A stretch of 64,000 nt of DNA from Sulfitobacter sp. S190 (lineage in GTDB: Bacteria; Pseudomonadota; Alphaproteobacteria; Rhodobacterales; Rhodobacteraceae): contig NZ_CP081120.1 in NCBI RefSeq assembly GCF_025141935.1, positions 2,852,001-2,916,000 on the forward strand, in the 5' to 3' direction. Made by a program: the position numbers and the translations under genes. This document shows positions 1 to 64,000 of the stretch, piece by piece. Each line of letters starts with the position of its first letter. Within the stretch, counting starts at the first letter, position 1. The notes under the pieces are model-generated. The model did no database searches. It saw only the letters and a program-made list of their open reading frames with translations, and had not been told where the DNA came from.

Positions 1-512
1 TCAACCGGTACCCAATCGCTGTTGCCATCGTACCGTCGCAGCAACCAGACCGCACCGGCATAGATGACGGCGATGCAGACACTTCCCAGACCGATACCGG
101 CGACAACCATCATTTCGCCGAGGTTGACGATCACCAAAACGACCGAAAGCAGCAGAACCAGCAGGGTCGCTTCGAGCGCGTGGTTCGCTTTGCGCGGATA
201 GTTCGTGATGGGACCACGTGCCCAGAAATCCGACATGGCAAGGATCGCGGTCTGCAGCGTGATCCCCCCAAACAGATTGCTGAGCACCAGATCGCGTTCC
301 TGCGCGACTGCAGCGGACAATGTCGTTGCGACCTCGGGCAATGACGTTGCCAGCGAAAGGACAACCAATCCCATAAGGGATTTCGCCAGTCGAAATCGGT
401 CCGCCAGTGCATCGGCAAGGTAAGCCAGCCGGGCACCTGCAATCCACACACAAGTGGCGCACAACACAAAAGCGATCATGCTTTGCGCTATTGAGGTCGA
501 TGGAAGCTCCAT
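1..512 (-). CDS. Sodium/calcium exchanger family membrane protein, 3' part outside window
   Basis: An open minus-strand frame of 170 codons starts at an ATG at 512 and leaves the window without a stop, so the C-terminus is missing. It is hydrophobic and carries an exchanger alpha-repeat signature: LSLATSLPEVATTLSA, then an LSNLFGG segment, as in the Na_Ca_ex (CaCA) superfamily. Such proteins exchange Ca2+ or another cation across the inner membrane; the ion here cannot be told. A second in-frame ATG at 479 is possible. It is divergent from the VIT-family gene at 593, with only 80 bp between the starts. The TSLPE motif makes the family call solid; the substrate is inference. Confidence 0.75.
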   Translation of the reverse strand, partial: MELPSTSIAQSMIAFVLCATCVWIAGARLAYLADALADRFRLAKSLMGLVVLSLATSLPEVATTLSAAVAQERDLVLSNLFGGITLQTAILAMSDFWARGPITNYPRKANHALEATLLVLLLSVVLVIVNLGEMMVVAGIGLGSVCIAVIYAGAVWLLRRYDGNSDWVPV

Positions 513-545
513 GCAGCCTGCCTACGCGGCAATGGTATGTCCGGT

Positions 546-559
546 TTGATTTTGCTCAA
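546..559. promoter_or_regulatory. FNR/FixK-like box, one mismatch
   Basis: TTGATTTTGCTCAA matches TTGAT-N4-ATCAA at 9 of 10 defined positions. It lies between the divergent exchanger (start 512) and VIT (start 593) genes, 34 nt from the VIT start codon. One mismatch makes it weaker than the boxes at 3220 and 8166. Confidence 0.35.
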
Positions 560-592
560 TGGCGGATTGTACCAGCCAGACATACTGCTGTG

Positions 593-1309
593 ATGACACC
601 CGAACACGGACACACCCCCGCTGAAATCGCCGAGCGTTTGACACAAGGACAACGGCAATCGCATCTCAAGGACTTTATCTACGGAGGGATCGATGGCGCC
701 GTGACAACGTTTGCCATCGTCGCTGGTGTCGAGGGTGCAGGGCTGTCTCACGGTGTCATTGTCGCACTTGGTCTAGCCAATATTCTCGCCGACGGGTTTT
801 CGATGGCGGCCAGTAACTACTCCGGCACGAAAGCCGAGCTTGACGATCGCAAACGGATTATCAAGATCGAACAGAACCACATCGCGCAACACCGCGCGGG
901 TGAGCTGGAAGAACTGCGCCAGATCCTTCAGCAGCGCGGTCTTTCGGGCGAGGTGCTCGAGAAGGCCACACAGGAAATCGCGCGCAATGAGCGCAACTGG
1001 ATCGACTTGATGCTCAGCTATGAATACGGTCTTGCCAGCGAAGAACCTGACCCAAGGGGGGCGGCCATCGCCACCTTTGCGGCTTTCATGGTCGCGGGCG
1101 CAGTGCCTCTCGTACCGTTTGTACTGGGCTTGCCGAACCCTTTCTTCATCTCGATCATCGCTACACTGCTGACCTTCTTCCTTATCGGTACCGGAAAAAG
1201 CCGATGGTCGCTCTCGCGATGGTGGCGCTCGGGGTTCGAAACCCTTCTGATCGGGGGGATTGCCGCGCTCATCGCCTACGGTGTCGGAGGGCTTTTTCAT
1301 TCGGGTTGA
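593..1309 (+). CDS. VIT1/CCC1-family transporter
   Basis: A 238-residue protein of the VIT1/CCC1 family, which moves Fe2+ or Mn2+ across membranes. The N-terminal part has the family pattern: KDFIYGGIDGAVTTFAIVAG, then a helix with ADGFSMAASNY. A charged, helical cytoplasmic section of about 85 residues (metal-binding in plant VIT1) follows, then three hydrophobic segments at the C-terminus. The frame is open upstream, but the ATG at 593 gives the usual family N-terminus (TPEHGHTPAEIAERL). It is divergent from the exchanger-family gene and followed after 68 bp by the M50 protease. An FNR-like box sits just upstream. Iron or manganese specificity cannot be read from the sequence. Confidence 0.85.
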   Translation: MTPEHGHTPAEIAERLTQGQRQSHLKDFIYGGIDGAVTTFAIVAGVEGAGLSHGVIVALGLANILADGFSMAASNYSGTKAELDDRKRIIKIEQNHIAQHRAGELEELRQILQQRGLSGEVLEKATQEIARNERNWIDLMLSYEYGLASEEPDPRGAAIATFAAFMVAGAVPLVPFVLGLPNPFFISIIATLLTFFLIGTGKSRWSLSRWWRSGFETLLIGGIAALIAYGVGGLFHSG

Positions 1310-1377
1310 ACAGGTTTGCGCAATATCAATCTGCCGGGACGAGGCGGGCCTATGCTGGCCAGAAGGATGGGCCTGTG

Positions 1378-2508
1378 ATGTTCTCGAATGCCGTAAAAAT
1401 CTGTACGATTGATGACTTCGATATCAGGATCGACCCCAGTTGGCTCATCATTGCGTCATTGATAACGTGGAGCCTGTCGCAAAGCTATTTTCCCCGCACC
1501 GCTCCCGGTTTGAACGAAGTCACCTACCTGGTGATGGCGCTGGTTGCGATGCTTGGTCTATTTGCGTCCCTCATCGCTCACGAGCTTGCCCATTCGATCA
1601 TTGCCCGTCGTCTCGGCGTTCCGATCAAGACAATCACGCTCTTCCTGTTTGGTGGCGTGGCCGAATTGGAAGCCGAGCCCACATCCGCCAAGGTCGAATT
1701 TCTAGTGGCGATTGCCGGACCCGTGATGTCGCTCCTGCTGGCAATTTTCATCTGGGCCCTGTCGGTGGGCACCATGATGGCCGGCGCTATCACGCCTTTC
1801 GCCGAAGTCCTGAGCTATCTGGCGTTGATCAATCTTGCCTTGGCACTGTTCAATATGATCCCCGCCTTTCCGCTGGATGGTGGGCGCATGTTGCGCGCAT
1901 ACCTTTGGCACCGACACGGAGATGCGTTGGCGGCAACGAGAACCGCAGCCAAATCCGGCAGCATCTTCGCCTACGCATTGATGATTGTGGGGATCATGTC
2001 TCTATTTCAGGGCGGCATCGTCGGCGGCATATGGTATTTATTGATCGGTGGGTTCGTCCTCATCGCCGCGCGGATCAGCTATGCCAACCAGCTTGCCAAG
2101 AGCGCGTTCCGAGGAAAAACCGCAGCGGACCTCATGCACCGCGCGCCTGTCACTGTTAGCCCCGGAGAAACGCTGCAGGATATGGTGGATGCGATCATGC
2201 TCGAACGTGGCATCAGCTTCCTTCCGGTCGTCGAAAACGAGGTACTACTGGGGCATATCGATTGGTCGGTGCTTGATCGGATTGATCGGGAGAACTGGGC
2301 GAATACACGGGTGGGCGATGTCTTCATAGGCTTGGGAGACGCCGCGATGGTCGCGCCGCAAATGCACGTCTCCGAACTGTTCAGGCTGATCCAGTCCACG
2401 GGCCGGCGCAAATTCATGGTCGTTCAGGATCATGCGCTTCTGGGCGTGATCACGCTTTCCGATCTGAGCAAGCACCTCGGCAAAGCATACCGGAACCACC
2501 CTTCATGA
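1378..2508 (+). CDS. Site-2 protease-like M50 metallopeptidase with CBS pair
   Basis: A 376-residue intramembrane zinc metalloprotease of the SpoIVFB/M50B type. The metal site HELAH is at residues 68-72 inside a hydrophobic helix, and the second motif, NMIPAFPLDGG, is near residue 160 and supplies the Asp ligand. From about residue 245 the soluble tail has two CBS modules (for example APVTVSPGETL and GVITLSDL). CBS pairs sense adenine nucleotides, so activity may be tied to energy state. The ATG at 1378 is preferred; a GTG at 1375 is adjacent. It lies in a stress gene island next to universal stress proteins. The substrate is unknown; a membrane-bound anti-sigma or stress regulator would fit the family. 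Confidence 0.88.
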   Translation: MFSNAVKICTIDDFDIRIDPSWLIIASLITWSLSQSYFPRTAPGLNEVTYLVMALVAMLGLFASLIAHELAHSIIARRLGVPIKTITLFLFGGVAELEAEPTSAKVEFLVAIAGPVMSLLLAIFIWALSVGTMMAGAITPFAEVLSYLALINLALALFNMIPAFPLDGGRMLRAYLWHRHGDALAATRTAAKSGSIFAYALMIVGIMSLFQGGIVGGIWYLLIGGFVLIAARISYANQLAKSAFRGKTAADLMHRAPVTVSPGETLQDMVDAIMLERGISFLPVVENEVLLGHIDWSVLDRIDRENWANTRVGDVFIGLGDAAMVAPQMHVSELFRLIQSTGRRKFMVVQDHALLGVITLSDLSKHLGKAYRNHPS

Positions 2509-2551
2509 TAAGGCGGGACTTCAGCATCACTGTGCGGCGCGGCCAACGAAA

Positions 2552-2577
2552 AACGGCCCGAGATTTCTCGGGCCGTT
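2552..2577 (-). terminator. Intrinsic terminator of the usp gene
   Basis: A perfect inverted repeat, AACGGCCCGAGA and TCTCGGGCCGTT, lies between two convergent genes. On the minus strand it is followed by TTTTTCG, so it terminates the UspA gene that ends at 2606. It could also stop plus-strand transcription from the M50 gene, with a weaker T-run. Confidence 0.8.
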
Positions 2578-2605
2578 CGATACTCTGGACCGGCGACGTA
2601 CTGGA

Positions 2606-3052
2606 TCAGATGATCGAGAGACACGCGCATTTGGCAAGGTGGTTGATCCGCTGGGTGGTGCTGCCAAGGACGAGGCTCGAAATACCGCTGAGACCGCGCC
2701 GGCCGGTAATGATAAGATCGGCGTCGATTTCGTCAGCATAATTCAGAATTTCGGTAGCCGCGTCCCCGTGCGGCATTTGTGTTTCGACGTTCTCGAATGA
2801 CCTGTCTTTCGCAATGGCCAGCGCGGTATCGAGCACTTTTTGCCCTGCTTTCTCGATCTCAGCAAAACTGGGTTTGGTGATGGCGGCGTGATATCCCGAG
2901 ACCGCACCGACGACAAATGCCGCCGTTTCCGCATGCGGGACATGCATCAACGTGACTTTGCCGGAATAGAGCTTTGCGAGATCGAAGCCGACAGCAGCTG
3001 CCTTGTTTGCTTTTTCAGAGCCGTCGAGGCCAATGATGATACGTCTGAACAT
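2606..3052 (-). CDS. Universal stress protein (single UspA domain)
   Basis: A 148-residue single-domain UspA protein. The N-terminus RIIIGLDGSEKA is the first beta strand and ATP-site loop. The C-terminus has the nucleotide-binding signature GRRGLSGISSLVLGSTTQ, i.e. G-2x-G-9x-G-(S/T), typical of ATP-binding members. It is cytosolic, and its role in stationary-phase or low-oxygen survival is known only at family level. The gene ends at a strong terminator and faces away from the PAS kinase. A perfect FNR/FixK box lies in the 240 bp separating the two starts. The family call is secure. Confidence 0.93.
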   Translation of the reverse strand: MFRRIIIGLDGSEKANKAAAVGFDLAKLYSGKVTLMHVPHAETAAFVVGAVSGYHAAITKPSFAEIEKAGQKVLDTALAIAKDRSFENVETQMPHGDAATEILNYADEIDADLIITGRRGLSGISSLVLGSTTQRINHLAKCACLSII

Positions 3053-3219
3053 TAGGTCTTCCTTTCAAGCGCGGCAGCGCCGCTTTCAAATGACGATGAA
3101 ATCGCCGAGGTGTCTTTCCACGTCCTTCGATGCGAGGTACGCCAAATCGGATGCACCGCCTTCATCAAAACCTCCCACCTTGATCGCGGACAAAGGTGGC
3201 ACGCTTGCGACGAAGGAAT

Positions 3220-3233
3220 TTGATGCAAATCAA
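3220..3233. promoter_or_regulatory. FNR/FixK box, perfect match
   Basis: TTGATGCAAATCAA matches TTGAT-N4-ATCAA at every defined position. It lies 59 nt upstream of the PAS kinase start at 3292 and 168 nt from the divergent UspA start. The Crp/Fnr protein encoded at 5739-6413 has the right recognition helix to bind it. Confidence 0.7.
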
Positions 3234-3276
3234 TTGGTTCTTGCGCGGATCCCTTCCCGTCGGCAGGTTACGAAGC

Positions 3277-3282
3277 AGGAGG
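3277..3282 (+). promoter_or_regulatory. Ribosome binding site that fixes the kinase start
   Basis: AGGAGG lies 9 nt before the ATG at 3292. The frame is open back to 3196, but the upstream ATGs have no comparable site. The FNR box at 3220 would also fall inside the coding region if the longer start were used. Confidence 0.7.
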
Positions 3283-3291
3283 CACGGACCG

Positions 3292-4842
3292 ATGAACCCC
3301 TCGGAAGACAGCGCAGTTCTGCACGCGATCATGGATGCGGCCGTGGACGCGATGATCGTTTCCGACCAGGCGGGCACCATCCTGCGCGTGAATACGGCGG
3401 CGGCGGACCTGTTCGAATACGGTGCCGACGAAATGGTATCGCAAAGCGTAAACATCCTGATGCCCACCGCTCTTGCGGAACTGCACGACGAATTCATGGC
3501 AACGCATGTTCGCACCGGTGAGAGAAAGATCATCGGGATTGGTCGTGACGTTGAAGGTGTGCGCAAAGGCGGGAGCGTGTTTCCGCTCCACCTGTCGGTC
3601 GGGCGCGCCGAATATGCAGGCCAATATCTTTTCGTTGCAATCTTGCATGATCTGACCCATCGCAAAGCGACTGAGCAGGCGTTGGCGCGATCGCAACGGT
3701 TGGATGCGATCGGCCAAATGACCGGCGGCATCGCACATGATTTCAACAATCTGCTGACGGTGATCGTCGGCAATCTCGAGCTGCTTGAAATGCGCGCGCC
3801 CGATCCAAAGCAGGCACCACTGATCAAGGACGCGCTCGAAGCGGCAGAAATGGGCGCCGACCTGACCAGCCGCCTTTTGGTTTTCGCACGTCGCAGCAAT
3901 CTCAAACCCGTACACACCGATCTGCGCGATCTGTGTCGCGATACGCTGAAGTTGCTCAAGCGGACGCTCGGCACGATGTACGAGGTGAAGACAGATTTTG
4001 CGGACCGGGTCGATCCCGTGATGGTCGATCCGGTACAGCTTCAATCGGCCTTGATGAACCTCGCCTTTAACGCGCGCGATGCGATGGAAAACGGTGGCGA
4101 ATTGCTGGTATCGATCGCCAATGTCACCATCGATGACACCTACATGGCGCAGGAGACAGATATCGGGCCGGGAGACTATGTCCGCCTTTCGGTCAGCGAC
4201 AACGGCGACGGGATGAGCCTTGAGGCGCAGCGTCGCGCCTTTGAGCCGTTTTTCACGACCAAATCACACCGTGGTGGCACGGGCTTGGGGCTTGCCATGG
4301 TTTACGGTTTCGTGCGCCAATCGGGCGGTCATGTCACGCTCTACAGCGAACTGGGATTGGGCAGCAGCTTTGCCCTCTATTTCCCCGCGGCCAGGCAGGA
4401 GCCATCTGATATCGAGCGTGAGGCCGACGGTCTGCATACCCCCCCTCGTGGAAGGGGCCAGACCGTTTTGGTCGTCGAAGACAATGCCCGCGTCCGCAAG
4501 CTGTCCATCGAACGCGTTCGCGATCTTGGCTATACGACGCTCGAAGCGGAAAACGGTGATGCGGCATACGCGCTTTTGCTATCAGGAACGCAGGTCGACG
4601 TTGTCTTTTCGGATCTCGTCATGCCGGGTGCATTGAACGGATTTGATCTTGCGAAACGGATCGCCAAGGAGTTTCCGGCGCTGAAAGTCCTGCTTACGTC
4701 CGGCTATGCAAGTGATGTCGTGACCGGCGCGATGGATGGTGATCACAGCTATAGTATCCTGCACAAACCCTACCGGCAGACGGAACTCGCCCAGCGTCTT
4801 TACGCGCTCTTGGCAGGCTCCTCCGACGGCTCGAGTACCTGA
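3292..4842 (+). CDS. FixL-like PAS hybrid histidine kinase with receiver domain
   Basis: A 516-residue soluble sensor kinase with no membrane segments. A PAS domain (about 8-120) strongly resembles oxygen-sensing FixL (IIGIGRDVEG at 80-89, FPLHLSVG, HDLTHRK). It is followed by a HisKA domain with phospho-acceptor His149 (GGIAHDFNN), an HATPase (N-box NLAFNARDA, DNGDGM, GGTGLGLAMVYGF) and a C-terminal receiver with Asp441 (FSDLVMPG). In FixL the haem-ligand His directly precedes IIGIGR; here that residue is Lys79, so haem binding in the usual way is doubtful. The last 43 bp overlap the 3' end of the opposite-strand response regulator. A perfect FNR/FixK box lies upstream. The signal and target are unknown. 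Confidence 0.9.
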   Translation: MNPSEDSAVLHAIMDAAVDAMIVSDQAGTILRVNTAAADLFEYGADEMVSQSVNILMPTALAELHDEFMATHVRTGERKIIGIGRDVEGVRKGGSVFPLHLSVGRAEYAGQYLFVAILHDLTHRKATEQALARSQRLDAIGQMTGGIAHDFNNLLTVIVGNLELLEMRAPDPKQAPLIKDALEAAEMGADLTSRLLVFARRSNLKPVHTDLRDLCRDTLKLLKRTLGTMYEVKTDFADRVDPVMVDPVQLQSALMNLAFNARDAMENGGELLVSIANVTIDDTYMAQETDIGPGDYVRLSVSDNGDGMSLEAQRRAFEPFFTTKSHRGGTGLGLAMVYGFVRQSGGHVTLYSELGLGSSFALYFPAARQEPSDIEREADGLHTPPRGRGQTVLVVEDNARVRKLSIERVRDLGYTTLEAENGDAAYALLLSGTQVDVVFSDLVMPGALNGFDLAKRIAKEFPALKVLLTSGYASDVVTGAMDGDHSYSILHKPYRQTELAQRLYALLAGSSDGSST

Positions 4843-5579
4843 ACATTGCAGGCAAAGGTGTACCCCATACCGCGCACCGTCTTGATCAGCTTGGGCTCCG
4901 ATGGGTCACGTTCGATTTTCTTGCGCAATCGTGCGACCTGATTGTCGACGGTCCGGTCAAGCGGGCTCCACTCGATGCCGCCTGTCAGGTCCATCAACTG
5001 ATCGCGCGTCAATACTCTTTTCGGTCGGGTCAGGAACACGTCAAGTAATTTGAAATCACCGCTGGTGAGTGCGCAGTCCGTGCCAGTCCGGTCGATCAGC
5101 TGGAATTCAGCGGGGATCACGGTCAACCCATCAAAGCAGTACCGTTTGCTTGTCGTGGGGCCATTGCATGCTTCCTGGTCCGATTGCTCGTTTGTCTGCG
5201 CCTCCTGCACCACTTGGGTGCGCCGCAACACGCTTCTGATGCGGGCCAGAACTTCGCGCACGTGGAAGGGTTTCGTGATGTAGTCATCCGCCCCCACCTC
5301 GAGCCCGACAACACGGTCGATCACATCATCCTTGCCCGTCACCATAATGATCGGAACGGCAGATTGTGCCCTGAGCTGTCGCGCAAGATCGATACCGTTT
5401 TCCGACCCGAGATTTATGTCCAGCGTGATCAGGCTGATCGAATGATCTTCAAGCGCCTGTAGTATCTCGGCCATGCTGGCCGCTTCAATCACGGCGAACC
5501 CTTCTCCCTCCAGCACATTGCGCAGCAAGGTCCGGATTTTCGCATCATCGTCTACAACAAGGATATGCGGATCGCTCAT
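4800..5579 (-). CDS. OmpR-family response regulator
   Basis: A 259-residue regulator: receiver domain (residues 1-120; ILVVDDDAKIR, phospho-Asp in LITLDINLG, ITKPFHVRE) and a C-terminal winged helix (about 150-245, ending with TVRGMGYTFAC). A linker of about 25 residues separates them. Its start lies 159 bp from the Crp/Fnr start, divergently, and its 3' end overlaps the hybrid kinase gene by 43 bp in antisense. It is adjacent to the kinase but not co-transcribed with it. Pairing is plausible but unproven, because a FixL-like kinase normally partners a FixJ/NarL-type regulator. Confidence 0.9.
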   Translation of the reverse strand: MSDPHILVVDDDAKIRTLLRNVLEGEGFAVIEAASMAEILQALEDHSISLITLDINLGSENGIDLARQLRAQSAVPIIMVTGKDDVIDRVVGLEVGADDYITKPFHVREVLARIRSVLRRTQVVQEAQTNEQSDQEACNGPTTSKRYCFDGLTVIPAEFQLIDRTGTDCALTSGDFKLLDVFLTRPKRVLTRDQLMDLTGGIEWSPLDRTVDNQVARLRKKIERDPSEPKLIKTVRGMGYTFACNVQVLEPSEEPAKSA

Positions 5580-5723
5580 GTCATTCTCTCAGAATGGTTG
5601 ACGGTCGCCCGGATGCGCGGGCAACAGGATGCACCGTCAGCAGCATTACAAAACGATACAAAAGATCACAGAAAATACACTACGCCCATTACGGAAGACA
5701 CTCAAGTTGCCCTCATCACCAAC

Positions 5724-5729
5724 TGGGAG
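5724..5729 (+). promoter_or_regulatory. Ribosome binding site that fixes the Crp/Fnr start
   Basis: GGGAGG lies 9 nt before the ATG at 5739. It selects this start over an open extension of the same frame that reaches back into the divergent promoter region. Confidence 0.65.
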
Positions 5730-5738
5730 GCTGCCGAA

Positions 5739-6413
5739 ATGTATGTGACCACGCCAACGGAATTTGCCGAAACCTATTGCGTCACACCGCTGCAAAGTGC
5801 CCGAACGCAGGCCGCGGCGGCGCACCTCAAATCGGGCGCGTGCCTGTATTTTGAGGGGGACGAAGTCGTCTGGCTGTATCAGGTGACCTCAGGTGTCTTG
5901 CGTCTGTCGCGCATGCTGGCCGACGGGCGCCGTCAGGTGATAGCCTTCGGCTACCCCGGTGATGTTCTGGGCTTCCCTTCAGACGGCTTGCACCATGCCG
6001 ATTGCGAAGCGCTGACAGACGCGGTTTTGCAACCCGTGCGCCGCGCGCATCTGGAAACCGGAGACGGCGATCCGGCCCTGCATACAGCGCTTTTGCAGGC
6101 TGCCCTGCGCGAGATCAGCGCAATGCAGGATCATTTCATGATGCTGGGCCGCAAATCGGCAAGCGAAAAGCTGGCATCCTTTTTGTGCGTGCTCGCAGAA
6201 CGTGTCGGAGAGCAAAGAGGCACGTGCAAACAGATTACCCTCCCCATGAGCCGGTCCGACATCGCGGACTTCCTCGGGCTGACAACCGAAACGGTCAGCC
6301 GCACTTTTACGCAACTGCGCAAAAGCCGGATCATCGCGATCGAAAATAACAACACCATCATTATCCGGCGCGCAGATGCCTTGTTCCATCTGTCACTGAC
6401 CGAAGCGGACTGA
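5739..6413 (+). CDS. Crp/Fnr-family regulator, FixK-like (no Fe-S cysteine cluster)
   Basis: A 224-residue protein with an N-terminal cyclic-nucleotide-like beta roll (LYFEGDEVVWLYQVTSG), a dimer helix and a C-terminal HTH. The recognition helix ETVSRTF carries the E-x2-S-R residues with which FNR and FixK read TTGAT half-sites. Only three cysteines are present (about 14, 35 and 89), without the N-terminal clustered cysteines of FNR that hold the 4Fe-4S centre, so direct oxygen sensing is unlikely. Perfect TTGAT-N4-ATCAA boxes occur near neighbouring stress genes, making this the likely local regulator. Its own 5' region shows no clear box. Confidence 0.88.
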   Translation: MYVTTPTEFAETYCVTPLQSARTQAAAAHLKSGACLYFEGDEVVWLYQVTSGVLRLSRMLADGRRQVIAFGYPGDVLGFPSDGLHHADCEALTDAVLQPVRRAHLETGDGDPALHTALLQAALREISAMQDHFMMLGRKSASEKLASFLCVLAERVGEQRGTCKQITLPMSRSDIADFLGLTTETVSRTFTQLRKSRIIAIENNNTIIIRRADALFHLSLTEAD

Positions 6414-6469
6414 CCCAAAGCCGCACCAATACGCGGAAGCAACCGGTCTTTCGCGCGGCGTCCGTCGGG

Positions 6470-6901
6470 CTATGGCGGGGGCCACATGGCGCGCAGATAT
6501 TCGGGCAGTCTGGCACGCACGTCCTCGATCTCTCCACGGCTGATGCGCGCGTTGAGCAGATCGAACACGCATGTGATGTCTGCCACCCCGCGAAAATCGC
6601 GCGTCTGATCCATCTGCTTGTGAATGAAGGAAACAAAGTCTTCGCCGCGCCGTTCCTTTATCGGCGTCACCTTCGGCACCCATCCTTCGAAAAAGAAGCC
6701 GCGGATCATGACCGGGAGTTGCGCGGACAGCTGGGCTGCTTCATCAACCGATAAATGATCGCGTATCCGGTGCAGAACAACGCGTAGGAGCCGCAAAGAT
6801 GTGCGGTGCGAGGCATACTCGAGCCGCCGCGCCAATTCATTGATCCACTCATGCGTCAGGTGAACCGTATGATCGATCACTTCGAGACCCTGCGTCGTCA
6901 T
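6470..6901 (-). CDS. DUF2267 family protein
   Basis: A 143-residue soluble protein matching the DUF2267 pattern: THEWINEL, LRLLRVVLHRIRDHL, DEAAQLSAQLPVMIRGFFFEGW. The family is alpha-helical and of unknown function; members are often next to stress proteins in bacteria, as here. It starts 20 bp downstream of the bactofilin-like gene on the same strand, so the two form an operon, probably driven from the region with the FNR box at 8166. No catalytic residues are evident. Confidence 0.85.
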   Translation of the reverse strand: MTTQGLEVIDHTVHLTHEWINELARRLEYASHRTSLRLLRVVLHRIRDHLSVDEAAQLSAQLPVMIRGFFFEGWVPKVTPIKERRGEDFVSFIHKQMDQTRDFRGVADITCVFDLLNARISRGEIEDVRARLPEYLRAMWPPP

Positions 6902-6921
6902 GCGCTGTTCCTCCTTTTCGG

Positions 6922-8103
6922 TCAGTCCCTAATGGGCGTCATGTCCACATCAAGAACGGCGTCGGGCGTGGTGATGAAAGACTGAAATACCGCGCGGGTC
7001 ATCGCGCCGATGCCGAGCAAGACAAGCGTGTAGTTTGCCACCCATCCGACGAACGGGATGAAGTTCAGCAACGCGATACAGGCGATCGCACCGGCGAATA
7101 TCAAGAGCCGCATAAGCGCGACAGGATCATCATCGCCGCCAAATCCTGTCCAGACCCGCATTGCGACATTATAGGCGCCCAGCGCGTATCCAAGTGTCCA
7201 CGCGGCCACAATTGTGAGGATTGCAATCGGTGTGAACGGCAGCCCGACGATCGTCAGTGCGGTGATCGGGACCATCCCGATAAGAACCGACAACCCCAGA
7301 ACGCCCAGCAAGAGCGTTTGTCCCGGGGCCTTTGCGGTGGCACGGCGCATGGCAGCAATTCGGGCAGGCATGAAGGAGAGGAGCACGGCCATAAGAGCGA
7401 CGAAAAACAAGAGCGAGACGATGAACCCGAAGAACATGGACGCAAAAGTCGGCAGTGCGGGCATTTCCTCACCAATGACTTCCCACTCCTCCCAGACCCG
7501 CTCGCTCGAAACCTGCTCGAAGAACACACGGTCATCGGCCGCCACGCTTTGCGGCACACGCACCTCATCGGGTGTGCTGTAGGTCAGCGTGCCAGCGACG
7601 ACCGCATCCGGCCCGAACGACAGCGTCTGTGCGAGGATTCGCACGTCCCCCGCGATGGACGCGTTCAGGATCACATTCCGCCCCGTGACGGTCAGCGCGC
7701 CACCGGCAGAACCGTCCACCGTGACCGAACTGCCCAACAGCCGCACATTGCCCTTGGTTTCGGAGCTGGCCTCGGTCCTGACCGAATACCCCATGACAGA
7801 CAGATCCTCGCCCACGTTACCGCGCACGGTTGCAGTCGCGGCCATGACATACAGATCTTCGGATGCGTCTGCAGTCACCGTCACATCGAATCCCGAAACA
7901 TGCAGATCCCCCTGCGATGTTCCGGCGATGCGTGCGCTGCGCGCCCCGACAAATGTGTCACCCGCTTCACTGATCGTCTGATCGACGTGGGCGCCATTAA
8001 TGAAAGTATCTTCTCCGGTGCGCGTCGTAATCGTTTCTGCCCCGGCCGATTGTGACAGGGCAAGCAAACCGACAACGAAAACGGCTTTGAGAATACGCAG
8101 CAT
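6922..8103 (-). CDS. Bactofilin-like repeat domain with C-terminal membrane region
   Basis: A 393-residue protein with an N-terminal signal peptide cleaved near SAGA-ET. Residues of about 25-190 are short beta-helix-type repeats of the polymer-forming/bactofilin kind (GDLHVSGFDVTV, EDLYVMAATATV, GNVRLLGSSVTV). About six hydrophobic segments follow from residue 225 on (FGFIVSLLFFVALMAVLL, ITALTIVGLPFTPIAIL). The repeat domain should be periplasmic, unlike cytosolic bactofilins. The ATG at 8103 is preferred over a TTG at 8109. It leads an operon with DUF2267 and has a perfect FNR/FixK box 63 nt upstream. The function is unknown; a membrane-anchored scaffold is a guess from the repeat domain. 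Confidence 0.75.
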   Translation of the reverse strand: MLRILKAVFVVGLLALSQSAGAETITTRTGEDTFINGAHVDQTISEAGDTFVGARSARIAGTSQGDLHVSGFDVTVTADASEDLYVMAATATVRGNVGEDLSVMGYSVRTEASSETKGNVRLLGSSVTVDGSAGGALTVTGRNVILNASIAGDVRILAQTLSFGPDAVVAGTLTYSTPDEVRVPQSVAADDRVFFEQVSSERVWEEWEVIGEEMPALPTFASMFFGFIVSLLFFVALMAVLLSFMPARIAAMRRATAKAPGQTLLLGVLGLSVLIGMVPITALTIVGLPFTPIAILTIVAAWTLGYALGAYNVAMRVWTGFGGDDDPVALMRLLIFAGAIACIALLNFIPFVGWVANYTLVLLGIGAMTRAVFQSFITTPDAVLDVDMTPIRD

Positions 8104-8165
8104 GACCAACCTCGCTTTGGAAATCCGTGGCTCCTTTCCAATTAAACCGCTGCGCAGCGTTCGGA

Positions 8166-8179
8166 TTGATCCGGATCAA
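8166..8179. promoter_or_regulatory. FNR/FixK box, perfect and fully palindromic
   Basis: TTGATCCGGATCAA is a perfect 14-bp palindrome in the 289-bp divergent region between the bactofilin-like gene (start 8103) and the UspA gene (start 8393). The remainder of that region shows no other recognisable element. Confidence 0.7.
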
Positions 8180-8392
8180 TTGCGCGCGGCGGTCTGCTTG
8201 GTATCCAAAAAGCAGGCACATGTGGTGTCAGGTGTTTGTGGGCAGCCCGCCCCGGTCGTGAAGGCTGCTGGCTGCTTGTTTCATCGGCCTGGGCGCATCG
8301 GTGTCGGGCTTTAGGTCTGCAGGTGCCCTGACCGGGAAAGCAGGCGCATCCGCAATCGACATAGGATCGAAGACAATCCAAGGAGCATATTC

Positions 8393-9232
8393 ATGGGACC
8401 CAAAACAATACTGGTCTGTCTGACCACTCCCGACCACGCAGCGACATTGCTGAGGCTGGCTGTGCCGTTGGCGCGCAAGCATGGCGCCCATCTGATCGGT
8501 CTGCATACGATCGAGGCTCTGGTCGTCTATCCGGGCATTGCGATGCATATCCCGGAATCCGCCTTTGCATCCTTCAACAAAAGCCAGCGTGAAGAAGCGG
8601 AGGCGATCAAGGATGTGTTTCAACAGTACACCCGCGCCGAGGACTTTGTGAGTGAGTACCGCCTCGTGAGGGCCGAAGCGAGTTCTGCCTCGGAGCGCAT
8701 GATCGAAAGCGCAAGGGCGGCCGATCTCGTCATCATGGCGCATGAGGACAAGAACAGTGACCGCTTTGACCAGCGTCACGCGCAATCGCAGGTCATCCGC
8801 GAAAGCGGGCGGCCCGTGATCGTCGTTCCGCTGGATTATGACGGGCCGGAAATCGGCAGCAATTTCCTGTTGGGTTGGAGCGACACACGCGAGGCCGCGC
8901 GCGCAGCACATGACATGCTGGGGCTCGCGGATGAGGGGGCAGAACTGACCGTGTTGCGCGTCAGCAAAGCGTCGAAGGACGCCTTAACCGATTCCGATGC
9001 CATCGATATGTCCGAAATGTTTGCACGACACGGTCTCAAAACAACGCTGGAGCATCGAGAACCTATGGGCGACAGCATTGCCGATGTGCTTGGCACGGTC
9101 GCCTTTGAAAAGGGGGCCGACCTGATCGTGACAGGTGCCTTTGGCCACTCGCGGGCCTATGATTTCGTGATCGGAGCCACGACCTATGCGCTGCTTAAGG
9201 ATCAAAAAGTTCCGGTGTTGTTCAGCAAGTAG
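8393..9232 (+). CDS. Tandem-domain universal stress protein
   Basis: A 279-residue protein made of two UspA folds. The first (1-145) starts KTILVCLTTP and lacks a good nucleotide signature. The second (about 155-279) ends with the ATP-binding type motif GAFGHSRAYDFVIGATT. AAGGAG 7 nt upstream supports the ATG. The last 11 bp overlap the 3' end of the convergent EEP-family gene. Regulation may come from the box at 8166, 214 nt upstream. It is one of three Usp genes in 10 kb. Confidence 0.92.
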   Translation: MGPKTILVCLTTPDHAATLLRLAVPLARKHGAHLIGLHTIEALVVYPGIAMHIPESAFASFNKSQREEAEAIKDVFQQYTRAEDFVSEYRLVRAEASSASERMIESARAADLVIMAHEDKNSDRFDQRHAQSQVIRESGRPVIVVPLDYDGPEIGSNFLLGWSDTREAARAAHDMLGLADEGAELTVLRVSKASKDALTDSDAIDMSEMFARHGLKTTLEHREPMGDSIADVLGTVAFEKGADLIVTGAFGHSRAYDFVIGATTYALLKDQKVPVLFSK

Positions 9233-9926
9233 CGGCAGGCACAGAAATGTCGGACCAAATAGGTAAGTGGTCCGACGCGATCCGGGCCAAGGGACCCTGC
9301 TCAACGCCCGCGTCATCCATACCGAGCCCGTGCGACAGCGCAAACCGGTCGAGCGCCGCAATCGGACGCCGGGCGTGAAACGATTGACCGGGAGCATGGA
9401 TGTCAAACCTGTCGGCCAAGGGCTCCAGCCCCTTTTGACCCGACCATTCATTGAAGTCCCCTGCAATCACACAATGCGCATCGGCTGCGGTGGCTGCATT
9501 CAATTTCTCGAACTGCGAGATTCTGTCCCGACGTCTTAAACCCAGATGGGTCCCGACGATTGTCAGACCTGTACCCACATCCAGCGTCAGGCGGACCGCG
9601 CCGCGCGGCTCCAGCCCTGGCAGGGTGATCTGCCTGACACCAGACGCGGAAAACCCTTTGCGTATCAGCACCGCGTTGCCGTGCCAGCCGATACTGGCTT
9701 CGCTTTCCGCCACCGGCAGAACATCAAAATCGGTTTCGGCCTCGATCATCCTGCGCGGCAGGGCCGTCGGTCGCACCCCCAAACGCTTATCGGCTTCCTG
9801 CAAGAGAACAACGTCCGCTTCCAGACCGTTGACGACCTGCAAGATACGCTCTGGCCTGCGCCTGAGGTCAAGCCCGCGCGCTTTGCGTATATTATAGCTG
9901 GCGATACGTATCTGTGTTGTCTTCAT
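9222..9926 (-). CDS. Endonuclease/exonuclease/phosphatase (EEP) family protein
   Basis: A 234-residue EEP-fold metal-dependent phosphoesterase. Motifs: RIASYNIRKARG (Asn), VVLLQEAD (metal-binding Glu), GTHLGL, IAGDFNEWSG (GDFN) and the final SDHLP (catalytic His). No signal peptide is seen, so it is cytosolic; the substrate could be DNA or a phospholipid-type phosphodiester. The ATG at 9926 is chosen because it begins exactly at the family domain, although the frame stays open for another 92 codons, running across the divergent gene start at 9982. It converges with the UspA gene. Confidence 0.88.
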   Translation of the reverse strand: MKTTQIRIASYNIRKARGLDLRRRPERILQVVNGLEADVVLLQEADKRLGVRPTALPRRMIEAETDFDVLPVAESEASIGWHGNAVLIRKGFSASGVRQITLPGLEPRGAVRLTLDVGTGLTIVGTHLGLRRRDRISQFEKLNAATAADAHCVIAGDFNEWSGQKGLEPLADRFDIHAPGQSFHARRPIAALDRFALSHGLGMDDAGVEQGPLARIASDHLPIWSDISVPAATC

Positions 9927-9981
9927 CTTTGGTATATAGGCAGAGATAGGGCTGATTTTAACACCACCGGACGAGGAACCT

Positions 9982-10635
9982 GTGAAACTGATCCGCGACA
10001 GCAGCAGCACCATGCTGATCATCTGGGCGATGCTTCTCGGCACTGCGCTGGTGGCTCTCGTGCTGGCGCGGTGGTCATTGGCTTTCGTCAGCTTTGCGAC
10101 CCTGGCGTTGTCGCTCGTGCCGCCTTTGCTGGCCGCGCGCTGGTCGCTCAAACTGCCACTGCCGTTCTTGCTGTTCACAACCCTGTTCTTCTTTGCTTCC
10201 ATCTTTCTGGGGGAGGCGTTTGATTTTTACGAACGGCTGTGGTGGTGGGATCTGGCATTGCATACCTCATCCGCAATCGGATTTGGCCTGACGGGATTTC
10301 TTTTCGTGTTCATGCTGTTCGAAGGCGACCGTTTTGCCGCGCCACCATCCGCCATCGCCTTTATCAGTTTTTGCGTTGCGATGACCGTGGGCGCCACATG
10401 GGAGATTTTCGAGTTTGCGATGGACAGTTTTTTCGGTCTGAACATGCAAAAGTCCGGCCTCAACGACACGATGGGTGACCTGATCGTCGATGCCATCGGC
10501 GGGCTGATCGCGAGTTTGACCGGATACTTGTATTTGCGCCGTGATGCTGCTGGGCCACTGGGTCTCGGGCTGAGCCAGTTCATCCGCCTGAACAAACGGC
10601 TGTACCAGAAATACAAACGGCGGCTGAAGAAATAG
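9982..10635 (+). CDS. YjdF/DUF2238-like membrane protein
   Basis: A 217-residue inner-membrane protein with six or so hydrophobic segments and a basic tail (KRLYQKYKRRLKK). Features LHTSSAIGFGLTGF, VGATWEIFEF and LNDTMGDLIVDAIGGL resemble the DUF2238/YjdF family of unknown function; the acidic residues buried in predicted helices are conserved in that family. It is divergent from the EEP gene with a 55-bp gap and converges on cbpM. No function is proposed. Confidence 0.75.
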   Translation: MKLIRDSSSTMLIIWAMLLGTALVALVLARWSLAFVSFATLALSLVPPLLAARWSLKLPLPFLLFTTLFFFASIFLGEAFDFYERLWWWDLALHTSSAIGFGLTGFLFVFMLFEGDRFAAPPSAIAFISFCVAMTVGATWEIFEFAMDSFFGLNMQKSGLNDTMGDLIVDAIGGLIASLTGYLYLRRDAAGPLGLGLSQFIRLNKRLYQKYKRRLKK

Positions 10636-10650
10636 CGGGTTGGCGCGACA

Positions 10651-10962
10651 TCAGTGTGGGTTTTCGGCCCATTCGTATTGCATCAACCTGCGCAGCGCCG
10701 CGTCACGCTCTTCGAGCAGGTCGAGCACCAGCGCCACGCCCGCAACATTGACACCCAGATCACGGTGAAGGCGACGGGCCTTTTTGGCACGTGAAATATT
10801 GCTACCGGCGAATTGCCACTTCGCGACTGTCGTTCCTTTCGGCTCGAGAACGCCGTGATCCACCAGTTCGATCACCCATGTCTCATCGGCCTGACAAAAG
10901 CGGCACAGATCCGATAGGGACAGCGCCTCGATGACACGGCTTTGCTTCGTCGTTTTCTTCAT
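10651..10962 (-). CDS. cbpM: CbpM-type chaperone modulator (MerR-like)
   Basis: A 103-residue MerR-like helical protein: LSDLCRFCQADETWVIELVDHGVLEP at the N-terminus, then the helix ending VALVLDLLEERDAAL. CbpM binds the J-domain of CbpA and inhibits its co-chaperone and DNA-binding activity. It begins 4 bp after the cbpA stop, forming the usual cbpA-cbpM operon, which supports the assignment. It is cytosolic. Confidence 0.88.
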   Translation of the reverse strand: MKKTTKQSRVIEALSLSDLCRFCQADETWVIELVDHGVLEPKGTTVAKWQFAGSNISRAKKARRLHRDLGVNVAGVALVLDLLEERDAALRRLMQYEWAENPH

Positions 10963-10965
10963 TGG

Positions 10966-11892
10966 CTATCCTCCCATTTGTGCACGCGAATCAAACGCCA
11001 GACGCTCGGCCATATCTTCGAAAAAAGCGCGCGCCTCGGCTGTCTCGACTTTCGGGTTCACGATCCTGAGCGTGGCGTAGATATCGCCGGGTGCGACCCC
11101 CGGAAGGCCCTTGCCCCTAAGTCGCAGTTTCTGGCCGGTTCGCGCATTTTTCGGAATTCTCAGATCCACCTTGCCCCCGGGGGTCGGCATGACCACGTGC
11201 CCGCCCAGCGCGGCCTCCCACGGAGCGATGGACAGATCGAGATAGAGATCTTTCCCGTCAGGCCGGTAAACGGGATGCGCGGCAAAGGTCACTTCCAGAA
11301 ACAGATCCCCTGCAGGTCCTTGGCCAATTCCACGATCCCCCTGCCCTGACAGCCGGATATGCTGTCCTTGTGTGGTACCTTTGGGAATACTTACCGAGAG
11401 CGTTCGATCCTCGAAAGTGACCGAACCATCGCGGCCCAGCACGGGTGTCCGCAGGTCCAGTTGGCGCGTTGCCCCTGTGTAGGCGTCCTCGATCGTGATT
11501 TCGATCCGGCCATGACGATCCGCGCCCGGTGCGTTGGCCATATCGTGCGGCCGGCTACCCTGATGGCGATACAAGCTTTCGAAAAAATCGCTGAAATCCG
11601 CGGCTGTGTGGTCGCGAGAAAAAGAAAAGCCGCCGTCCGGGTCCGCCGGTTTTCGCGTCCACTCCTGCTGCTGTGGCGGCTCTTGCCCCAATTGATCATA
11701 TGCGGCGCGGCGCTCGGGGTTCTTGAGCGCTTCATACGCTTCATTGACCTCTTTGAATTTGATCTCGGCGCCTTTGCCGGGGTTGATATCGGGATGATAT
11801 TTACGCGCCAGCTTGCGGAACGCTTTCTTGATATCGTCGGTGCTTGCGTCCTTCGAAAGACCAAGCACCTTGTAGTAATCCTTGAAGTCCAT
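10966..11892 (-). CDS. cbpA: Curved-DNA-binding J-domain co-chaperone CbpA
   Basis: A 308-residue class B J protein. J-domain at 1-70 (DYYKVLGL, the HPD of YHPDINPG); a short G/F-like linker; then two C-terminal substrate-binding beta domains (GRIEITIEDAYTGATRQL, PKNARTGQKLRLRGKG). The zinc finger of DnaJ is absent, as in CbpA. It stimulates DnaK ATPase and binds curved DNA in starvation. The ATG at 11892 (DFKDYYKVLG) matches the family start better than the open 12-codon extension. It is divergent from a UspA gene with a degenerate FNR-like box in between. Confidence 0.93.
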   Translation of the reverse strand: MDFKDYYKVLGLSKDASTDDIKKAFRKLARKYHPDINPGKGAEIKFKEVNEAYEALKNPERRAAYDQLGQEPPQQQEWTRKPADPDGGFSFSRDHTAADFSDFFESLYRHQGSRPHDMANAPGADRHGRIEITIEDAYTGATRQLDLRTPVLGRDGSVTFEDRTLSVSIPKGTTQGQHIRLSGQGDRGIGQGPAGDLFLEVTFAAHPVYRPDGKDLYLDLSIAPWEAALGGHVVMPTPGGKVDLRIPKNARTGQKLRLRGKGLPGVAPGDIYATLRIVNPKVETAEARAFFEDMAERLAFDSRAQMGG

Positions 11893-11951
11893 GACGGGTT
11901 TTCCAGCCGATTGAATACCACTGAGCATGCGCCGGAATCGTTCGTGCCAGA

Positions 11952-11965
11952 TTGATCTGTGTCAT
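11952..11965. promoter_or_regulatory. FNR-like box, one mismatch
   Basis: TTGATCTGTGTCAT fits TTGAY-N4-RTCAA except for the last base. It lies midway between the divergent cbpA (start 11892) and UspA (start 12024) genes, about 60 nt from each. Confidence 0.35.
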
Positions 11966-12023
11966 TCCTGAACGGGCACCTTCATGCCAATCTCGGATCG
12001 CAACAATGATGAGGCAAATCGCG

Positions 12024-12869
12024 ATGACCCGCAGGACAATACTCTATGTGATGGACGCAAACACGCCAGACGCCCAGATCACCGATGCGGCAGTGGCCGC
12101 GGCGCAGGATCAAACCCATTTGATCTGTCTCATCCTCGCGCAGGCCCCGGCGTTGCCGATGTATGCCTACGGTGTTCCGCCCTATGGCGGCGTGAATATA
12201 CCAGACAACTGGCCCGAGCTCATCTCCGGCGCGCAACAAAAGCAGAAAACCCGGATAAACGCTGTCGAAACTGTTCTGGCAAAAAGCAACGCATCCGGAG
12301 AGGTTGTTTCTGCCTTGTGTGTCAGCCGCGATATTAAACATCACGTCGCGCGTGTGGCGCGTGTCAGCGACGAAGCGTTCATTGCGCCCAACCTGCGGGA
12401 GACGCCGGTATTCCTGCACGAAGTCGCGGCAGGCGTTCTGTTCCATGCGCCAGTCGGCCTGCGGATCAATGGTACCCTGTCACAGGTTAACAAACGCATC
12501 ATGATCGCGTGGGACAGCAGCAAAGCGGCGTCCGCGGCAGCCCACGCGGCCCTGCCTCATTTGAAGTCGGCCACTGACGTGTTGATTGCCTGTATCGATC
12601 CGGTGATGACACCCGACCGCGATGGCGAAGAACCCGGCGCGGACATTGCCGCTTGGCTGAGCCATCATGGCTGTAACGTGACAGTTGCGCAGTATCCCGG
12701 CGGCGGGCGCGAAGTAGAACAGTGCATTCAGGACCGCGCGCATGAGTTCGGCGCTGATCTGGTCGTGATGGGGGCATACGGCCATTCGAGAATGATCCAG
12801 ACAGTCCTCGGCGGTACCACGCGGTCGTTGATGGACCAGACGGAAACGCCAGTGCTTTTTGCCCACTGA
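12024..12869 (+). CDS. Tandem-domain universal stress protein
   Basis: A 281-residue, two-domain Usp protein. The N-terminal domain (TRRTILYVMDANTPDAQ) has degenerated loops. The C-terminal domain (from about 160, KRIMIAWDSSKAA) keeps the signature GAYGHSRMIQTVLGGTTRS. ATGs at 12006 and 12009 are also in frame; 12024 is preferred because TGAGG lies 9 nt before it. It precedes the ClbS/DfsB-like gene by 17 bp, probably in one transcript. Confidence 0.9.
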   Translation: MTRRTILYVMDANTPDAQITDAAVAAAQDQTHLICLILAQAPALPMYAYGVPPYGGVNIPDNWPELISGAQQKQKTRINAVETVLAKSNASGEVVSALCVSRDIKHHVARVARVSDEAFIAPNLRETPVFLHEVAAGVLFHAPVGLRINGTLSQVNKRIMIAWDSSKAASAAAHAALPHLKSATDVLIACIDPVMTPDRDGEEPGADIAAWLSHHGCNVTVAQYPGGGREVEQCIQDRAHEFGADLVVMGAYGHSRMIQTVLGGTTRSLMDQTETPVLFAH

Positions 12870-12886
12870 CACCGGGAGGCGGTGCG

Positions 12887-13446
12887 ATGGCGTGCTCGAC
12901 CAAAAAAGATCTGATCGCTCTGACCGAGAAGGAGTTTGAAAAGCTGTTCAAGCTTATTCGATCATTATCGGAAAAAGACGCACAGCAGGCTGTCGACGGG
13001 ACCACGATAAGGGAAATTGTCGGGCATCGCGCGCATTGGATCGATCTGTTTTTGGGGTGGTACCATGACGTACTAGAAGGAAAAGAAGTGTATTTTCCTG
13101 CAAAGGTTACAAATGGAACGACCTCAAACGCTACAATGCGGATCTCAAACGGCGCCAAGCGGACCTGTCGTGGGAAGACGCGCGCGCTCTCTTGGAAAAC
13201 CGCCATCACGCCTTGATCGGGTTCTTGTCCGCGGCGTCCGAAGGGGCTTTGTATGCGGGCCCGATGAAAGGCGCCAATAACAACTGGACCCCCGGCAGAT
13301 GGGCGGAGGCCGCCGGACCGAGCCATTACCGTTCTGCCGCAAAATTTGTCCGATCGGTGTTGCGCGCCAACAGCAAATCGCGAGGCGTCAGATCCGCGAC
13401 AATGCGCGAAAGGCGTCATGCTGCGACAAGAAAACACGGCCTGTGA
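12887..13446 (+). pseudogene. ClbS/DfsB-family (DUF1706) gene broken by a frameshift
   Basis: The first frame from the ATG at 12887 (RBS GGGAGGC) gives a ClbS/DfsB four-helix-bundle start: TKKDLIALTEKEFEKLFKLI, TIREIVGHRAHWIDLFLGWY. It loses the family after VYFPAK. The family sequence resumes one frame over: GYKWNDLKRYNADLKRRQ, SWEDARALLE, NNNWTPGRWAEAAGPSHYRS, AAKFVRSVLR. Adding one base in the AAAGG run at 13102-13106 joins them into about 186 codons. So the gene is either a recent pseudogene or carries a sequencing error. ClbS/DfsB proteins are DinB-like; ClbS protects against colibactin. The 3' end overlaps the SulP gene by 59 bp. Confidence 0.8.
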
Positions 13447-15130
13447 GATGGTCGAGGAAATGGCCACGGTGCAGCCGATCCATCACCGGGCCTTTCACTT
13501 CTGACAAGGACAGATCGATGCCCATCTCTTTGAGACGGATGTTGATCATCTCCAGCGTCTCCAACGCGCTAAGATCGATTTCGTTGACGGCCGAGCACAT
13601 CAGCACCACATGCCTGAGCTGCGGGTCGTCAATCACCCGATCATAAATATAGTCTTCCAGAAACCGTGCGTTCGCAAAGTACAGGCTCTGGTCGATGCGC
13701 AGGCTCAGCACCTGTGGATCGGTTTGCACGTCGTGGCGCAGGATATTCCGGAAATGCTCGGTTCCGGTGACACGCCCGACCTCGGCCACATGCGGGCGCG
13801 ACGTGTCAAAAAGAAACAGCGCAATGGACAGTATCACGCCCGCGCTTACACCAACCTCTACGCCCAAACCGAGCGTGAGCAGCATTGTCACGGCAACCGC
13901 TCCAAAATCCCTTTTCGAATATCGCCAGCTGTGCCGCAAAATCCGCAAATCAACCAGCGTCAGAACAGCGACGATAATCGTCGCGGCAAGCGTTGCCTTT
14001 GGGAGAAAGTAGATGAGGGGCGTGAGGAAAAGGGAGGCGACCGCAAGCCCGATTGCGGTAAATGCGCCCGCCGCCGGTGTTTCCGCGCCGGCGTCGAAGT
14101 TGACGACCGATCTGGAAAATCCGCCAGTTACTGGAAAGCCACCGGTCAGTGCCGCACCGATATTCGCAGCACCCAGACCGATGAGTTCCTGATTAGGGGC
14201 AATCCGGTGACGTTTCTTGGTGGCGAGTGTCTGCGCGACCGAAATGGATTCGACAAAACCGATGATCGAAATCAAACAGGCAGGCAGCGCCAGGGCCGAC
14301 ACCAAATCCAGTGAAAAATTCGGCCACGTGAAGGGTGGCAGGCCCTGTGGCACCGCACCCACGATATGCACACCCTTCCCATCAAGTGCGAAGACCCAAA
14401 CCAGCGCGGTTGTAACACCGACGGCCAGTACCGGACCCGCCTTGGCCGCGAAATCCGCCGCCGTGGGTCTCAGCCCCATTCCGATCAGCATAGGTCGCAG
14501 GCCAGAGCGCACCCAGAACAGAAAGACGATGGCGGGTAGTCCGATCATCAGCGTCAGCGCATTGGCAGCATCAAGATCGCCAAGCATCGACGATACGATC
14601 TGAAACAGCGTGTGTCCTTCGGCGCTGATCCCGAAAATGTGCTTCAGCTGGCTCAGGGCGATAAGGATACCGGACGCGGAGATGAAACCCGATATGACCG
14701 GATGCGACAGGAAATTGGCGATGAACCCCAATCTGAAGAGCCCCATCGCCACCAAGATTGCGCCGGACATGCCTGCCAGCGTAAGCGCCGCAGTCGCGTA
14801 ACCGACATCTATCGTGCGCGTCACTTCTCCGACTGCAGCCGCAGTCATGAGCGAGACCACGGCAACCGGGCCGACCGCGAGTGTCCGGCTTGTGCCGAAT
14901 ACGCTGTACAGAAGGATGGGAACAATAGAGGCATAGAGCCCTGCCTGCGGGGGCAGGCCCGCCAACATCGCGTAGGCCAGCGACTGCGGGATGAGCATGA
15001 TCGTTACAATGAGGGCCGCCACCGCGTCTCGCGCAGCAGTTGTCGCGTCATACTCGGACGCCCACTGCAGAATCGGCAGATGGCGCATCCAACCCGTGGG
15101 CCGACCGGCCCGCCCGCGTCCCGTGTTCAC
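13388..15130 (-). CDS. SulP-family anion permease with STAS domain
   Basis: A 580-residue SulP/SLC26 transporter. The membrane domain (about 30-425) holds the family signature around IMLIPQSLAYAMLAGLPPQAGLY (residues 43-65) and FPVTGGFSRS. A C-terminal STAS domain occupies about 455-570 (LSLRIDQSLYFANARFLE, LMCSAVNEIDLSALETLE). The start is a GTG at 15130 overlapping the stop of the MBL gene as GTGA, so the pair is translationally coupled. Members import sulfate, bicarbonate or other anions. Coupling to a persulfide-dioxygenase-like protein favours a sulfur oxyanion, but that is inference. Confidence 0.9.
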   Translation of the reverse strand: MNTGRGRAGRPTGWMRHLPILQWASEYDATTAARDAVAALIVTIMLIPQSLAYAMLAGLPPQAGLYASIVPILLYSVFGTSRTLAVGPVAVVSLMTAAAVGEVTRTIDVGYATAALTLAGMSGAILVAMGLFRLGFIANFLSHPVISGFISASGILIALSQLKHIFGISAEGHTLFQIVSSMLGDLDAANALTLMIGLPAIVFLFWVRSGLRPMLIGMGLRPTAADFAAKAGPVLAVGVTTALVWVFALDGKGVHIVGAVPQGLPPFTWPNFSLDLVSALALPACLISIIGFVESISVAQTLATKKRHRIAPNQELIGLGAANIGAALTGGFPVTGGFSRSVVNFDAGAETPAAGAFTAIGLAVASLFLTPLIYFLPKATLAATIIVAVLTLVDLRILRHSWRYSKRDFGAVAVTMLLTLGLGVEVGVSAGVILSIALFLFDTSRPHVAEVGRVTGTEHFRNILRHDVQTDPQVLSLRIDQSLYFANARFLEDYIYDRVIDDPQLRHVVLMCSAVNEIDLSALETLEMINIRLKEMGIDLSLSEVKGPVMDRLHRGHFLDHLTGRVFLSQHDAFRALSRI

Positions 15131-16011
15131 AGCGCGTTGATGGGCAGTTTCAGCATCGGCGTCCCGTCATCGCTTTTTGGCACCTCGCCTGCGCGCATGT
15201 TCACTTGCAGCGATGGCAGGATCAGTTTGGGAACATCCAGCGTCGCGTCGCGGGCCTCACGGAAACTGACGAATTGCTCGCGGGTCTTGCCCTGACCGAC
15301 GTGTATATTCTCTGCCTTTTCCGCCGCGACGGTGGTTTCCCACATGATGTCGCGCCCGCCCGGTCCATAGTCGTGGCACATGAACAGCCGCATCTCGTCG
15401 GGCAGCGAAAGCACCTTTTGAATGGAATCGTAGAGTTCCCCGGCATCGCCCCCCGGAAAATCGGCGCGCGCCGAGCCGCCGTCAGGCATGAAAAGCGTAT
15501 CGCCCACAAAGCTCGCGTCCCCGATCACATGGACCATACACGCAGGTGTGTGCCCGGGTGTAAGGATCGCGAATGCTTTCATCCCGCCAATGCTGTAAGT
15601 GTCACCGTCCTTGAACAACCTGTCGAACTGGGATCCATCGCGCTGGAATTCGGTACCCTCGTTAAAAACCTTGCCGAAAACGTCTTGAACTACTGTGATC
15701 TTTTCACCGATGCCGATCTTGCCACCCAATTTTGCCTGAATGTAGGGGGCGGCAGACAAATGGTCGGCGTGCACATGGGTTTCAATCAGCCAGTCCAGTT
15801 CCAGATCATTGTTCTTGACGTAGCGAATGATTTCGTCCGCGTGTTCATACGTCAGGCGACCTGCGGCAAGGTCAATGTCCATCACAGGATCGATCACCGC
15901 ACAAGATGCACTTGCCGGATCCTGAACGACATAGCTTATCGTGTTGGTGTTCTTGTCGAAAAAGGCCTGAACCTTCGGATGAACGTCCATGTCTGTAACG
16001 TAGTGGGTCAT
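15127..16011 (-). CDS. MBL-fold persulfide dioxygenase-like protein
   Basis: A 294-residue metallo-beta-lactamase-fold protein of the ETHE1/Blh group. Metal ligands are visible: THVHADH, TPGHTPA, VGDTLF, MCHDYG. The C-terminal part (EQFVSFREARDATL, PKLILPSLQVNMR) is the usual ETHE1-like tail. ETHE1-type enzymes oxidise glutathione persulfide to sulfite with one Fe(II). The ATG at 16011 is used; a TTG at 16023 is in frame. It is coupled by a 4-bp overlap to SulP, so sulfide detoxification with anion transport is a reasonable joint role. No rhodanese domain is fused. Confidence 0.87.
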   Translation of the reverse strand: MTHYVTDMDVHPKVQAFFDKNTNTISYVVQDPASASCAVIDPVMDIDLAAGRLTYEHADEIIRYVKNNDLELDWLIETHVHADHLSAAPYIQAKLGGKIGIGEKITVVQDVFGKVFNEGTEFQRDGSQFDRLFKDGDTYSIGGMKAFAILTPGHTPACMVHVIGDASFVGDTLFMPDGGSARADFPGGDAGELYDSIQKVLSLPDEMRLFMCHDYGPGGRDIMWETTVAAEKAENIHVGQGKTREQFVSFREARDATLDVPKLILPSLQVNMRAGEVPKSDDGTPMLKLPINAL

Positions 16012-16089
16012 GCGGCTTTCCAATATCAGATACGTGTATAATAGAGCGATTGACCGTCCCCTTCAGTGACATGGTCACACTTGCCAAAT

Positions 16090-16929
16090 TCAATTTGCGG
16101 CGTGTGGAAATAAGATCTGTTCCACGTCGGCGATGTAGAATGCAAAGTAGTTGTCGGAGCCGAAAAAATTGCCAGCCTCAACCCGTGTTGGCAGCGTAAA
16201 CCCCTGAAACTCCTTGAAGTTCTCCAGAGTACCGCCAAAGCTTTGCAGCTGGTATGACTTATCCGGGTTCGCATTGCTCCAGCGCGGAAATACGATCTGG
16301 ATCGGCCGACCATCGGCACCGACCGTCAAATCAAGGCTCTGCGACATCTCCCGATAGGTCATCGTCAGCCGCGCGGCATTCTGGCCGAGTTCGGTCCACA
16401 CAACACCCGGCCCCGGCAGCACGGCGGCGGGGGTCCAGAAAACGGCCTCTGCCACGTACCGCCCAAATGCCGATCTCGCATGATCCGCAGTACCGCCTTG
16501 GCGTGCGACAGGCAGCAGCCCTCCCATGCGGAACCGCGTCCATTCTCCGCTGTCCGAACCGCTCAGTCGCAAATGGCCGGACCGCATCTTGACCTGCCAG
16601 ACGAACCCTTCCGGTGCAGCAAGCACCTGCCGACCTTCCATCCGCATGTAATTGGGCCTTTGCGCGGTGCCGAGGCTAAATTTCCCCGACATACGTATGT
16701 CCGCGACAGTAAAAAGTGCCGTTCCCTCTGCAATCGCAAATCGGAAAAACCTCTGTGCGGGTTCTGGGAGCCCTGTAATCATGCTGTGGTCGAAAACTGC
16801 GGGGGCCCTTGGCTGAAGTGCGAGCAATCGGGCTATTTCGCGCCGATCCGCGCGATGATCCACCGCTCTGAGCAAAGCGAGGCACGACACCCCCAAAACC
16901 AATACAGTGAAGAACACGACAAAGCGCAT
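16090..16929 (-). CDS. DUF6544-like protein, membrane-anchored
   Basis: A 279-residue protein with one N-terminal hydrophobic helix (FFTVLVLGVSCLALL) that anchors or exports it. The remainder resembles DUF6544: LPEPAQRFFRFAIAEGTAL, LRLSGSDSGEWTRFRMGG, FWTPAAVLPGPGVVW, and the late DNYFAFYIADVEQILFP. No catalytic motif is evident and the function is unknown. It lies 54 bp after a small proline-rich ORF and 78 bp before the MBL gene, all on the minus strand, so it may belong to the same transcript. Confidence 0.7.
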   Translation of the reverse strand: MRFVVFFTVLVLGVSCLALLRAVDHRADRREIARLLALQPRAPAVFDHSMITGLPEPAQRFFRFAIAEGTALFTVADIRMSGKFSLGTAQRPNYMRMEGRQVLAAPEGFVWQVKMRSGHLRLSGSDSGEWTRFRMGGLLPVARQGGTADHARSAFGRYVAEAVFWTPAAVLPGPGVVWTELGQNAARLTMTYREMSQSLDLTVGADGRPIQIVFPRWSNANPDKSYQLQSFGGTLENFKEFQGFTLPTRVEAGNFFGSDNYFAFYIADVEQILFPHAAN

Positions 16930-16983
16930 CTTGAACCAATCCTCTTTGCGTTCATCGCCTTTGCGGCTGCGCTCGGGCTTGCG

Positions 16984-17172
16984 TCAAACCGGAAAATTGC
17001 CATCGTCGAATGGATCGGTGCCAGGGTCTTCGGAGGGTTCAGGCGCTTCGGGTGGTACGGGCCGCACGGCTGGATCCATCGGCGGAGGCGCTTCCTTTGG
17101 ATGTGGTTGGTCCTCAGGATCGAGCGGCATAGGCGCTTCGTCAGGCGGGTCGGGCGTGTCTGTGGGTGACAT
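16984..17172 (-). CDS. Small acidic proline-rich protein
   Basis: A 62-residue ORF with AAAGGA 8 nt before its ATG at 17172. About a third of the residues are proline and many of the rest are Asp/Glu, in loose PxPxE-type repeats (DPEDQPHPKEAPPPMDP). No signal peptide or helix is expected; it should be disordered. The frame is open further upstream, but only this ATG has a good ribosome site. A perfect FNR-type box lies 55 nt upstream. I do not recognise the gene; the RBS, box and spacing make it likely real. Confidence 0.55.
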   Translation of the reverse strand: MSPTDTPDPPDEAPMPLDPEDQPHPKEAPPPMDPAVRPVPPEAPEPSEDPGTDPFDDGNFPV

Positions 17173-17226
17173 GTGCACATCCTTTCGTTCTTGCGAAAAT
17201 GTGTAGCGCGTGCAGCCGCACCAGCA

Positions 17227-17240
17227 TTGACCAAGATCAA
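17227..17240. promoter_or_regulatory. FNR/FixK box
   Basis: TTGACCAAGATCAA fits TTGAY-N4-RTCAA completely. It is 55 nt upstream of the small proline-rich ORF and could drive the run of minus-strand genes down to SulP. The egtD gene ends at 17295 just upstream. Confidence 0.6.
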
Positions 17241-17294
17241 ATGGACTTGCCTGTTCTTTTCTCCAAAGCAACCGACCCTGTGCGCGGGATCGGG

Positions 17295-18257
17295 CTAGGC
17301 GCGGATGGATTCTGCCGCCTCCAGCACGCAAACGGCAAACGCTTCGTCTGCATCGGTCAGCATCCGGTTCAACTTCCACCCCGCCTCATGCGCCAGTTTC
17401 TCGATGCTATCGGGCGAATATTTGCGTGCCGCACTGACGTGGATGCGTTCATCGCGCTCAAATTCGAAGGTTTGCCCGCTCATCTGCGCAGTCTGATCGC
17501 GGGTCGAGACCAGATGCATATCGATACGCGCAGCCAGTGCATTCCACGTCGCCTCATAGTCAAAAGCGTTCACGTCGAAATCGGCACCCAGTTCATCGTT
17601 CAGACGCACCAGAAGATTGCCAATGAATTGTGCCGTCACGCCTTGGGTATCGTCGTAGGCCGCGATCAGCGTTTCGGGATCCTTGACCAGATCGGCACCG
17701 AGGATGAAATGGCCGACATCGGGCCACGCACGGGCATGTAACAACAGATCACGTGCCAAGGCGGGGGGCAGATTGCCAATGGTCGAGCCGGGGAAGAACC
17801 CGACGACCTGTTTGCCCGCCACACCCGGAGGCAATGCGACCGGGCCGGTAAAATCGGCTACCACGGGCATGATGCCAAGCGCAGGATACCGCAGGCGCAG
17901 ATCGTCTGCCGTTTCGAACAGGAAATCGCGTGAGATATCAATCGGGACATAGGCCCCGAAATGTGCACCGGCATCCAGTAAGGTGCGCGTTTTGACGGAC
18001 GCCCCCGAGCCCAGTTCCGCCAAGGCCCCACCCGGCGGCACGAGACCGGCCAGATAAGGCGCGTGGGCGCGCAAAATACCCGCTTCCGTGCGGGTTGGAT
18101 AGTATTCCGGCAGTGTTGTGATACGCTCGAAAAGCGCGCTGCCGCGTGCATCGTACAACCACTTGGGGCTCAGCACCTTTTGCGGTGCAGAAAGCCCGCG
18201 CAGTGCATCCTCGCGCATCTCGCGCTGCGTGTCTGTCAGGGCTGCACTGTCTTTCAC
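17295..18257 (-). CDS. egtD: L-histidine N-alpha-methyltransferase EgtD
   Basis: A 320-residue SAM-dependent methyltransferase that trimethylates histidine to hercynine, the first step of ergothioneine synthesis. Family features: SPKWLYDARGSALFERIT, LPEYYPTRTE (substrate loop), the SAM site ELGSGASVKTRTLL, and FFPGSTIGN. The start is a GTG at 18257 that overlaps the egtB stop (GTGA), giving a coupled egtB-egtD unit. The protein is cytosolic. A terminator is not obvious after the stop. Confidence 0.95.
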   Translation of the reverse strand: MKDSAALTDTQREMREDALRGLSAPQKVLSPKWLYDARGSALFERITTLPEYYPTRTEAGILRAHAPYLAGLVPPGGALAELGSGASVKTRTLLDAGAHFGAYVPIDISRDFLFETADDLRLRYPALGIMPVVADFTGPVALPPGVAGKQVVGFFPGSTIGNLPPALARDLLLHARAWPDVGHFILGADLVKDPETLIAAYDDTQGVTAQFIGNLLVRLNDELGADFDVNAFDYEATWNALAARIDMHLVSTRDQTAQMSGQTFEFERDERIHVSAARKYSPDSIEKLAHEAGWKLNRMLTDADEAFAVCVLEAAESIRA

Positions 18258-19516
18258 GAAGCGTCACGCGCCAGTCTGAGACCCATCATCTGCCACCGCT
18301 GATGAGGATAGAAAAACGTACGGTACGTGGGCCGCATCTGTTCGGCCGGGGTTGCACAGGATCCACCCCGCAGGACGCGCTGATTGACCATGAACTTTCC
18401 GTTGTATTCGCCCAAAGCTCCTTCGGGTGCCCGGAAGCCCGGATAGGGCGCGAAATCGGATGACGTCCATTCCCACACGTCCCCCCAGATGCCGGCCCCA
18501 GGCAAGGGCCGCAGCGCGCCGGTATCGCCTGCGTCGCCCATCAGGTTGCCCGTGATCGGCGTATCGCGAAAGGCAAGCTCGTGCTCCGCCTCGGTCGGCA
18601 GGCGTGCGCCCGCCCATCGGGCAAAGGCGTCGGCTTCGTAATAGCTCACGTGAACCACCGGCGCATCGAGTGCGACAGGCTGCGGGCCGCGCAGGCTGTA
18701 GGTCCACCAGACATCATCTTGTTGCCACCAGTAAAGCGGATGGTCCCAGGCTTCGCGCATGCGCACGGCGTGACCCTCCATCAGCCAATGTCGCGCGTCG
18801 TCGTATCCGCCGTCTTGCATGAACGCGATCCAGTCGCGGTTGGTCACGGGGCGGTGCGCCATTTCGAAAGGGGCAATAAAAACCCGGTGGCGCGGGCCTT
18901 CGCAGTCGTATGCAAAGCCGGGGCCTTCATGGCCAATTTCCACCAGGCCACCCTCGTGGCGCTTGTACTGCTGAGGCACCTCGTGGGTGATCTCCAGCGG
19001 CTGGGGATCCTTGTAGACCGGCAAAAGCGGATTGAAACTCAGCCCGTGCAACAAATCGGTGACCAGCAGCTCCTGATGCTGCATTTCGTGGTGACACCCG
19101 AGTTCGATCAGACCTGCAATGCGTTCGGCATCCCCGCGGCCCGAGGCGACGAGGGATGCCATACTGTCCTCTACATGGGCGCGATAGGACCGCACCGCGT
19201 TTCCGTCGGGGCGTGACACCAACCCGCGCCTGTCACGGGCATGACGCGGTCCGGCCTGCGTGTAGTAGGAGTTGAACAGAAACGCGAACCGGTCGTCCGG
19301 CGAGACATACCCCGGCGCGTGCGGTCGAAGGATGAATTCCTCGAAAAACCAGGTGGTATGGGCAAGGTGCCATTTGACCGGCGACGCATCCTCCATGCTT
19401 TGCAGCATTGTGTCCTCGGGGCACAGCGGGGCGGCAAGCGCATCGGTGCGCGCGCGGGTCCGGCGAAAAAGCGACAGACTTTGGTCAGGCGCGAGAGGTG
19501 CTGGGTTTGCGTTCAT
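18254..19516 (-). CDS. egtB: Ergothioneine biosynthesis protein EgtB
   Basis: A 420-residue non-haem iron sulfoxide synthase joining hercynine with a thiol donor. The N-terminal DinB-type domain has the iron-ligand region HHEMQHQE and an earlier HLAHTTWFFEEF. The C-terminal FGE-sulfatase-like domain includes RPVTNRDWIAFM, ARLPTEAEHELAF, GDVWEWTSSDF and RVLRGGSCATP. The ATG at 19516 follows AAAGGA. No egtC amidase or egtE lyase lies nearby, so the final C-S cleavage must be done elsewhere, and the donor (cysteine or gamma-glutamylcysteine) is undetermined. Confidence 0.95.
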   Translation of the reverse strand: MNANPAPLAPDQSLSLFRRTRARTDALAAPLCPEDTMLQSMEDASPVKWHLAHTTWFFEEFILRPHAPGYVSPDDRFAFLFNSYYTQAGPRHARDRRGLVSRPDGNAVRSYRAHVEDSMASLVASGRGDAERIAGLIELGCHHEMQHQELLVTDLLHGLSFNPLLPVYKDPQPLEITHEVPQQYKRHEGGLVEIGHEGPGFAYDCEGPRHRVFIAPFEMAHRPVTNRDWIAFMQDGGYDDARHWLMEGHAVRMREAWDHPLYWWQQDDVWWTYSLRGPQPVALDAPVVHVSYYEADAFARWAGARLPTEAEHELAFRDTPITGNLMGDAGDTGALRPLPGAGIWGDVWEWTSSDFAPYPGFRAPEGALGEYNGKFMVNQRVLRGGSCATPAEQMRPTYRTFFYPHQRWQMMGLRLARDAS

Positions 19517-19692
19517 GCTGTCGTCCTTTCGGCGTCTTTTCGCGCGGCCCTTGCACGCGGTTTTGCGGGTGTTCCAACCCACGTTCGGAAGCGCGAAATG
19601 TCAGTCTGTGTTATTCGCGTCAAAATTGAAACAGGGCGGGGTTCACCTTTTGGTGCGCGGCAATGGGCCGCCGGTTCGGGTGCCTCAGGATG

Positions 19693-20826
19693 TCATGCGA
19701 CCGGGCCGCGCGGTATGTCAAAGGCTACAACCAACGGACAATGGTCTGACGCCTTCGGCCTGTCCCAGCCGACGCGGGGGTAGCGGTTGATATCGTCCGT
19801 ATTGGGAACGCGGTAAGGCTGCCCCTCGCGAATGAAACGCGGCGCTTCGGACACCATTTCAGCCAGTGCAGGTGAAGCAATGATGTAATCGAGCTGCGAT
19901 TTGGTGGGGCCATTTGCGTAAAACTGGCTCCACCGGTCGATGGGATCAAGGCTCTGCGCAAGGTTGATCCCGAAACCACCGTCGAGCAGCGGATCGACGC
20001 CCGATCCGGTTCGGTTGCCCGATGGTGCATAGTCACGTATCGTTTCGGGCCGCCCTTCGGTGCGGCTTACGAAAATATGCTCCTGTGCATCATTCAGATC
20101 ACCGACCACGGCCCAGAGCGCCTGCGCTGGATCGGGAAACTTGCGGTTGATGATCTCGCGGACCGTCAGCGCCTCGAGCTGGCGCATCGCGTGCCCCTTG
20201 TCCTCACCGCTGCCCATCGATTTGAAGTGGCAGTTGAAAACTGTAACCGGCGTTCCGCGCATATCCAGAACAATCTCCAGACAATCGCGCCTGAATATGC
20301 GTTTCCCGCGCATCTTGCCCGCGAGGACACGCGCGGCGTCATACTGTGCAAGCAGGGCTTCGCCGGTGGGCTCATCGTCCAGCCAGGCAGGCGTCAGCGT
20401 GGCATGCGAGCGGGCATAGAACGGATAGTTCCGCGCCCCCAGCGCCGCAACGTCAATACCTCTGAAATCATTGCCTTCCTGCAGAACCCGGTGCGGCAGG
20501 CTGTCTCCCCCTGCCTTGGTGTAATAGGCCCGCAAAAAGCGCTGCAGAGCTGTGAAATTGTCGACCTCCTGCAGGCAATATACATCCGCATCCGCCGCAA
20601 TCATGGCAAGCGCGGTGTGCTGGCGAAAGTCGTCTGCCTGCGCGATTGCCGCCGTTTCGACGGTACGTTTGAATTGTTCGAATTTCGACAGATCACCGTT
20701 GCCATAGGGCGCATAGAACAGTGCGACCGGATCGAGATATCTTTCGTCGCCGCGATCCGAAAAGGCATCGAAATCATGCCGCAGAAAGAGGTTTTCTATG
20801 TTGAAAGTACAAAGCCGCAGTCGCAT
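19693..20826 (-). CDS. Endonuclease/exonuclease/phosphatase family protein
   Basis: A 377-residue EEP-family protein. Motifs: LCTFNIENL at the N-terminus, VYCLQEVDN (metal Glu), VFNCHFKSMG, VVGDLNDA (GDxN) and KASDHCPLV. No signal peptide is seen. Its length and the internal block around residues 100-200 (HRVLQEGNDFRGIDVAAL) resemble large cytosolic members annotated only as EEP domain proteins. The 176 bp between it and the egtB start hold no gene I can support. It follows the cpdB-like gene on the same strand, but a hairpin at 20917 separates them. Confidence 0.85.
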   Translation of the reverse strand: MRLRLCTFNIENLFLRHDFDAFSDRGDERYLDPVALFYAPYGNGDLSKFEQFKRTVETAAIAQADDFRQHTALAMIAADADVYCLQEVDNFTALQRFLRAYYTKAGGDSLPHRVLQEGNDFRGIDVAALGARNYPFYARSHATLTPAWLDDEPTGEALLAQYDAARVLAGKMRGKRIFRRDCLEIVLDMRGTPVTVFNCHFKSMGSGEDKGHAMRQLEALTVREIINRKFPDPAQALWAVVGDLNDAQEHIFVSRTEGRPETIRDYAPSGNRTGSGVDPLLDGGFGINLAQSLDPIDRWSQFYANGPTKSQLDYIIASPALAEMVSEAPRFIREGQPYRVPNTDDINRYPRVGWDRPKASDHCPLVVAFDIPRGPVA

Positions 20827-20916
20827 ATCAAAGCCTTTCTCAAAATCATTTCTGACTGCTTTCAGGCTAGGCGCTTGCCGGTTTTGTGCAACGATTCCCT
20901 TAATGCGGGTATCAAT

Positions 20917-20947
20917 GCACCCGTGCGGATCTTTCCTGCACGGGTGC
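20917..20947. terminator. Hairpin between cpdB-like and EEP genes
   Basis: GCACCCGTGC and GCACGGGTGC form a 10-bp stem with an 11-nt loop. The T-rich tail (CGTTTTCTTT) is on the plus strand, although both neighbours are on the minus strand. Termination of cpdB is plausible but not typical. Confidence 0.45.
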
Positions 20948-20969
20948 CGTTTTCTTTACAACAGCTTGG

Positions 20970-22928
20970 TCAAAGCGCGATGCGGAACGCGGCGAAGCCG
21001 TCCGAGCCTTCGCCCGCAGGCTCGACCGACACACCCTTGACGTCACCAACGTATTCCGCGGCTTTGGGGCCTGTTTCGAACAGGACACTCGCGCCTTCGA
21101 CAGGCGCGAAAGACCAGTTTGCATCCGCGCGCGGGCTGATCGTGCCTTTCTCGACGATGTAGCGGACAATCACGTCGCGGTTGGTGTCCGGCCCTTCGAA
21201 CACGATCGTATCCCCCATGGCACCGGGAAAGCTTCCGCCGCCGGAGGCACGGTAGTTGTTCGTGGCCACGATGAATTCTGCGTCCATATCGAGCGGCGCA
21301 CCATTGTAGGTCAGGTTTACGATCCGGTTCGCGTCGGCATCAAGCAGCCCGCCTTTGGGATCAAAACGGGAAGGCTGGCTTAGATCGATCTGATAAGCGA
21401 CCCCGTCCATGACATCGAAGTTATAGCTGGGAAAGTCGGGATTGAGCAGCGGTTGATCCGCCACGCCCGCCTCCACCTGATTGAACATGCCCGCCGAGCG
21501 TTCCAGCCAGTCTTTCACCTGCTGTCCGCTGATCCTGACCGCACGCACCGTATTGGGATAGAGATACAGATCGCTGACATTCTTGATCGCCACATCGCCC
21601 GCTGGCACGTCGGTGTAATACTCCGGTCCGCCCCTGCCCCCCGCTTTGAAGGGTGCGGCGGCCGACAGGATGGGCAGGCCTTCGTGCGCGGTTCCCTGCA
21701 TCATCTGCTCAATGTACCAAAGCTGCGCATTGGACACGACCTGCACCGACGGATCATCCGCGACCAAGGCAAAATAGCTGTGCAGGTTTGCGTCCGTTTT
21801 GCCAACGGCGCGGCGCACATAGGCAAGTGTCTCATCGTGCGCCTGCTGCGCGGAGGCAAGCACGGCGGGTACACTTTCGACAAGCGCGGTCACACTGCGG
21901 TCTTCGTTCCGCTTCGCGATGGGGCGCGCCTCAGCCGTGTGTCCAGCGATGCGCCAGCTTCCGCCGTCGCGTTCCAGCATAAGGTCGATCAGCCCCAGAT
22001 GGCTGCCCCAAAAGCCGCCCATCGTCGCCGGTTTGCCATGGATGGTACCGGCGTCCGCGTCGACCGCGGCATAGTCCGCATAGGTGCCCGACGGAAACAC
22101 GAGATGCGAGTGACCGGTCAGGATCGCATCGATGCCCTCGACAGCAGCCAATGGAACAGATGCGTTTTCCATCATGTCGGCTTCGTCCGCAGCGCCGATC
22201 CCCGAATGGGACAGCGCGATGATGATATCGGCGCCCTGCTCTTTCATCTGAGGCACATAGGCGCGGGCTGTTTCCAGAATGTCGCGGGTCTGAACGTTGC
22301 CTTCGAGATGGCGGCGGTCCCAGTTCATGATCTGGGGGGGTACAAAGCCGATCAATCCGATCTTGATGGGATGGGTCGCACCCGCACCATCGGTGATCTG
22401 GCGATCCAGAATGACGTAAGGCTGTATCAACGGTGTGTCCTTGGTCGGGTCACTCCCGCGCTCCTTGATGACATTGGCACTGACCACCGGGAATTGCGCG
22501 CCGTTGAGCGACTTGAGTAGAAAGTCGAGACCGTAGTTGAACTCGTGGTTGCCGAGGGTCGACGCATCGAAACCGACTTCGTTCATCGCCTGAATGACCG
22601 GATGCATGTCGCCGTCGGCCATCCCCCGTTCATAGGCGATGTAATCGCCCATGGGGTTGCCCTGCAGAAAGTCCCCGTTGTCCAGCATCAGCGAATTGGT
22701 CGCCTCCGCGCGGATCTCCCCGACGATGGCCGCCGTGCGGGCCAGTCCGACTGTATCGCGCGGTTTGTCAGCGTAATAGTCGTAGGGGAAAACATGCACG
22801 TGCAGGTCTGTCGTCTCCATCAGCCGCAGATGCGCCTGATTGGATGCCGCGTTGACAGAAAACGGATGCAGCGCCAGCAATCCGGCAGATCCGGCAAGGA
22901 AGTGGCGACGATTGATCGTGAGGGTCAT
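20970..22928 (-). CDS. cpdB: 2',3'-cyclic-nucleotide phosphodiesterase/3'-nucleotidase, Tat-exported
   Basis: A 652-residue periplasmic phosphoesterase of the 5'-nucleotidase/CpdB family. It starts with a twin-arginine signal (NRRHFLAGSAG). The metallophosphatase domain follows (ETTDLHVHVFPYDYYAD, MLDNGDFLQGNPMGD, LGNHEFNYGLDF, TGHSHLVFP), then the C-terminal nucleotidase domain (NVSDLYLYPNTVRAVRISG, ATNNYRASGGGSFPG). It releases nucleosides and phosphate from RNA breakdown products. The metal ligands D, H, N, H and GHSH are all visible. CpdB symbol use rests on overall layout; a related 5'-nucleotidase activity is possible. Confidence 0.9.
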   Translation of the reverse strand: MTLTINRRHFLAGSAGLLALHPFSVNAASNQAHLRLMETTDLHVHVFPYDYYADKPRDTVGLARTAAIVGEIRAEATNSLMLDNGDFLQGNPMGDYIAYERGMADGDMHPVIQAMNEVGFDASTLGNHEFNYGLDFLLKSLNGAQFPVVSANVIKERGSDPTKDTPLIQPYVILDRQITDGAGATHPIKIGLIGFVPPQIMNWDRRHLEGNVQTRDILETARAYVPQMKEQGADIIIALSHSGIGAADEADMMENASVPLAAVEGIDAILTGHSHLVFPSGTYADYAAVDADAGTIHGKPATMGGFWGSHLGLIDLMLERDGGSWRIAGHTAEARPIAKRNEDRSVTALVESVPAVLASAQQAHDETLAYVRRAVGKTDANLHSYFALVADDPSVQVVSNAQLWYIEQMMQGTAHEGLPILSAAAPFKAGGRGGPEYYTDVPAGDVAIKNVSDLYLYPNTVRAVRISGQQVKDWLERSAGMFNQVEAGVADQPLLNPDFPSYNFDVMDGVAYQIDLSQPSRFDPKGGLLDADANRIVNLTYNGAPLDMDAEFIVATNNYRASGGGSFPGAMGDTIVFEGPDTNRDVIVRYIVEKGTISPRADANWSFAPVEGASVLFETGPKAAEYVGDVKGVSVEPAGEGSDGFAAFRIAL

Positions 22929-23053
22929 GGCAGTTGCTCCTGTGTGGGCTGTCAGCGAGCCTCCAGTCTGCGCAGATGCCGCCCCGATGACAAAGCGCTA
23001 ATTCCCCGCGGCTTGGCCCGCCCGCAATAACCCGCCGTCGTTTCAGGCGCGCA

Positions 23054-24448
23054 TCAGTGCACCGCAAGCGCGCCGATCACATCCGCGGCCATCATCACGT
23101 CGTCGCGCGTCGTATCGAATTGGCCCACCTGGAACCGGATGACCTTGCGACCCGCGTGCAAACCCTGTGTCACATAGATCCGGCCATCATCGTTGATCGC
23201 ATCCACCATCCTTTGCTGGGCGGCGTCGTCCCCGGCGATCCGGAAGGTAAATATGCTCAGGATCGGCTCGGTCACGATTTCGATATCTGGTTGCGCGCGC
23301 AGCACCTCGCATATCTCATGGGCCCATTGCGCATGATTGCGCATCCGTTGGCGCAAATCTTCCAGACCGTAGGACCGCAGGAGAAACCATAGCTTCAGCG
23401 CGCGAAACCGGCGTCCGAGCGGGATGGTCCATTCCGAATAGTTGGTGACCGCGGCACCCGATGTCTTCAGATACTCCGGCTCGATCCGCAACGTATCGAG
23501 CTGTTGCGCGGGATCGCGCAGGAACTGCACGGAACAATCGAATTGCGCCCCCAGCCATTTGTGCGGGTTGAAAACAATACTGTCGAAGCCGGCAGCGCCG
23601 TTCCAGAACGTCGCCCTGAAGTCGGGGCAGATCATCGCCGAGCCCGCCCATGCCGCATCAAGGTGTGTATAGAGCGCCTCGTCCCGGGCGACGTCCAGTA
23701 CAGCCTGAAGATCATCGCAGGCGCCGATGCCGGTGCCCCCGGTGATCGCAATGATCCCTGCCGGAACATGGCCCGCCGCGCGGTCGTTGGCGATGGCACG
23801 GCGCAGCGCGTCACAATCCACACCGAAATTGCCGCCGTCGTGCGTGCCGATCTTAACCAGATTCTCCTGACCGATCCCCGCGACCCAGCAGGCACGGTCG
23901 ATGGACGAATGTGCCTGTTCCGAGCAATAGATGCGCAAACGCCCCTGCCCCGAAAGCCCCGCGCGGTTGCCTGTCCAACCGGTTGCACGCTCGCGCATCG
24001 TCAACACCGCCGACAGGGTGGCCGATGAGGCGCTGTCTTGTATGACGCCTGCCATCCCGTCCGGCAGGTCCATTGCCTGGCGCAGCCAGTCGATCATCAC
24101 TGTTTCAAGCTCTGTCGCGGCGGGCGATGTTTGCCACAGCATGCATTGCGCCGCGATTGTCGTGACAAGCATCTCGGCCAGCATGGATGGCGGGGCGGCA
24201 TTTGCCGGGAAATACGCGAAAAAACGCGGATGTTGCCAATGCGTGATGCCCGGCATGACGATCCGTTCAAAATCGGCTATGATCGTGTCCATTTCTTCGC
24301 CGGTCTCTGGCGGGGCGGGCGCAATCTGCCGCGCGATGTCGCCCGGCGCGGTTTTTGCACGCACGGGCCTGTCGCGCAAGTCGCGATGATAATCGGCCGC
24401 CCAAGCGCTGATTTTGGCGCCCCATTCCGAGAATTCGTCCCACTGCAT
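23054..24448 (-). CDS. PLP-dependent amino acid decarboxylase (group II)
   Basis: A 464-residue PLP enzyme of the aromatic-L-amino-acid decarboxylase type. The catalytic lysine motif is FNPHKWLGAQFDCS. Others: ITHWQHPRFFAYFPANAA (substrate region), QDSASSATL, YCSEQAHSSIDRA and HLDAAWAGSAM (Asp for the PLP ring). AGGAAAGG precedes the ATG at 24448. Substrates in the family include tryptophan, tyrosine, DOPA and phenylalanine; none can be chosen here. It is divergent from the CDP-alcohol phosphatidyltransferase with a 158-bp gap, and no transporter is next to it. Confidence 0.9.
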   Translation of the reverse strand: MQWDEFSEWGAKISAWAADYHRDLRDRPVRAKTAPGDIARQIAPAPPETGEEMDTIIADFERIVMPGITHWQHPRFFAYFPANAAPPSMLAEMLVTTIAAQCMLWQTSPAATELETVMIDWLRQAMDLPDGMAGVIQDSASSATLSAVLTMRERATGWTGNRAGLSGQGRLRIYCSEQAHSSIDRACWVAGIGQENLVKIGTHDGGNFGVDCDALRRAIANDRAAGHVPAGIIAITGGTGIGACDDLQAVLDVARDEALYTHLDAAWAGSAMICPDFRATFWNGAAGFDSIVFNPHKWLGAQFDCSVQFLRDPAQQLDTLRIEPEYLKTSGAAVTNYSEWTIPLGRRFRALKLWFLLRSYGLEDLRQRMRNHAQWAHEICEVLRAQPDIEIVTEPILSIFTFRIAGDDAAQQRMVDAINDDGRIYVTQGLHAGRKVIRFQVGQFDTTRDDVMMAADVIGALAVH

Positions 24449-24606
24449 AGCGCGCCTTTCCTGCTGCTGTCTTGATGCGACGATGGAAGCGTTGGGCCGC
24501 ACTGGCAAGTGCGTTGTGCATCCGCGCTCTCGCACCTCAACAAGTGGTGAGTTGCAAACCGGGCCCAAAGTGTTCACAGGATGCGCAATTCGTGCAAGGT
24601 GACCCT

Positions 24607-25224
24607 ATGTTTGATGCTGTGATGCGCCGTGTGATTGATCCGCCCCTCAACCGTTTGGGGCGTGTGCTTGCAGGCTCCGGTCTGCGGGCCGATTGTGTGA
24701 CCGTGGTCGGGCTCGGGCTCGGCATGGTCGCGGCTGCGCTGATTGCGTTCGATCACAGCTTCTTAGCGCTTGTTCCCCTGCTGTTGAGCCGCCTTGCCGA
24801 CGGGCTGGATGGCGCAGTGGCCCGCGCGACGCGCAAGACCGACTTTGGCGGATACCTCGATATCGTTGCGGATTTTGCTTTTTACGGCGCCGTGCCGATG
24901 GCCTTTGTGATGGCCGATCCCGCCTCAAATGGTGCCGCAGGCGCGTTTCTCTTGTGCAGCTTCTACGTGAACGGCACCAGCTTTCTGGGCTACGCCGTGC
25001 TGGCCGAGAAAAACGCGATGCAAAACGACAGTCTGGGCAGCAAGTCGCTCTATTTTACCCAAGGCCTGCTCGAAGGGACCGAGACAATCGCCTTTTTCGT
25101 GCTGCTGTGTCTGTTGCCTGGCTGGTTTTCACCATTGGCCTGGGTTTTTGGTGGTCTGTGCTTTGTCACCGCGGTTTCGCGCGTCTTGCTTGCGCGCCGC
25201 ACCTTTCAGGACAACAGCGACTGA
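24607..25224 (+). CDS. CDP-alcohol phosphatidyltransferase family protein
   Basis: A 205-residue membrane enzyme with the complete family motif D-x2-D-G-x2-A-R-x8-G-x3-D-x3-D (DGLDGAVARATRKTDFGGYL, then DIVAD). It condenses CDP-diacylglycerol or another CDP-alcohol with an alcohol. Five to six hydrophobic helices follow the N-terminal MFDAVMRRVIDPPLNRLG. The protein lacks features that would choose PgsA, PssA or Pcs, so the product is unknown; small members like this one often remain unassigned. It converges on katG with a shared terminator. Confidence 0.88.
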   Translation: MFDAVMRRVIDPPLNRLGRVLAGSGLRADCVTVVGLGLGMVAAALIAFDHSFLALVPLLLSRLADGLDGAVARATRKTDFGGYLDIVADFAFYGAVPMAFVMADPASNGAAGAFLLCSFYVNGTSFLGYAVLAEKNAMQNDSLGSKSLYFTQGLLEGTETIAFFVLLCLLPGWFSPLAWVFGGLCFVTAVSRVLLARRTFQDNSD

Positions 25225-25233
25225 CAAACGAAA

Positions 25234-25258
25234 CGGGGGCCGCCAAAAGCAGCCCCCG
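25234..25258 (-). terminator. Terminator between convergent phosphatidyltransferase and katG genes
   Basis: CGGGGGC and GCCCCCG form a 7-bp GC stem with an 11-nt loop. On the minus strand TTTCGTTTG follows, fitting termination of katG, which ends at 25282. It could act in both directions. Confidence 0.55.
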
Positions 25259-25281
25259 GTCGATACAGCAAAGCGCTGCAA

Positions 25282-27579
<2,298 letters not shown>

Positions 27580-27581
27580 TT

Positions 27582-28487
27582 ATGGATAGACTGACGATCA
27601 AACAGCTTCGCTATTTCGAAGCTGTCGCGGAACATGGCAATTTCGGGCGCGCTGCCGAGGCCTGCGGCATCTCGCAGCCCGCCATATCGGTGCAGATCAG
27701 GGAACTCGAAACATCATTGGGGCATACCCTGTTCGAGCGGGGCACCCGCACGATCAGCCTCACCTCCTTCGGGCAGGAGATCGCCACGCGCGCCCGCATT
27801 ATTCTGATGGCGATCGATGATCTGTCCGAAATGGGCCGCGCGTCGCAAACGGGGCTGGCGGGCAAGTTGCGATTGGGCGTCATCCCGACAATCGCGCCCT
27901 ATCTGCTGCCGCAGATCATTCTGGATCTGACCGAACAGCACGCCCAGCTGGACCTGCAAATTCGTGAAACGCTGACCGAAAAGCTGATCGCCGAAATCAA
28001 GGGAGGCCAGCTCGACGCGGCCATTGTCGCCTTGCCCATTTCCGAACCCGGCCTGATCGAGACGCCACTGTTCGATGAGACATTCCTGTTTGTGCGCCCA
28101 TTGGGGGATGCGGACAAACCGGTGCCCGGCGCGCAAGACCTCGCAAAAATGCGGCTCTTGCTGCTCGAAGAAGGGCATTGTTTTCGCGAACAGGCGCTAT
28201 CTTTCTGTACCATGCCAACGGCCCGCCCGAAGGACGGAATGGACGGCAGTTCGCTCTCGACGCTTGTACAGATGGTAGGCGCGGGCATCGGCGTGACCCT
28301 GATCCCGCAGATGGCCGCCCCCGTGGAGGCACGTTCGGCACCCGTGTGCGTGACGCAGTTCAAGGGCAAGCAGCCGCGCCGCAGCGTGGGGTTGGTCTGG
28401 CGCAGGTCCAGCCCGATGACCGCACAGTTCAAAACGCTGGCCGACCTCATTCGGACGGCAGGCCAGCGCATGTTGAGCGAAACCTAG
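27582..28487 (+). CDS. oxyR: Hydrogen peroxide-responsive LysR regulator OxyR
   Basis: A 301-residue LysR-type regulator: N-terminal winged HTH (LRYFEAVAEHGNFGRAAEACG, ISQPAISVQIRELE) and a substrate-binding-type domain. The redox pair Cys200 and Cys209 lies in EEGHCFREQALSFC, with the same spacing as Cys199/Cys208 of E. coli OxyR, which form a disulfide with peroxide. It sits divergent from katG, the standard target. The final 4 bp overlap the 3' end of tctA. Confidence 0.95.
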   Translation: MDRLTIKQLRYFEAVAEHGNFGRAAEACGISQPAISVQIRELETSLGHTLFERGTRTISLTSFGQEIATRARIILMAIDDLSEMGRASQTGLAGKLRLGVIPTIAPYLLPQIILDLTEQHAQLDLQIRETLTEKLIAEIKGGQLDAAIVALPISEPGLIETPLFDETFLFVRPLGDADKPVPGAQDLAKMRLLLLEEGHCFREQALSFCTMPTARPKDGMDGSSLSTLVQMVGAGIGVTLIPQMAAPVEARSAPVCVTQFKGKQPRRSVGLVWRRSSPMTAQFKTLADLIRTAGQRMLSET

Positions 28488-29995
28488 TCTCCGTCGGCCA
28501 CACCCGCTGCCCGCGCACGCGCCCTGCGGGCACGAAAGCTCGGCAAGAGGATCAGGACCACAGCGATGACCAAAAGCCCAAGCGTCATCGGCCGTTCCCA
28601 GATGAACGACATGCCGTCATAAAGCTGCATCGAGCGGGAGAAATTGTCTTCGAGCAGCCCGCCAAGGATGAACCCGATCAGCAGAGGCGCCAGCGGATAG
28701 TCCGCAAACTTCAATGCGGTCGCGCAAACGCCAAACCCCACGAGGATCAGCAACTCGGTCGCGTTGTTCTGGCCGATATACGCGCCCATCAGGGTAAAGA
28801 ACAAAATGAACGGGATCAGGAAATTGCGCGGCACCGACAGCACTTTGGCGATGTAGGGGATCAGCGGCAGGTTGAGGATCAACAACACGAGATTTCCGAT
28901 AAACATCGACATGATGACGGCCCAGAAAATCTGCGGCTCATCAACCATCAGCCTCGGCCCCGGCGATACGTTCAGCGCAATCAGCGCCCCCAGCAGAATG
29001 GCCGTGGTGCCCGACCCCGGGATGCCCAGCGTCAGAAGCGGAACAAACGATCCGGTACAGGCCGCGTTGTTTGCCGTTTCAGGAGCGGCCAGACCCTTGA
29101 TCGCGCCTTTTCCGAACTCTTCCTGTTCGTGTTTGGGTGCAATGTTGCGTTCCACCGCGTAGCCGAGGAACGACGCGATGGTCGCCCCTGCCCCGGGCAG
29201 AACGCCGATGAAGAACCCTTGGATTGATTGGCGTCCGATCACCGGCGCGATCGCGCGCGCCTCCGTGCGGGTGATGCGCAAATCCTTGATCTCGCCTTCG
29301 CCGCTGCCGATGTCCTTGGGCTTGAGCACCAGAAAAAGCGCCTCGGGTAACGCGAACATCGCCATTGCCAGCGTGATAAACCCAAAGCCCGACTGCAGAT
29401 CCATAATGCCCATCGTAAAGCGGGGCAGATTGAACAAAGCGCCTTCGCCGACCGTGGCCATGATCAATCCCAAGACCGTCATCATCATGGCCTTGGCAAC
29501 CTGACCGGTGCCCGCAAATGCCGCGATGGCCGACAGGCCCACGACCATCAGCGCGAAGTATTCCGCCGAATGGAAAGCCAAAGCCACACGTGACAGCATC
29601 GGCGCAAAGATCATCAACAGGATCGCACCGATGGTACCGCCCGCAAAACTGGCGATGGCCGCGATGGTCAGCGCCTTGCCGGCCTTGCCCTGCTTGGCCA
29701 TCGGGTAGCCGTCAAAGCTGGAGGCGACTGTCCCTGCAACCCCCGGCGCGTTGAGCAGGATGGAGGAGGTCGACCCGCCGAAAATCGCGCCGTAGTAGAC
29801 CCCCGCCAATAGGATCAGCGCTGCGGATGGATCGCCCATGGAGATGGCCACAGGGATCATGATCGCGATGATCGACATAGGCCCCAAGCCCGGCAGCATT
29901 CCGATGAATGTCCCGATCAGGCAGCCGCCGATCACCATCAGCAGGTTTTGCAATGAAAAGGCCGTTTGCAGACCAATGAGAAGTCCTTCGAGCAT
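28484..29995 (-). CDS. tctA: Tripartite tricarboxylate transporter, large membrane subunit TctA
   Basis: A 503-residue permease with about twelve hydrophobic segments and the TctA signatures GTFIGMLPGLGPMSIIAIMIP, YYGAIFGGSTSSILLN (residues 62-77), GVLPGAGATIASFLGY and LTLGIPGSGTTAILLGAL. It is the main translocation subunit of a TTT transporter energised by an ion gradient. The ATG at 29995 lies 4 bp after the tctB stop. TTT systems carry citrate, tartrate, terephthalate or other carboxylates; the substrate here is unknown. Confidence 0.93.
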   Translation of the reverse strand: MLEGLLIGLQTAFSLQNLLMVIGGCLIGTFIGMLPGLGPMSIIAIMIPVAISMGDPSAALILLAGVYYGAIFGGSTSSILLNAPGVAGTVASSFDGYPMAKQGKAGKALTIAAIASFAGGTIGAILLMIFAPMLSRVALAFHSAEYFALMVVGLSAIAAFAGTGQVAKAMMMTVLGLIMATVGEGALFNLPRFTMGIMDLQSGFGFITLAMAMFALPEALFLVLKPKDIGSGEGEIKDLRITRTEARAIAPVIGRQSIQGFFIGVLPGAGATIASFLGYAVERNIAPKHEQEEFGKGAIKGLAAPETANNAACTGSFVPLLTLGIPGSGTTAILLGALIALNVSPGPRLMVDEPQIFWAVIMSMFIGNLVLLILNLPLIPYIAKVLSVPRNFLIPFILFFTLMGAYIGQNNATELLILVGFGVCATALKFADYPLAPLLIGFILGGLLEDNFSRSMQLYDGMSFIWERPMTLGLLVIAVVLILLPSFRARRARARAAGVADGD

Positions 29996-29999
29996 GCCA

Positions 30000-30482
30000 T
30001 TACCCTCCGATAAAGAACGGAAGCGGGCGCATGTAGATGCCCAGCACTTCCTGCACAAGATACCAGACCACCAGCGTGGCAATCAGCGCGACAGGGACCA
30101 TGATGTGCCATTTCCGTTCGCCCAGAATGAACGATCCGGCAACAAGGAATACGACTGTCGAGCCGATAAAGCCCATCGGTCGCAGACACAGCGCATAGGC
30201 AACCATCAGGGCCAAAAGCGTCAATGCCTGACCAAGCTTGTACTCGTGCAGACGGCGGTAGTCGATTTCCGCCTCTTTCGCTTCCGATTTCTCCAGACCC
30301 AGCAGGATAATGAGCGATGCGGCGATCCCGAGGACGGACAAGACCTTCGGAAAGGTGCTTGGCCAGATCGGGTTGCGCTTCATGAAGGGGGCCAGACCCG
30401 CGTCCATGGTGAAAAAGGCCGTGTAGCCATAGGCCACGCAAATGCCGAGCAATATCAATGCAATCCAACGATCAAGCGCCAT
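30000..30482 (-). CDS. tctB: Tripartite tricarboxylate transporter, small membrane subunit TctB
   Basis: A 160-residue, four-helix membrane protein of the TctB family, between tctC and tctA. It begins LDRWIALILLGICVAYGYTAF and has the charged middle section ILLGLEKSEAKEAEIDYRRLHE between helices 2 and 3. It is needed with TctA for transport. Sequence conservation of TctB is low, and the call relies on size, topology and position. A terminator-like hairpin lies 24 bp upstream of its start. Confidence 0.88.
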   Translation of the reverse strand: MALDRWIALILLGICVAYGYTAFFTMDAGLAPFMKRNPIWPSTFPKVLSVLGIAASLIILLGLEKSEAKEAEIDYRRLHEYKLGQALTLLALMVAYALCLRPMGFIGSTVVFLVAGSFILGERKWHIMVPVALIATLVVWYLVQEVLGIYMRPLPFFIGG

Positions 30483-30505
30483 TGTCCCCTCCCCGTGAAA
30501 AGAAA

Positions 30506-30533
30506 AAGGCAGAGCGGTCGCCCGCTCTGCCTT
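30506..30533 (-). terminator. Intercistronic terminator between tctC and tctB
   Basis: A 12-bp perfect stem (AAGGCAGAGCGG with CCGCTCTGCCTT) has a 4-nt loop, followed on the minus strand by TTTTTCTTTT. It lies directly after the tctC stop and before tctB, so partial termination would give more binding protein than membrane subunits. Confidence 0.85.
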
Positions 30534-30549
30534 GTTGTCGTGAAACGGC

Positions 30550-31536
30550 TTACAGGAAGCCCAGTTTCTTCATCAGATCACCGATGGTTTTTTCCTGATC
30601 TTCAAGGAAGGCTTCGAAGTCGTCACCGGGGTTATGGATGTTGACCCACCCGTTGCGCGCGCGCACTTCTTCCCATTCCGGCGTGTCGTACATCTTGGCG
30701 ATTGCGTCCTGATAAGCGGCCTTCTGCTCTTCGGGCAGCCCCGGCGCGCCGAAGAAGCCACGCCAGTTGACGAACTCGGTATCGATGCCCTGTTCTTTCA
30801 TTGTCATGGCATCGGGGGCTGCATCCACGCGCTCGGGCGATGTAACGCCGATGATCTTGACTTCGCCTGCCGCCGCGAGATCAACCGCTTCGGAGAAGCC
30901 TGTCGACAGGGCCGCGATTTCACCTGACAGCAGGGCCGCCATGGCTTTGCCGCCAGCATCATAGGGGATGTATTTTACGCCCAAAGCGTCTTTACCGGCG
31001 GCTTCCATGACCATGGCCGCAACAAGATGGTCCATGCCACCCGGGACAGAGCCGCCGCCAATTGCCGTTGCAGCCGGATCGGCGTCATAGGCCGCCAGCA
31101 GATCGTCCATCGAATTGATCGGGCTGTCCTTGCCGACAACAATCGCGGCGTAGTCACCGATTGTGCCTGAGACCAAGGTCAGGTCACGGAAGTTGTGCGG
31201 GAACACACCCGTCAGCGACCGGATCACGATGGGCGTGGAGTTGACCATCAGCGTGCCATGGTTGCTATCCGCGTTTTCGATCAGGTAGCCGATGGCCTTG
31301 CCGCCGCCGCCGCCAGACATGTTCTCGTAGGATGCCGATCCGACCAGACCCGCGTTTGTCAACGCTTCGCCGGTGCCGCGTGCGGTGCCGTCCCAACCGC
31401 CACCGGCGCCTCCGGGGATCAGAAAGTGGATGCTGTCCACAACCTGGTGACCATCGGCCAGCACGGGGCTACCAAAGCTCAGTGCGGCGACGGCCGAAGC
31501 CATCAGGGCGCGGCGGCCCAGTTTCAATGTCGTCAT
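30550..31536 (-). CDS. tctC: Tripartite tricarboxylate transporter binding protein TctC
   Basis: A 328-residue periplasmic binding protein with a signal peptide (ALMASAVAALSFGSPVLA-DG). TctC-type features: the early VDSIHFLIPGGAGGGWDGTAR, where other family members have a similar Pro-Gly-Gly loop, and TAIGGGSVPGGMDHLVAAM. It captures the carboxylate for TctAB. It is the first gene of tctCBA, and the divergent response regulator starts 103 bp away, the standard tctDE arrangement. Confidence 0.93.
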   Translation of the reverse strand: MTTLKLGRRALMASAVAALSFGSPVLADGHQVVDSIHFLIPGGAGGGWDGTARGTGEALTNAGLVGSASYENMSGGGGGKAIGYLIENADSNHGTLMVNSTPIVIRSLTGVFPHNFRDLTLVSGTIGDYAAIVVGKDSPINSMDDLLAAYDADPAATAIGGGSVPGGMDHLVAAMVMEAAGKDALGVKYIPYDAGGKAMAALLSGEIAALSTGFSEAVDLAAAGEVKIIGVTSPERVDAAPDAMTMKEQGIDTEFVNWRGFFGAPGLPEEQKAAYQDAIAKMYDTPEWEEVRARNGWVNIHNPGDDFEAFLEDQEKTIGDLMKKLGFL

Positions 31537-31639
31537 GTTATCCTCCCATTTGACAACCCAAGCCTTGGCGGCTCAGTTGATGGACATAACCATGGCAACC
31601 TGACACAGACCTGTCACGCGCCGCAAAAAGAGGCTGGAT

Positions 31640-32305
31640 GTGAAGTACCTGCTGATCGAAGACAACGCCGAATTGGCGAATGCCATCTGCTCCCGAATTC
31701 GGCTGGACGGACATGTCATTGATCATGCTGATAAAATTGATACGGCAATCGGGTTTTCACAAGCTGGCGAATACGATCTGATCTTGCTCGATATCATGCT
31801 GCCCGACGGGGACGGTCGGAGTTTCCTGCGCGCCCACCGGGATGCGGGCAACGACACTCCGATCATCGTGCTGACCGCCCGCAGCCAGGTCTCCGACAGA
31901 ATCAGCATGCTCGATCTGGGGGCCGACGATTACGTTACCAAACCCTTTGACCATGCCGAGCTTCAGGCGCGGTGCCGGGCGGTTCTGCGCCGCAAGACCG
32001 GCAGCATCCAGACGGTACACCGCTTTGGTGATGTGACATTCGACCCCGTGGCAGGCCACCTCTCTGTGCGCGGCCAGACGCTGAATTTACGCAACCGCGA
32101 GCTGCGCCTGCTGGAACAGCTGATCCGCGCACCGGGTCAAATATTTTCGAAGCAGAAGCTATTCGACCGGCTGTTTTCCTACGATGACGACGTGTCGGAG
32201 AACGCGATCGAAGTCTACATCGGCAGGCTGCGCAAACACCTTGACGGCACGTCTGTTACGATCAGCACACACCGTGGACTGGGATACCGACTGGACCATG
32301 ACTGA
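31640..32305 (+). CDS. tctD: OmpR-family response regulator, TctD-like
   Basis: A 221-residue regulator. The receiver domain (YLLIEDNAELANAI, phospho-Asp in LILLDIMLPDGDG, VTKPFDHAEL) is followed by a winged-helix domain with RNRELRLLEQLIR and the end STHRGLGYRLDHD. It is divergent from tctCBA, which it presumably activates when the substrate is present. The kinase gene starts 8 bp before the stop of this gene (ATGACTGA), so the two are translationally coupled. Confidence 0.92.
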   Translation: MKYLLIEDNAELANAICSRIRLDGHVIDHADKIDTAIGFSQAGEYDLILLDIMLPDGDGRSFLRAHRDAGNDTPIIVLTARSQVSDRISMLDLGADDYVTKPFDHAELQARCRAVLRRKTGSIQTVHRFGDVTFDPVAGHLSVRGQTLNLRNRELRLLEQLIRAPGQIFSKQKLFDRLFSYDDDVSENAIEVYIGRLRKHLDGTSVTISTHRGLGYRLDHD

Positions 32306-33656
32306 CGCGCTCGCCATTCGCGGATCGCTGCGCAAACGTCTGGCCTATGCGCTTACCGGGGCCGCTGCGGTTCTGGCCATCCTGCTGTTTGTAGTTGTCC
32401 GGTCCTACGCCGCGCGGATCGCGCAGGACGGACAGGATGCCATTCTGGGGGCATCTGTCACATCGATCCTGGATGCCGCTGTCCTGCGCAACGGGCTGGT
32501 CGAGATCGACTTCCCCTACGCCGCATTTTCCATGCTCACGACCCCGTCTGACGATCGTGTGTTCTATGCAATCTGGCGCGACGATACACTGCTCTCCGGC
32601 TACGATACCTTGCCCCGCGCGGCACAATCGGACAGCGGATTCAGGACCGTCGTTGTGGACGGTGTACCCGTGCGGGCCGCCGATGCCACCCGCACGCTGA
32701 TCGGATCGGACGTGCGCACGCAGGTCACCGTTTCCGTTGCTCAAACCCTTGATGACCTGTCTGGCACGCTCAACCAGATCTCGCGCACGGTCGCGGGTTT
32801 CGGGCTGGGATTCTTCGTGCTGGCAAGCCTGCTTTCGATCTGGGCCACGTCCACGACAATCGGACAGCTCAAACGGCTGAGTACCTCGGTCGCGCGGCGC
32901 GGACCGCAGGATTTGCGCCCGTTCGAACAACCCGTACCGGTCGAAATGGCCCCCTTGGTCGGATCGCTCAATTCACTGATGGGCCGGCTCGATCAGTCGC
33001 TGCAGCAGTCCGAGGATTTCATCGCCGAAGCCGCCCACCGCGTGCGAACGCCACTCGCCACGGTCCGCTCCTATGCGGAAGTCACACTGCAACGTGTCGA
33101 CAAGCAGGAAAACCGCGACAGCCTGCGGGCTATGGTGCGTGCCATCGATGAAAGCAGTCGCGCAGCCGGACAGCTGTTGGATCACGCGATGATCACCTTC
33201 CGGACCGACCATCTGCAGCGCGAGCCGATCGACATGGTCGAGCTGGTGACCGATCTGGTTCAGCGTCTCACGCCCGTCGCCGAAATGCGTGATGTCGAAT
33301 TTGCACTTACCCATGATCCGCGGGTGACGGTGCAGGGCGACCCGATCCTTGTCCAGAACGCGCTGCGTAACCTGATCGACAATGCTTTGAAATACGCGCC
33401 CGAAGAAACCACCATCCGCATCGGCGTGACTGCCGGGCCCCAGCCGTCCGTCACAATACGAGACGAGGGCCCGGGCTTCCCGCCTGATGAAATCGACACG
33501 CTGGCGCACCGGTTCGTGCGTGGGCGAAATGCCGGTGCAACGATCGGGTCGGGGCTGGGCCTGACAATTGCGCGGGACGTGGCCGTGGCACATGGCGGCT
33601 CTCTGACCCTGTCCAACAACCCGGAGGGCGGCGCATGCGCATTCTTGTCCTTTTAG
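32298..33656 (+). CDS. tctE: Membrane sensor histidine kinase, TctE-like
   Basis: A 452-residue kinase: TM1 (LTGAAAVLAILLFVVV), a periplasmic domain of about 120 residues (the 2CSK-N type found in TctE), TM2 (GLGFFVLASLLSIWA), a HAMP-like linker, HisKA with the phospho-His in EAAHRVRTPLATVRSY, and HATPase (RNLIDNALKYAP, IRDEGPGFP, GSGLGLTIA). The ATG at 32298 overlaps the tctD stop. The usual TctE H-box has Leu after His-Glu; here it is HRVRTPLA, as in many TctE relatives. The next gene starts 22 bp before its end. Confidence 0.92.
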   Translation: MTDALAIRGSLRKRLAYALTGAAAVLAILLFVVVRSYAARIAQDGQDAILGASVTSILDAAVLRNGLVEIDFPYAAFSMLTTPSDDRVFYAIWRDDTLLSGYDTLPRAAQSDSGFRTVVVDGVPVRAADATRTLIGSDVRTQVTVSVAQTLDDLSGTLNQISRTVAGFGLGFFVLASLLSIWATSTTIGQLKRLSTSVARRGPQDLRPFEQPVPVEMAPLVGSLNSLMGRLDQSLQQSEDFIAEAAHRVRTPLATVRSYAEVTLQRVDKQENRDSLRAMVRAIDESSRAAGQLLDHAMITFRTDHLQREPIDMVELVTDLVQRLTPVAEMRDVEFALTHDPRVTVQGDPILVQNALRNLIDNALKYAPEETTIRIGVTAGPQPSVTIRDEGPGFPPDEIDTLAHRFVRGRNAGATIGSGLGLTIARDVAVAHGGSLTLSNNPEGGACAFLSF

Positions 33657-34642
33657 CGTTCTGGCTCTGGCCCGGTGTCGCCCTCTGCCAGGATTGGGAA
33701 GATCGCAGGCTGTTTGGCGCGGCCGACGCACCTACTGTGCTGCGGATCATATCCAGCACCGACACCTCGTTCTTTGTACCCATCATCGAAGAGTTCACCG
33801 CCGCATCACCCGACGTGGCCGTCGAATACCTCGTCACGGGCACTGCCGATCTCGACCGCGTGTTCCGCGCCAGTCCCGAAACATTCGACCTCGCGATTTC
33901 GAGCGCGATGGATTTGCAGCTCAAACTCACAAACGACGGTTTGGCGCGGCGCATCGAAGGACTTGATCATCCCGTTTGGGCCGTGTGGCGGCAAAGCCTT
34001 TTCGGCTTCACGACAGAACCCGCGGCCATTGTGATCCGCAAGGCGGCTTTTGCGGGAATGCCCCTGCCGCAGGGCAGGCAAGATCTGATCGACGCCCTGC
34101 GCGCGCAACCCAACCGGTTCCGCGGGCGCATCGGTACGTATGATGTGCGGCAATCCGGTCTGGGCTATCTCTTTGCCACGCAGGACGCCCGCGCGTCAGA
34201 GACCTTCTGGCGCCTGATGGAAGTGATGGGCGGACTGGGGACGCAGCTTTACTGCTGTTCCGGCGATATGATCGATGATCTGGTCGAGGGCCGCATTGCC
34301 GTGGCCTATAATGTGCTGGGCAGCTATGCCGCGGCCCGCGCACAGCAGGATGACAGCATCGAAATCATTCTTCCCTCCGATTTCCCGACCACGATGATGC
34401 GCACAGCGCTGGTGTCACGGTCTGCCCCCCACCCCGATCAGGCCCGCCAGTTTCTGGCGCATCTGATCCGCTTTCAGGCCGCGCAGGGCGGGAAAGGCAC
34501 GCTGCCACCGCTCGATACATCACCCGATAACGGGGCCGCGTCGGCAATTGCGCTGGAGCCTGCCCTGATGACCTATCTCGACACGCTCAAACGCAGGACA
34601 TTCCTGCAGGAATGGACAGACGCCGTCATTCAGGCAAACTAG
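33635..34642 (+). CDS. Periplasmic ABC-type binding protein tied to the TctDE kinase
   Basis: A 335-residue exported binding protein with signal peptide (ILVLLAFWLWPGVALC-Q) and the type II fold of iron(III)/phosphonate-type binding proteins: TVLRIISSTDTSFFVPIIEEF, AASPDVAVEYLVTGTADL, and GRIAVAYNVLGSYAAA. No permease or ATPase gene is next to it. Its ATG lies 22 bp inside the kinase gene, so it is made with the two-component system. A periplasmic protein made with a TctE kinase can act as a substrate co-sensor; that role is inferred. It converges with cheB-like with a 4-bp overlap. Confidence 0.8.
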   Translation: MRILVLLAFWLWPGVALCQDWEDRRLFGAADAPTVLRIISSTDTSFFVPIIEEFTAASPDVAVEYLVTGTADLDRVFRASPETFDLAISSAMDLQLKLTNDGLARRIEGLDHPVWAVWRQSLFGFTTEPAAIVIRKAAFAGMPLPQGRQDLIDALRAQPNRFRGRIGTYDVRQSGLGYLFATQDARASETFWRLMEVMGGLGTQLYCCSGDMIDDLVEGRIAVAYNVLGSYAAARAQQDDSIEIILPSDFPTTMMRTALVSRSAPHPDQARQFLAHLIRFQAAQGGKGTLPPLDTSPDNGAASAIALEPALMTYLDTLKRRTFLQEWTDAVIQAN

Positions 34643-35220
34643 CTGTCAGCATCACCGATCAGGTCGCACAGCCATTCGCCAAGTTCCGTGGCCGACAAGA
34701 TGGCAGCGGGATGGTCGGAATTGATCACGCTGCGCGGCATGCTTTCGTAGATGGCGTCTTCGGGGTTTTGAACGATGGTGCGCCCGCCCATGTCATAGAC
34801 AACCTGAGCCCCGCGCATCCCGTCCTTGAGCAAGCCCGACAGCACCACCGCAACCGCCTTATCCTGGTACTCGGCCGCCAAAGTCATGAACAGCGCATCG
34901 ATGGACGGGCGAAACCCGGATTCGCTGACTTCTTCGGACAGGCGCACACTGCCCTTGCGGAACAACGCATGTGTGGCCCCCGGCACCACGTAAACGGTAC
35001 CGGCCTCAAGTTTGGTGTCGGTCTCGAGCTTGACGATGGGCAGGTTGATCTTTGCCTGCAAAACAGTGTCGAGCCGCGATGAAGGATCGCTGTGAATGGC
35101 AATAACGATCGGCGCATTCAACCCCTCCGGCAGCGCCCTGAGCAATTCGACAACTGCCGTAAGGCCGCCCGCGGATGCACCAATCGCCACCACGAAGGTG
35201 TCGGTATTGTCTTTACTCAT
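34639..35220 (-). CDS. Stand-alone CheB-type methylesterase domain
   Basis: A 193-residue CheB C-terminal domain without a receiver. The catalytic triad can be seen: Ser in VVAIGASAGG, His in VIAIHSDP and Asp in VLSGLLKDGMRG, where classical CheB has LTGMGxDG. CheB removes methyl groups from receptor glutamates. No chemotaxis genes lie in the window, so it may act in another signalling system, or be a CheB/CheR-linked orphan. An alternative start at 35241 adds seven codons; neither start has a strong RBS. Confidence 0.85.
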   Translation of the reverse strand: MSKDNTDTFVVAIGASAGGLTAVVELLRALPEGLNAPIVIAIHSDPSSRLDTVLQAKINLPIVKLETDTKLEAGTVYVVPGATHALFRKGSVRLSEEVSESGFRPSIDALFMTLAAEYQDKAVAVVLSGLLKDGMRGAQVVYDMGGRTIVQNPEDAIYESMPRSVINSDHPAAILSATELGEWLCDLIGDADS

Positions 35221-35352
35221 GTTAGAGCTTTCTGGCGCCATGCCCTAGGATGTTGTGCCGCAGTATGCCTGCTTGGTCCCCTATTGCCAGCCCAATCGGA
35301 AATTTCTTTGATTTACCGAGGCATGCAGAGGCCAACACAGACACGGCACAGA

Positions 35353-35970
35353 TCAGACGCTTTGCACTGTCAGGTCCGCCGCCACGCTTTCGCGGATGAC
35401 CGTGCGCCCGTTGGGAAGGTCATTTTCCTCGAGCTTTGCGACGATCTGATCTTGTGACAGCCCGTAGCCCTGCCAGCGTGCGATCAACCGGTCACGCAGC
35501 ACTGTCTCACTGACCGCGATCATGACCGTCAGGTCAAACAACGGTCGCAGCGTCGACCACGGGGCTCGGTCGAGCAGCAGATAGTTCCCTTCGACCAAGA
35601 GGGTTTGCACCGATTGAGGAACGATCGCGGCCCCTGCGCGAGAGGTCTCGATCGACCGGTCAAAAAGCGGGATGGCCACCTCTGGCGCGTCGTTGCGGGT
35701 CAGCCGCTGCAAGAGGTGATACAATCCTCCCACATCGAATGTGTGTGGCGCGCCCTTGCGCGACAGGTGCCCCCGCTCCTGCAAAACGCGGTTGTCGTAA
35801 TGAAAGCCGTCCATCGGGATCACTGCCGCATTCGGCAAACGCGCGGCAAGTCCTTCGGCAAGCGTGGACTTGCCCGACGCAGGCGCCCCCGCCACGGCGA
35901 CCAGCCTGCGGCCCGCTGGCAAAGCAGCAAGTCGCCCGTAAAGCGCGTCTGCCGTGATGTCCTGTGACAT
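35353..35970 (-). CDS. P-loop kinase of the uridine kinase/FrcK type
   Basis: A 205-residue cytosolic kinase. Walker A is VAGAPASGKSTLAEGLA; PMDGFHYDNRVL is the nucleoside/phosphoribulokinase-like Asp motif; LLVEGNYLLLD is the second metal motif; the lid region follows at RLIARWQGYG. Similar proteins are called nucleoside/nucleotide kinase-family, and one (FrcK) belongs to the fructose frcBCAK operon of rhizobia. A frcBCA-like transporter lies 2 kb away here, but on a different transcript. The substrate is not known. Confidence 0.82.
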   Translation of the reverse strand: MSQDITADALYGRLAALPAGRRLVAVAGAPASGKSTLAEGLAARLPNAAVIPMDGFHYDNRVLQERGHLSRKGAPHTFDVGGLYHLLQRLTRNDAPEVAIPLFDRSIETSRAGAAIVPQSVQTLLVEGNYLLLDRAPWSTLRPLFDLTVMIAVSETVLRDRLIARWQGYGLSQDQIVAKLEENDLPNGRTVIRESVAADLTVQSV

Positions 35971-36054
35971 TTGGATACCCGTCTGAGGCGGCAGTGCCGC
36001 ATGATGGCCCAACGATTGCGCAATCGCTCGGGCGTTGGCAACCCCGGTCGGGGC

Positions 36055-36726
36055 TTACTTGCCGGTCAGCGCGAACCGGTCAATTTCGTGGAACATGCCA
36101 TCCGCATCCTGACCCACCAGCGTCAGCGCATCGAGACAAAATGGCGTCGGAAGAACATCGCGAAAAAAGGAGACCGCCAGCGGTACGATCCGCGCCGCAT
36201 CCTCGACTGGCGAGGTCAGCGTCATGTGGAACCGGAACTCGTCCATCACATAGGGATAGCCCCAAGCGGTCAGGTAGCGTTCCTGCGCCACGCTCAGCTT
36301 GCGCTTGCGACGGCGCGCAAGTTCCGATTTCGACGCAGGCGCGCGATACGTGTCGAGCCCGGTGACGACCCGCGCGGCCAGATCCGCCAACGCGGCCGTA
36401 TCACCGACCGGCTTGAGCGCGACAAACCTGCCCAGCCTGCTGACCGAAAGCGTGGTAAGCGTGACAGCTGCCAGATCGCCCGCAAGCTTTTCGAGATCGG
36501 CGGCCAACGCTTGGGCGGTCTGACCTTGGGCAAGGTGGAAGGGCGGCTTGATCGTTGCGTGAAACCCGTATTTGCGCGGCACCCGGGTCACTTCGGCAAG
36601 GTCCACACCGGCAAGCACCGGATGCAGAGAAGACCGCCCCCGCGCGATATCCCAACCCAGCCAGGCTGCGCCCTTTTCCGCCAGCCCCCCTTGCGGCGTG
36701 AAATAGACTGCGTATCGTTCGAACAT
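36055..36726 (-). CDS. DUF1045 protein of phosphonate (C-P lyase) loci
   Basis: A 223-residue protein of DUF1045, a 2H phosphodiesterase-like family found in phn operons. The two H-x-[TS] motifs are present: KYGFHATIKPPFHL and FRFHMTLTSPV. The N-terminus YAVYFTPQGGLAEKGAAWLGWD is typical. In complete operons this gene sits with phnN and phnM; only phnM is beside it here, divergently, with a 58-bp gap. Its proposed role is phosphodiester hydrolysis in the C-P lyase pathway (cyclic ribose phosphate intermediate), by analogy. Confidence 0.85.
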   Translation of the reverse strand: MFERYAVYFTPQGGLAEKGAAWLGWDIARGRSSLHPVLAGVDLAEVTRVPRKYGFHATIKPPFHLAQGQTAQALAADLEKLAGDLAAVTLTTLSVSRLGRFVALKPVGDTAALADLAARVVTGLDTYRAPASKSELARRRKRKLSVAQERYLTAWGYPYVMDEFRFHMTLTSPVEDAARIVPLAVSFFRDVLPTPFCLDALTLVGQDADGMFHEIDRFALTGK

Positions 36727-36784
36727 CGGTTGCTCCCCCTGCCCTGCCATGCCCCTGCGCATGCCAAAGCGATATGACGGTCCT

Positions 36785-37927
36785 ATGACAGAACAGACAG
36801 TATTTTCCAACGCCCGACTTGTGCTGCCCGACAGGGTGATCGAGGGCGCGATAACGGTTGCAGATGGCGTCATCACGCAGATCGATGAAGGTGCCACGCG
36901 AAGCGGGGATATAGACTGCGGCGGCGCTTTCATCGCACCCGGTCTGGTCGAGTTGCACACTGACAATCTGGAGCGGCACATGACACCGCGGCCCAACGTC
37001 GGCTGGCCTGCGGTCGCGGCGATCCTCGGCCATGACCGCGAACTGGCCGCCTGCGGGATCACCAGCGTCTTTGACGCGATACGTGTGGGTGCGATCGTAT
37101 CCGACGGTGCAAAGCGCTACGGACGCTACGCCCGCACGCTCGCCGACGAGCTGCATACGCTGGACAGGCGCGGTGCGCTCAAGATCAGCCACCGGATCCA
37201 CCTGCGGGCCGAGATCTGCTCCGAAACGCTGGGCGAAGAGCTGGCCGAGTTCGACAGCGACGACCGCGTCGGCATTCTGTCGGTCATGGATCACACCCCC
37301 GGACAGCGCCAATTCCGTGATTTGGCGAAATTCGAGGCCTACGTGCGTGGTAAACACGCCATGTCGGCAGATGCTTTCGCACAGCATATCGACCTGCGCC
37401 ACGCCTTGCGCCAGAGCCATGGTGACGCGCATGAACAGGCCGCGTTTGCGGCGGCGCACCGCTTGGGTGCGGTGCTGGCCAGCCACGACGACACGACCGC
37501 CGCGCAAGTCGCACAAAGCGCGGCGCGGGGCATGCAACTGGCCGAGTTCCCCACGACGATTGACGCGGCACAGGCCTGCGCCGCGCATGGGGTCGCAACG
37601 ATGATGGGGGCCCCGAACCTCGTGCGGGGCGCCAGCCATTCGGGGAATGTCGCAGCGAGCACGCTGGCGCAAGCGGGGCTATTAGACATACTGTCGTCGG
37701 ATTATGTTCCCGCGGCCTTGCTGCATGGCGCGCTGATGCTGGCCGAGATGTGGAACGACCTGCCGCGCGCGATCGCAACGGTCACATATGCACCGGCGCG
37801 GGCGGCGGGCCTCCCCGATCGTGGTGCTTTGCAGGTCGGACAACGGGGTGATCTGATCGTGTTTGATACGCTCGGCACATCCCCCTTGCTGCACCAGACC
37901 TGGGTAACAGGCCGCAGGGTCGCCTAG
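36785..37927 (+). CDS. phnM: Alpha-D-ribose 1-methylphosphonate 5-triphosphate diphosphatase PhnM
   Basis: A 380-residue amidohydrolase-fold enzyme. The signature HTDNLERHMTPRP after GLVE is specific to PhnM. Others: FDAIRVGAIV, HLRAEICSE, VMDHTPGQRQF (metal His) and ASHDDTTAAQV. It cuts pyrophosphate from the ribosyl alkylphosphonate triphosphate in C-P lyase catabolism. The catalytic C-P lyase genes phnGHIJKL are absent from the surrounding genes, so either they lie elsewhere or this copy is orphaned. The ATG at 36785 gives the normal N-terminus (FSNARLVLPDRVIEG). Confidence 0.93.
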   Translation: MTEQTVFSNARLVLPDRVIEGAITVADGVITQIDEGATRSGDIDCGGAFIAPGLVELHTDNLERHMTPRPNVGWPAVAAILGHDRELAACGITSVFDAIRVGAIVSDGAKRYGRYARTLADELHTLDRRGALKISHRIHLRAEICSETLGEELAEFDSDDRVGILSVMDHTPGQRQFRDLAKFEAYVRGKHAMSADAFAQHIDLRHALRQSHGDAHEQAAFAAAHRLGAVLASHDDTTAAQVAQSAARGMQLAEFPTTIDAAQACAAHGVATMMGAPNLVRGASHSGNVAASTLAQAGLLDILSSDYVPAALLHGALMLAEMWNDLPRAIATVTYAPARAAGLPDRGALQVGQRGDLIVFDTLGTSPLLHQTWVTGRRVA

Positions 37928-37958
37928 TACAGACGCCCGCGGGGCCACATTGAAGACC

Positions 37959-38735
37959 CTAGACTGTTCCGCCAAGCGATCCTTCGAGACTTGCCAGTTC
38001 CTGGCCGCCGGCCATCATATCCTGCAACTCCTCGGGCGTAATCTCCCCGCGCTCGGCCGTGCCAAAGGTCGTTCCGCGGTTCAACACTGTAAACCGATCC
38101 CCGACGGCCATCGCGTGGCGCACATTGTGGGTGATGAAAACCACGGAAATGCCCTGCTTGCGCACCTTGTCGACCGTCGCCAGAACGTTAGCCGTCTGGC
38201 GCACGCCCAGTGCGGATGTCGGTTCATCGAGGATGAGTACTTTTGCCCCGAAATACACCGCGCGCGCGATGGCGACCGTCTGGCGCTCTCCGCCCGACAA
38301 CGTGCCGACCGCCTGATCGGGCCCGCGCAGATTGATCCCCATCTTGCGCATCTCTTCGAGCGTGACGCGATTGGCGAACTCGTGATCGAAGAACGACATG
38401 CCCGCGACTTTCTTGATCGGCTCGTTCCCCATGAAAAAGTTGCGGCTGACGCTCATGAGCGGGATCATCGCCAGATCCTGATACACCGTCGCGATCCCGG
38501 CGGCGATTGAATCGCGCGGGTCGTCGAAATGCATCGGCGCGCCTTCGAAGAATATTTCTCCGGAGGTGGGTTTGTGTACCCCCGCCATGGTCTTGATAAA
38601 TGTCGACTTGCCCGCGCCGTTGTCGCCCAGCAGGCAATGACATTCACCGGGATAGAAATCGACCGTCACACCGGCCAGCGCGATCACAGAGCCGAAATGC
38701 TTCTGGATGTCTTTCATGCGGATGATCGGATCCAT
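37959..38735 (-). CDS. Sugar ABC transporter ATPase, FrcA-like
   Basis: A 258-residue single-domain ATPase of the CUT2/FrcA group: Walker A LLGDNGAGKSTFIK, Q-loop region TVYQDLAMIPLM, signature TLSGGERQTVAIARAV, Walker B VLILDEPTSALG, H-loop ITHNV. CUT2 ATPases such as RbsA are usually duplicated at about 500 residues; FrcA-type ones are single, as here. It overlaps the permease stop by one base (TGATG). Position in the inositol locus and control by the shared operator imply inositol (or a related cyclitol) uptake. Confidence 0.88.
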   Translation of the reverse strand: MDPIIRMKDIQKHFGSVIALAGVTVDFYPGECHCLLGDNGAGKSTFIKTMAGVHKPTSGEIFFEGAPMHFDDPRDSIAAGIATVYQDLAMIPLMSVSRNFFMGNEPIKKVAGMSFFDHEFANRVTLEEMRKMGINLRGPDQAVGTLSGGERQTVAIARAVYFGAKVLILDEPTSALGVRQTANVLATVDKVRKQGISVVFITHNVRHAMAVGDRFTVLNRGTTFGTAERGEITPEELQDMMAGGQELASLEGSLGGTV

Positions 38736-39844
38736 CAGCGTTCTCCCGTGATCAGACGGCGAATGTAGGTATTGAGGATCACCGCCAGCAAAAGGATCAC
38801 GCCCAGGAATACCCGGAATAGAGAGCTTTCCACATTGGCAAAGAACAGGCCCTGTTGCACCATCCCGAAGATCAGCGCGCCCAATGCGGCCCCGATCACA
38901 GAGCCGTAGCCACCGGTCAGCAATGCGCCACCGATCACCACCGCGATGATGGCCTCGAACTCCTTGAGCAGGCCACGGTCAGCCCCCGCCGAGCCGAATT
39001 CCATCACCTGGCACACGGCAAAAACGGTCGCGCAGAATGCGGTGCCCATGAACATCAGGATCTTCACGCGGTCGACCGGAACACCGGTGTAGCGTGCCGC
39101 CTGCGCATCACCGCCAGCCGCGAAAATCCAGTTTCCGAACCGTGTGCGCGTCAGCAACAAATGACCCACGATGATCAAGAAGATGGCCCAGACGATCAAC
39201 ATCGGAATGCCGTCAACCACCGGCTGGCCCTCGCGGTTGCCACGCGTGAAGGTCGCGATCATGCCCGCATCCCCTAACCACTGGAAGATCGGGCCACCGA
39301 TCTTGGCCCCGAACAACGGCGCGAGCCAATCGCCCTCCGCCGCTTCGCGGATGCCGCCAATAATCGTTTTGGATTCCACCGTTTGCGGAATGAAGATGGT
39401 GAACCCGCGCAAGATGAAGAGGGTCGCCAGCGTCACGATGAAGCTTGGCAGCCCCGTCTTGATCACGATGTAGCCATTGAGCGCGCCGAAGGCCACGCAG
39501 ATAACAAAGGTGATGATGATGGCCATCCACATCGGCCAGCCGATAACGACGCCGAAAATGGCAACCATCATGCCCGCAAAGCCAATCATCGACCCAACCG
39601 ACAGATCAAATTCGCCAGCGATCATCAGCAGGCACGCGCCGACGGCGATGATCATGAACTGCGCGGAAACCGTCGTCCAGTTCAACACACCCTGTGCATT
39701 GAACATGCCGCTGTCGAAAGCAAAGAGAAGAAAGAAGGTAAAGACGGCAACCGTGCCGACCATCCCACCCAATTCAGGCCGGATCAACGCCCGCCTGAGC
39801 GACGACATTTCCTTGACCCGTTCGTCCGATGTTGTGTCTGTCAT
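38735..39844 (-). CDS. Sugar ABC transporter permease, FrcC-like
   Basis: A 369-residue CUT2-type permease with about ten hydrophobic segments: RPELGGMVGTVAVFTFFLLFAF near the N-terminus, IAGEFDLSVGSMIGFAGM (the family substrate-pocket region), and AIIAVVIGGALLTGGYGSVIGAALG, the typical EAA-like segment. It lies between the binding-protein gene (73-bp gap with a terminator hairpin) and the ATPase gene. It probably works as a homodimer with the FrcA-like ATPase. Confidence 0.9.
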   Translation of the reverse strand: MTDTTSDERVKEMSSLRRALIRPELGGMVGTVAVFTFFLLFAFDSGMFNAQGVLNWTTVSAQFMIIAVGACLLMIAGEFDLSVGSMIGFAGMMVAIFGVVIGWPMWMAIIITFVICVAFGALNGYIVIKTGLPSFIVTLATLFILRGFTIFIPQTVESKTIIGGIREAAEGDWLAPLFGAKIGGPIFQWLGDAGMIATFTRGNREGQPVVDGIPMLIVWAIFLIIVGHLLLTRTRFGNWIFAAGGDAQAARYTGVPVDRVKILMFMGTAFCATVFAVCQVMEFGSAGADRGLLKEFEAIIAVVIGGALLTGGYGSVIGAALGALIFGMVQQGLFFANVESSLFRVFLGVILLLAVILNTYIRRLITGER

Positions 39845-39875
39845 GGCCCCGTGTCCCTGCTTTCTGGCACAAAAA

Positions 39876-39903
39876 GGGCGGGTCCGGTCAATCCGGCCCG
39901 CCC
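39876..39903 (-). terminator. Intercistronic terminator between binding protein and permease genes
   Basis: GGGCGGG-T-CCGG pairs with CCGG-CCCGCCC around a 5-nt loop (one bulged T). On the minus strand TTTTT follows at 39875-39871. It lies just after the sugar-binding-protein stop at 39918, so partial read-through would set the binding protein to membrane subunit ratio. Confidence 0.8.
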
Positions 39904-39917
39904 CAAATCGTCATTTC

Positions 39918-40868
39918 TTAGCGGTATTCGCCCGCGAATTCCTCGACCTTGCCCAGCGCGTCTTTCGTCACGAAACCGGGGCCCGAGTTGATGTTGTTGC
40001 CCGGCAGAACGCCGTAGCGATCGTAGTTCGCGAGAACCACTACCGGCAGGTAGGCCTGCAGGAAGGGCTGCTGGTCGATTCCCCAGTTGATGGTGCCGTC
40101 CTTGATACCGTTCACGATTTCAGTGCCCAGATCAAAGGTGCCAAAGTAGATGTCGCCGGCGATGCCCATTTCCTTGACCGCGAGGATCGTTGGATCGGCA
40201 GATGTCGGGCCAAGCGTCAGGATCGCGTCGGTTTCGGGGTTGGCCGTCAGATAGGCCGTGACGCGGTTCTTGATCTCGGCGGGATCCTGGCCTGCATCGA
40301 TCATGCTGTCGCCCAGCTCAATCCCCAGACCATCGGCAAATCCGCGGCAGCGCTCTGCGACGACCGTATTGGAAATAACGTGGTTCACACAGACAAAGCT
40401 GCCTACGCCGTCACGCTTGGCGCGCATACCGGCGGCAAATCCTGCGTCATATTCGGGTTGGCCCACAAACATCAAAGCGCCGACTTCGGCAACCTGCTCG
40501 GGCGTGCCGGAATTCATGATGATCACGTCGATGCCCTGATCGACAGCGGCCCTAACCGGACCGGACAGCACCTCAAAATCCGCAAGCGTTGTGATGATGC
40601 CGTCGGGCTGCGACGCCGCGGCCTGCTCGATAATCCGCGCCATATCGGCGAGATCACCCGTCGGCGGGTTGCGATATTCCACATTCACACCCAGCTGATC
40701 ACCGGCCAGCGCGATGCCGTTCTTGATGGTGTTCCACCAGCTGTCGCTGTCAGGAGCGTGGCTGACCAGCACATAGTTCAGATCATCGCCGTGACCGTCC
40801 GCCGACGCCATCAAAGGCGCCGCCACCACGGCCGCCGACAGCATCATCGATTTGATAATGGATTTCAT
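39918..40868 (-). CDS. Sugar (inositol-type) ABC transporter binding protein
   Basis: A 316-residue periplasmic binding protein of the ribose/fructose (type I, PF13407) fold with a signal peptide (SMMLSAAVVAAPLMASA-DG). Motifs: NYVLVSHAPDSDSWWNTIKNG, DLADMARIIEQAAASQPDGI, and INWGIDQQPFLQAYLPV near the hinge. GGGAGGA precedes the ATG. It is first in the transporter operon; the LacI-type operator at 40956 lies 88 nt upstream. Substrate call (myo-inositol or related) comes from context only. Confidence 0.9.
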   Translation of the reverse strand: MKSIIKSMMLSAAVVAAPLMASADGHGDDLNYVLVSHAPDSDSWWNTIKNGIALAGDQLGVNVEYRNPPTGDLADMARIIEQAAASQPDGIITTLADFEVLSGPVRAAVDQGIDVIIMNSGTPEQVAEVGALMFVGQPEYDAGFAAGMRAKRDGVGSFVCVNHVISNTVVAERCRGFADGLGIELGDSMIDAGQDPAEIKNRVTAYLTANPETDAILTLGPTSADPTILAVKEMGIAGDIYFGTFDLGTEIVNGIKDGTINWGIDQQPFLQAYLPVVVLANYDRYGVLPGNNINSGPGFVTKDALGKVEEFAGEYR

Positions 40869-40955
40869 GTGATTCCTCCCAAAGGTGCCATGTTTTCTGG
40901 CTGTTCGAGCAGGCCGCAGCCTCCCTAGCGTCAAGACAACCATGGATTCGATTTT

Positions 40956-40975
40956 TTTGCAACCGGTTGCAAAAT
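40956..40975. promoter_or_regulatory. LacI-type operator in the transporter/regulator divergent region
   Basis: TTTTGCAACCGGTTGCAAAA is a perfect 20-bp palindrome with the central CpG of LacI-family operators. It lies between the binding-protein gene (88 nt away) and the LacI gene (75 nt away). An identical 18-bp core occurs at 45231. Confidence 0.9.
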
Positions 40976-41050
40976 CAATTGTCATTTTTTCTGCTGCCGC
41001 TACGCTGTAGAGCAGGATACCATGCGGCAGCGCAGCGAAGGAAACGGGTG

Positions 41051-42058
41051 ATGGCACCAACTCTCAAGGATGTGGCCGAACGGGCCGGTGTATCGACCTC
41101 GGCGGTTTCCCGTACATTTACCGACGGCGCATCTGTTTCCTTGAAAATGCGTAAAAAGGTGGAAAAGGCCGCGGGCGAACTGGGCTACAGCCCGAACTTT
41201 CTGGCGCGCAGTCTGACAACGCGACGGACAAAATTGATCGGACTGGTATCCAACAACTTCCACAACCCCATCTTCCTCGAGGTCTTCGATCTTTTTACCC
41301 GCGGACTGCAGGACAACGGTTTGCGCCCGCTGCTCGTCAACCTGTCCGACGAGACCGACCCAGAGGAATCTGTGCGGATGTTGCAGCAATATTCGGTCGA
41401 TGGGGTCATCGTGGCGTCCTCCACCCTGCCGCCGGGGTTTTCCAAGGCCTTTCGCGAACGCAAGATGCCAGTCGTCAATACCTTCGGCCGCTATTCAAGC
41501 AGCCCCGAGGTGCATGTCGTCGGCATCGACAACGTCGAGGCGGGGCGGATGGCGGCGCGTGAATTGATCGACCGGGGATATGAAAGCGTCGCCTTTCTTG
41601 GCGGACCGGAAAAAGCGACCTCGACGCAGGACCGGCTCAAGGGGTTCTCCGAAGAACTTTCCGCCCACCCCGGCATCACCCTCAGTCACAGCTTTGCCGA
41701 CGCCTATTCCTTCCGCGCAGGGCGCGTCGAAATGCTGCGCTTGGGCGACAAACCTTTGGCGCAGGCTTATTTCTGCGGCGATGACGTCCTGTCCATCGGC
41801 GTGCTGAGCGCGATCAAGGATCTGGGTCTGAGCGTTCCGGACGACATAGGTCTGATCGGTTTCAACGACATGGAAATGTCGGGTTGGGAAAACATCGCGC
41901 TGACCACAATTCGGCAACCCATACAGCAAATCATCAACTCGTCGGTCGAGCTGATGGAAGCGATGCTGGACGATCCGGACCGCTATCCGGAGGCGCGATT
42001 GTTTCCCTGCCGCGTGGTCGAGCGGGGGACATTGCGCCCCCGCCGCCCGTCTCACTGA
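41051..42058 (+). CDS. LacI-family regulator of the inositol locus
   Basis: A 335-residue LacI/GalR regulator. N-terminal HTH: TLKDVAERAGVSTSAVSRTF, with a hinge helix in NFLARSLTTRRT. The ligand domain begins LIGLVSNNFHNPIF and ends with DMEMSGWENIALTTIRQPIQQI. It is divergent from the transporter genes, with the 20-bp palindrome in between, and probably controls itself, the transporter and the iol genes. The ligand should be inositol or a catabolite (in Bacillus IolR senses 2-deoxy-5-keto-gluconate phosphate, but IolR is another family). Its last 7 bp overlap the convergent dehydrogenase gene. Confidence 0.9.
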   Translation: MAPTLKDVAERAGVSTSAVSRTFTDGASVSLKMRKKVEKAAGELGYSPNFLARSLTTRRTKLIGLVSNNFHNPIFLEVFDLFTRGLQDNGLRPLLVNLSDETDPEESVRMLQQYSVDGVIVASSTLPPGFSKAFRERKMPVVNTFGRYSSSPEVHVVGIDNVEAGRMAARELIDRGYESVAFLGGPEKATSTQDRLKGFSEELSAHPGITLSHSFADAYSFRAGRVEMLRLGDKPLAQAYFCGDDVLSIGVLSAIKDLGLSVPDDIGLIGFNDMEMSGWENIALTTIRQPIQQIINSSVELMEAMLDDPDRYPEARLFPCRVVERGTLRPRRPSH

Positions 42059-43185
42059 AACATGGGCGGGCGGGCGTCTACCCACGCCCCATTGTCCTGC
42101 GCCGACGCAACCGCGGCATAAACCGCAGCCATGGAGCGCAGACCGTCAACGGCCAATGGCAACCCGTCGCGCGTTTCTCCTTTGATCGCGTCGGCCAGAT
42201 CGACATAGATATTGGCAACGGCCAATGGAAAGCCTTCGGGATGTGCGATGGCCACGCGGCTGAGCCTGCCCGCCTCGTCCGACAGGCTGCCTTCTCCTTT
42301 TTCCATGATCTGCGTCCGGCCCCCGACGGGGGTATAATAGACCTGATTGGGCTGTTCGGACGCCCAGCGCAAACCGCCCGTTTCGCCAAAGACCTGAATG
42401 TCGAAACCGTGCTGCCGGCCGATCGCCACGGATGAGGTCCACAGCCGACCAACCGTGCCGCCCTCCATCCGGAAGTTGACCATCGCATCGTCCTCCAGTT
42501 CCCGACTGGATATGGTCGAGGCAAAATCTGCCGACAGACTGCGCACTTCGTCACCGGCGATAAAGCTGGCCATGTGCATCGCGTGAATGCCGCAGTCAGC
42601 GAACTGCCCGGACACCCCTGCCATCCCCGGATCATAGCGCCAGCGCACCCGCGGGTTGTCGGCATCGCTGGCGTCGCCGTGGTGTCCGTGGCTGAAGTTT
42701 GCGACGACAAGACGCACACGTCCCACCTGCCCGCTGCGCACCATCTGGCGCATTTCGCGGACCATCGGATAGGCGGAATAGCAATAGTTCACCGCACAGA
42801 TCTTCCCCGATTTCTCCGCGACGCGCACAATTTCCTCGCCCTGCTCAACGGTCATGGTCATCGGCTTTTCGCACAGCACGTTGAATCCGGCTTCGAGAAA
42901 CGCCTTTGTAATCTCGAAATGGGTGTTGTTGGGTGTGGCCACCGTCACCAGATCCACGCGGTCGGGCCGGTCGCGTTCGCCCTCCAGCATCTCTTTCCAA
43001 TCGCCGTAGGCGCGATCTTCTGCCACGCCGAGCTTTTGGGCAAAGGCCTTGCCGCGGGCCGCATCCACATCCAGCGCACCGGCGGCCAAAACAAAGTTTC
43101 CGTCAGCCTGCGCGCCCAGCCGGTGTGCGGGCCCGATCTGGCTGCCTTCGCCGCCGCCGATCATGCCCCAGTTCAATCTTGTCAT
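42052..43185 (-). CDS. Gfo/Idh/MocA-family dehydrogenase of the inositol locus
   Basis: A 377-residue NAD(P)-dependent dehydrogenase: Rossmann loop WGMIGGGEGSQIGPAHR, catalytic lysine in LCEKPMTM, and the conserved His region FADCGIHAMHM. Its C-terminal half is close to that of inositol-type dehydrogenases annotated as Gfo/Idh. It is the last gene in a three-gene unit with iolE and another Gfo/Idh, so it may oxidise an inositol isomer (scyllo, chiro) or an inosose. The true iolG is probably the gene at 49937. Confidence 0.85.
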   Translation of the reverse strand: MTRLNWGMIGGGEGSQIGPAHRLGAQADGNFVLAAGALDVDAARGKAFAQKLGVAEDRAYGDWKEMLEGERDRPDRVDLVTVATPNNTHFEITKAFLEAGFNVLCEKPMTMTVEQGEEIVRVAEKSGKICAVNYCYSAYPMVREMRQMVRSGQVGRVRLVVANFSHGHHGDASDADNPRVRWRYDPGMAGVSGQFADCGIHAMHMASFIAGDEVRSLSADFASTISSRELEDDAMVNFRMEGGTVGRLWTSSVAIGRQHGFDIQVFGETGGLRWASEQPNQVYYTPVGGRTQIMEKGEGSLSDEAGRLSRVAIAHPEGFPLAVANIYVDLADAIKGETRDGLPLAVDGLRSMAAVYAAVASAQDNGAWVDARPPMFQ

Positions 43186-43197
43186 CTCTACTTTTCC

Positions 43198-44088
43198 TTA
43201 AAACCCAATGGATTGCAGATATTCGCGGTTGGCGCGCGCGTCCTCGAGCGGAGTACCCGGCATCGACGGATCGCAATCCTGCTCCACCGTGCACCAGCCT
43301 TCGAACCCCGCCTCAAGCAACCGTTGCCGCACGGCAGGGAAATCGACATCACCCTGCCCGAGGTTGCAGAAAATGCCCTGACCGCAGGCTTTGTAAAAAT
43401 CGGTCCGCTTTGCGACCACGTCTGCCTTCACCACCGGATCGATGTCCTTGAAGTGCATATAGCTGATGCGGTCCATGTGCCTGTCCATGAAGGCCACGGG
43501 ATCATACCCTGCGTAGGAATGATGGCCGGTATCGAAGCAAATCTTCAAAATGCTTTCGTCGACTTCGTCCAGCAGGCGTTCGAGTTCCGGCTCGAAGTCG
43601 ATGAACCCGGCAGCATGGGCGTGGATACCCACGGTCAGCCCGTATTCTTCGGCCCCCATGCGCGCGATGGTGGCGATGCGGTCACGAAACGCGGCCCATT
43701 CGGCGGCGTCCATCTGCTCTGCCTCATCGGCACGACCGGCTGTGGGCGCACGGCGCGGCGAAATGCTGTCAATCAGCACAAGATGCTGCGCGCCATGTGC
43801 TTTCAGCGCCTTGCAGGTCCGGACCGACGCGTCCAGCGTGTCGTCCCATTTCGCGGGGTCATGGAACGCGCGGAACACCACGCCGCCGATGATTTCCAGA
43901 TCCCGTTGTGCCAAGGCCGGGGCCAGCACGGCGGGATCTTCGGGCATGAAACCGATCGGACCAAGCTCGATCCCCCGGTAGCCTGCGCCGGCACATTGGT
44001 CCAGAACCGACTGCCACGTGGGGTATGCCGGATCCGAGGGAAATTCGATGCCCCATGAACAGGGTGCATTGCCGATTTTGATGGTCAT
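43198..44088 (-). CDS. iolE: Inosose dehydratase IolE (TIM-barrel epimerase/isomerase fold)
   Basis: A 296-residue xylose-isomerase-like TIM barrel: IGNAPCSWGIEFPSDPAYP at the N-terminus is the IolE pattern, with GIELGPIGFMPEDP, GIHAHAAGFIDFEPELERLL, CFDTGHHSYAGYDPV and YMHFKDIDP as metal-binding strands. IolE converts scyllo-inosose to 3D-trihydroxycyclohexane-1,2-dione. It sits between two Gfo/Idh genes on the minus strand, not in the main iol run. An alternative is an inosose isomerase (IolI-type), but length and motifs favour IolE. Confidence 0.85.
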   Translation of the reverse strand: MTIKIGNAPCSWGIEFPSDPAYPTWQSVLDQCAGAGYRGIELGPIGFMPEDPAVLAPALAQRDLEIIGGVVFRAFHDPAKWDDTLDASVRTCKALKAHGAQHLVLIDSISPRRAPTAGRADEAEQMDAAEWAAFRDRIATIARMGAEEYGLTVGIHAHAAGFIDFEPELERLLDEVDESILKICFDTGHHSYAGYDPVAFMDRHMDRISYMHFKDIDPVVKADVVAKRTDFYKACGQGIFCNLGQGDVDFPAVRQRLLEAGFEGWCTVEQDCDPSMPGTPLEDARANREYLQSIGF

Positions 44089-44106
44089 ATCTGGTCCTTC
44101 GTTGGG

Positions 44107-45204
44107 TCAGACCGACGCCACGTCGACCCATGCCTTGGCACGCGAAGACGCCATGGCGGCGGTGATGATCTGGTTCACATCCATGCCGTCCTTGAAAGTC
44201 GGCCAAACGGGTGTTCCGGTCTCGATCGCGCGCAGGAAATCACGCGCTTCGATAATTATCTGGTCTTGGTATCCGGTTCCGTGTCCGGCCCCCTGACAGA
44301 ACGGCAGGTAATCGGGATGCGCGGGGCCCGTTAAAATCTTGCGAAATCCGCGCACCGCTTCGGGATCGCTCGCCAAGTAAAGCCAGACCGCATTCTGATC
44401 TTCCTGATCAAAGCGGATCGCCCCTTTGGTCCCCGTGATTTCGTAGGCGTACCCCATTTTGCGCCCGTGCGTGATGCGGCTGAAGTACATCTGCCCCATC
44501 GCACCATTGTCGAACCGGCACATCATCTGGCCGTGATCGTCATTGTCCACCGCACCGCCCGGGCGCACCGCGTGCACGGTTTCCACTTCGGCAATCAGCG
44601 ACCTGATCGGCCCCACCAACGCCAGTGCACCATTTACCATGTGAGGCGCCAGATCACCCATCGTGCCGTTCGCGTCACCCTGCGTGCGCCATGTCGCCGG
44701 ACTGTCGGGATCGGCCAGAAAGTCTTCGGTGTGCTCGCCGCGGAACCATGTCACATCGCCGATCGTGCCATCGGCGACCAGCTGTCGCGCGAACTGGCTG
44801 GCCGGTGTGCGGATATAGTTGAACCCCGTCATCGAGATATGACCTTCGGCTGCCGCCACCATCGCACGGCTGTCCGCCAAGGACGCGCCCAAGGGCTTTT
44901 CGCAAAAGACCGGCTTGCCCAGTGCAAAGGCAGCCTCGGCAATGGCGCGGTGCGTGGCCTGAGGCGACGCGATGACCACGGCCGCGACCCGGTCGTCGCG
45001 CACCAATTCCTGCCAGTCCGATGTGGCGCGCGCGAACCCGAATGCCTTGCAGTAGCCTTCCGCGCTCGCGTCACTGCTGGCGCATACCATTTCAAGCCGC
45101 GGGCGTAGTTTCGTGTCGAAAACCGCGCCAACCGCCGCCATTGCGACCGCGTGCGCCTTGCCCATGTAACCGCCGCCGACGATTCCAATTCCGATTTCAG
45201 TCAT
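44107..45204 (-). CDS. Gfo/Idh/MocA-family dehydrogenase of the inositol locus
   Basis: A 365-residue dehydrogenase with GIGIVGGGYMGKAHAVA as the nucleotide-binding loop, VFCEKPLGAS with the catalytic Lys, and MGDLAPHMVNGAL where most members have a G-x-H. It is the first gene of the unit with iolE, starting 27 nt from a 18-bp operator palindrome that lies between it and iolD. The sequence resembles scyllo-inositol or inosose oxidoreductases of other iol loci, but the exact substrate is unknown. Confidence 0.85.
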   Translation of the reverse strand: MTEIGIGIVGGGYMGKAHAVAMAAVGAVFDTKLRPRLEMVCASSDASAEGYCKAFGFARATSDWQELVRDDRVAAVVIASPQATHRAIAEAAFALGKPVFCEKPLGASLADSRAMVAAAEGHISMTGFNYIRTPASQFARQLVADGTIGDVTWFRGEHTEDFLADPDSPATWRTQGDANGTMGDLAPHMVNGALALVGPIRSLIAEVETVHAVRPGGAVDNDDHGQMMCRFDNGAMGQMYFSRITHGRKMGYAYEITGTKGAIRFDQEDQNAVWLYLASDPEAVRGFRKILTGPAHPDYLPFCQGAGHGTGYQDQIIIEARDFLRAIETGTPVWPTFKDGMDVNQIITAAMASSRAKAWVDVASV

Positions 45205-45230
45205 GTCGCGGCTCTTTGTTTGAAATTAGG

Positions 45231-45248
45231 TTTGCAACCGGTTGCAAA
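45231..45248. promoter_or_regulatory. LacI-type operator between iolD and the Gfo/Idh-iolE unit
   Basis: TTTGCAACCGGTTGCAAA is a perfect 18-bp palindrome with the same core as at 40956. It is 27 nt before the minus-strand dehydrogenase start and 74 nt before iolD, so binding would shut both directions. Confidence 0.9.
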
Positions 45249-45321
45249 ATTAGTATCCTCAGATTCGAAATCGCGCAAGCGGCAATCGCCTTTTCGGCGT
45301 GTTTGAGGAATGACCGGGCAC

Positions 45322-47187
45322 ATGACGCACGACACGATCACATTGACCACTGCGCAAGCCATCATCCGCTTTCTGGAGAACCAGTACATCGAAATCGATG
45401 GCACGGAATGGCGCATTTGTGGCGGCGGTTTTGGCATCTTCGGACATGGCAATGTTACCTGCCTTGGTGAGGCGCTTTATGACGCCCGCGACGCTCTGCC
45501 GCTTTATCGCGGCCAGAATGAACAAAGCATGGGCTTCGCCGCAGCCGGATACGCCAAGCAGTGGCTGCGTCAGCGCTTCATGTTCTGCACGGCAAGTGCG
45601 GGTCCCGGCACGGCCAATCTGCTCACAGCGGCGGCGCTGGCGCACGCAAACCGCCTGCCGATGCTCATGCTATGCGGCGACACGTTCCTGACACGCTTGC
45701 CTGACCCCGTGTTGCAGCAGCTTGAGCACTTCGGCAACCCGACCCTGGGCGTCAACGATGCGTTCAAGGCCGTCAGCCGGTTCTGGGACCGCATCACGCA
45801 TCCCGCCCAGATCCTGCAATCGCTGCCGGCGGCGCTCAACACCATGCTGGACCCTGCTGATTGCGGACCCGCGTTTCTGGGGCTGCCGCAAGATGTACAG
45901 GGCTGGACCTACGACTACCCCCGCAGCTTTTTCGACAAACGCGTACACCACATCCGCCGGCAAGCGCCCGACCTGCAGGAAGTGGTTGCCGCGGCTGAAG
46001 CAATTGCGCAGGCAAAGCGCCCCATGATCATCGCAGGTGGAGGCGTTCAGTACGCAGACGCCGTGGCGGAGCTTACGCAGTTTGCCGAACGCCATGACAT
46101 CCCGGTGGTCGAAACCATCGCCGGGCGCGCGAATATGCTGCAGGATCATCCGCTCAACATCGGCCCCGTCGGCGTGACCGGATCGGACAGCGCGAATACA
46201 ATTGCCGAACGTGCGGACGTCATTCTGGCCGTGGGCACTAGGCTGCAGGACTTCACGACCGGATCATGGACCGCGTTTGCCCCGGATGCACGGATCATCG
46301 CGCTGAATGTGGGGCGTCATGACGCAACAAAACACCTCTCCATGCCGGTTGTCGGCGACGCGAAACTTGGGTTGAAGCACCTGACCGATCACCTCGGCGA
46401 CAGCCGTGCGCCCGCAGACTGGACCGCCCACGCACGCGATGAACGCGCCAAATGGGTTGCCTATACCGACGAAATCACCACGCCCTCGAACGGTCCGAAT
46501 TCCTACGCGCAGGCCATTCGCGTTGTGAACGACCGCTGCCATGCCCGCGACCGAGTGGTCGCCGCCGCAGGCGGTCTGCCCGCCGAGGTCACAGCACACT
46601 GGCAAACCAAAGATATCGGCACCGTCGATGTCGAATTCGGGTTTTCCTGTATGGGTTACGAAATTGCGGGCGGATGGGGTGCCCGCATCGCCCAGTCCGA
46701 GCGCGAACCGGACCGCGAAACCATCGTGTTCACCGGTGACGGCTCTTATCTGCTGATGAATTCCGACATCTATTCCTCCGTTCTGACCGGCAAAAAGCTG
46801 ATCATTTGCGTGCTCGACAACGGTGGCTTTGCCGTCATCAACAAGCTGCAGAACAACACCGGGAACGAAAGCTTCAACAACCTGATCGCCGATTGCCCGA
46901 CCGTGCCCAACGCCTTCGCTGTCGATTTCGAGGCCCACGCCGCCGCCATGGGCGCGCATGCCGAAACCGTCTCGAACCCGACGGAATTCGGTGCGGCATT
47001 CGAGCGCGCGCAATCGGCAGATAAAACCTGCGTCATTGTGATGAAAGTGGACGCCTACGACGGCTGGACCACCCAAGGTCACACGTGGTGGGAGGTAGGC
47101 ACACCGCACGTGTCGGATCGCGCCAGCGTGCGCGAAAAGCACGAAGAGATCGAAGCCGAACGCGCCAAACAGCGCAGGGGCGTGTGA
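45322..47187 (+). CDS. iolD: 3D-(3,5/4)-trihydroxycyclohexane-1,2-dione hydrolase IolD
   Basis: A 621-residue ThDP-dependent enzyme that opens the cyclitol ring. N-terminal ThDP PYR domain (YIEIDGTEWRICGGGFGIFGHG, RGQNEQSMGFAAAGYAK with the catalytic Glu), a central domain, and a C-terminal PP domain with the Mg/ThDP motif FTGDGSYLLMNSDIY. It heads iolD-iolC-iolB-aldolase-iolG. GAGGA at 45305-45309 fits the ATG at 45322 better than the ATG at 45310. A LacI-type operator lies 74 nt upstream. Confidence 0.95.
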   Translation: MTHDTITLTTAQAIIRFLENQYIEIDGTEWRICGGGFGIFGHGNVTCLGEALYDARDALPLYRGQNEQSMGFAAAGYAKQWLRQRFMFCTASAGPGTANLLTAAALAHANRLPMLMLCGDTFLTRLPDPVLQQLEHFGNPTLGVNDAFKAVSRFWDRITHPAQILQSLPAALNTMLDPADCGPAFLGLPQDVQGWTYDYPRSFFDKRVHHIRRQAPDLQEVVAAAEAIAQAKRPMIIAGGGVQYADAVAELTQFAERHDIPVVETIAGRANMLQDHPLNIGPVGVTGSDSANTIAERADVILAVGTRLQDFTTGSWTAFAPDARIIALNVGRHDATKHLSMPVVGDAKLGLKHLTDHLGDSRAPADWTAHARDERAKWVAYTDEITTPSNGPNSYAQAIRVVNDRCHARDRVVAAAGGLPAEVTAHWQTKDIGTVDVEFGFSCMGYEIAGGWGARIAQSEREPDRETIVFTGDGSYLLMNSDIYSSVLTGKKLIICVLDNGGFAVINKLQNNTGNESFNNLIADCPTVPNAFAVDFEAHAAAMGAHAETVSNPTEFGAAFERAQSADKTCVIVMKVDAYDGWTTQGHTWWEVGTPHVSDRASVREKHEEIEAERAKQRRGV

Positions 47188-48164
47188 TGCGCCGGGATGT
47201 CCTCGACGGGATCAAGGCCGGAAAATTCATCGTGGTTGGCCGCGTGGGGATGGATCTGTCGCCCAGTGACCGAAGCCGGACCGAACAGGCAACCGATATG
47301 TTCGTGGCGATGGGGGGCTCTTCGGCCAATATCGCGGCGGGGCTGGTCAAGCTGGGCCTGACAGCGGATCTTGCGACCTGCGTGAGCGACGATGCCGTGG
47401 GGCGCTATTGCCTTAACCAGCTTGATGCCTACGGAGTGGGCCGCGAATACGTGCGGACAATCCAGGGCGAAGAACGTACATCTCTTGCCATCTACGAAAC
47501 GCGGGTGGAGGATCACCAGTCGGTCATCTACCGCAACAATGCCGCGGATTTCCGGATGAACGCCGACGATATCGACAACATCGATTTCGACAGGTTCAGC
47601 GCCCTGATCACGGCAGGCACGGTATTTGCCGCCGAACCCAGCAGAACAGCGGCCTTTCGCGCGTTCGAGCGGGCCAAGGCCGCAGGAATCCCGATCATCT
47701 TCGACGTTGACTACCGCCCCTACAGCTGGCCCTCCCCTGCCGAGGCCGCCGATGTGCTGTCGCGCGCGGGTGCAATGGCGGATGTAATCGTCGCCAACGA
47801 TGAAGAATTCGGTTTCATGGCGGGCAGCTATGACAAGGGCCGCAGCAAGGCGAAATCGCTGGCAGAAGAGGGCGCTGCGATCGTGGTTTACAAGATGGGC
47901 CAGAACGGCGCAGTGACCTTTGCGGGCGGCGACACGATCGAAACCGGTATTTATCCCGTGGATGCCGTTAAGCCAACCGGCGCGGGCGACAGCTTCATGG
48001 CCGGTCTGATGGCCGCGCTGGCCGAAGACCGGTCCTTGCACGACGCCCTCCTGCGCGGCTCTGCCTGTGCATCGATTGTCGTCTCGCAGCCCGGCTGCGC
48101 GCCTGCCATGCCGACCACTGACCAGCTGGAAAGCTTCCTGCTCGATCATCCCGGACCCACCTGA
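47187..48164 (+). CDS. iolC: 5-dehydro-2-deoxygluconokinase IolC
   Basis: A 325-residue PfkB-family sugar kinase: FIVVGRVGMDLSP, the PfkB-1 signature VAMGGSSANIAAGLVKLG, and C-terminal DAVKPTGAGDSFMAGLM with the catalytic Asp and anion hole. It phosphorylates 5-dehydro-2-deoxy-D-gluconate (DKG). Its ATG overlaps the iolD stop by one base (TGATG). The frame is open upstream inside iolD, but this start matches the family. The DUF2090 extension found in some IolC fusion proteins is absent. Confidence 0.95.
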   Translation: MRRDVLDGIKAGKFIVVGRVGMDLSPSDRSRTEQATDMFVAMGGSSANIAAGLVKLGLTADLATCVSDDAVGRYCLNQLDAYGVGREYVRTIQGEERTSLAIYETRVEDHQSVIYRNNAADFRMNADDIDNIDFDRFSALITAGTVFAAEPSRTAAFRAFERAKAAGIPIIFDVDYRPYSWPSPAEAADVLSRAGAMADVIVANDEEFGFMAGSYDKGRSKAKSLAEEGAAIVVYKMGQNGAVTFAGGDTIETGIYPVDAVKPTGAGDSFMAGLMAALAEDRSLHDALLRGSACASIVVSQPGCAPAMPTTDQLESFLLDHPGPT

Positions 48165-48175
48165 AAGGACCGAAA

Positions 48176-49030
48176 ATGCACATCGCCCCACACGACAATA
48201 ACAATAAACCGATTGTGGATGCCGACGACCCGACGGTGCCCCTCAACTACTTCAACATCGTCAAATTGAAAGCGGGCGAAGCATTCGAGTATCAGGTGCC
48301 GGGATACGAGACCTGCATTGTGCCCGCCACCGGCACCGTCGATGTGTCCGTCGAAGGCGTGACCTTCGATGCGCTGGGGAACCGTGGCTCGGACGTCTGG
48401 GACGGGGAGCCCGAGGGCGTCTATGTACCGGTCGGCGCCAAAGTGACCATGGTTGCCACCCGCGATACCGAAACGTTCATTGCAGGTGCGAAATATGACA
48501 AGGTCCTCGATCCCTTCGATGTCCGTGTCGGCGGTATCGACAAGGTCCAATATGGATCGGACGACACAAAAACCCACCGCAAAATCAAACACATCCTTGG
48601 CCAGCAGCAGCACGACAAGGTGGGCCGCCTGCTGGTGTCGGAGCTCTTCACCGTCGGTCAGGGCGGCTGGTCCGGTTTTCCCGCGCACAAGCATGACACC
48701 GACCGCACCGATGATGCCGGCAACATTATCGAAACACGCCACGATGAAACCTACAATTTCCGGTTCCGCCCGAACCACGGGTCTGGCGTCCAGATACTGC
48801 AGCGTGAAGAAGGCAAACCCGGCGACGCCTATCAATTGATGGACGGCTCGACCATCATGATCGATACAGGCTACCACCCCTGCGCCGTGATGCCGGGGTA
48901 CGAGATGTACTATTTCACGATCCTGGGCGGCCTCAGCCAGCGCAGCCTGGTCCAGTTTTTCCAACCGACCCATGCCTATCAGGTCGAAACGATCCCCGGC
49001 ATCAAAGACATGGTCGCAAAGTTCAAATAA
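48176..49030 (+). CDS. iolB: 5-deoxy-glucuronate isomerase IolB
   Basis: A 284-residue bicupin isomerase of the KduI/IolB family. Features: YFNIVKLKAGEAFEYQVPGYE at the N-terminus, SGFPAHKHDTDR (metal His pair) and ETYNFRFRPNHG, then HPCAVMPGYEMYYFTILGG. It isomerises 5-deoxy-D-glucuronate to DKG. It starts 11 bp after iolC with AAAGGA in the gap. It is of normal family length. Confidence 0.95.
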   Translation: MHIAPHDNNNKPIVDADDPTVPLNYFNIVKLKAGEAFEYQVPGYETCIVPATGTVDVSVEGVTFDALGNRGSDVWDGEPEGVYVPVGAKVTMVATRDTETFIAGAKYDKVLDPFDVRVGGIDKVQYGSDDTKTHRKIKHILGQQQHDKVGRLLVSELFTVGQGGWSGFPAHKHDTDRTDDAGNIIETRHDETYNFRFRPNHGSGVQILQREEGKPGDAYQLMDGSTIMIDTGYHPCAVMPGYEMYYFTILGGLSQRSLVQFFQPTHAYQVETIPGIKDMVAKFK

Positions 49031-49094
49031 GACCTCTCCTTCATCTTGCCCGAAAACTCCCCCCGGAGGGTCGGCCAGCCCCAAGGACCATCCA

Positions 49095-49940
49095 ATGCCA
49101 CTTGCCACACTCGCCGAGGTGCTCACCCCCGCACTCTCCCGCAAATACGCGGTTGCGGGGCTCGTGACGCTGGGCTGGGAAGACATGCGCGCCTATGTTG
49201 CGGCGGCCCAATCGCTTGGCTGCCCCGTCATCCTGCAGGCCGGCCCCTCGTGTCGCGCCCACACCCCGCTTGCCGTATTGGGCGCGATGTTCCGGCACCT
49301 TGCGGCAGAGGCGGATGTGCCTGTGGTGGCGCATCTTGATCACGGCTACACCTTCGAGGACTGCCAGCGCGCGCTCGACGCGGGCTTTACCTCGCTGATG
49401 TACGATGGCTCGCGCAAACCGCTCGCACAGAATATCGAGGAGACCGCCCGGATCGCTCAGATGGCCCATGCCGCGGGCATCTCCTGTGAAGGGGAAATCG
49501 GGTTTGTCGGCTACGCAGACGGCGAAGACAGTGCGGGCACCGACCCCGCGCAGGCGGCCCGTTTTGCCCGCGAGACGGGCGTTGACGCGATGGCGATCTC
49601 GGTCGGGAACGTGCATCTGCAACAGGACAAGCAAGGCGGTCTCGACATCGATCGCATCCGCGCCATCGAAGCGGTGACGCAGGTGCCGCTGGTCATCCAC
49701 GGTGGATCAGGCGTGCCGGTCGCACAGCGCCATACGCTCGCGACCACCTCCAATATCTGCAAGTTCAACATCGGCACCGAATTGCGCATGGCCTTCGGCT
49801 CCGCCCTACGAGCCGCAGTCGCCGCTGATCCCGACAGGTTCGACAGGGTCGCGATCCTGCAGGACACCCACGCGCCGATGGTCGCCGCCGCCCGAACCGT
49901 TCTCGAAGCTTTCGAAGCCCCCGCAAAGGAAAACGCATGA
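49095..49940 (+). CDS. iolJ: Class II aldolase of the iol pathway (IolJ-like)
   Basis: A 281-residue class II fructose-bisphosphate-aldolase-family protein: VPVVAHLDHGYTFEDC (zinc His pair), SLMYDGSRKPLAQNIEET, SCEGEIGFVGY, LVIHGGSGVP and KFNIGTELRMAF. In the iol pathway IolJ splits 2-deoxy-5-keto-gluconate 6-phosphate into dihydroxyacetone phosphate and malonate semialdehyde. Position after iolB supports this, though a general FBA activity cannot be excluded. The downstream enzyme iolA (malonate/methylmalonate semialdehyde dehydrogenase) is not in the locus. AAGGA precedes the ATG. Confidence 0.85.
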   Translation: MPLATLAEVLTPALSRKYAVAGLVTLGWEDMRAYVAAAQSLGCPVILQAGPSCRAHTPLAVLGAMFRHLAAEADVPVVAHLDHGYTFEDCQRALDAGFTSLMYDGSRKPLAQNIEETARIAQMAHAAGISCEGEIGFVGYADGEDSAGTDPAQAARFARETGVDAMAISVGNVHLQQDKQGGLDIDRIRAIEAVTQVPLVIHGGSGVPVAQRHTLATTSNICKFNIGTELRMAFGSALRAAVAADPDRFDRVAILQDTHAPMVAAARTVLEAFEAPAKENA

Positions 49941-50920
49941 AACTCGCCATCCTCGGATGCGGCCGTATCGGTCAGGTCCACGCCCGCTCTCTCTCGCGGC
50001 TCGACGGGGCCCGTCTCGTTGCTGTGAGCGACGCAATTCCCGCCGCCGCAGAAAAACTCGCTACCGCCACAGGCGCCAAGTTAATGTCGTCCGACGCCAT
50101 CATCGCGGACGACATGATCGACGCTGTCATCATCTGCACGCCGACGGACACACACTATGATCTGATCCATGCAAGCGCGCGGGCCGGCAAAGCGATTTTC
50201 TGCGAAAAGCCGGTCGATATGTCGGCGGATCGCATCCGAAGCTGCATCGACGTCGTAGAAGAAAACAGTGTTGCCTTCCTGACCGCATTCAACCGTCGCT
50301 TTGATCCGAATTTCGCGGCCCTTCAGGCCCGCATCGCTGCCGGAGACATCGGCAGCGTCGAAATTGTCACGATCCTGTCGCGCGACCCCTCCCCGCCGCC
50401 GGTGTCCTACATCCAAAGCTCGGGTGGCATCTTTCGCGACATGATGATCCATGACTTCGACATGGCGCGTTTCCTGTTGGGCGAAGAACCCGTGCAGGTT
50501 TTTGCCGTGGGGGCCGCGCTGGTGGATCCGGCGATCGGTGCAGCAGGCGATGTGGACACGGCCGCGGTAACGCTCACAACCGCCAGCGGCCGCATCTGCC
50601 AGATTTCGAATTCGCGGCGCGCCAGCTACGGCTACGACCAGCGCGTGGAAGTCCACGGCGAAAAAGGCATGCTACGCGCGGAGAATGTGCTGGAAAATCA
50701 CGTGGAACTTGCAACTGCGCATGGCTTTGCCCGTGCGCCCACACTCAATTTCTTTCTGGAACGGTACGAAGCCGCCTATCTGCGCGAAATGGCCCATTTC
50801 GTGCAGGCCGTTCACGACGGCAAAGCACCCAGCCCGGGGATCGCGGACGGTCTGCGCGCACAGGTTCTGGCGGATGCAGCGGCAAAATCCTTGTCGACAG
50901 GACAACCGGTTCAGGTCTGA
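49937..50920 (+). CDS. iolG: myo-Inositol 2-dehydrogenase IolG
   Basis: A 327-residue NAD-dependent Gfo/Idh dehydrogenase: LAILGCGRIGQVHARSL, the catalytic Lys in FCEKPVDMSADR, and YIQSSGGIFRDMMIHDFDMARFLLG carrying the conserved Asp and His of inositol dehydrogenase (D-x3-H type). It oxidises myo-inositol to scyllo-inosose. Its ATG overlaps the aldolase stop (ATGA). It is the last gene of the iolD operon, and its final 10 bp overlap the convergent hypothetical gene at 50911. Confidence 0.93.
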   Translation: MKLAILGCGRIGQVHARSLSRLDGARLVAVSDAIPAAAEKLATATGAKLMSSDAIIADDMIDAVIICTPTDTHYDLIHASARAGKAIFCEKPVDMSADRIRSCIDVVEENSVAFLTAFNRRFDPNFAALQARIAAGDIGSVEIVTILSRDPSPPPVSYIQSSGGIFRDMMIHDFDMARFLLGEEPVQVFAVGAALVDPAIGAAGDVDTAAVTLTTASGRICQISNSRRASYGYDQRVEVHGEKGMLRAENVLENHVELATAHGFARAPTLNFFLERYEAAYLREMAHFVQAVHDGKAPSPGIADGLRAQVLADAAAKSLSTGQPVQV

Positions 50921-51339
50921 AGGGTCATGCGCGCCACATCCGCAATCAGGGCACCGAGGTTGCGGCGGGCGCACGGTGCGATCCGGCGGTAGACAAGGAA
51001 TGTCAGGCTGTCCCGATCCCCGCGCGTGGCACAGCGCAACGCCTGGGCCAGCCAGGCCTCGTCGAAAGAGAGCTCGGGCGTTCCCGGCCTGAAAAAGACG
51101 GGCGCATGTCCCAGACCCTGACCTAGACACCGGATCAATACTTCGGAACCGGCATCGCGTGCTTTCGTTCGATCGCTTGCCAGAACCGCACAGGCTTCAA
51201 ACAGATCGGTGCGAGGCGCTGAGCGGACCCGCGCCGCGATTGCGCGCAGATGGTCGATAGCAGCCGCCTGCGGCAGGTCCGGCACGGTCGGGGTAATCTC
51301 GATCCTTTTCGGTATTTCGATAACGCGGGCCAGTGCCAT
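50911..51339 (-). CDS. Conserved-looking protein of unknown function
   Basis: A 142-residue soluble protein I do not recognise. AAGGAA 8 nt before the ATG at 51339 supports the start. It is mostly helical, with a cysteine in several spots (FEACAVL, LIRCLGQGLG, ALRCATRG, IAPCARRNL) and a conserved-looking DEAWLAQALRCA stretch. It begins 61 bp after the ABC ATPase stop on the same strand and may be the last gene of the sulfoquinovose operon. The C-terminal 10 bp overlap iolG. Codon use matches the neighbours. Confidence 0.6.
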   Translation of the reverse strand: MALARVIEIPKRIEITPTVPDLPQAAAIDHLRAIAARVRSAPRTDLFEACAVLASDRTKARDAGSEVLIRCLGQGLGHAPVFFRPGTPELSFDEAWLAQALRCATRGDRDSLTFLVYRRIAPCARRNLGALIADVARMTLQT

Positions 51340-51399
51340 GGCGCATTCCTTATCCGACACTTTCAATCAGGTAATAGATGCGCCTCATGCGTCCAGAAT

Positions 51400-52479
51400 T
51401 CAAGCGATACCTGATTTGAGCGAGACGCCTGTTTCCAGATCGAACAGGTGCAGCATCGGTGCACGCGGGGTCAGACGGATTGTCGTCCCTGCCGCGACAT
51501 CAACCTGTCCCAGCTGGTGCAGGGTAAAGCGCGCGTGATCCGACAAGCTGCCGTAGACATAGCTTTCCGCCCCCAACTGCTCGACGGTATTTACCTTCAT
51601 CTCGATCGGGCCGTCCTCGGTTATGTCCATGTGGCTGGCGCGTACGCCCAGTTCGACCCGCTGTCCGGGCTTGGTGTCAAAGCCACCTTCGGGCAACGCC
51701 ACGACCGCACCGCTGTCGAGCGTGACCGCACGACCCTCCACGATCCCCTTCGCAAAATTCATTGCAGGAGAGCCGATGAAGCCCGCCACAAACCGGTTGC
51801 GCGGCGCGTTGAACAGATCGAGGGGCCGGCCGAATTGTTCAACAACCCCCTTGCGCAAGACCGCGATCTTGTCGGCCATCGTCATCGCTTCGACCTGATC
51901 ATGCGTGACATAGATCATGGTGTTTCCGAGGCGGGCATGCAGATCGGTGATTTCTGCGCGCATCGCCACGCGCAATTCGGCGTCAAGGTTCGACAGCGGT
52001 TCGTCGAACAGGAAAATCTTGGGCTCCCGCACCACGGCGCGGCCAATCGCGATGCGCTGCCTTTGCCCTCCGGACAAGGCGGCGGGGCGACGGTCCATCA
52101 GCTCTTCGATCTGCAACATCCGCGCGGCCTCATTGACGCGGCGGCTGATCTCGGCACGGTCCATCGACAGGTTTTCCAGGCCAAATGACAGGTTCTGGCG
52201 CACGGACATATGCGGATAAAGGGCATAGGACTGGAACACCATTGCCAGCCCCCGCTGTGCGGCAGGCACGCCATTGACCACATCGCCATCAATGCTGACC
52301 GTGCCGCCCGTGACGCTTTCCAAACCCGCGATCATCCGCAACAGGGTGGATTTGCCACAGCCGGACGGCCCCACGAAAACACAGAACTCGCCCGATGCGA
52401 TGGCCATGTCGATCCCGTGGATCACATCCACATCGCCGTAGGATTTTCGCAGCGCGTGCAGTTTCAGATCGGCCATCAT
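51400..52479 (-). CDS. MalK/UgpC-type ABC ATPase of the sulfoquinovose transporter
   Basis: A 359-residue CUT1 ATPase. Walker A is VFVGPSGCGKSTLLRM, signature ALSGGQRQRIAIGRAV, Walker B IFLFDEPLSNLDAELR, and the MalK-type C-terminal TOBE domain begins at about residue 235 (VEQFGRPLDLFNAPRN, VELGVRASHMDI). The ATG at 52479 overlaps the permease stop (ATGATGA). It is the seventh gene from the monooxygenase in one minus-strand run. Such ATPases may serve other CUT1 transporters as well. Confidence 0.92.
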   Translation of the reverse strand: MMADLKLHALRKSYGDVDVIHGIDMAIASGEFCVFVGPSGCGKSTLLRMIAGLESVTGGTVSIDGDVVNGVPAAQRGLAMVFQSYALYPHMSVRQNLSFGLENLSMDRAEISRRVNEAARMLQIEELMDRRPAALSGGQRQRIAIGRAVVREPKIFLFDEPLSNLDAELRVAMRAEITDLHARLGNTMIYVTHDQVEAMTMADKIAVLRKGVVEQFGRPLDLFNAPRNRFVAGFIGSPAMNFAKGIVEGRAVTLDSGAVVALPEGGFDTKPGQRVELGVRASHMDITEDGPIEMKVNTVEQLGAESYVYGSLSDHARFTLHQLGQVDVAAGTTIRLTPRAPMLHLFDLETGVSLKSGIA

Positions 52480-53912
52480 TTGCCCCCTGTGTTGGCGATG
52501 CCGGTGGTGATGTATTTCTGGAGAAACACGAAAACCAGCGTGGTCGGAATGAGGCTGACGACAGTCATGGCCAGCCGATAATGTTCCTGGCTCAGATGTT
52601 CGCCACGGAATTCCAGCAGGCACAACTGGATGGTATAGGCCTCTTTGGTGGTGGCGATGGCAACCATCGGCAGGATCAGATCGTTCCACCGCCAGATGAC
52701 AGACAGGATGCCCAGCGCCGCAAGCGCAGGCAGCGCAAGCGGCAGGATGATCCGCCAGTAGATTTTCCACTCAGAAGCCGCATCCATTCGGGCCGCTTCG
52801 ATCAATTCATCCGGAATCGTCAGCATGTACTGCCGCAGCAGGAAAACGCCCGCAGGTGTTGCAGCGCCCGGAATGATCACCCCCCAGATGGAGCCTGACA
52901 GACCTGTCGCATTGATCGCCTTGAACACACCGACCAGCGTGATGGTGGGCGGCACCATCAGCGTGGCAAGGATCGCGATGAAGAAAAATGCCTGCCCCCT
53001 GAAGACGTATTTCGACAAGGCAAATGCTGCCATTGAGTTTATGAGCAAAGTGAGAAGTGTCGCGATCACAGTGACCAGAACCGAGTTTGTGAAACACGAC
53101 GCGAAATCGACGTTTACGCCGAACGCACGGCCCGTGAGCGGTTCGAAGTAGTTGCCCCAGGATGCATCCACCACCCGCTCTGCGCTGGCCCCCTCGGTGG
53201 GCACGCGCACGACTTCATCGCTTGAATTGTCGACACGGCGGGCCGGAAAAATCTCGCGGTTGGGATCAAAGGACGGGGCGGCCCATTCGGTCATCTCTCC
53301 GGTCTCGGGATCGGGCGCGGTGACAAGGATTTGGGTCACCAGCCGGTTCGGCTCGAATGGATCGATGCCCAGAAACTCGGACAGGAGCCGGCGGTCTTCG
53401 GGGTCAAGCGGGGCCAACACCCCTGCCACATCCCGCTCGGCGCGGGCTGCCGCGTTCATCGACGGATACCGCAGCAACCAGTCGGGCAGGTTTTCACGGG
53501 CAATCACATCCCGCACCAGTGCAGGCACCTGTCCCAGATGTGAGCGCATCGCGTAAAATCCGCGCCCCGTCAGCGTTGCGAGGTATCCTTCGACGTCTTG
53601 CGCGGCGCGTTCTTCGGCACTCAGATCATCCCAGTTGAGCACCCAGTCGGGCTGATCGGGCATGATGAAAATCTCGCGCCCGTCGGGCCCGTAGACCGTG
53701 GCACGCGCCACGCGCACGAAGTCCGATGGCAGCAATGCCAGATCCTGCTTTTCAAGCTGGAACGACGACTTGACCGAATTCAGCGCAATCCAGCTTACCG
53801 GCAGGAAGATGATGAGAAATCCGAAAATCAGATAGGCGTAAGTCACCCAGTCGACCCAGCTGAGCCGCCCGCGCCCGTGGGTACGCGTCAGGAAATCGCG
53901 CACGGCGGTCAT
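52476..53912 (-). CDS. MalG-type sugar ABC permease with large periplasmic insertion
   Basis: A 478-residue permease, far longer than the usual 280. TM1 is residues 21-45 (YAYLIFGFLIIFLPVSWIAL). Residues of about 65-250 form a charged insertion (for example DDLSAEERAAQDVEGYLATL, APLDPEDRRLLSEFLGIDPF) between LLPSDF and the normal SWGNYFEP. The typical MalG helices follow with the EAA motif EAARMDAASEWKIYWRIILP. The insert should face the periplasm and may bind the substrate-binding protein or the sugar. The gene overlaps the partner permease stop (ATGA). It is part of the sulfoquinovose operon. Confidence 0.88.
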   Translation of the reverse strand: MTAVRDFLTRTHGRGRLSWVDWVTYAYLIFGFLIIFLPVSWIALNSVKSSFQLEKQDLALLPSDFVRVARATVYGPDGREIFIMPDQPDWVLNWDDLSAEERAAQDVEGYLATLTGRGFYAMRSHLGQVPALVRDVIARENLPDWLLRYPSMNAAARAERDVAGVLAPLDPEDRRLLSEFLGIDPFEPNRLVTQILVTAPDPETGEMTEWAAPSFDPNREIFPARRVDNSSDEVVRVPTEGASAERVVDASWGNYFEPLTGRAFGVNVDFASCFTNSVLVTVIATLLTLLINSMAAFALSKYVFRGQAFFFIAILATLMVPPTITLVGVFKAINATGLSGSIWGVIIPGAATPAGVFLLRQYMLTIPDELIEAARMDAASEWKIYWRIILPLALPALAALGILSVIWRWNDLILPMVAIATTKEAYTIQLCLLEFRGEHLSQEHYRLAMTVVSLIPTTLVFVFLQKYITTGIANTGGK

Positions 53913-54973
53913 TGCTTGCCCTCTCGCGACGATAGCCACACCTGCAACAGTGACAGGATCACTAGAACGACCGCGACGATCAGCGACGCCATCGCCGCCA
54001 CGCCCAGCCCGTTGGCCGTCGGCTGCCCACGCAGCCCCGAGGTTTCAAAGATATAGCCAACCAGCGATATCCACCGCACGTTCATGGCGTAGAGCTCCTC
54101 GAAGGCCTGAAACGCTTTGACAAGGCTGAGGACGGTCACAACCAGCAGCGTCGGCATCAGCAAGGGGATGGTGATGCGGCGCAGCATGCGGAATTCGGAG
54201 GTGCCGTCCATGCGCGCAGCCTCGTACAGGTCTTTGGGGATCGCCTGCAGCCCCGCGAGCAGGATCAGCATGTAGAACCCCAGATGCGCCCATGTATAGA
54301 CGAAGACCGACCAGAACATGGTCCAGCTGGGATCTGTCAGCCACTGGATCGGCTCATCGATCCAGCCCCAGTTCATCAGGGTCAGGCTCAGCACGCCCTG
54401 ACGCTTCAGGATCAGCGTCCAGAGGAAGCCGACAACGACGGGCGACAACATCACGGGATAGAAAAAGATGGACCGCCAGAACCCGCGCCCGACAATGTCC
54501 CGGTTGAGCGCCAAAGCGGTGCACAGCGCGAAAAAGATCATGATCGGCACCTGAAAGATGACGAACACGAACGTGTCGGCCACGGCGGCCAGAAACTTGT
54601 CGTCCTCGCGGTTTTCGAGGCCGGTATCGATCGACGTCTCCGCCAGCAATCGGTCCAGATTGTCGGCCCCGGCCCATTCGCGCGATTCAAAGTTGATCGA
54701 CTGCCCTTCGGTCACCGAAAAGCCGATGTTGATGAAGAAGGGTGCAAAGGTGAACAGGCCAAAGACGAGCATGTTCGGGATGAGAAAGAGATAGGGCAGT
54801 CCGGTGGCCCCTGCCACCCGCTGTACCATCTCGATAGGCCAGCCAAGTGCCGACATCAGCTGCCCACCGATACCCCCCGTGGGGCGTACAAGAACCCAGC
54901 CGATCGCAAGATAAATCAGGACGGCGTAGGGCCAGCCGGAGGTGCCGAAGGCATTGTAAAGTGCATCAAGCAT
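53909..54973 (-). CDS. MalF-type sugar ABC permease
   Basis: A 354-residue CUT1 permease with an extra N-terminal hydrophobic segment (PYAVLIYLAIGWVLV) before the usual six helices, which start at YLFLIPNMLVFGLFTFAPFF. The EAA loop is EAARMDGTSEFRMLRRITIP. A periplasmic loop of about 60 residues follows TM2 (EGQSINFESREWAGADNLDR). It lies 28 bp after the binding protein and overlaps the MalG-type permease gene by 4 bp. It forms the heterodimeric channel of the proposed sulfoquinovose transporter. Confidence 0.9.
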   Translation of the reverse strand: MLDALYNAFGTSGWPYAVLIYLAIGWVLVRPTGGIGGQLMSALGWPIEMVQRVAGATGLPYLFLIPNMLVFGLFTFAPFFINIGFSVTEGQSINFESREWAGADNLDRLLAETSIDTGLENREDDKFLAAVADTFVFVIFQVPIMIFFALCTALALNRDIVGRGFWRSIFFYPVMLSPVVVGFLWTLILKRQGVLSLTLMNWGWIDEPIQWLTDPSWTMFWSVFVYTWAHLGFYMLILLAGLQAIPKDLYEAARMDGTSEFRMLRRITIPLLMPTLLVVTVLSLVKAFQAFEELYAMNVRWISLVGYIFETSGLRGQPTANGLGVAAMASLIVAVVLVILSLLQVWLSSREGKQ

Positions 54974-55001
54974 ACGCGCCTCCGGCTGGCCCAGATTTTG
55001 G

Positions 55002-56267
55002 TTATTCGGCGATCTGTGCCGCGACGTCCGCGTCGATGGCCGTCAGCGCGTCATCCAGCGAAATCTCACCGGTGATGGCTTGGGTCATGTAGTCGGGGAC
55101 GACGCCATAGATGACGAAGTTCTTGGCATAGCCCTGGAAGGTGAATGCCTGTGGCGTGGTTTCCGCGGCCTTGGACGCGTTGCCCGCAAAGACCTGCAGT
55201 GCCTGCGCGACGGCAGGAGACGCATCACCGTAATCTACACCGCTGGCTTGCAGGCCCTGGTGCGCAGGGATGTTGCGCGTCTGGGACGCAAAGGCCGCTG
55301 CCTGCTCGTCTGCCGCAAGGTAGTCGATGAACTGTGCCGCCGCTTCTGGCACATCGGTGCTTTCGAAGGCGACGATTGCCGCACCGCCGGGCATTGCGCC
55401 GCAGCCGCCGGGACCGCACGGAACGGGAACCGCTTTCCAGTCGAAATCGGTGATGTCCTTGGCGTAGCTGTTGATCATCCAGCTGCCCGACATGTGCATC
55501 GCCACGTCACCCGACAGGAACAGCGGTGCCGCGTTGCGGTAGCTGGTGCCGGACCCCGCAGGCCAGCCTTCGGCGGGCATCAGGCCGGATTCGTGCCATT
55601 TGACGAAGGTCTCGGCGAAATTGCGGAAACCTTCGTCCACGAGGATCGGATCGCCGTTATCGTCAAAGAATTTGGCGCCATAGGCAAATGCCGGACCCGC
55701 CATGCGGTGTGCCGTGCGGTCCATCGCCAGCCCCGCAGTGAGGCCCAACGCCTCTTTGACCTCCATCAGGGCCGCGGCCCATTCATCCCATGTGGCGCCG
55801 TCACCGGGCATGTCGACGCCCGCATCTTCGAACATCGATACGTTCACGTAGGGGCCGGTCACGGTCAGCTGTGTCATCCAGCCATAAACGCCATCGTCTT
55901 CGCCGCCGGGTTTGCGGAACCACGGCAGGGTCGCGCCATAGTTTTCTTCCCAAGCGGCGGTGTCGACGTAGTCGGACAGGTCCAGATAGTACTGGTTCAG
56001 GCCACCGAGGTTCGTGACACGCGCCACGTCAGGGGCGGAGCCGGTCTGCAACTGGTTTTCCAGCTGGTCGCGTACAACATCATAGCCGACGACATCCATC
56101 TTGACCGTGTGGCCCGTGGCGTCGGTGAAACCGTCGAGCATGCCCGCGATCACGTCACATTCGTTGCTGTCCTGATAGCACAGGAAATTCACCTCGTCCG
56201 CGTGCGCTGCAACCGCGCCACCCAGAATGGTCGCGGACAGGGCCGCTGCTTTTACCGTGTATTTCAT
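55002..56267 (-). CDS. smoF: Sugar-binding protein of the sulfoquinovose transporter (SmoF-like)
   Basis: A 421-residue periplasmic binding protein of the CUT1 (MalE-like, SBP_bac_1) family with signal peptide (AALSATILGGAVAAHA-DE). Conserved points: VNFLCYQDSNECDVIAGMLD, QLQTGSAPDVARV, GDVAMHMSGSWM. GGGAGGA precedes the ATG at 56267. In Agrobacterium, SmoF binds sulfoquinovosyl glycerol; here the assignment comes from the operon, with monooxygenase, reductases and permeases. It lies between the catabolic genes and the permease genes. Confidence 0.85.
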   Translation of the reverse strand: MKYTVKAAALSATILGGAVAAHADEVNFLCYQDSNECDVIAGMLDGFTDATGHTVKMDVVGYDVVRDQLENQLQTGSAPDVARVTNLGGLNQYYLDLSDYVDTAAWEENYGATLPWFRKPGGEDDGVYGWMTQLTVTGPYVNVSMFEDAGVDMPGDGATWDEWAAALMEVKEALGLTAGLAMDRTAHRMAGPAFAYGAKFFDDNGDPILVDEGFRNFAETFVKWHESGLMPAEGWPAGSGTSYRNAAPLFLSGDVAMHMSGSWMINSYAKDITDFDWKAVPVPCGPGGCGAMPGGAAIVAFESTDVPEAAAQFIDYLAADEQAAAFASQTRNIPAHQGLQASGVDYGDASPAVAQALQVFAGNASKAAETTPQAFTFQGYAKNFVIYGVVPDYMTQAITGEISLDDALTAIDADVAAQIAE

Positions 56268-56310
56268 GGTTTCCTCCCTTGGAAATACGTCTGTGTTGGT
56301 CGTGTCCGCC

Positions 56311-56817
56311 TTATTGATCGTCGGCGGTTGAAAGCGTGCCGAAGGCGCCGTTGAAAAACACCATCGGACTGGCATCACGCGTGGTCAGATTAACCACGCG
56401 GGAAATGAAAATGATATGATCGCCCGCTTCATACGTGGCGTAAGGTTCGCACTCGAACCGCGTCAGGCATCCCTCGACGAGCGGCGGGCCGCCGGGGTTG
56501 TCGGCCAGTGTCAGGCCCCCGAACCCAAAGGCGTCCTTGGTGAAACCCATGCAATCGTTACGCTGCGCATCAGCAAGGATGTGGATCGCGGTACGCTCGG
56601 CCGCCTCAAATGCCGCGCGGCGCTTCGAGGATTTGTCGATCGACCACAGAACAAGCGGCGGCTTCAGCGAAACGCTGGCAAAACTGTTGACCAGTATGCC
56701 CATATCGCCTTTGTCGGACTGGGTCGTCACCAGGGTCACACCGGTGGTGAATTTGCCAAGGCTGTCGCGGAAGCTGCGGGTATCAAAGGGCACAATCGGG
56801 CTCTGCATGGTCATCAT
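56311..56817 (-). CDS. smoA: FMN reductase for the sulfoquinovose monooxygenase (SmoA-like)
   Basis: A 168-residue flavin reductase of the HpaC/short-chain FMN-binding split-barrel fold: FRDSLGKFTTGVTLVTT at the N-terminus, ILVNSFASVSLKPPLVLWSI (flavin site), GDHIIFISRVVNL (GDHxIF, typical) near the C-terminus. It supplies reduced FMN to the two-component monooxygenase. Its ATG overlaps the aldo/keto reductase stop (ATGATGA). The binding-protein gene follows after 43 bp. The role is inferred from the operon. Confidence 0.88.
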   Translation of the reverse strand: MMTMQSPIVPFDTRSFRDSLGKFTTGVTLVTTQSDKGDMGILVNSFASVSLKPPLVLWSIDKSSKRRAAFEAAERTAIHILADAQRNDCMGFTKDAFGFGGLTLADNPGGPPLVEGCLTRFECEPYATYEAGDHIIFISRVVNLTTRDASPMVFFNGAFGTLSTADDQ

Positions 56818-57722
56818 GGCACCTCTTGCCCATTCGCCGCTTCGTAAAGCGCAAACCACGTCTGGCGGTCCATCCGCACTTTCAGCGCGTCGGACAGCTT
56901 GCCGATACGATCGAGATTATTCGTGCCCATGACCGGTACGATCCCGGCAGGGTGCGCCAACAGCCACGCCACCGCAACGGCATCGGCGCCAACGCCTGCC
57001 TCGGCGCCAACGTCCGCCAATGTGTCGTGCAGCCCCTTGTTGGCCGCATCAAACAGCGAGCCCCCGCCCAAGGGGGACCATGCCATCGCCGCAATGCCAC
57101 GTTCCTGCAAATAGGCGAGATCGCCGTTCGTAAATGCCGCATTGGCCGTGAGTGACATTTCGATCTGGTTGGTGACCAGTTTGTTCTTCATCGCCGATTG
57201 CAACAGGGTCCAGTCGTGCAGCTTGAAGTTCGACACACCAACGCTGCGCACTTTGCCCGAAGCGATGACATCGTCCAGCGCCGCACCGGTTTCGGATTGG
57301 TCCATGAAAGGATCGGGCCGGTGAATGAGCAGCGTATCGATCGTGTCGATATTCATGAGACGCAGCGAATGATCGACAGACGCCATGATATGCGCGCGGC
57401 TGGTATCGTAGTGTTTGACGCGCGCATCTGCATAGCGGCCCATCGGTGCGACGATATCGCATTTGGTCACGATCTCGATCTGGTCGCGCAATCCGGGCGC
57501 AGCCTTCAGCGTCTGGCCCAGAATTTCCTCGGCCTCGTAGCCGCCATAGATGTCGGCCTGATCCATGGTGGTGATGCCCTGTGCCAGACAGCCTTCGATC
57601 TTGGCTTGCACATGGGCCTGCGATGTATCGCTGTCATCGCCCAGCCGCCACATGCCATAGACGATCCGGCTGAAGGACAGATCATCGGCAAGCGTCACGC
57701 GCTCCATTTTGGTGTCAGACAT
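56814..57722 (-). CDS. smoB: Aldo/keto reductase, probable 6-oxo-glucose reductase (SmoB-like)
   Basis: A 302-residue aldo/keto reductase. Catalytic tetrad positions are visible: Asp in TTMDQADIYGGYEAEEIL with Tyr close behind, Lys in IVTKCDIV, and His in LLIHRPDPFM. NADPH-site region: VPVMGTNNLDRIGKLSDAL. In the sulfo-SMO pathway SmoB reduces 6-oxo-glucose, the product of desulfurisation, to glucose. Its start overlaps the stop of the monooxygenase gene (TAATG). Without the neighbours it would be called only an YdhF-like aldo/keto reductase. Confidence 0.87.
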   Translation of the reverse strand: MSDTKMERVTLADDLSFSRIVYGMWRLGDDSDTSQAHVQAKIEGCLAQGITTMDQADIYGGYEAEEILGQTLKAAPGLRDQIEIVTKCDIVAPMGRYADARVKHYDTSRAHIMASVDHSLRLMNIDTIDTLLIHRPDPFMDQSETGAALDDVIASGKVRSVGVSNFKLHDWTLLQSAMKNKLVTNQIEMSLTANAAFTNGDLAYLQERGIAAMAWSPLGGGSLFDAANKGLHDTLADVGAEAGVGADAVAVAWLLAHPAGIVPVMGTNNLDRIGKLSDALKVRMDRQTWFALYEAANGQEVP

Positions 57723-58879
57723 TAGCGGCGTTCTCCGGTTCCGAGAGGTGTTGCAGGTGTGCTGGCCGGGACGCGGCCATATGCGTGGGGCAATGAACAT
57801 GTCTTGAGCTCTGGCAGCACCAGTTTGCCGACATAATCACATTCGTCCAGATGCGGATACCCCGAGAAGATAAACGACCGCATCCCCATTTTCTTGTAAT
57901 TTTCAATTTCGCTCAGCACCTGATCGGCAGAGCCGACCAATGCCGCCCCACAGCCCGACCGCGCCCGCCCCACGCCGGTCCACAGGTGCGGCTCGATAAA
58001 GCCGTCCATATCCGCCAGTTCACGGTTGCGGGCCTGTTTCGACACGCCCAGCGATCCCGCGTCCAGCGCGCGGTTGCGGATCGCATCGCCCTGCCCGTCG
58101 TCCAGCTTGGACACCAGTTCCCGGGCGTATTCCCGCGCCTCGGCTTCGGTATCGCGCACGATCATGTGCACCCGCAGCCCGTAGTCCAGCGTGCGGCCGT
58201 ATTCCTCGGCCTTGGCCGCCACGGTCTTCATGCGCCCGGCCAGCTCATCCTTGGTTTCGGGCCACATCAAATAGACGTCGCAATGCTCGGCGCACAGGTC
58301 GACGGCATCGGGGCTGTAGCCGCCGAAATACATCAGCGGGCCGCCGTTTTGCTGGTACGGCTTGACCGGATCGGTGGTCAGACCCTGAAAATTGTAAATA
58401 TCGCCCTCGAAATTGATTTCATCGCGCGTCCAGGCCTGCCGCAAGATCTCGACCACCTCGCGCGACCGGCGGTAGCGGTAGGGTGACGGTTCCTTCTGCC
58501 CCGGAAAATCGGAGGAAATGATGTTGATCGTCAGCCGCCCCTCCAGCATGTGATCCAGCGTTGCAATGGTGCGCGCCAGCATGATGGGTTGCATTTCGCC
58601 ACAGCGCACGGCCGCCAGCAGGTTGATCTTGTCCGTGATCGGCGCACAACCCGCCACGAAAGACAGCGTATCCTGCCCCACCTGATAGGACGAGGGACAC
58701 AGGATGTTGCGAAACCCGTTTGCCTCCGACCGCTTCACGATCTCGGAGCAATGATCCCAGCTTGACCGCAGCGCACCATCGGGCACACCGAGATACTGGT
58801 AATCATCCGAACACAGCGCGGAAAACCACGAAACTTCAGCGGCATCCAGATCGGCAGAGGTGATGGGAACGATGCTCAT
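57722..58879 (-). CDS. smoC: FMN-dependent sulfoquinovose monooxygenase (SmoC-like, LLM class)
   Basis: A 385-residue LLM-class (luciferase-like, SsuD-related) flavin monooxygenase. Family features: VGQDTLSFVAGCAPITDKINLL, VRCGEMQPIMLARTIATLDHML, LTINIISSDFPGQKEPSPYRYR, PVKPYQQNGGPLMYFGGYSPDA, RVHMIVRDTEAEAREYARE. SsuD breaks alkanesulfonates to aldehyde and sulfite using FMNH2 and O2; SmoC does so on sulfoquinovose, giving 6-oxo-glucose and sulfite. It is the first gene of the operon with the reductases and transporter. Substrate is assigned by context; alkanesulfonate use is the main alternative. Confidence 0.85.
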   Translation of the reverse strand: MSIVPITSADLDAAEVSWFSALCSDDYQYLGVPDGALRSSWDHCSEIVKRSEANGFRNILCPSSYQVGQDTLSFVAGCAPITDKINLLAAVRCGEMQPIMLARTIATLDHMLEGRLTINIISSDFPGQKEPSPYRYRRSREVVEILRQAWTRDEINFEGDIYNFQGLTTDPVKPYQQNGGPLMYFGGYSPDAVDLCAEHCDVYLMWPETKDELAGRMKTVAAKAEEYGRTLDYGLRVHMIVRDTEAEAREYARELVSKLDDGQGDAIRNRALDAGSLGVSKQARNRELADMDGFIEPHLWTGVGRARSGCGAALVGSADQVLSEIENYKKMGMRSFIFSGYPHLDECDYVGKLVLPELKTCSLPHAYGRVPASTPATPLGTGERR

Positions 58880-58922
58880 GGGACTACTTTCGTGCTTGAT
58901 TGGAACAGGTTAATCATGCAAT

Positions 58923-58936
58923 TTGACCTAAATCAA
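58923..58936. promoter_or_regulatory. Palindromic box in the sulfoquinovose divergent promoter region
   Basis: TTGACCTAAATCAA fits TTGAY-N4-RTCAA completely, and a related half-site (GGATCAA) follows at 58941-58947. It lies in the 76-bp space between the monooxygenase (start 58879) and GntR gene (start 58956). It could be an operator for the GntR regulator or a true FNR/FixK site; sequence cannot decide. Confidence 0.45.
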
Positions 58937-58955
58937 TAGTGGATCAATTTTTCCG

Positions 58956-59669
58956 ATGCACCCCGCCCCGCCTGCCCGCGACAAGCTGCCGGCCTACATC
59001 CAGATCGCCGAAGTCGTCGCCCGCAACATTGCGTCCGGCCGGCTGCTGGACGGGGACAAATTGCCCACCGAAAGGGCGATGGCCGAAGAATATCAAGTGG
59101 CGGTGGGCACCCTGCGCAAAGCGCTGGATGTGCTGGTCGAACAGGGGCATGTCGAACGCAGGCAGGGGTCGGGCAACTATATCCGCCATGCCGACGGTGC
59201 GCGCTCCGTCTATGCGCTGCTGCGGCTCGAACTGCGCGGCGGGGGCGGATTGCCCACGGCTGAAATACTGGCAATCGACCACGTTCGCAAACCCGCAGGT
59301 GCGCCGCAATTCGGATCTTCTGCCATGGCGCACAGGTTCAGGCGTCTGAGGTTTCTCGATGGCAAGGCCGCCGCGCTGGAAGAGATATTCATCGACGCGG
59401 ATCGCAGTGGGGCGATAGATGCGCAGGCGGTCTCCGAATCGCTCTACTACTTTTATCAACACGATCTGGGAATTCTGGTGAGCCGCGCCACAGACACCAT
59501 CGGATTGGGCCATGTCCCCGACTGGACCTTGCACCGTTTTGGCCCCGACGCACAGTCACCGGTGCCCTTTGTCGAGCGCGTGGCCTACGACCAGAACACA
59601 CAGCCCTTCGAATACTCCCGCACGTGGATCGACGCAGACATCGCCGCTTACGTATCCCGACTGAAATAG
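58956..59669 (+). CDS. GntR/HutC-family regulator with UTRA domain (SmoD-like)
   Basis: A 237-residue regulator: N-terminal winged HTH (PAYIQIAEVVARNIASGRLL, LPTERAMAEEYQVAVGTLRKAL, GHVERRQGSGNYI) and a C-terminal UTRA ligand domain (AHRFRRLRFLDGKAAALEEI, PFVERVAYDQNTQPFEYSRT). It is divergent from the catabolic and transport operon and upstream of the Gfo/Idh gene. It probably represses both when sulfoquinovose or a derivative is absent. The ligand is inferred. Confidence 0.9.
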   Translation: MHPAPPARDKLPAYIQIAEVVARNIASGRLLDGDKLPTERAMAEEYQVAVGTLRKALDVLVEQGHVERRQGSGNYIRHADGARSVYALLRLELRGGGGLPTAEILAIDHVRKPAGAPQFGSSAMAHRFRRLRFLDGKAAALEEIFIDADRSGAIDAQAVSESLYYFYQHDLGILVSRATDTIGLGHVPDWTLHRFGPDAQSPVPFVERVAYDQNTQPFEYSRTWIDADIAAYVSRLK

Positions 59670-59680
59670 GAACGACCCAA

Positions 59681-60781
59681 ATGACCACCCACTACGGCAT
59701 GATCGGCTGCGGCATGATGGGCCAGGAGCACATCAAGAATATCAACCTGCTGCCCGACACCGCCGTCACCGCTATCTTCGAGCCCGACGCCGGTATGGCC
59801 GCGATTGCCCGCGACCTCGCACCGGGCGCCATTTTCGTGGACAGCCTCGATGCGTTGGTGCGTTTCACCGGGCTCGACGCGCTTGTCATCACCAGCCCCA
59901 ATTTCTGTCACGCCGAACAGCTTGAGCAGATCGCAGCCGCGGTCAGCTTGCCGATCCTGTGCGAAAAGCCGCTCTATACCGACGCTGCCGATACCGCCCG
60001 GATCGCGCGTTTGCGCGATACCTACGGGGCGCCCATCTGGGTGGCGATGGAATACCGGTACATGCCGCCGATTGCGGCGCTGATCAAACAGGCGGCGCTG
60101 GAAACCGGCGGGATCAAGATGTTGACGATCCGCGAACACCGCTTCCCGTTTCTGGAAAAAGTCGGCGACTGGAACCGTTTCAACAGCAAGACAGGCGGCA
60201 CGCTCGTCGAAAAGTGCTGCCATTTCTTTGACCTGATGCGCCTGATCGTGCAGTCGGATCCCGTACGGGTGATGGCCTCCGGCGGGCAGGACGTAAATCA
60301 CCTCGATGAAACCTACGACGGGCACACCCCTGACATTCTCGACAACGCCTACGTGATTGTTGACTTTGCCAACGGTGCGCGGGCGATGCTCGAACTGTCG
60401 ATGTTCGCCGAAGGGTCGGAGTATCAGGAAGTGGTGCACGCGGTCGGGCCGCACGGGAAGATCGAAAGCTACGTGCCGGGGCCGACGCGGTTCTGGTCGC
60501 AAGAACGCGGTCTGCCACCAACGCCACACTTGCTGATCAGCCCGCGCACGGGCGAACCGCCACGCCGCGTTGAAATTCCGGTTGATCCGCAGTTGCTGGA
60601 GGCGGGCGACCACAACGGCTCCACCTTCTATCAGCACGAGCGGTTCTTGCAGGTCGTTCGAGGCCGCGGAGAGGTAGAGGTCACGCTGGAGGACGGCGCG
60701 TGGGCCGTGGCGATCGGCATGGCCGCCCAGCAAAGTCTGAGCACCCATGAAGCGGTGAAAATCTCACCGCCGCTTCGGTAA
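59681..60781 (+). CDS. Gfo/Idh/MocA-fold protein, candidate NAD+-dependent sulfoquinovosidase
   Basis: A 366-residue Gfo/Idh/MocA-type protein: Rossmann loop YGMIGCGMMGQEHI, LCEKPLYTDAADTARI, VAMEYRYMPPIAALI, GGTLVEKCCHFFDLMRL, and a C-terminal HNGSTFYQHERFLQVVRG. It follows the GntR regulator by 11 bp in the sulfoquinovose locus, which has no GH31 sulfoquinovosidase. NAD+-dependent glycosidases with this fold (GH109, and GH188 for sulfoquinovosides) are known, so it may release sulfoquinovose from sulfoquinovosyl glycerol. An ordinary sugar dehydrogenase is the alternative. The fold is certain; the glycosidase role is inference. Confidence 0.7.
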   Translation: MTTHYGMIGCGMMGQEHIKNINLLPDTAVTAIFEPDAGMAAIARDLAPGAIFVDSLDALVRFTGLDALVITSPNFCHAEQLEQIAAAVSLPILCEKPLYTDAADTARIARLRDTYGAPIWVAMEYRYMPPIAALIKQAALETGGIKMLTIREHRFPFLEKVGDWNRFNSKTGGTLVEKCCHFFDLMRLIVQSDPVRVMASGGQDVNHLDETYDGHTPDILDNAYVIVDFANGARAMLELSMFAEGSEYQEVVHAVGPHGKIESYVPGPTRFWSQERGLPPTPHLLISPRTGEPPRRVEIPVDPQLLEAGDHNGSTFYQHERFLQVVRGRGEVEVTLEDGAWAVAIGMAAQQSLSTHEAVKISPPLR

Positions 60782-60869
60782 ATTCCCGCTCCCCTACCAT
60801 AGTATCATAGACTCTGTCTGGCGTTTGAACGAAGGTCAGGGGGCATGAGCTATTTTCGGGAGGAACACC

Positions 60870-60977
60870 ATGGCTTGGACGAAACCCATCATCCGCGAAA
60901 TCGAATGCGGCATGGAAATCAACATGTACGGCCCTGACGGTGACCGCGAAGACGACGGCGGCGGCGTCCTGTTCTGA
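60870..60977 (+). CDS. pqqA: PQQ precursor peptide PqqA
   Basis: A 35-residue peptide that begins MAWTKPIIREIECGMEINMY. Glu16 and Tyr20 (E-x3-Y) are the residues joined to make pyrroloquinoline quinone. GGGAGGA lies just upstream of the ATG. The gene starts pqqABCDE and is too short for usual ORF filters. The region 60782-60869 before it holds no other gene and must contain the promoter. Confidence 0.95.
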   Translation: MAWTKPIIREIECGMEINMYGPDGDREDDGGGVLF

Positions 60978-61000
60978 AAACCTGGCGCACGGAGGGTCCG

Positions 61001-61897
61001 ATGAGTTTCCGTGCGCAAGTGCTTGGGGCGGCTGCCGGTGGTGGTCTGCCACAATGGAACTGCGGTTGCATGAATTGCAACCTTGCCCGCGCCGGTGACA
61101 TCCCGGCGCAGACGCAATCGTCTGTGGCCTTTACAGGCAACGGGCGGGACTGGGCGATCCTCAACGCCTCCCCCGATATCCGCGAACAAATGGCACGCAC
61201 GCCCGCGCTGCATCCCACCGGCCCACGCAGTTTGCCGCTGCATTCGGTGTTGGTGACAAACGGCGACATCGACCATGTTGCCGGATTGCTGATCTTGCGC
61301 GAACAGCAGCCCTTCACTCTTTTTGCGACGGGTGAAATCCACCAGGTTCTGGGGGATAACCCGATCTTCAACGCGCTCAACCACGATCTGGTCAAGCGCA
61401 GCGTCATCACGCTGGACACGCCGTTCACGCTTGCTCCCGACCTCACCGCGACCCTCTTTGCGGTGCCGGGAAAAGTGCCGTTGTATCTGGAGGGCAAAGA
61501 GGTCCAGACCGATCTTGAGGGCGAACAGACCGTTGGGGTCCACCTGCAAACAAACGGTAAATCCGCCTTTTACATTCCCGGTTGCGCCCTGATGAAGCCC
61601 GATCTGGCGGACCGCCTGTCAGGGGCCGACGCCGTGTTCTTCGATGGCACGCTCTGGCGAGACGACGAAATGATCACCGAAGGGCTAAGCCAGAAAACGG
61701 GGCAGCGGATGGGCCATATGTCGATGTCCGGGCCGGGCGGATCGATGGCCGCGTTCGAGACGATCGATGTCGCGCGCAAGGTTTTTGTCCATATGAACAA
61801 CACCAACCCCGTTTTGCGACCATCTTCGGACGAGCGTCAGCACGCACAGGACGCGGGCTGGACCATCGCGACCGACGGACTGGAACTGGAGATCTGA
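61001..61897 (+). CDS. pqqB: PQQ biosynthesis protein PqqB
   Basis: A 298-residue MBL-fold protein with the PqqB features LGAAAGGGLPQWNCGCMNC (zinc-binding cysteine pair) and NGDIDHVAGLL, and a late HMSMSGPGGSM. PqqB is thought to hydroxylate the crosslinked dipeptide or prepare the PqqC substrate. GGAGGG lies 4 nt before the ATG. Its stop overlaps the pqqC start by one base (TGATG). Confidence 0.95.
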   Translation: MSFRAQVLGAAAGGGLPQWNCGCMNCNLARAGDIPAQTQSSVAFTGNGRDWAILNASPDIREQMARTPALHPTGPRSLPLHSVLVTNGDIDHVAGLLILREQQPFTLFATGEIHQVLGDNPIFNALNHDLVKRSVITLDTPFTLAPDLTATLFAVPGKVPLYLEGKEVQTDLEGEQTVGVHLQTNGKSAFYIPGCALMKPDLADRLSGADAVFFDGTLWRDDEMITEGLSQKTGQRMGHMSMSGPGGSMAAFETIDVARKVFVHMNNTNPVLRPSSDERQHAQDAGWTIATDGLELEI

Positions 61898-62652
61898 TGC
61901 CCCCTGCCCCCGCATCCCGCGCCGATTTCGAAGCCCGCCTGCGCCAGATTGGAGCCGAACGCTATCACGACAAACACCCTTTCCACCACTTGCTGCACTC
62001 GGGTGGCTGCACGCCCGCGCAGGTGCAGGCATGGGTCATAAACCGCTTCTATTATCAGGCCAGCATTCCGATGAAAGACGCGGCCTTCATGAGCCGCGTG
62101 GACGATCCCGCGCTGCGCCGCGCGTGGCGGTCGCGCATCGAGGACCACGACGGCACCGATACCAACGAAGGTGGCATCGCCCGATGGCTGAGACTGGCGG
62201 ATGCCGTGGGTCTGGACCGCGATTACGTCGCCAGCAAAGCGGGCCTGTTGCCCGCGACACGGTTTGCCGTCGATGCCTATGTCCGCTTTGTGCGCGACAA
62301 GTCCCTGTTGGAAGCGGTCGCGGCCTCCCTGACTGAGCTTTTTGCCCCCAAGATACACGCCGCGCGGATAGAGGGGCTGCTGGCCAACTACGACTTCGCC
62401 GACGACAGCAGCCTGAGTTATTTCCAGAACCGCCTGAAAGAAGCGCCAAAGGATGTGGCGTTCGGTCTGAAATGGGTGCTGGACCACGCCGATACGGCCG
62501 AAAAACAGGAAGCAGCCGCGCAGGCGCTTATCTTCAAAACCGACGTTCTCTGGGCCCAGCTGGACGCCTTGCACGCCGCTTACGTCACGCCCGCGGCCAT
62601 TCCACCCGGCGCGTGGCAGCCGGGCACGCATCTCATCCGGGACGTGGCGTGA
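61897..62652 (+). CDS. pqqC: Pyrroloquinoline-quinone synthase PqqC
   Basis: A 251-residue all-helical cofactorless oxidase that performs the last step, ring closure and eight-electron oxidation to PQQ. Conserved regions: YHDKHPFHHLLHSGGCTPAQ, VINRFYYQASIPMKDAAF and RIEDHDGTDTNEGGIARW. It overlaps pqqB and pqqD by one base at each end (TGATG), so translation is coupled. Length is normal for the family. Confidence 0.96.
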   Translation: MPPAPASRADFEARLRQIGAERYHDKHPFHHLLHSGGCTPAQVQAWVINRFYYQASIPMKDAAFMSRVDDPALRRAWRSRIEDHDGTDTNEGGIARWLRLADAVGLDRDYVASKAGLLPATRFAVDAYVRFVRDKSLLEAVAASLTELFAPKIHAARIEGLLANYDFADDSSLSYFQNRLKEAPKDVAFGLKWVLDHADTAEKQEAAAQALIFKTDVLWAQLDALHAAYVTPAAIPPGAWQPGTHLIRDVA

Positions 62653-62933
62653 TGGCGATCGACGCCGAAGCGGTGCCGGTCATCCCGCGGGGCGTGCGGC
62701 TACACCACGACACGGTGCGCGGCATCTGGGTCCTGCTGGCCCCCGAACGGACCATCACGCTCGACCCGATCGGCCACGCGATCCTGACGCAAATCGACGG
62801 CACCAGCAGCCTGCGCAAGATCGTGTCGCAACTGGCCGCGCAATACGACGCAACGCCGGAGCAGATATCCGGTGACGTCGGTGATTTCGTTCGCGGGCTG
62901 GCCGACCGGCGCATTCTGGATCTGACGTTATGA
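62652..62933 (+). CDS. pqqD: PqqA-binding chaperone PqqD
   Basis: A 93-residue RiPP recognition element protein: IPRGVRLHHDTVRGIWVLLA (beta strands and loop), PERTITLDPIGHAILTQI, then helices with SLRKIVSQLAAQYD. PqqD binds the PqqA peptide and presents it to the radical SAM enzyme PqqE. It overlaps pqqC by one base and pqqE by 4 bp (ATGATGA). Confidence 0.95.
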   Translation: MAIDAEAVPVIPRGVRLHHDTVRGIWVLLAPERTITLDPIGHAILTQIDGTSSLRKIVSQLAAQYDATPEQISGDVGDFVRGLADRRILDLTL

Positions 62934-64000
62934 TGCCAAAACCTCCCATCGCCATGCTGGCCGAGCTGACCTACCGCTGCCCGCTCAGCTGTCCCTATTG
63001 CTCCAATCCCGTCGAAATGGCGCGCAAGGACAGTGAGATGTCCACGGATACATGGGCACGGGTATTCGACGAAGCCGCCAAGCTGGGCGTGCTGCAACTG
63101 CACCTGTCGGGCGGCGAGCCTGCATCGCGCCGCGATCTGGTCGATCTGGTCCGCGCCGCGCGCGGTGCGGGGCTTTACACCAATCTCATCACTTCGGCGA
63201 TCGGGCTGACCGAACGGCGCCTGTCCGAACTCGACGCCGCCGGGCTCGATCACGTGCAGCTGTCGTTGCAGGGCACCAACGCGCAGATGGCCGATATGAT
63301 CGGCGGATACCGCGGCGGATTTGATCGCAAGATGCAGGCCGCGCAATGGATCGTCGATGCGGGCTTTCCGCTGACACTCAATGCCGTGTTGCACCGCAAG
63401 AACCTCCACCAGCTTCCCGATGCAATCGATATGGCTGTGCAGCTCAAGGCGCGGCGCATGGAGGTCGCGGTCGTGCAGTTTCACGGGTGGGCCATGCTGA
63501 ACCGCGCGGCCCTGATGCCGACCCGCGCACAGGCCGAGGAGGCAAGCCGCATTGTCGACGATGCCCGCAAGCGCCTCAAGGGGGTGATGGTCATCGACTA
63601 TGTTCCGGCCGATTATCACAGCGATTACCCCAAACGCTGCATGGGGGGCTGGGGGACCACAGGGCTCAATATCACGCCGGACGGTATGGTTCTGCCCTGT
63701 CACGCGGCCCAGACCATACCGCATCTGAGCTTTGACAATGTCGCGGACAGGCCGCTTGCCGATATCTGGCAGAACGGTGCGGCCTTCAACGCGTACCGCG
63801 GCGATGACTGGATGCAGGAACCGTGCCGCTCGTGTGAGCGCAAGACACTGGATTTCGGTGGCTGTCGCTGTCAGGCGATGGCAATCGCCGGAGATGCGGC
63901 CGCGACCGATCCGGTTTGCATCAAATCCCCCCTGCACGGCAAAATGCAGGCGATGGCCGATGGATTTGCCGAAGACGCAGAGGCGGAACTGACCTACCGC
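62930..64000 (+). CDS. pqqE: PqqA peptide cyclase PqqE (radical SAM), 3' part outside window
   Basis: An open frame of 357 codons runs from the ATG at 62930 (or 62933) to the window end without a stop. The radical SAM cluster is CPLSCPYC (C-x3-C-x2-C); LSGGEPASRRDL is the SAM-binding GGE motif. The C-terminal SPASM domain has CMGGWGTTGLNI, LPCHAAQTIP, PCRSCERKTLDFGGCRCQA. PqqE makes the C-C bond between Glu16 and Tyr20 of PqqA. Only the last few residues should be missing, judging by family length near 370-380. Confidence 0.95.
   Translation, partial: MMPKPPIAMLAELTYRCPLSCPYCSNPVEMARKDSEMSTDTWARVFDEAAKLGVLQLHLSGGEPASRRDLVDLVRAARGAGLYTNLITSAIGLTERRLSELDAAGLDHVQLSLQGTNAQMADMIGGYRGGFDRKMQAAQWIVDAGFPLTLNAVLHRKNLHQLPDAIDMAVQLKARRMEVAVVQFHGWAMLNRAALMPTRAQAEEASRIVDDARKRLKGVMVIDYVPADYHSDYPKRCMGGWGTTGLNITPDGMVLPCHAAQTIPHLSFDNVADRPLADIWQNGAAFNAYRGDDWMQEPCRSCERKTLDFGGCRCQAMAIAGDAAATDPVCIKSPLHGKMQAMADGFAEDAEAELTYR

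Follow-up and report, generated by a model that had tools for sequence, protein, structure and literature searches.

Sulfoquinovose (SQ), the sugar moiety of sulfolipid in plants and algae, is among the largest organic sulfur pools; little is known about which bacteria import it and in what form. In the smo locus of Agrobacterium tumefaciens, the sulfolytic enzymes are encoded together with a GH31 sulfoquinovosidase (SQase). In the sulfo-SMO clusters of Roseobacter-clade bacteria, an SQase of family GH188 has already been published, and GH188 enzymes cleave both alpha and beta SQ glycosides (Kaur 2023, PMC10755693). Genomes which encode both SmoC and SmoB have been scored as sulfo-SMO-positive in a further study (PMC13372026). 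Here we analyse a sulfo-SMO locus in a 64,000-nt stretch of the Sulfitobacter sp. S190 genome (hereafter the window) and compare it with 80 fetched smoC loci, in which neighbours were counted within 6 kb of smoC.

Results

The locus consists of two divergent gene runs, the starts of the minus-strand genes and of the regulator gene being likely ones judged from sequence. On the minus strand, smoC (57722-58879; 385 aa) would encode an FMNH2-dependent SQ monooxygenase of the LLM class. It is followed by smoB, an aldo/keto reductase gene (56814-57722), by a flavin reductase gene in the smoA position (56311-56817; PF01613, 118.8 bits) and by the genes of an ABC importer, termed ABC type A, namely a CUT1 solute-binding protein of 421 aa (55002-56267), two permeases matching PF00528 (53909-54973, 354 aa; 52476-53912, 478 aa) and a UgpC/MalK-type ATPase (51400-52479; NF008653, 470.3 bits, above the cut-off of 432). 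In the 478-aa permease, hydropathy places about 230 residues between predicted membrane spans 1 and 2. On the plus strand lie a GntR/UTRA regulator gene of HutC type (58956-59669; PF00392 and PF07702) and sqgA (59681-60781; 366 aa). All genes named in a preliminary description of this DNA were found on the strands claimed. Its statement that they overlap gene to gene holds at four junctions (smoC/smoB, sharing TAATG; smoB/flavin reductase; permease/permease; permease/ATPase) but not between flavin reductase and binding protein or between binding protein and permease, where gaps of 43 nt and 28 nt are present. The range of that description also includes the Gfo/Idh/MocA gene here called sqgA, which it left unnamed.

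SmoC of the window shares 75.3% identity (289/384) with the solved chain 7olf and 76.3% (293/384) with 7oh2, both of which we take to be SmoC-type although their database labels read methanesulfonate sulfonatase and alkanesulfonate monooxygenase, while its identity to E. coli SsuD is 33.5% (118/352). For SmoB, the best solved relative is 7bbz with 444 bits, presumably SmoB itself despite its database label of aryl-alcohol dehydrogenase; the next distinct ones, a putative aldo/keto reductase and YdhF, score 214 and 212 bits. Chains presumed to be of SmoC and SmoB type are by far the best solved relatives, which supports the sulfo-SMO reading originally proposed. In a tree with SsuD, the monooxygenase falls outside the SsuD clade, as that reading demanded: SsuD and MsuD lie on one side of a 100/100 branch and the SmoC of the window on the other. 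Both paralogues of the genome were left out of this final tree, one of them, unrelated, having been wrongly placed in the first tree with a branch length of 10. The flavin reductase occupies the place expected of smoA and is a candidate SmoA. Its homologues are weakly conserved (35-67% identity where present), and none was found within 6 kb of smoC in 22/80 loci, some of which are truncated by contig ends.

On the evidence of homology and of catalytic and sulfonate-binding residues, the gene at 59681-60781 is a GH188 NAD+-dependent SQase (SqgA). Its product matches the solved chains 8zn9, 8qc2 and 8qc3 with 527.5, 372.9 and 359.2 bits, respectively (48.5% identity, 174/359, to 8qc3), and retains all nine positions checked, i.e. 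K107, Y136, E164, R166, L170, K172, E189, H193 and H321 in ArSqgA numbering, as does each of 73 relatives. At the fitted numbering, the published Glu163 corresponds to Val in chain 8qc3 and to Arg here; Glu164 is common to both. The absence of a GH31 SQase, noted previously for this locus, extends to the whole genome at the family cut-off: no PF01055 match reaches 23.5 bits, and two weaker ones score 20.3 and 20.2 bits. The absence of any SQase was rejected, as SqgA supplies one by similarity and residues.

Among the 80 loci, smoC has as neighbours an aldo/keto reductase in 68, a flavin reductase in 58, GntR in 78 and GH188 in 76; a YihQ homologue was found within 6 kb in none (0/80). The usual arrangement is gntR-sqgA divergent from smoC-smoB. 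That the gene set is special for differing from that of Agrobacterium, as had been suggested, is not supported, and because GH188 in Roseobacter sulfo-SMO clusters is in print (PMC10755693), the core set is not new. What is peculiar to this locus is its ABC importer. Beside smoC, a TRAP importer is commonest (33/80 loci), ABC type A occurs in 6/80, and neither importer label was assigned in 28/80, partly on account of contig ends; the smo gene runs of two loci (L142, L143) hold a 46-47% version of ABC type A. Across 394 genomes of the family, SmoC is present in 42 of the 49 with a binding protein of at least 44% identity, compared to 164/394 overall, and with binding proteins of 34-42% identity the co-occurrence (8/14) is not significant. 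Of eight genomes with copies of at least 68% identity, SmoC was not found in one (G578). The genome of the window encodes no protein close to the TRAP receptor of Ruegeria sp. TM1040 (best 27%). A further label, ABC_B (12/80 loci), covers ABC genes 7-9 kb from smoC with a binding protein of 36-39% identity. In the two such loci checked (L021, L044) a 37-39% version lies near GH88 genes, and the smoC-gntR site described below precedes none of the twelve (best, 5 mismatches). Given these neighbours and the missing site, ABC_B systems were not accepted as SQ importers.

Between gntR and smoC we found a conserved site, TTGATNNACNATTGATNTA, present with at most one mismatch in 86/93 intergenic regions, that of the window included. 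This count is drawn from the regions used to derive the pattern, the window among them and a few loci being near-copies, whereas the genome search and the regions upstream of binding-protein genes had no part in the derivation. In the window, TTGATCCACTATTGATTTA at 58929-58947 (scored on the minus strand), within the 76-bp smoC-gntR intergenic region, fits the motif, and no other exact site occurs in the genome; it is a probable operator of the GntR/UTRA protein, judging from sequence. A simple scan for sigma-70 promoters gave none above chance. The upstream regions were searched for 30 binding-protein loci, those with the best scores among the 64 listed matches, kinship between loci not being controlled; six of them lie in smo operons (the window, L112, through L116, and L140) and 24 outside. 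As expected inside an operon, the six carry no site just upstream. Outside, the site precedes the importer copy in 9/24 of these best-scoring loci, against a background of about 0.5% (5/900 shuffles, 0/45 downstream stretches, 11/2614 tiles). The other 15 have no site within 3 mismatches, among them a 71% copy (L118, the same copy as L147). All nine site-bearing genomes have SmoC. In seven it is encoded on a different contig or some 470 kb off, in one (L137, G770) it is 3.7 kb from the importer copy, and in one (L130, G446) its place is not among the matches listed. Because the site also precedes copies outside smo operons, in SmoC-bearing genomes, the importer appears tied to the smo regulon. 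The conserved site is new here. In the literature searched, partly available as excerpts, we found no published operator for a GntR-type SQ regulator, the nearest topics being E. coli regulators, the E. coli SQ cassette and lactose, and multidrug efflux pumps; nor did we find a paper linking Sulfitobacter to SQ, and primary Roseobacter papers may already describe importers.

The earlier equation of the binding protein with SmoF was not supported: no entry taken to be SmoF stands among the 32 matches in PDB that a sequence search listed at E values up to 10. A structural model (pLDDT 88 with a 40-row alignment, 41 with 7 sequences) yielded 50 listed structural matches, which are generic CUT1 binding proteins without SmoF among them.

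Concerning its origin, the locus was probably acquired horizontally, importer included. SmoC occurs in 6/62 genomes of the genus, that of the window included. The SmoC of the window is separated from the other five by a 98/98 branch; sequences from other genera may be placed on the side of these five, as some are in the first tree. TRAP was found in all three of the five loci that were opened. Inheritance within the genus is, in view of this branch and the TRAP importers, not favoured. The GC content (0.607, compared to 0.600 in the rest of the window) gives no sign of transfer.

Discussion

Taken together, the two divergent operons very likely make up a complete sulfolytic (sulfo-SMO) locus, working as follows. 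The CUT1 importer would take up SQ or an SQ glycoside, from which SqgA would free SQ via transient NAD+ oxidation at C3, as in print for its relatives. By orthology, SmoC would use FMNH2 supplied by the flavin reductase to split the C-S bond, giving sulfite and 6-dehydroglucose, and SmoB would reduce the latter to glucose. The site at 58929-58947 is probably where the GntR/UTRA protein keeps both operons repressed as long as no SQ-related ligand displaces it. A SoxC-type sulfite dehydrogenase, with its gene outside the locus (583.5 bits to SoxC, cut-off 420), may oxidise the sulfite.

For the importer itself, we favour, with some reservation, the view that, in the Rhodobacteraceae, this ABC family forms a so far undescribed class of SQ (or SQ-glycoside) importers that can be exchanged for TRAP. 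In this view a GntR/UTRA repressor wires it into the SQ regulon, and the conserved operator of that repressor also marks copies away from smo. One source names close relatives of the binding protein alpha-1,4-digalacturonate binders, diverged relatives lie near GH88 genes (L021, with KduI, and L044) and the 71% copy adjoins a sulfatase (L147), and the ligand may therefore not be SQ. The enzymes would then be sulfo-SMO while the cargo of the ABC system is a different acidic glycan, e.g. a uronide oligosaccharide, with co-regulation arising since this glycan accompanies sulfolipid in decaying algae, with SQ entering otherwise. We consider this unlikely though worth keeping in mind, as the importer sits in the smo operon at the place where relatives have TRAP, the smoC-gntR site is also found ahead of copies elsewhere, and the TRAP receptor has no close homologue in this genome. 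Somewhat less probable still is a substrate other than sulfolipid-derived SQ-glycerol, be it another 6-sulfo sugar or an SQ glycoside such as an SQ-containing glycan. Many of the listed structural matches of the importer are oligosaccharide binders, and GH188 enzymes accept alpha and beta linkages (PMC10755693); however, the sulfonate triad of SqgA and SmoC match SQ enzymes, and the locus holds no recognised gene for other sugars. An SsuD-type operon desulfonating alkanesulfonates when sulfate is limiting was rejected as highly improbable, since the top NCBIfam match of the monooxygenase, TIGR03565 (alkanesulfonate monooxygenase), reaches 234.7 bits, far under the equivalog cut-off of 518.2, SsuD and MsuD share fold and cofactor but lie beyond the 100/100 branch, and the sugar-type ABC system, aldo/keto reductase and GH188 glycosidase would have no role in it.

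The regulator-operator signature would make it possible to recognise the SQ regulon in genome sequences, including cases in which the importer genes are distant from those of the enzymes. It also turns the ligand of the importer, be it free SQ, SQ-glycerol or a larger SQ glycoside, into a directly testable question.

Compared to described systems, the locus resembles that of A. tumefaciens in SmoC, SmoB, flavin reductase and an ABC importer with binding protein; it differs in having GH188 instead of the GH31 SQase and in a binding protein without detected sequence match to SmoF. The chemistry is the same as that of the sulfo-ASMO enzymes SquD/SquF of Novosphingobium aromaticivorans (PMC12890257, PMC9594981), and the Novosphingobium relative PP1Y (L099) has a SmoC homologue of 52%, an aldo/keto reductase of 37% and a GH31 YihQ homologue of 43% identity. 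With the Roseobacter-clade GH188 clusters (PMC10755693), the locus shares the sulfo-SMO enzymes, the NAD+-dependent GH188 SQase and the lack of GH31, but it carries ABC type A, whereas TRAP is commonest beside smoC in the loci fetched.

Results and discussion

The minus-strand genes run from 58879 to 51400 in the order LLM monooxygenase, aldo/keto reductase, flavin reductase, CUT1 binding protein (55002-56267), two permeases and ATPase, with a GntR/UTRA regulator and a Gfo/Idh/MocA protein encoded divergently on the plus strand. Hereby, all genes named in the preliminary description were found on the strands it had assigned; the gene-to-gene overlap it reported holds for most junctions of the minus-strand run (1-4 nt), whereas two junctions show gaps of 43 and 28 nt. 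Upstream of the locus lie genes of the inositol-catabolism type (sugar-isomerase fold, Gfo/Idh/MocA, TPP enzyme, KduI/IolB and class II aldolase; 43198-50920), the last four types being found at 45310-50920. PQQ synthesis genes (pqqA, pqqB, PqqC- and PqqD-family; 60870-62933) are found directly downstream of sqgA, and pqqA (60870-60977) was identified by eye.

The monooxygenase shares 75.3% identity (289/384) with 7olf and 76.3% (293/384) with 7oh2, compared to 33.5% (118/352) with E. coli SsuD. We take the two solved chains to be the SmoC enzymes from Agrobacterium and a Rhizobium, respectively, although the deposited names differ. In a maximum-likelihood tree of 103 rows, a 100/100 branch separates SsuD and MsuD from the window protein and both solved chains. 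The monooxygenase thus falls outside the SsuD clade; a position inside it had been named as refuting a sulfo-SMO locus, and the reading survives this test. The best solved relative of the reductase is 7bbz (444 bits), presumably SmoB, with the next distinct molecules at 214 and 212 bits. Identities, reductase match and tree together bear out a sulfo-SMO locus. An SsuD-type alkanesulfonate monooxygenase was rejected, the NCBIfam model scoring 234.7 bits at a cut-off of 518.2. The two other LLM proteins of the genome align only partially to the window SmoC, at 27-30%.

As previously described, a GH31 sulfoquinovosidase is not present, and none exceeds the cut-off in the whole genome. Judged from sequence, a sulfoquinovosidase is nevertheless not missing: the plus-strand Gfo/Idh/MocA gene matches 8zn9 at 527.5 bits, and two GH188 enzymes already characterised, FlSqgA (8qc2) and ArSqgA (8qc3), at 372.9 and 359.2 bits. 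In an alignment to 8qc3, numbered after the consulted part of Kaur 2023 (PMC10755693), the sulfonate-binding residues R166, L170 and K172 are kept in the window SqgA, as are K107, Y136, E189, H193 and H321. The Glu163 named in that paper does not fit, the 8qc3 chain having Val there; the Glu at the following position is kept. All nine checked positions are kept in 73/73 relatives with a long enough match.

Among the best 80 of at least 581 confirmed SmoC stretches, some ending at contig ends, the 6 kb around smoC hold a GH188 gene in 76, a GntR gene in 78, an aldo/keto reductase in 68, a flavin reductase in 58 and a YihQ homologue in none. SmoC (E 1e-120 or better) occurs in 10/385 genomes drawn from the class and 164/394 of the family. 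Within the stretches retrieved, the SmoC loci of Mesorhizobium and Aminobacter type (L019, L021, L022, L028, L030, L037, L039, L047, L048) show no match to the aldo/keto reductase; Pfam, applied to L021 alone of the nine, places LacI-type regulator, GH88 and KduI genes after the flavin reductase. In the Rhodobacterales SmoC locus L052 (11035-14668), ccmF and ccmH lie directly 3' of the aldo/keto reductase, a spot occupied in other loci by flavin reductase and importer. Another Alphaproteobacterium (G009, locus L092) carries a SmoC relative of ~54% identity with one in-frame TGA within the matched frame.

The importer of the window's sulfo-SMO locus is of a less common kind. Its ABC type lies within 6 kb of smoC in 6 of the same 80 loci, the best of at least 581 (L001, L002, L004, L005, L007, L057), and a TRAP receptor (at least 60% to that of Ruegeria sp. 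TM1040) in 33. At least three changes between the two types are required on the SmoC tree. The second permease (52476-53912) comprises 478 aa, with ~230 residues between the first two predicted membrane spans. Its counterparts measure 478 and 479 aa in the ABC copies outside smo operons of L147 and L148, and 347 aa in the diverged ABC versions of L142 and L143. A sulfatase gene precedes the L147 copy (2122-8591; 70-77%), for which no smo site was found at up to 3 mismatches.

This smo site, the probable operator TTGATNNACNATTGATNTA between gntR and smoC, was scored in 93 intergenic regions, the window's among them, from which the pattern had itself been derived: 86 match it with at most 1 mismatch, three with 2, one with 3 and three with 5-6. 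At up to 2 mismatches, none was found in 1860 shuffled copies. The window's site (58929-58947) is the sole exact one in 3.97 Mb, and one other, with 2 mismatches, occurs genome-wide. Sequence not used for the pattern was provided by the regions upstream of 24 binding-protein homologues outside the smo operon. Hereby, nine carry the site within 3 mismatches, compared to 5/900 shuffles, 0/45 downstream stretches and 11/2614 tiles. One of the nine is exact (genome G818, smo genes there on another contig). SmoC is present in all nine of these genomes; it is absent from three of the 24, none of which has the site. We have not seen this regulon signature in the literature searched.

Within the genus, SmoC is found in 6/62 genomes, the window's included, and a 98/98 branch separates the window protein from the other five; TRAP is present in 3/3 of their loci opened. 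Among the matches listed, the SmoCs closest to that of the window (up to 92%) come from records of Flavimaricola and of uncultured Rhodobacteraceae. A search of 30 other genomes, including 18 from the same genus, detected the binding protein in none. The simplest reading would be horizontal acquisition of the locus together with its importer.

The glucose expected from the pathway would enter central metabolism. Judged from sequence, a candidate for sulfite oxidation is the SoxC-type sulfite dehydrogenase (583.5 bits, cut-off 420) of a sox cluster elsewhere in the genome (L104; G000:C1:892000-901000), in which soxA, soxB and the soxC-type gene all exceed their cut-offs. Two more proteins of this cluster show sub-threshold cytochrome c matches. 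TauE-family proteins number five in the genome and none in the window.

Conclusion

The assignment to the published Rhodobacterales GH188 type of sulfo-SMO locus is well supported. The preliminary description had regarded the gene set as special compared to Agrobacterium, which does not hold for the core: according to the consulted part of PMC10755693, nearly all sulfo-SMO clusters from marine bacteria of the Roseobacter clade carry GH188, and the core gene set was therefore already known.
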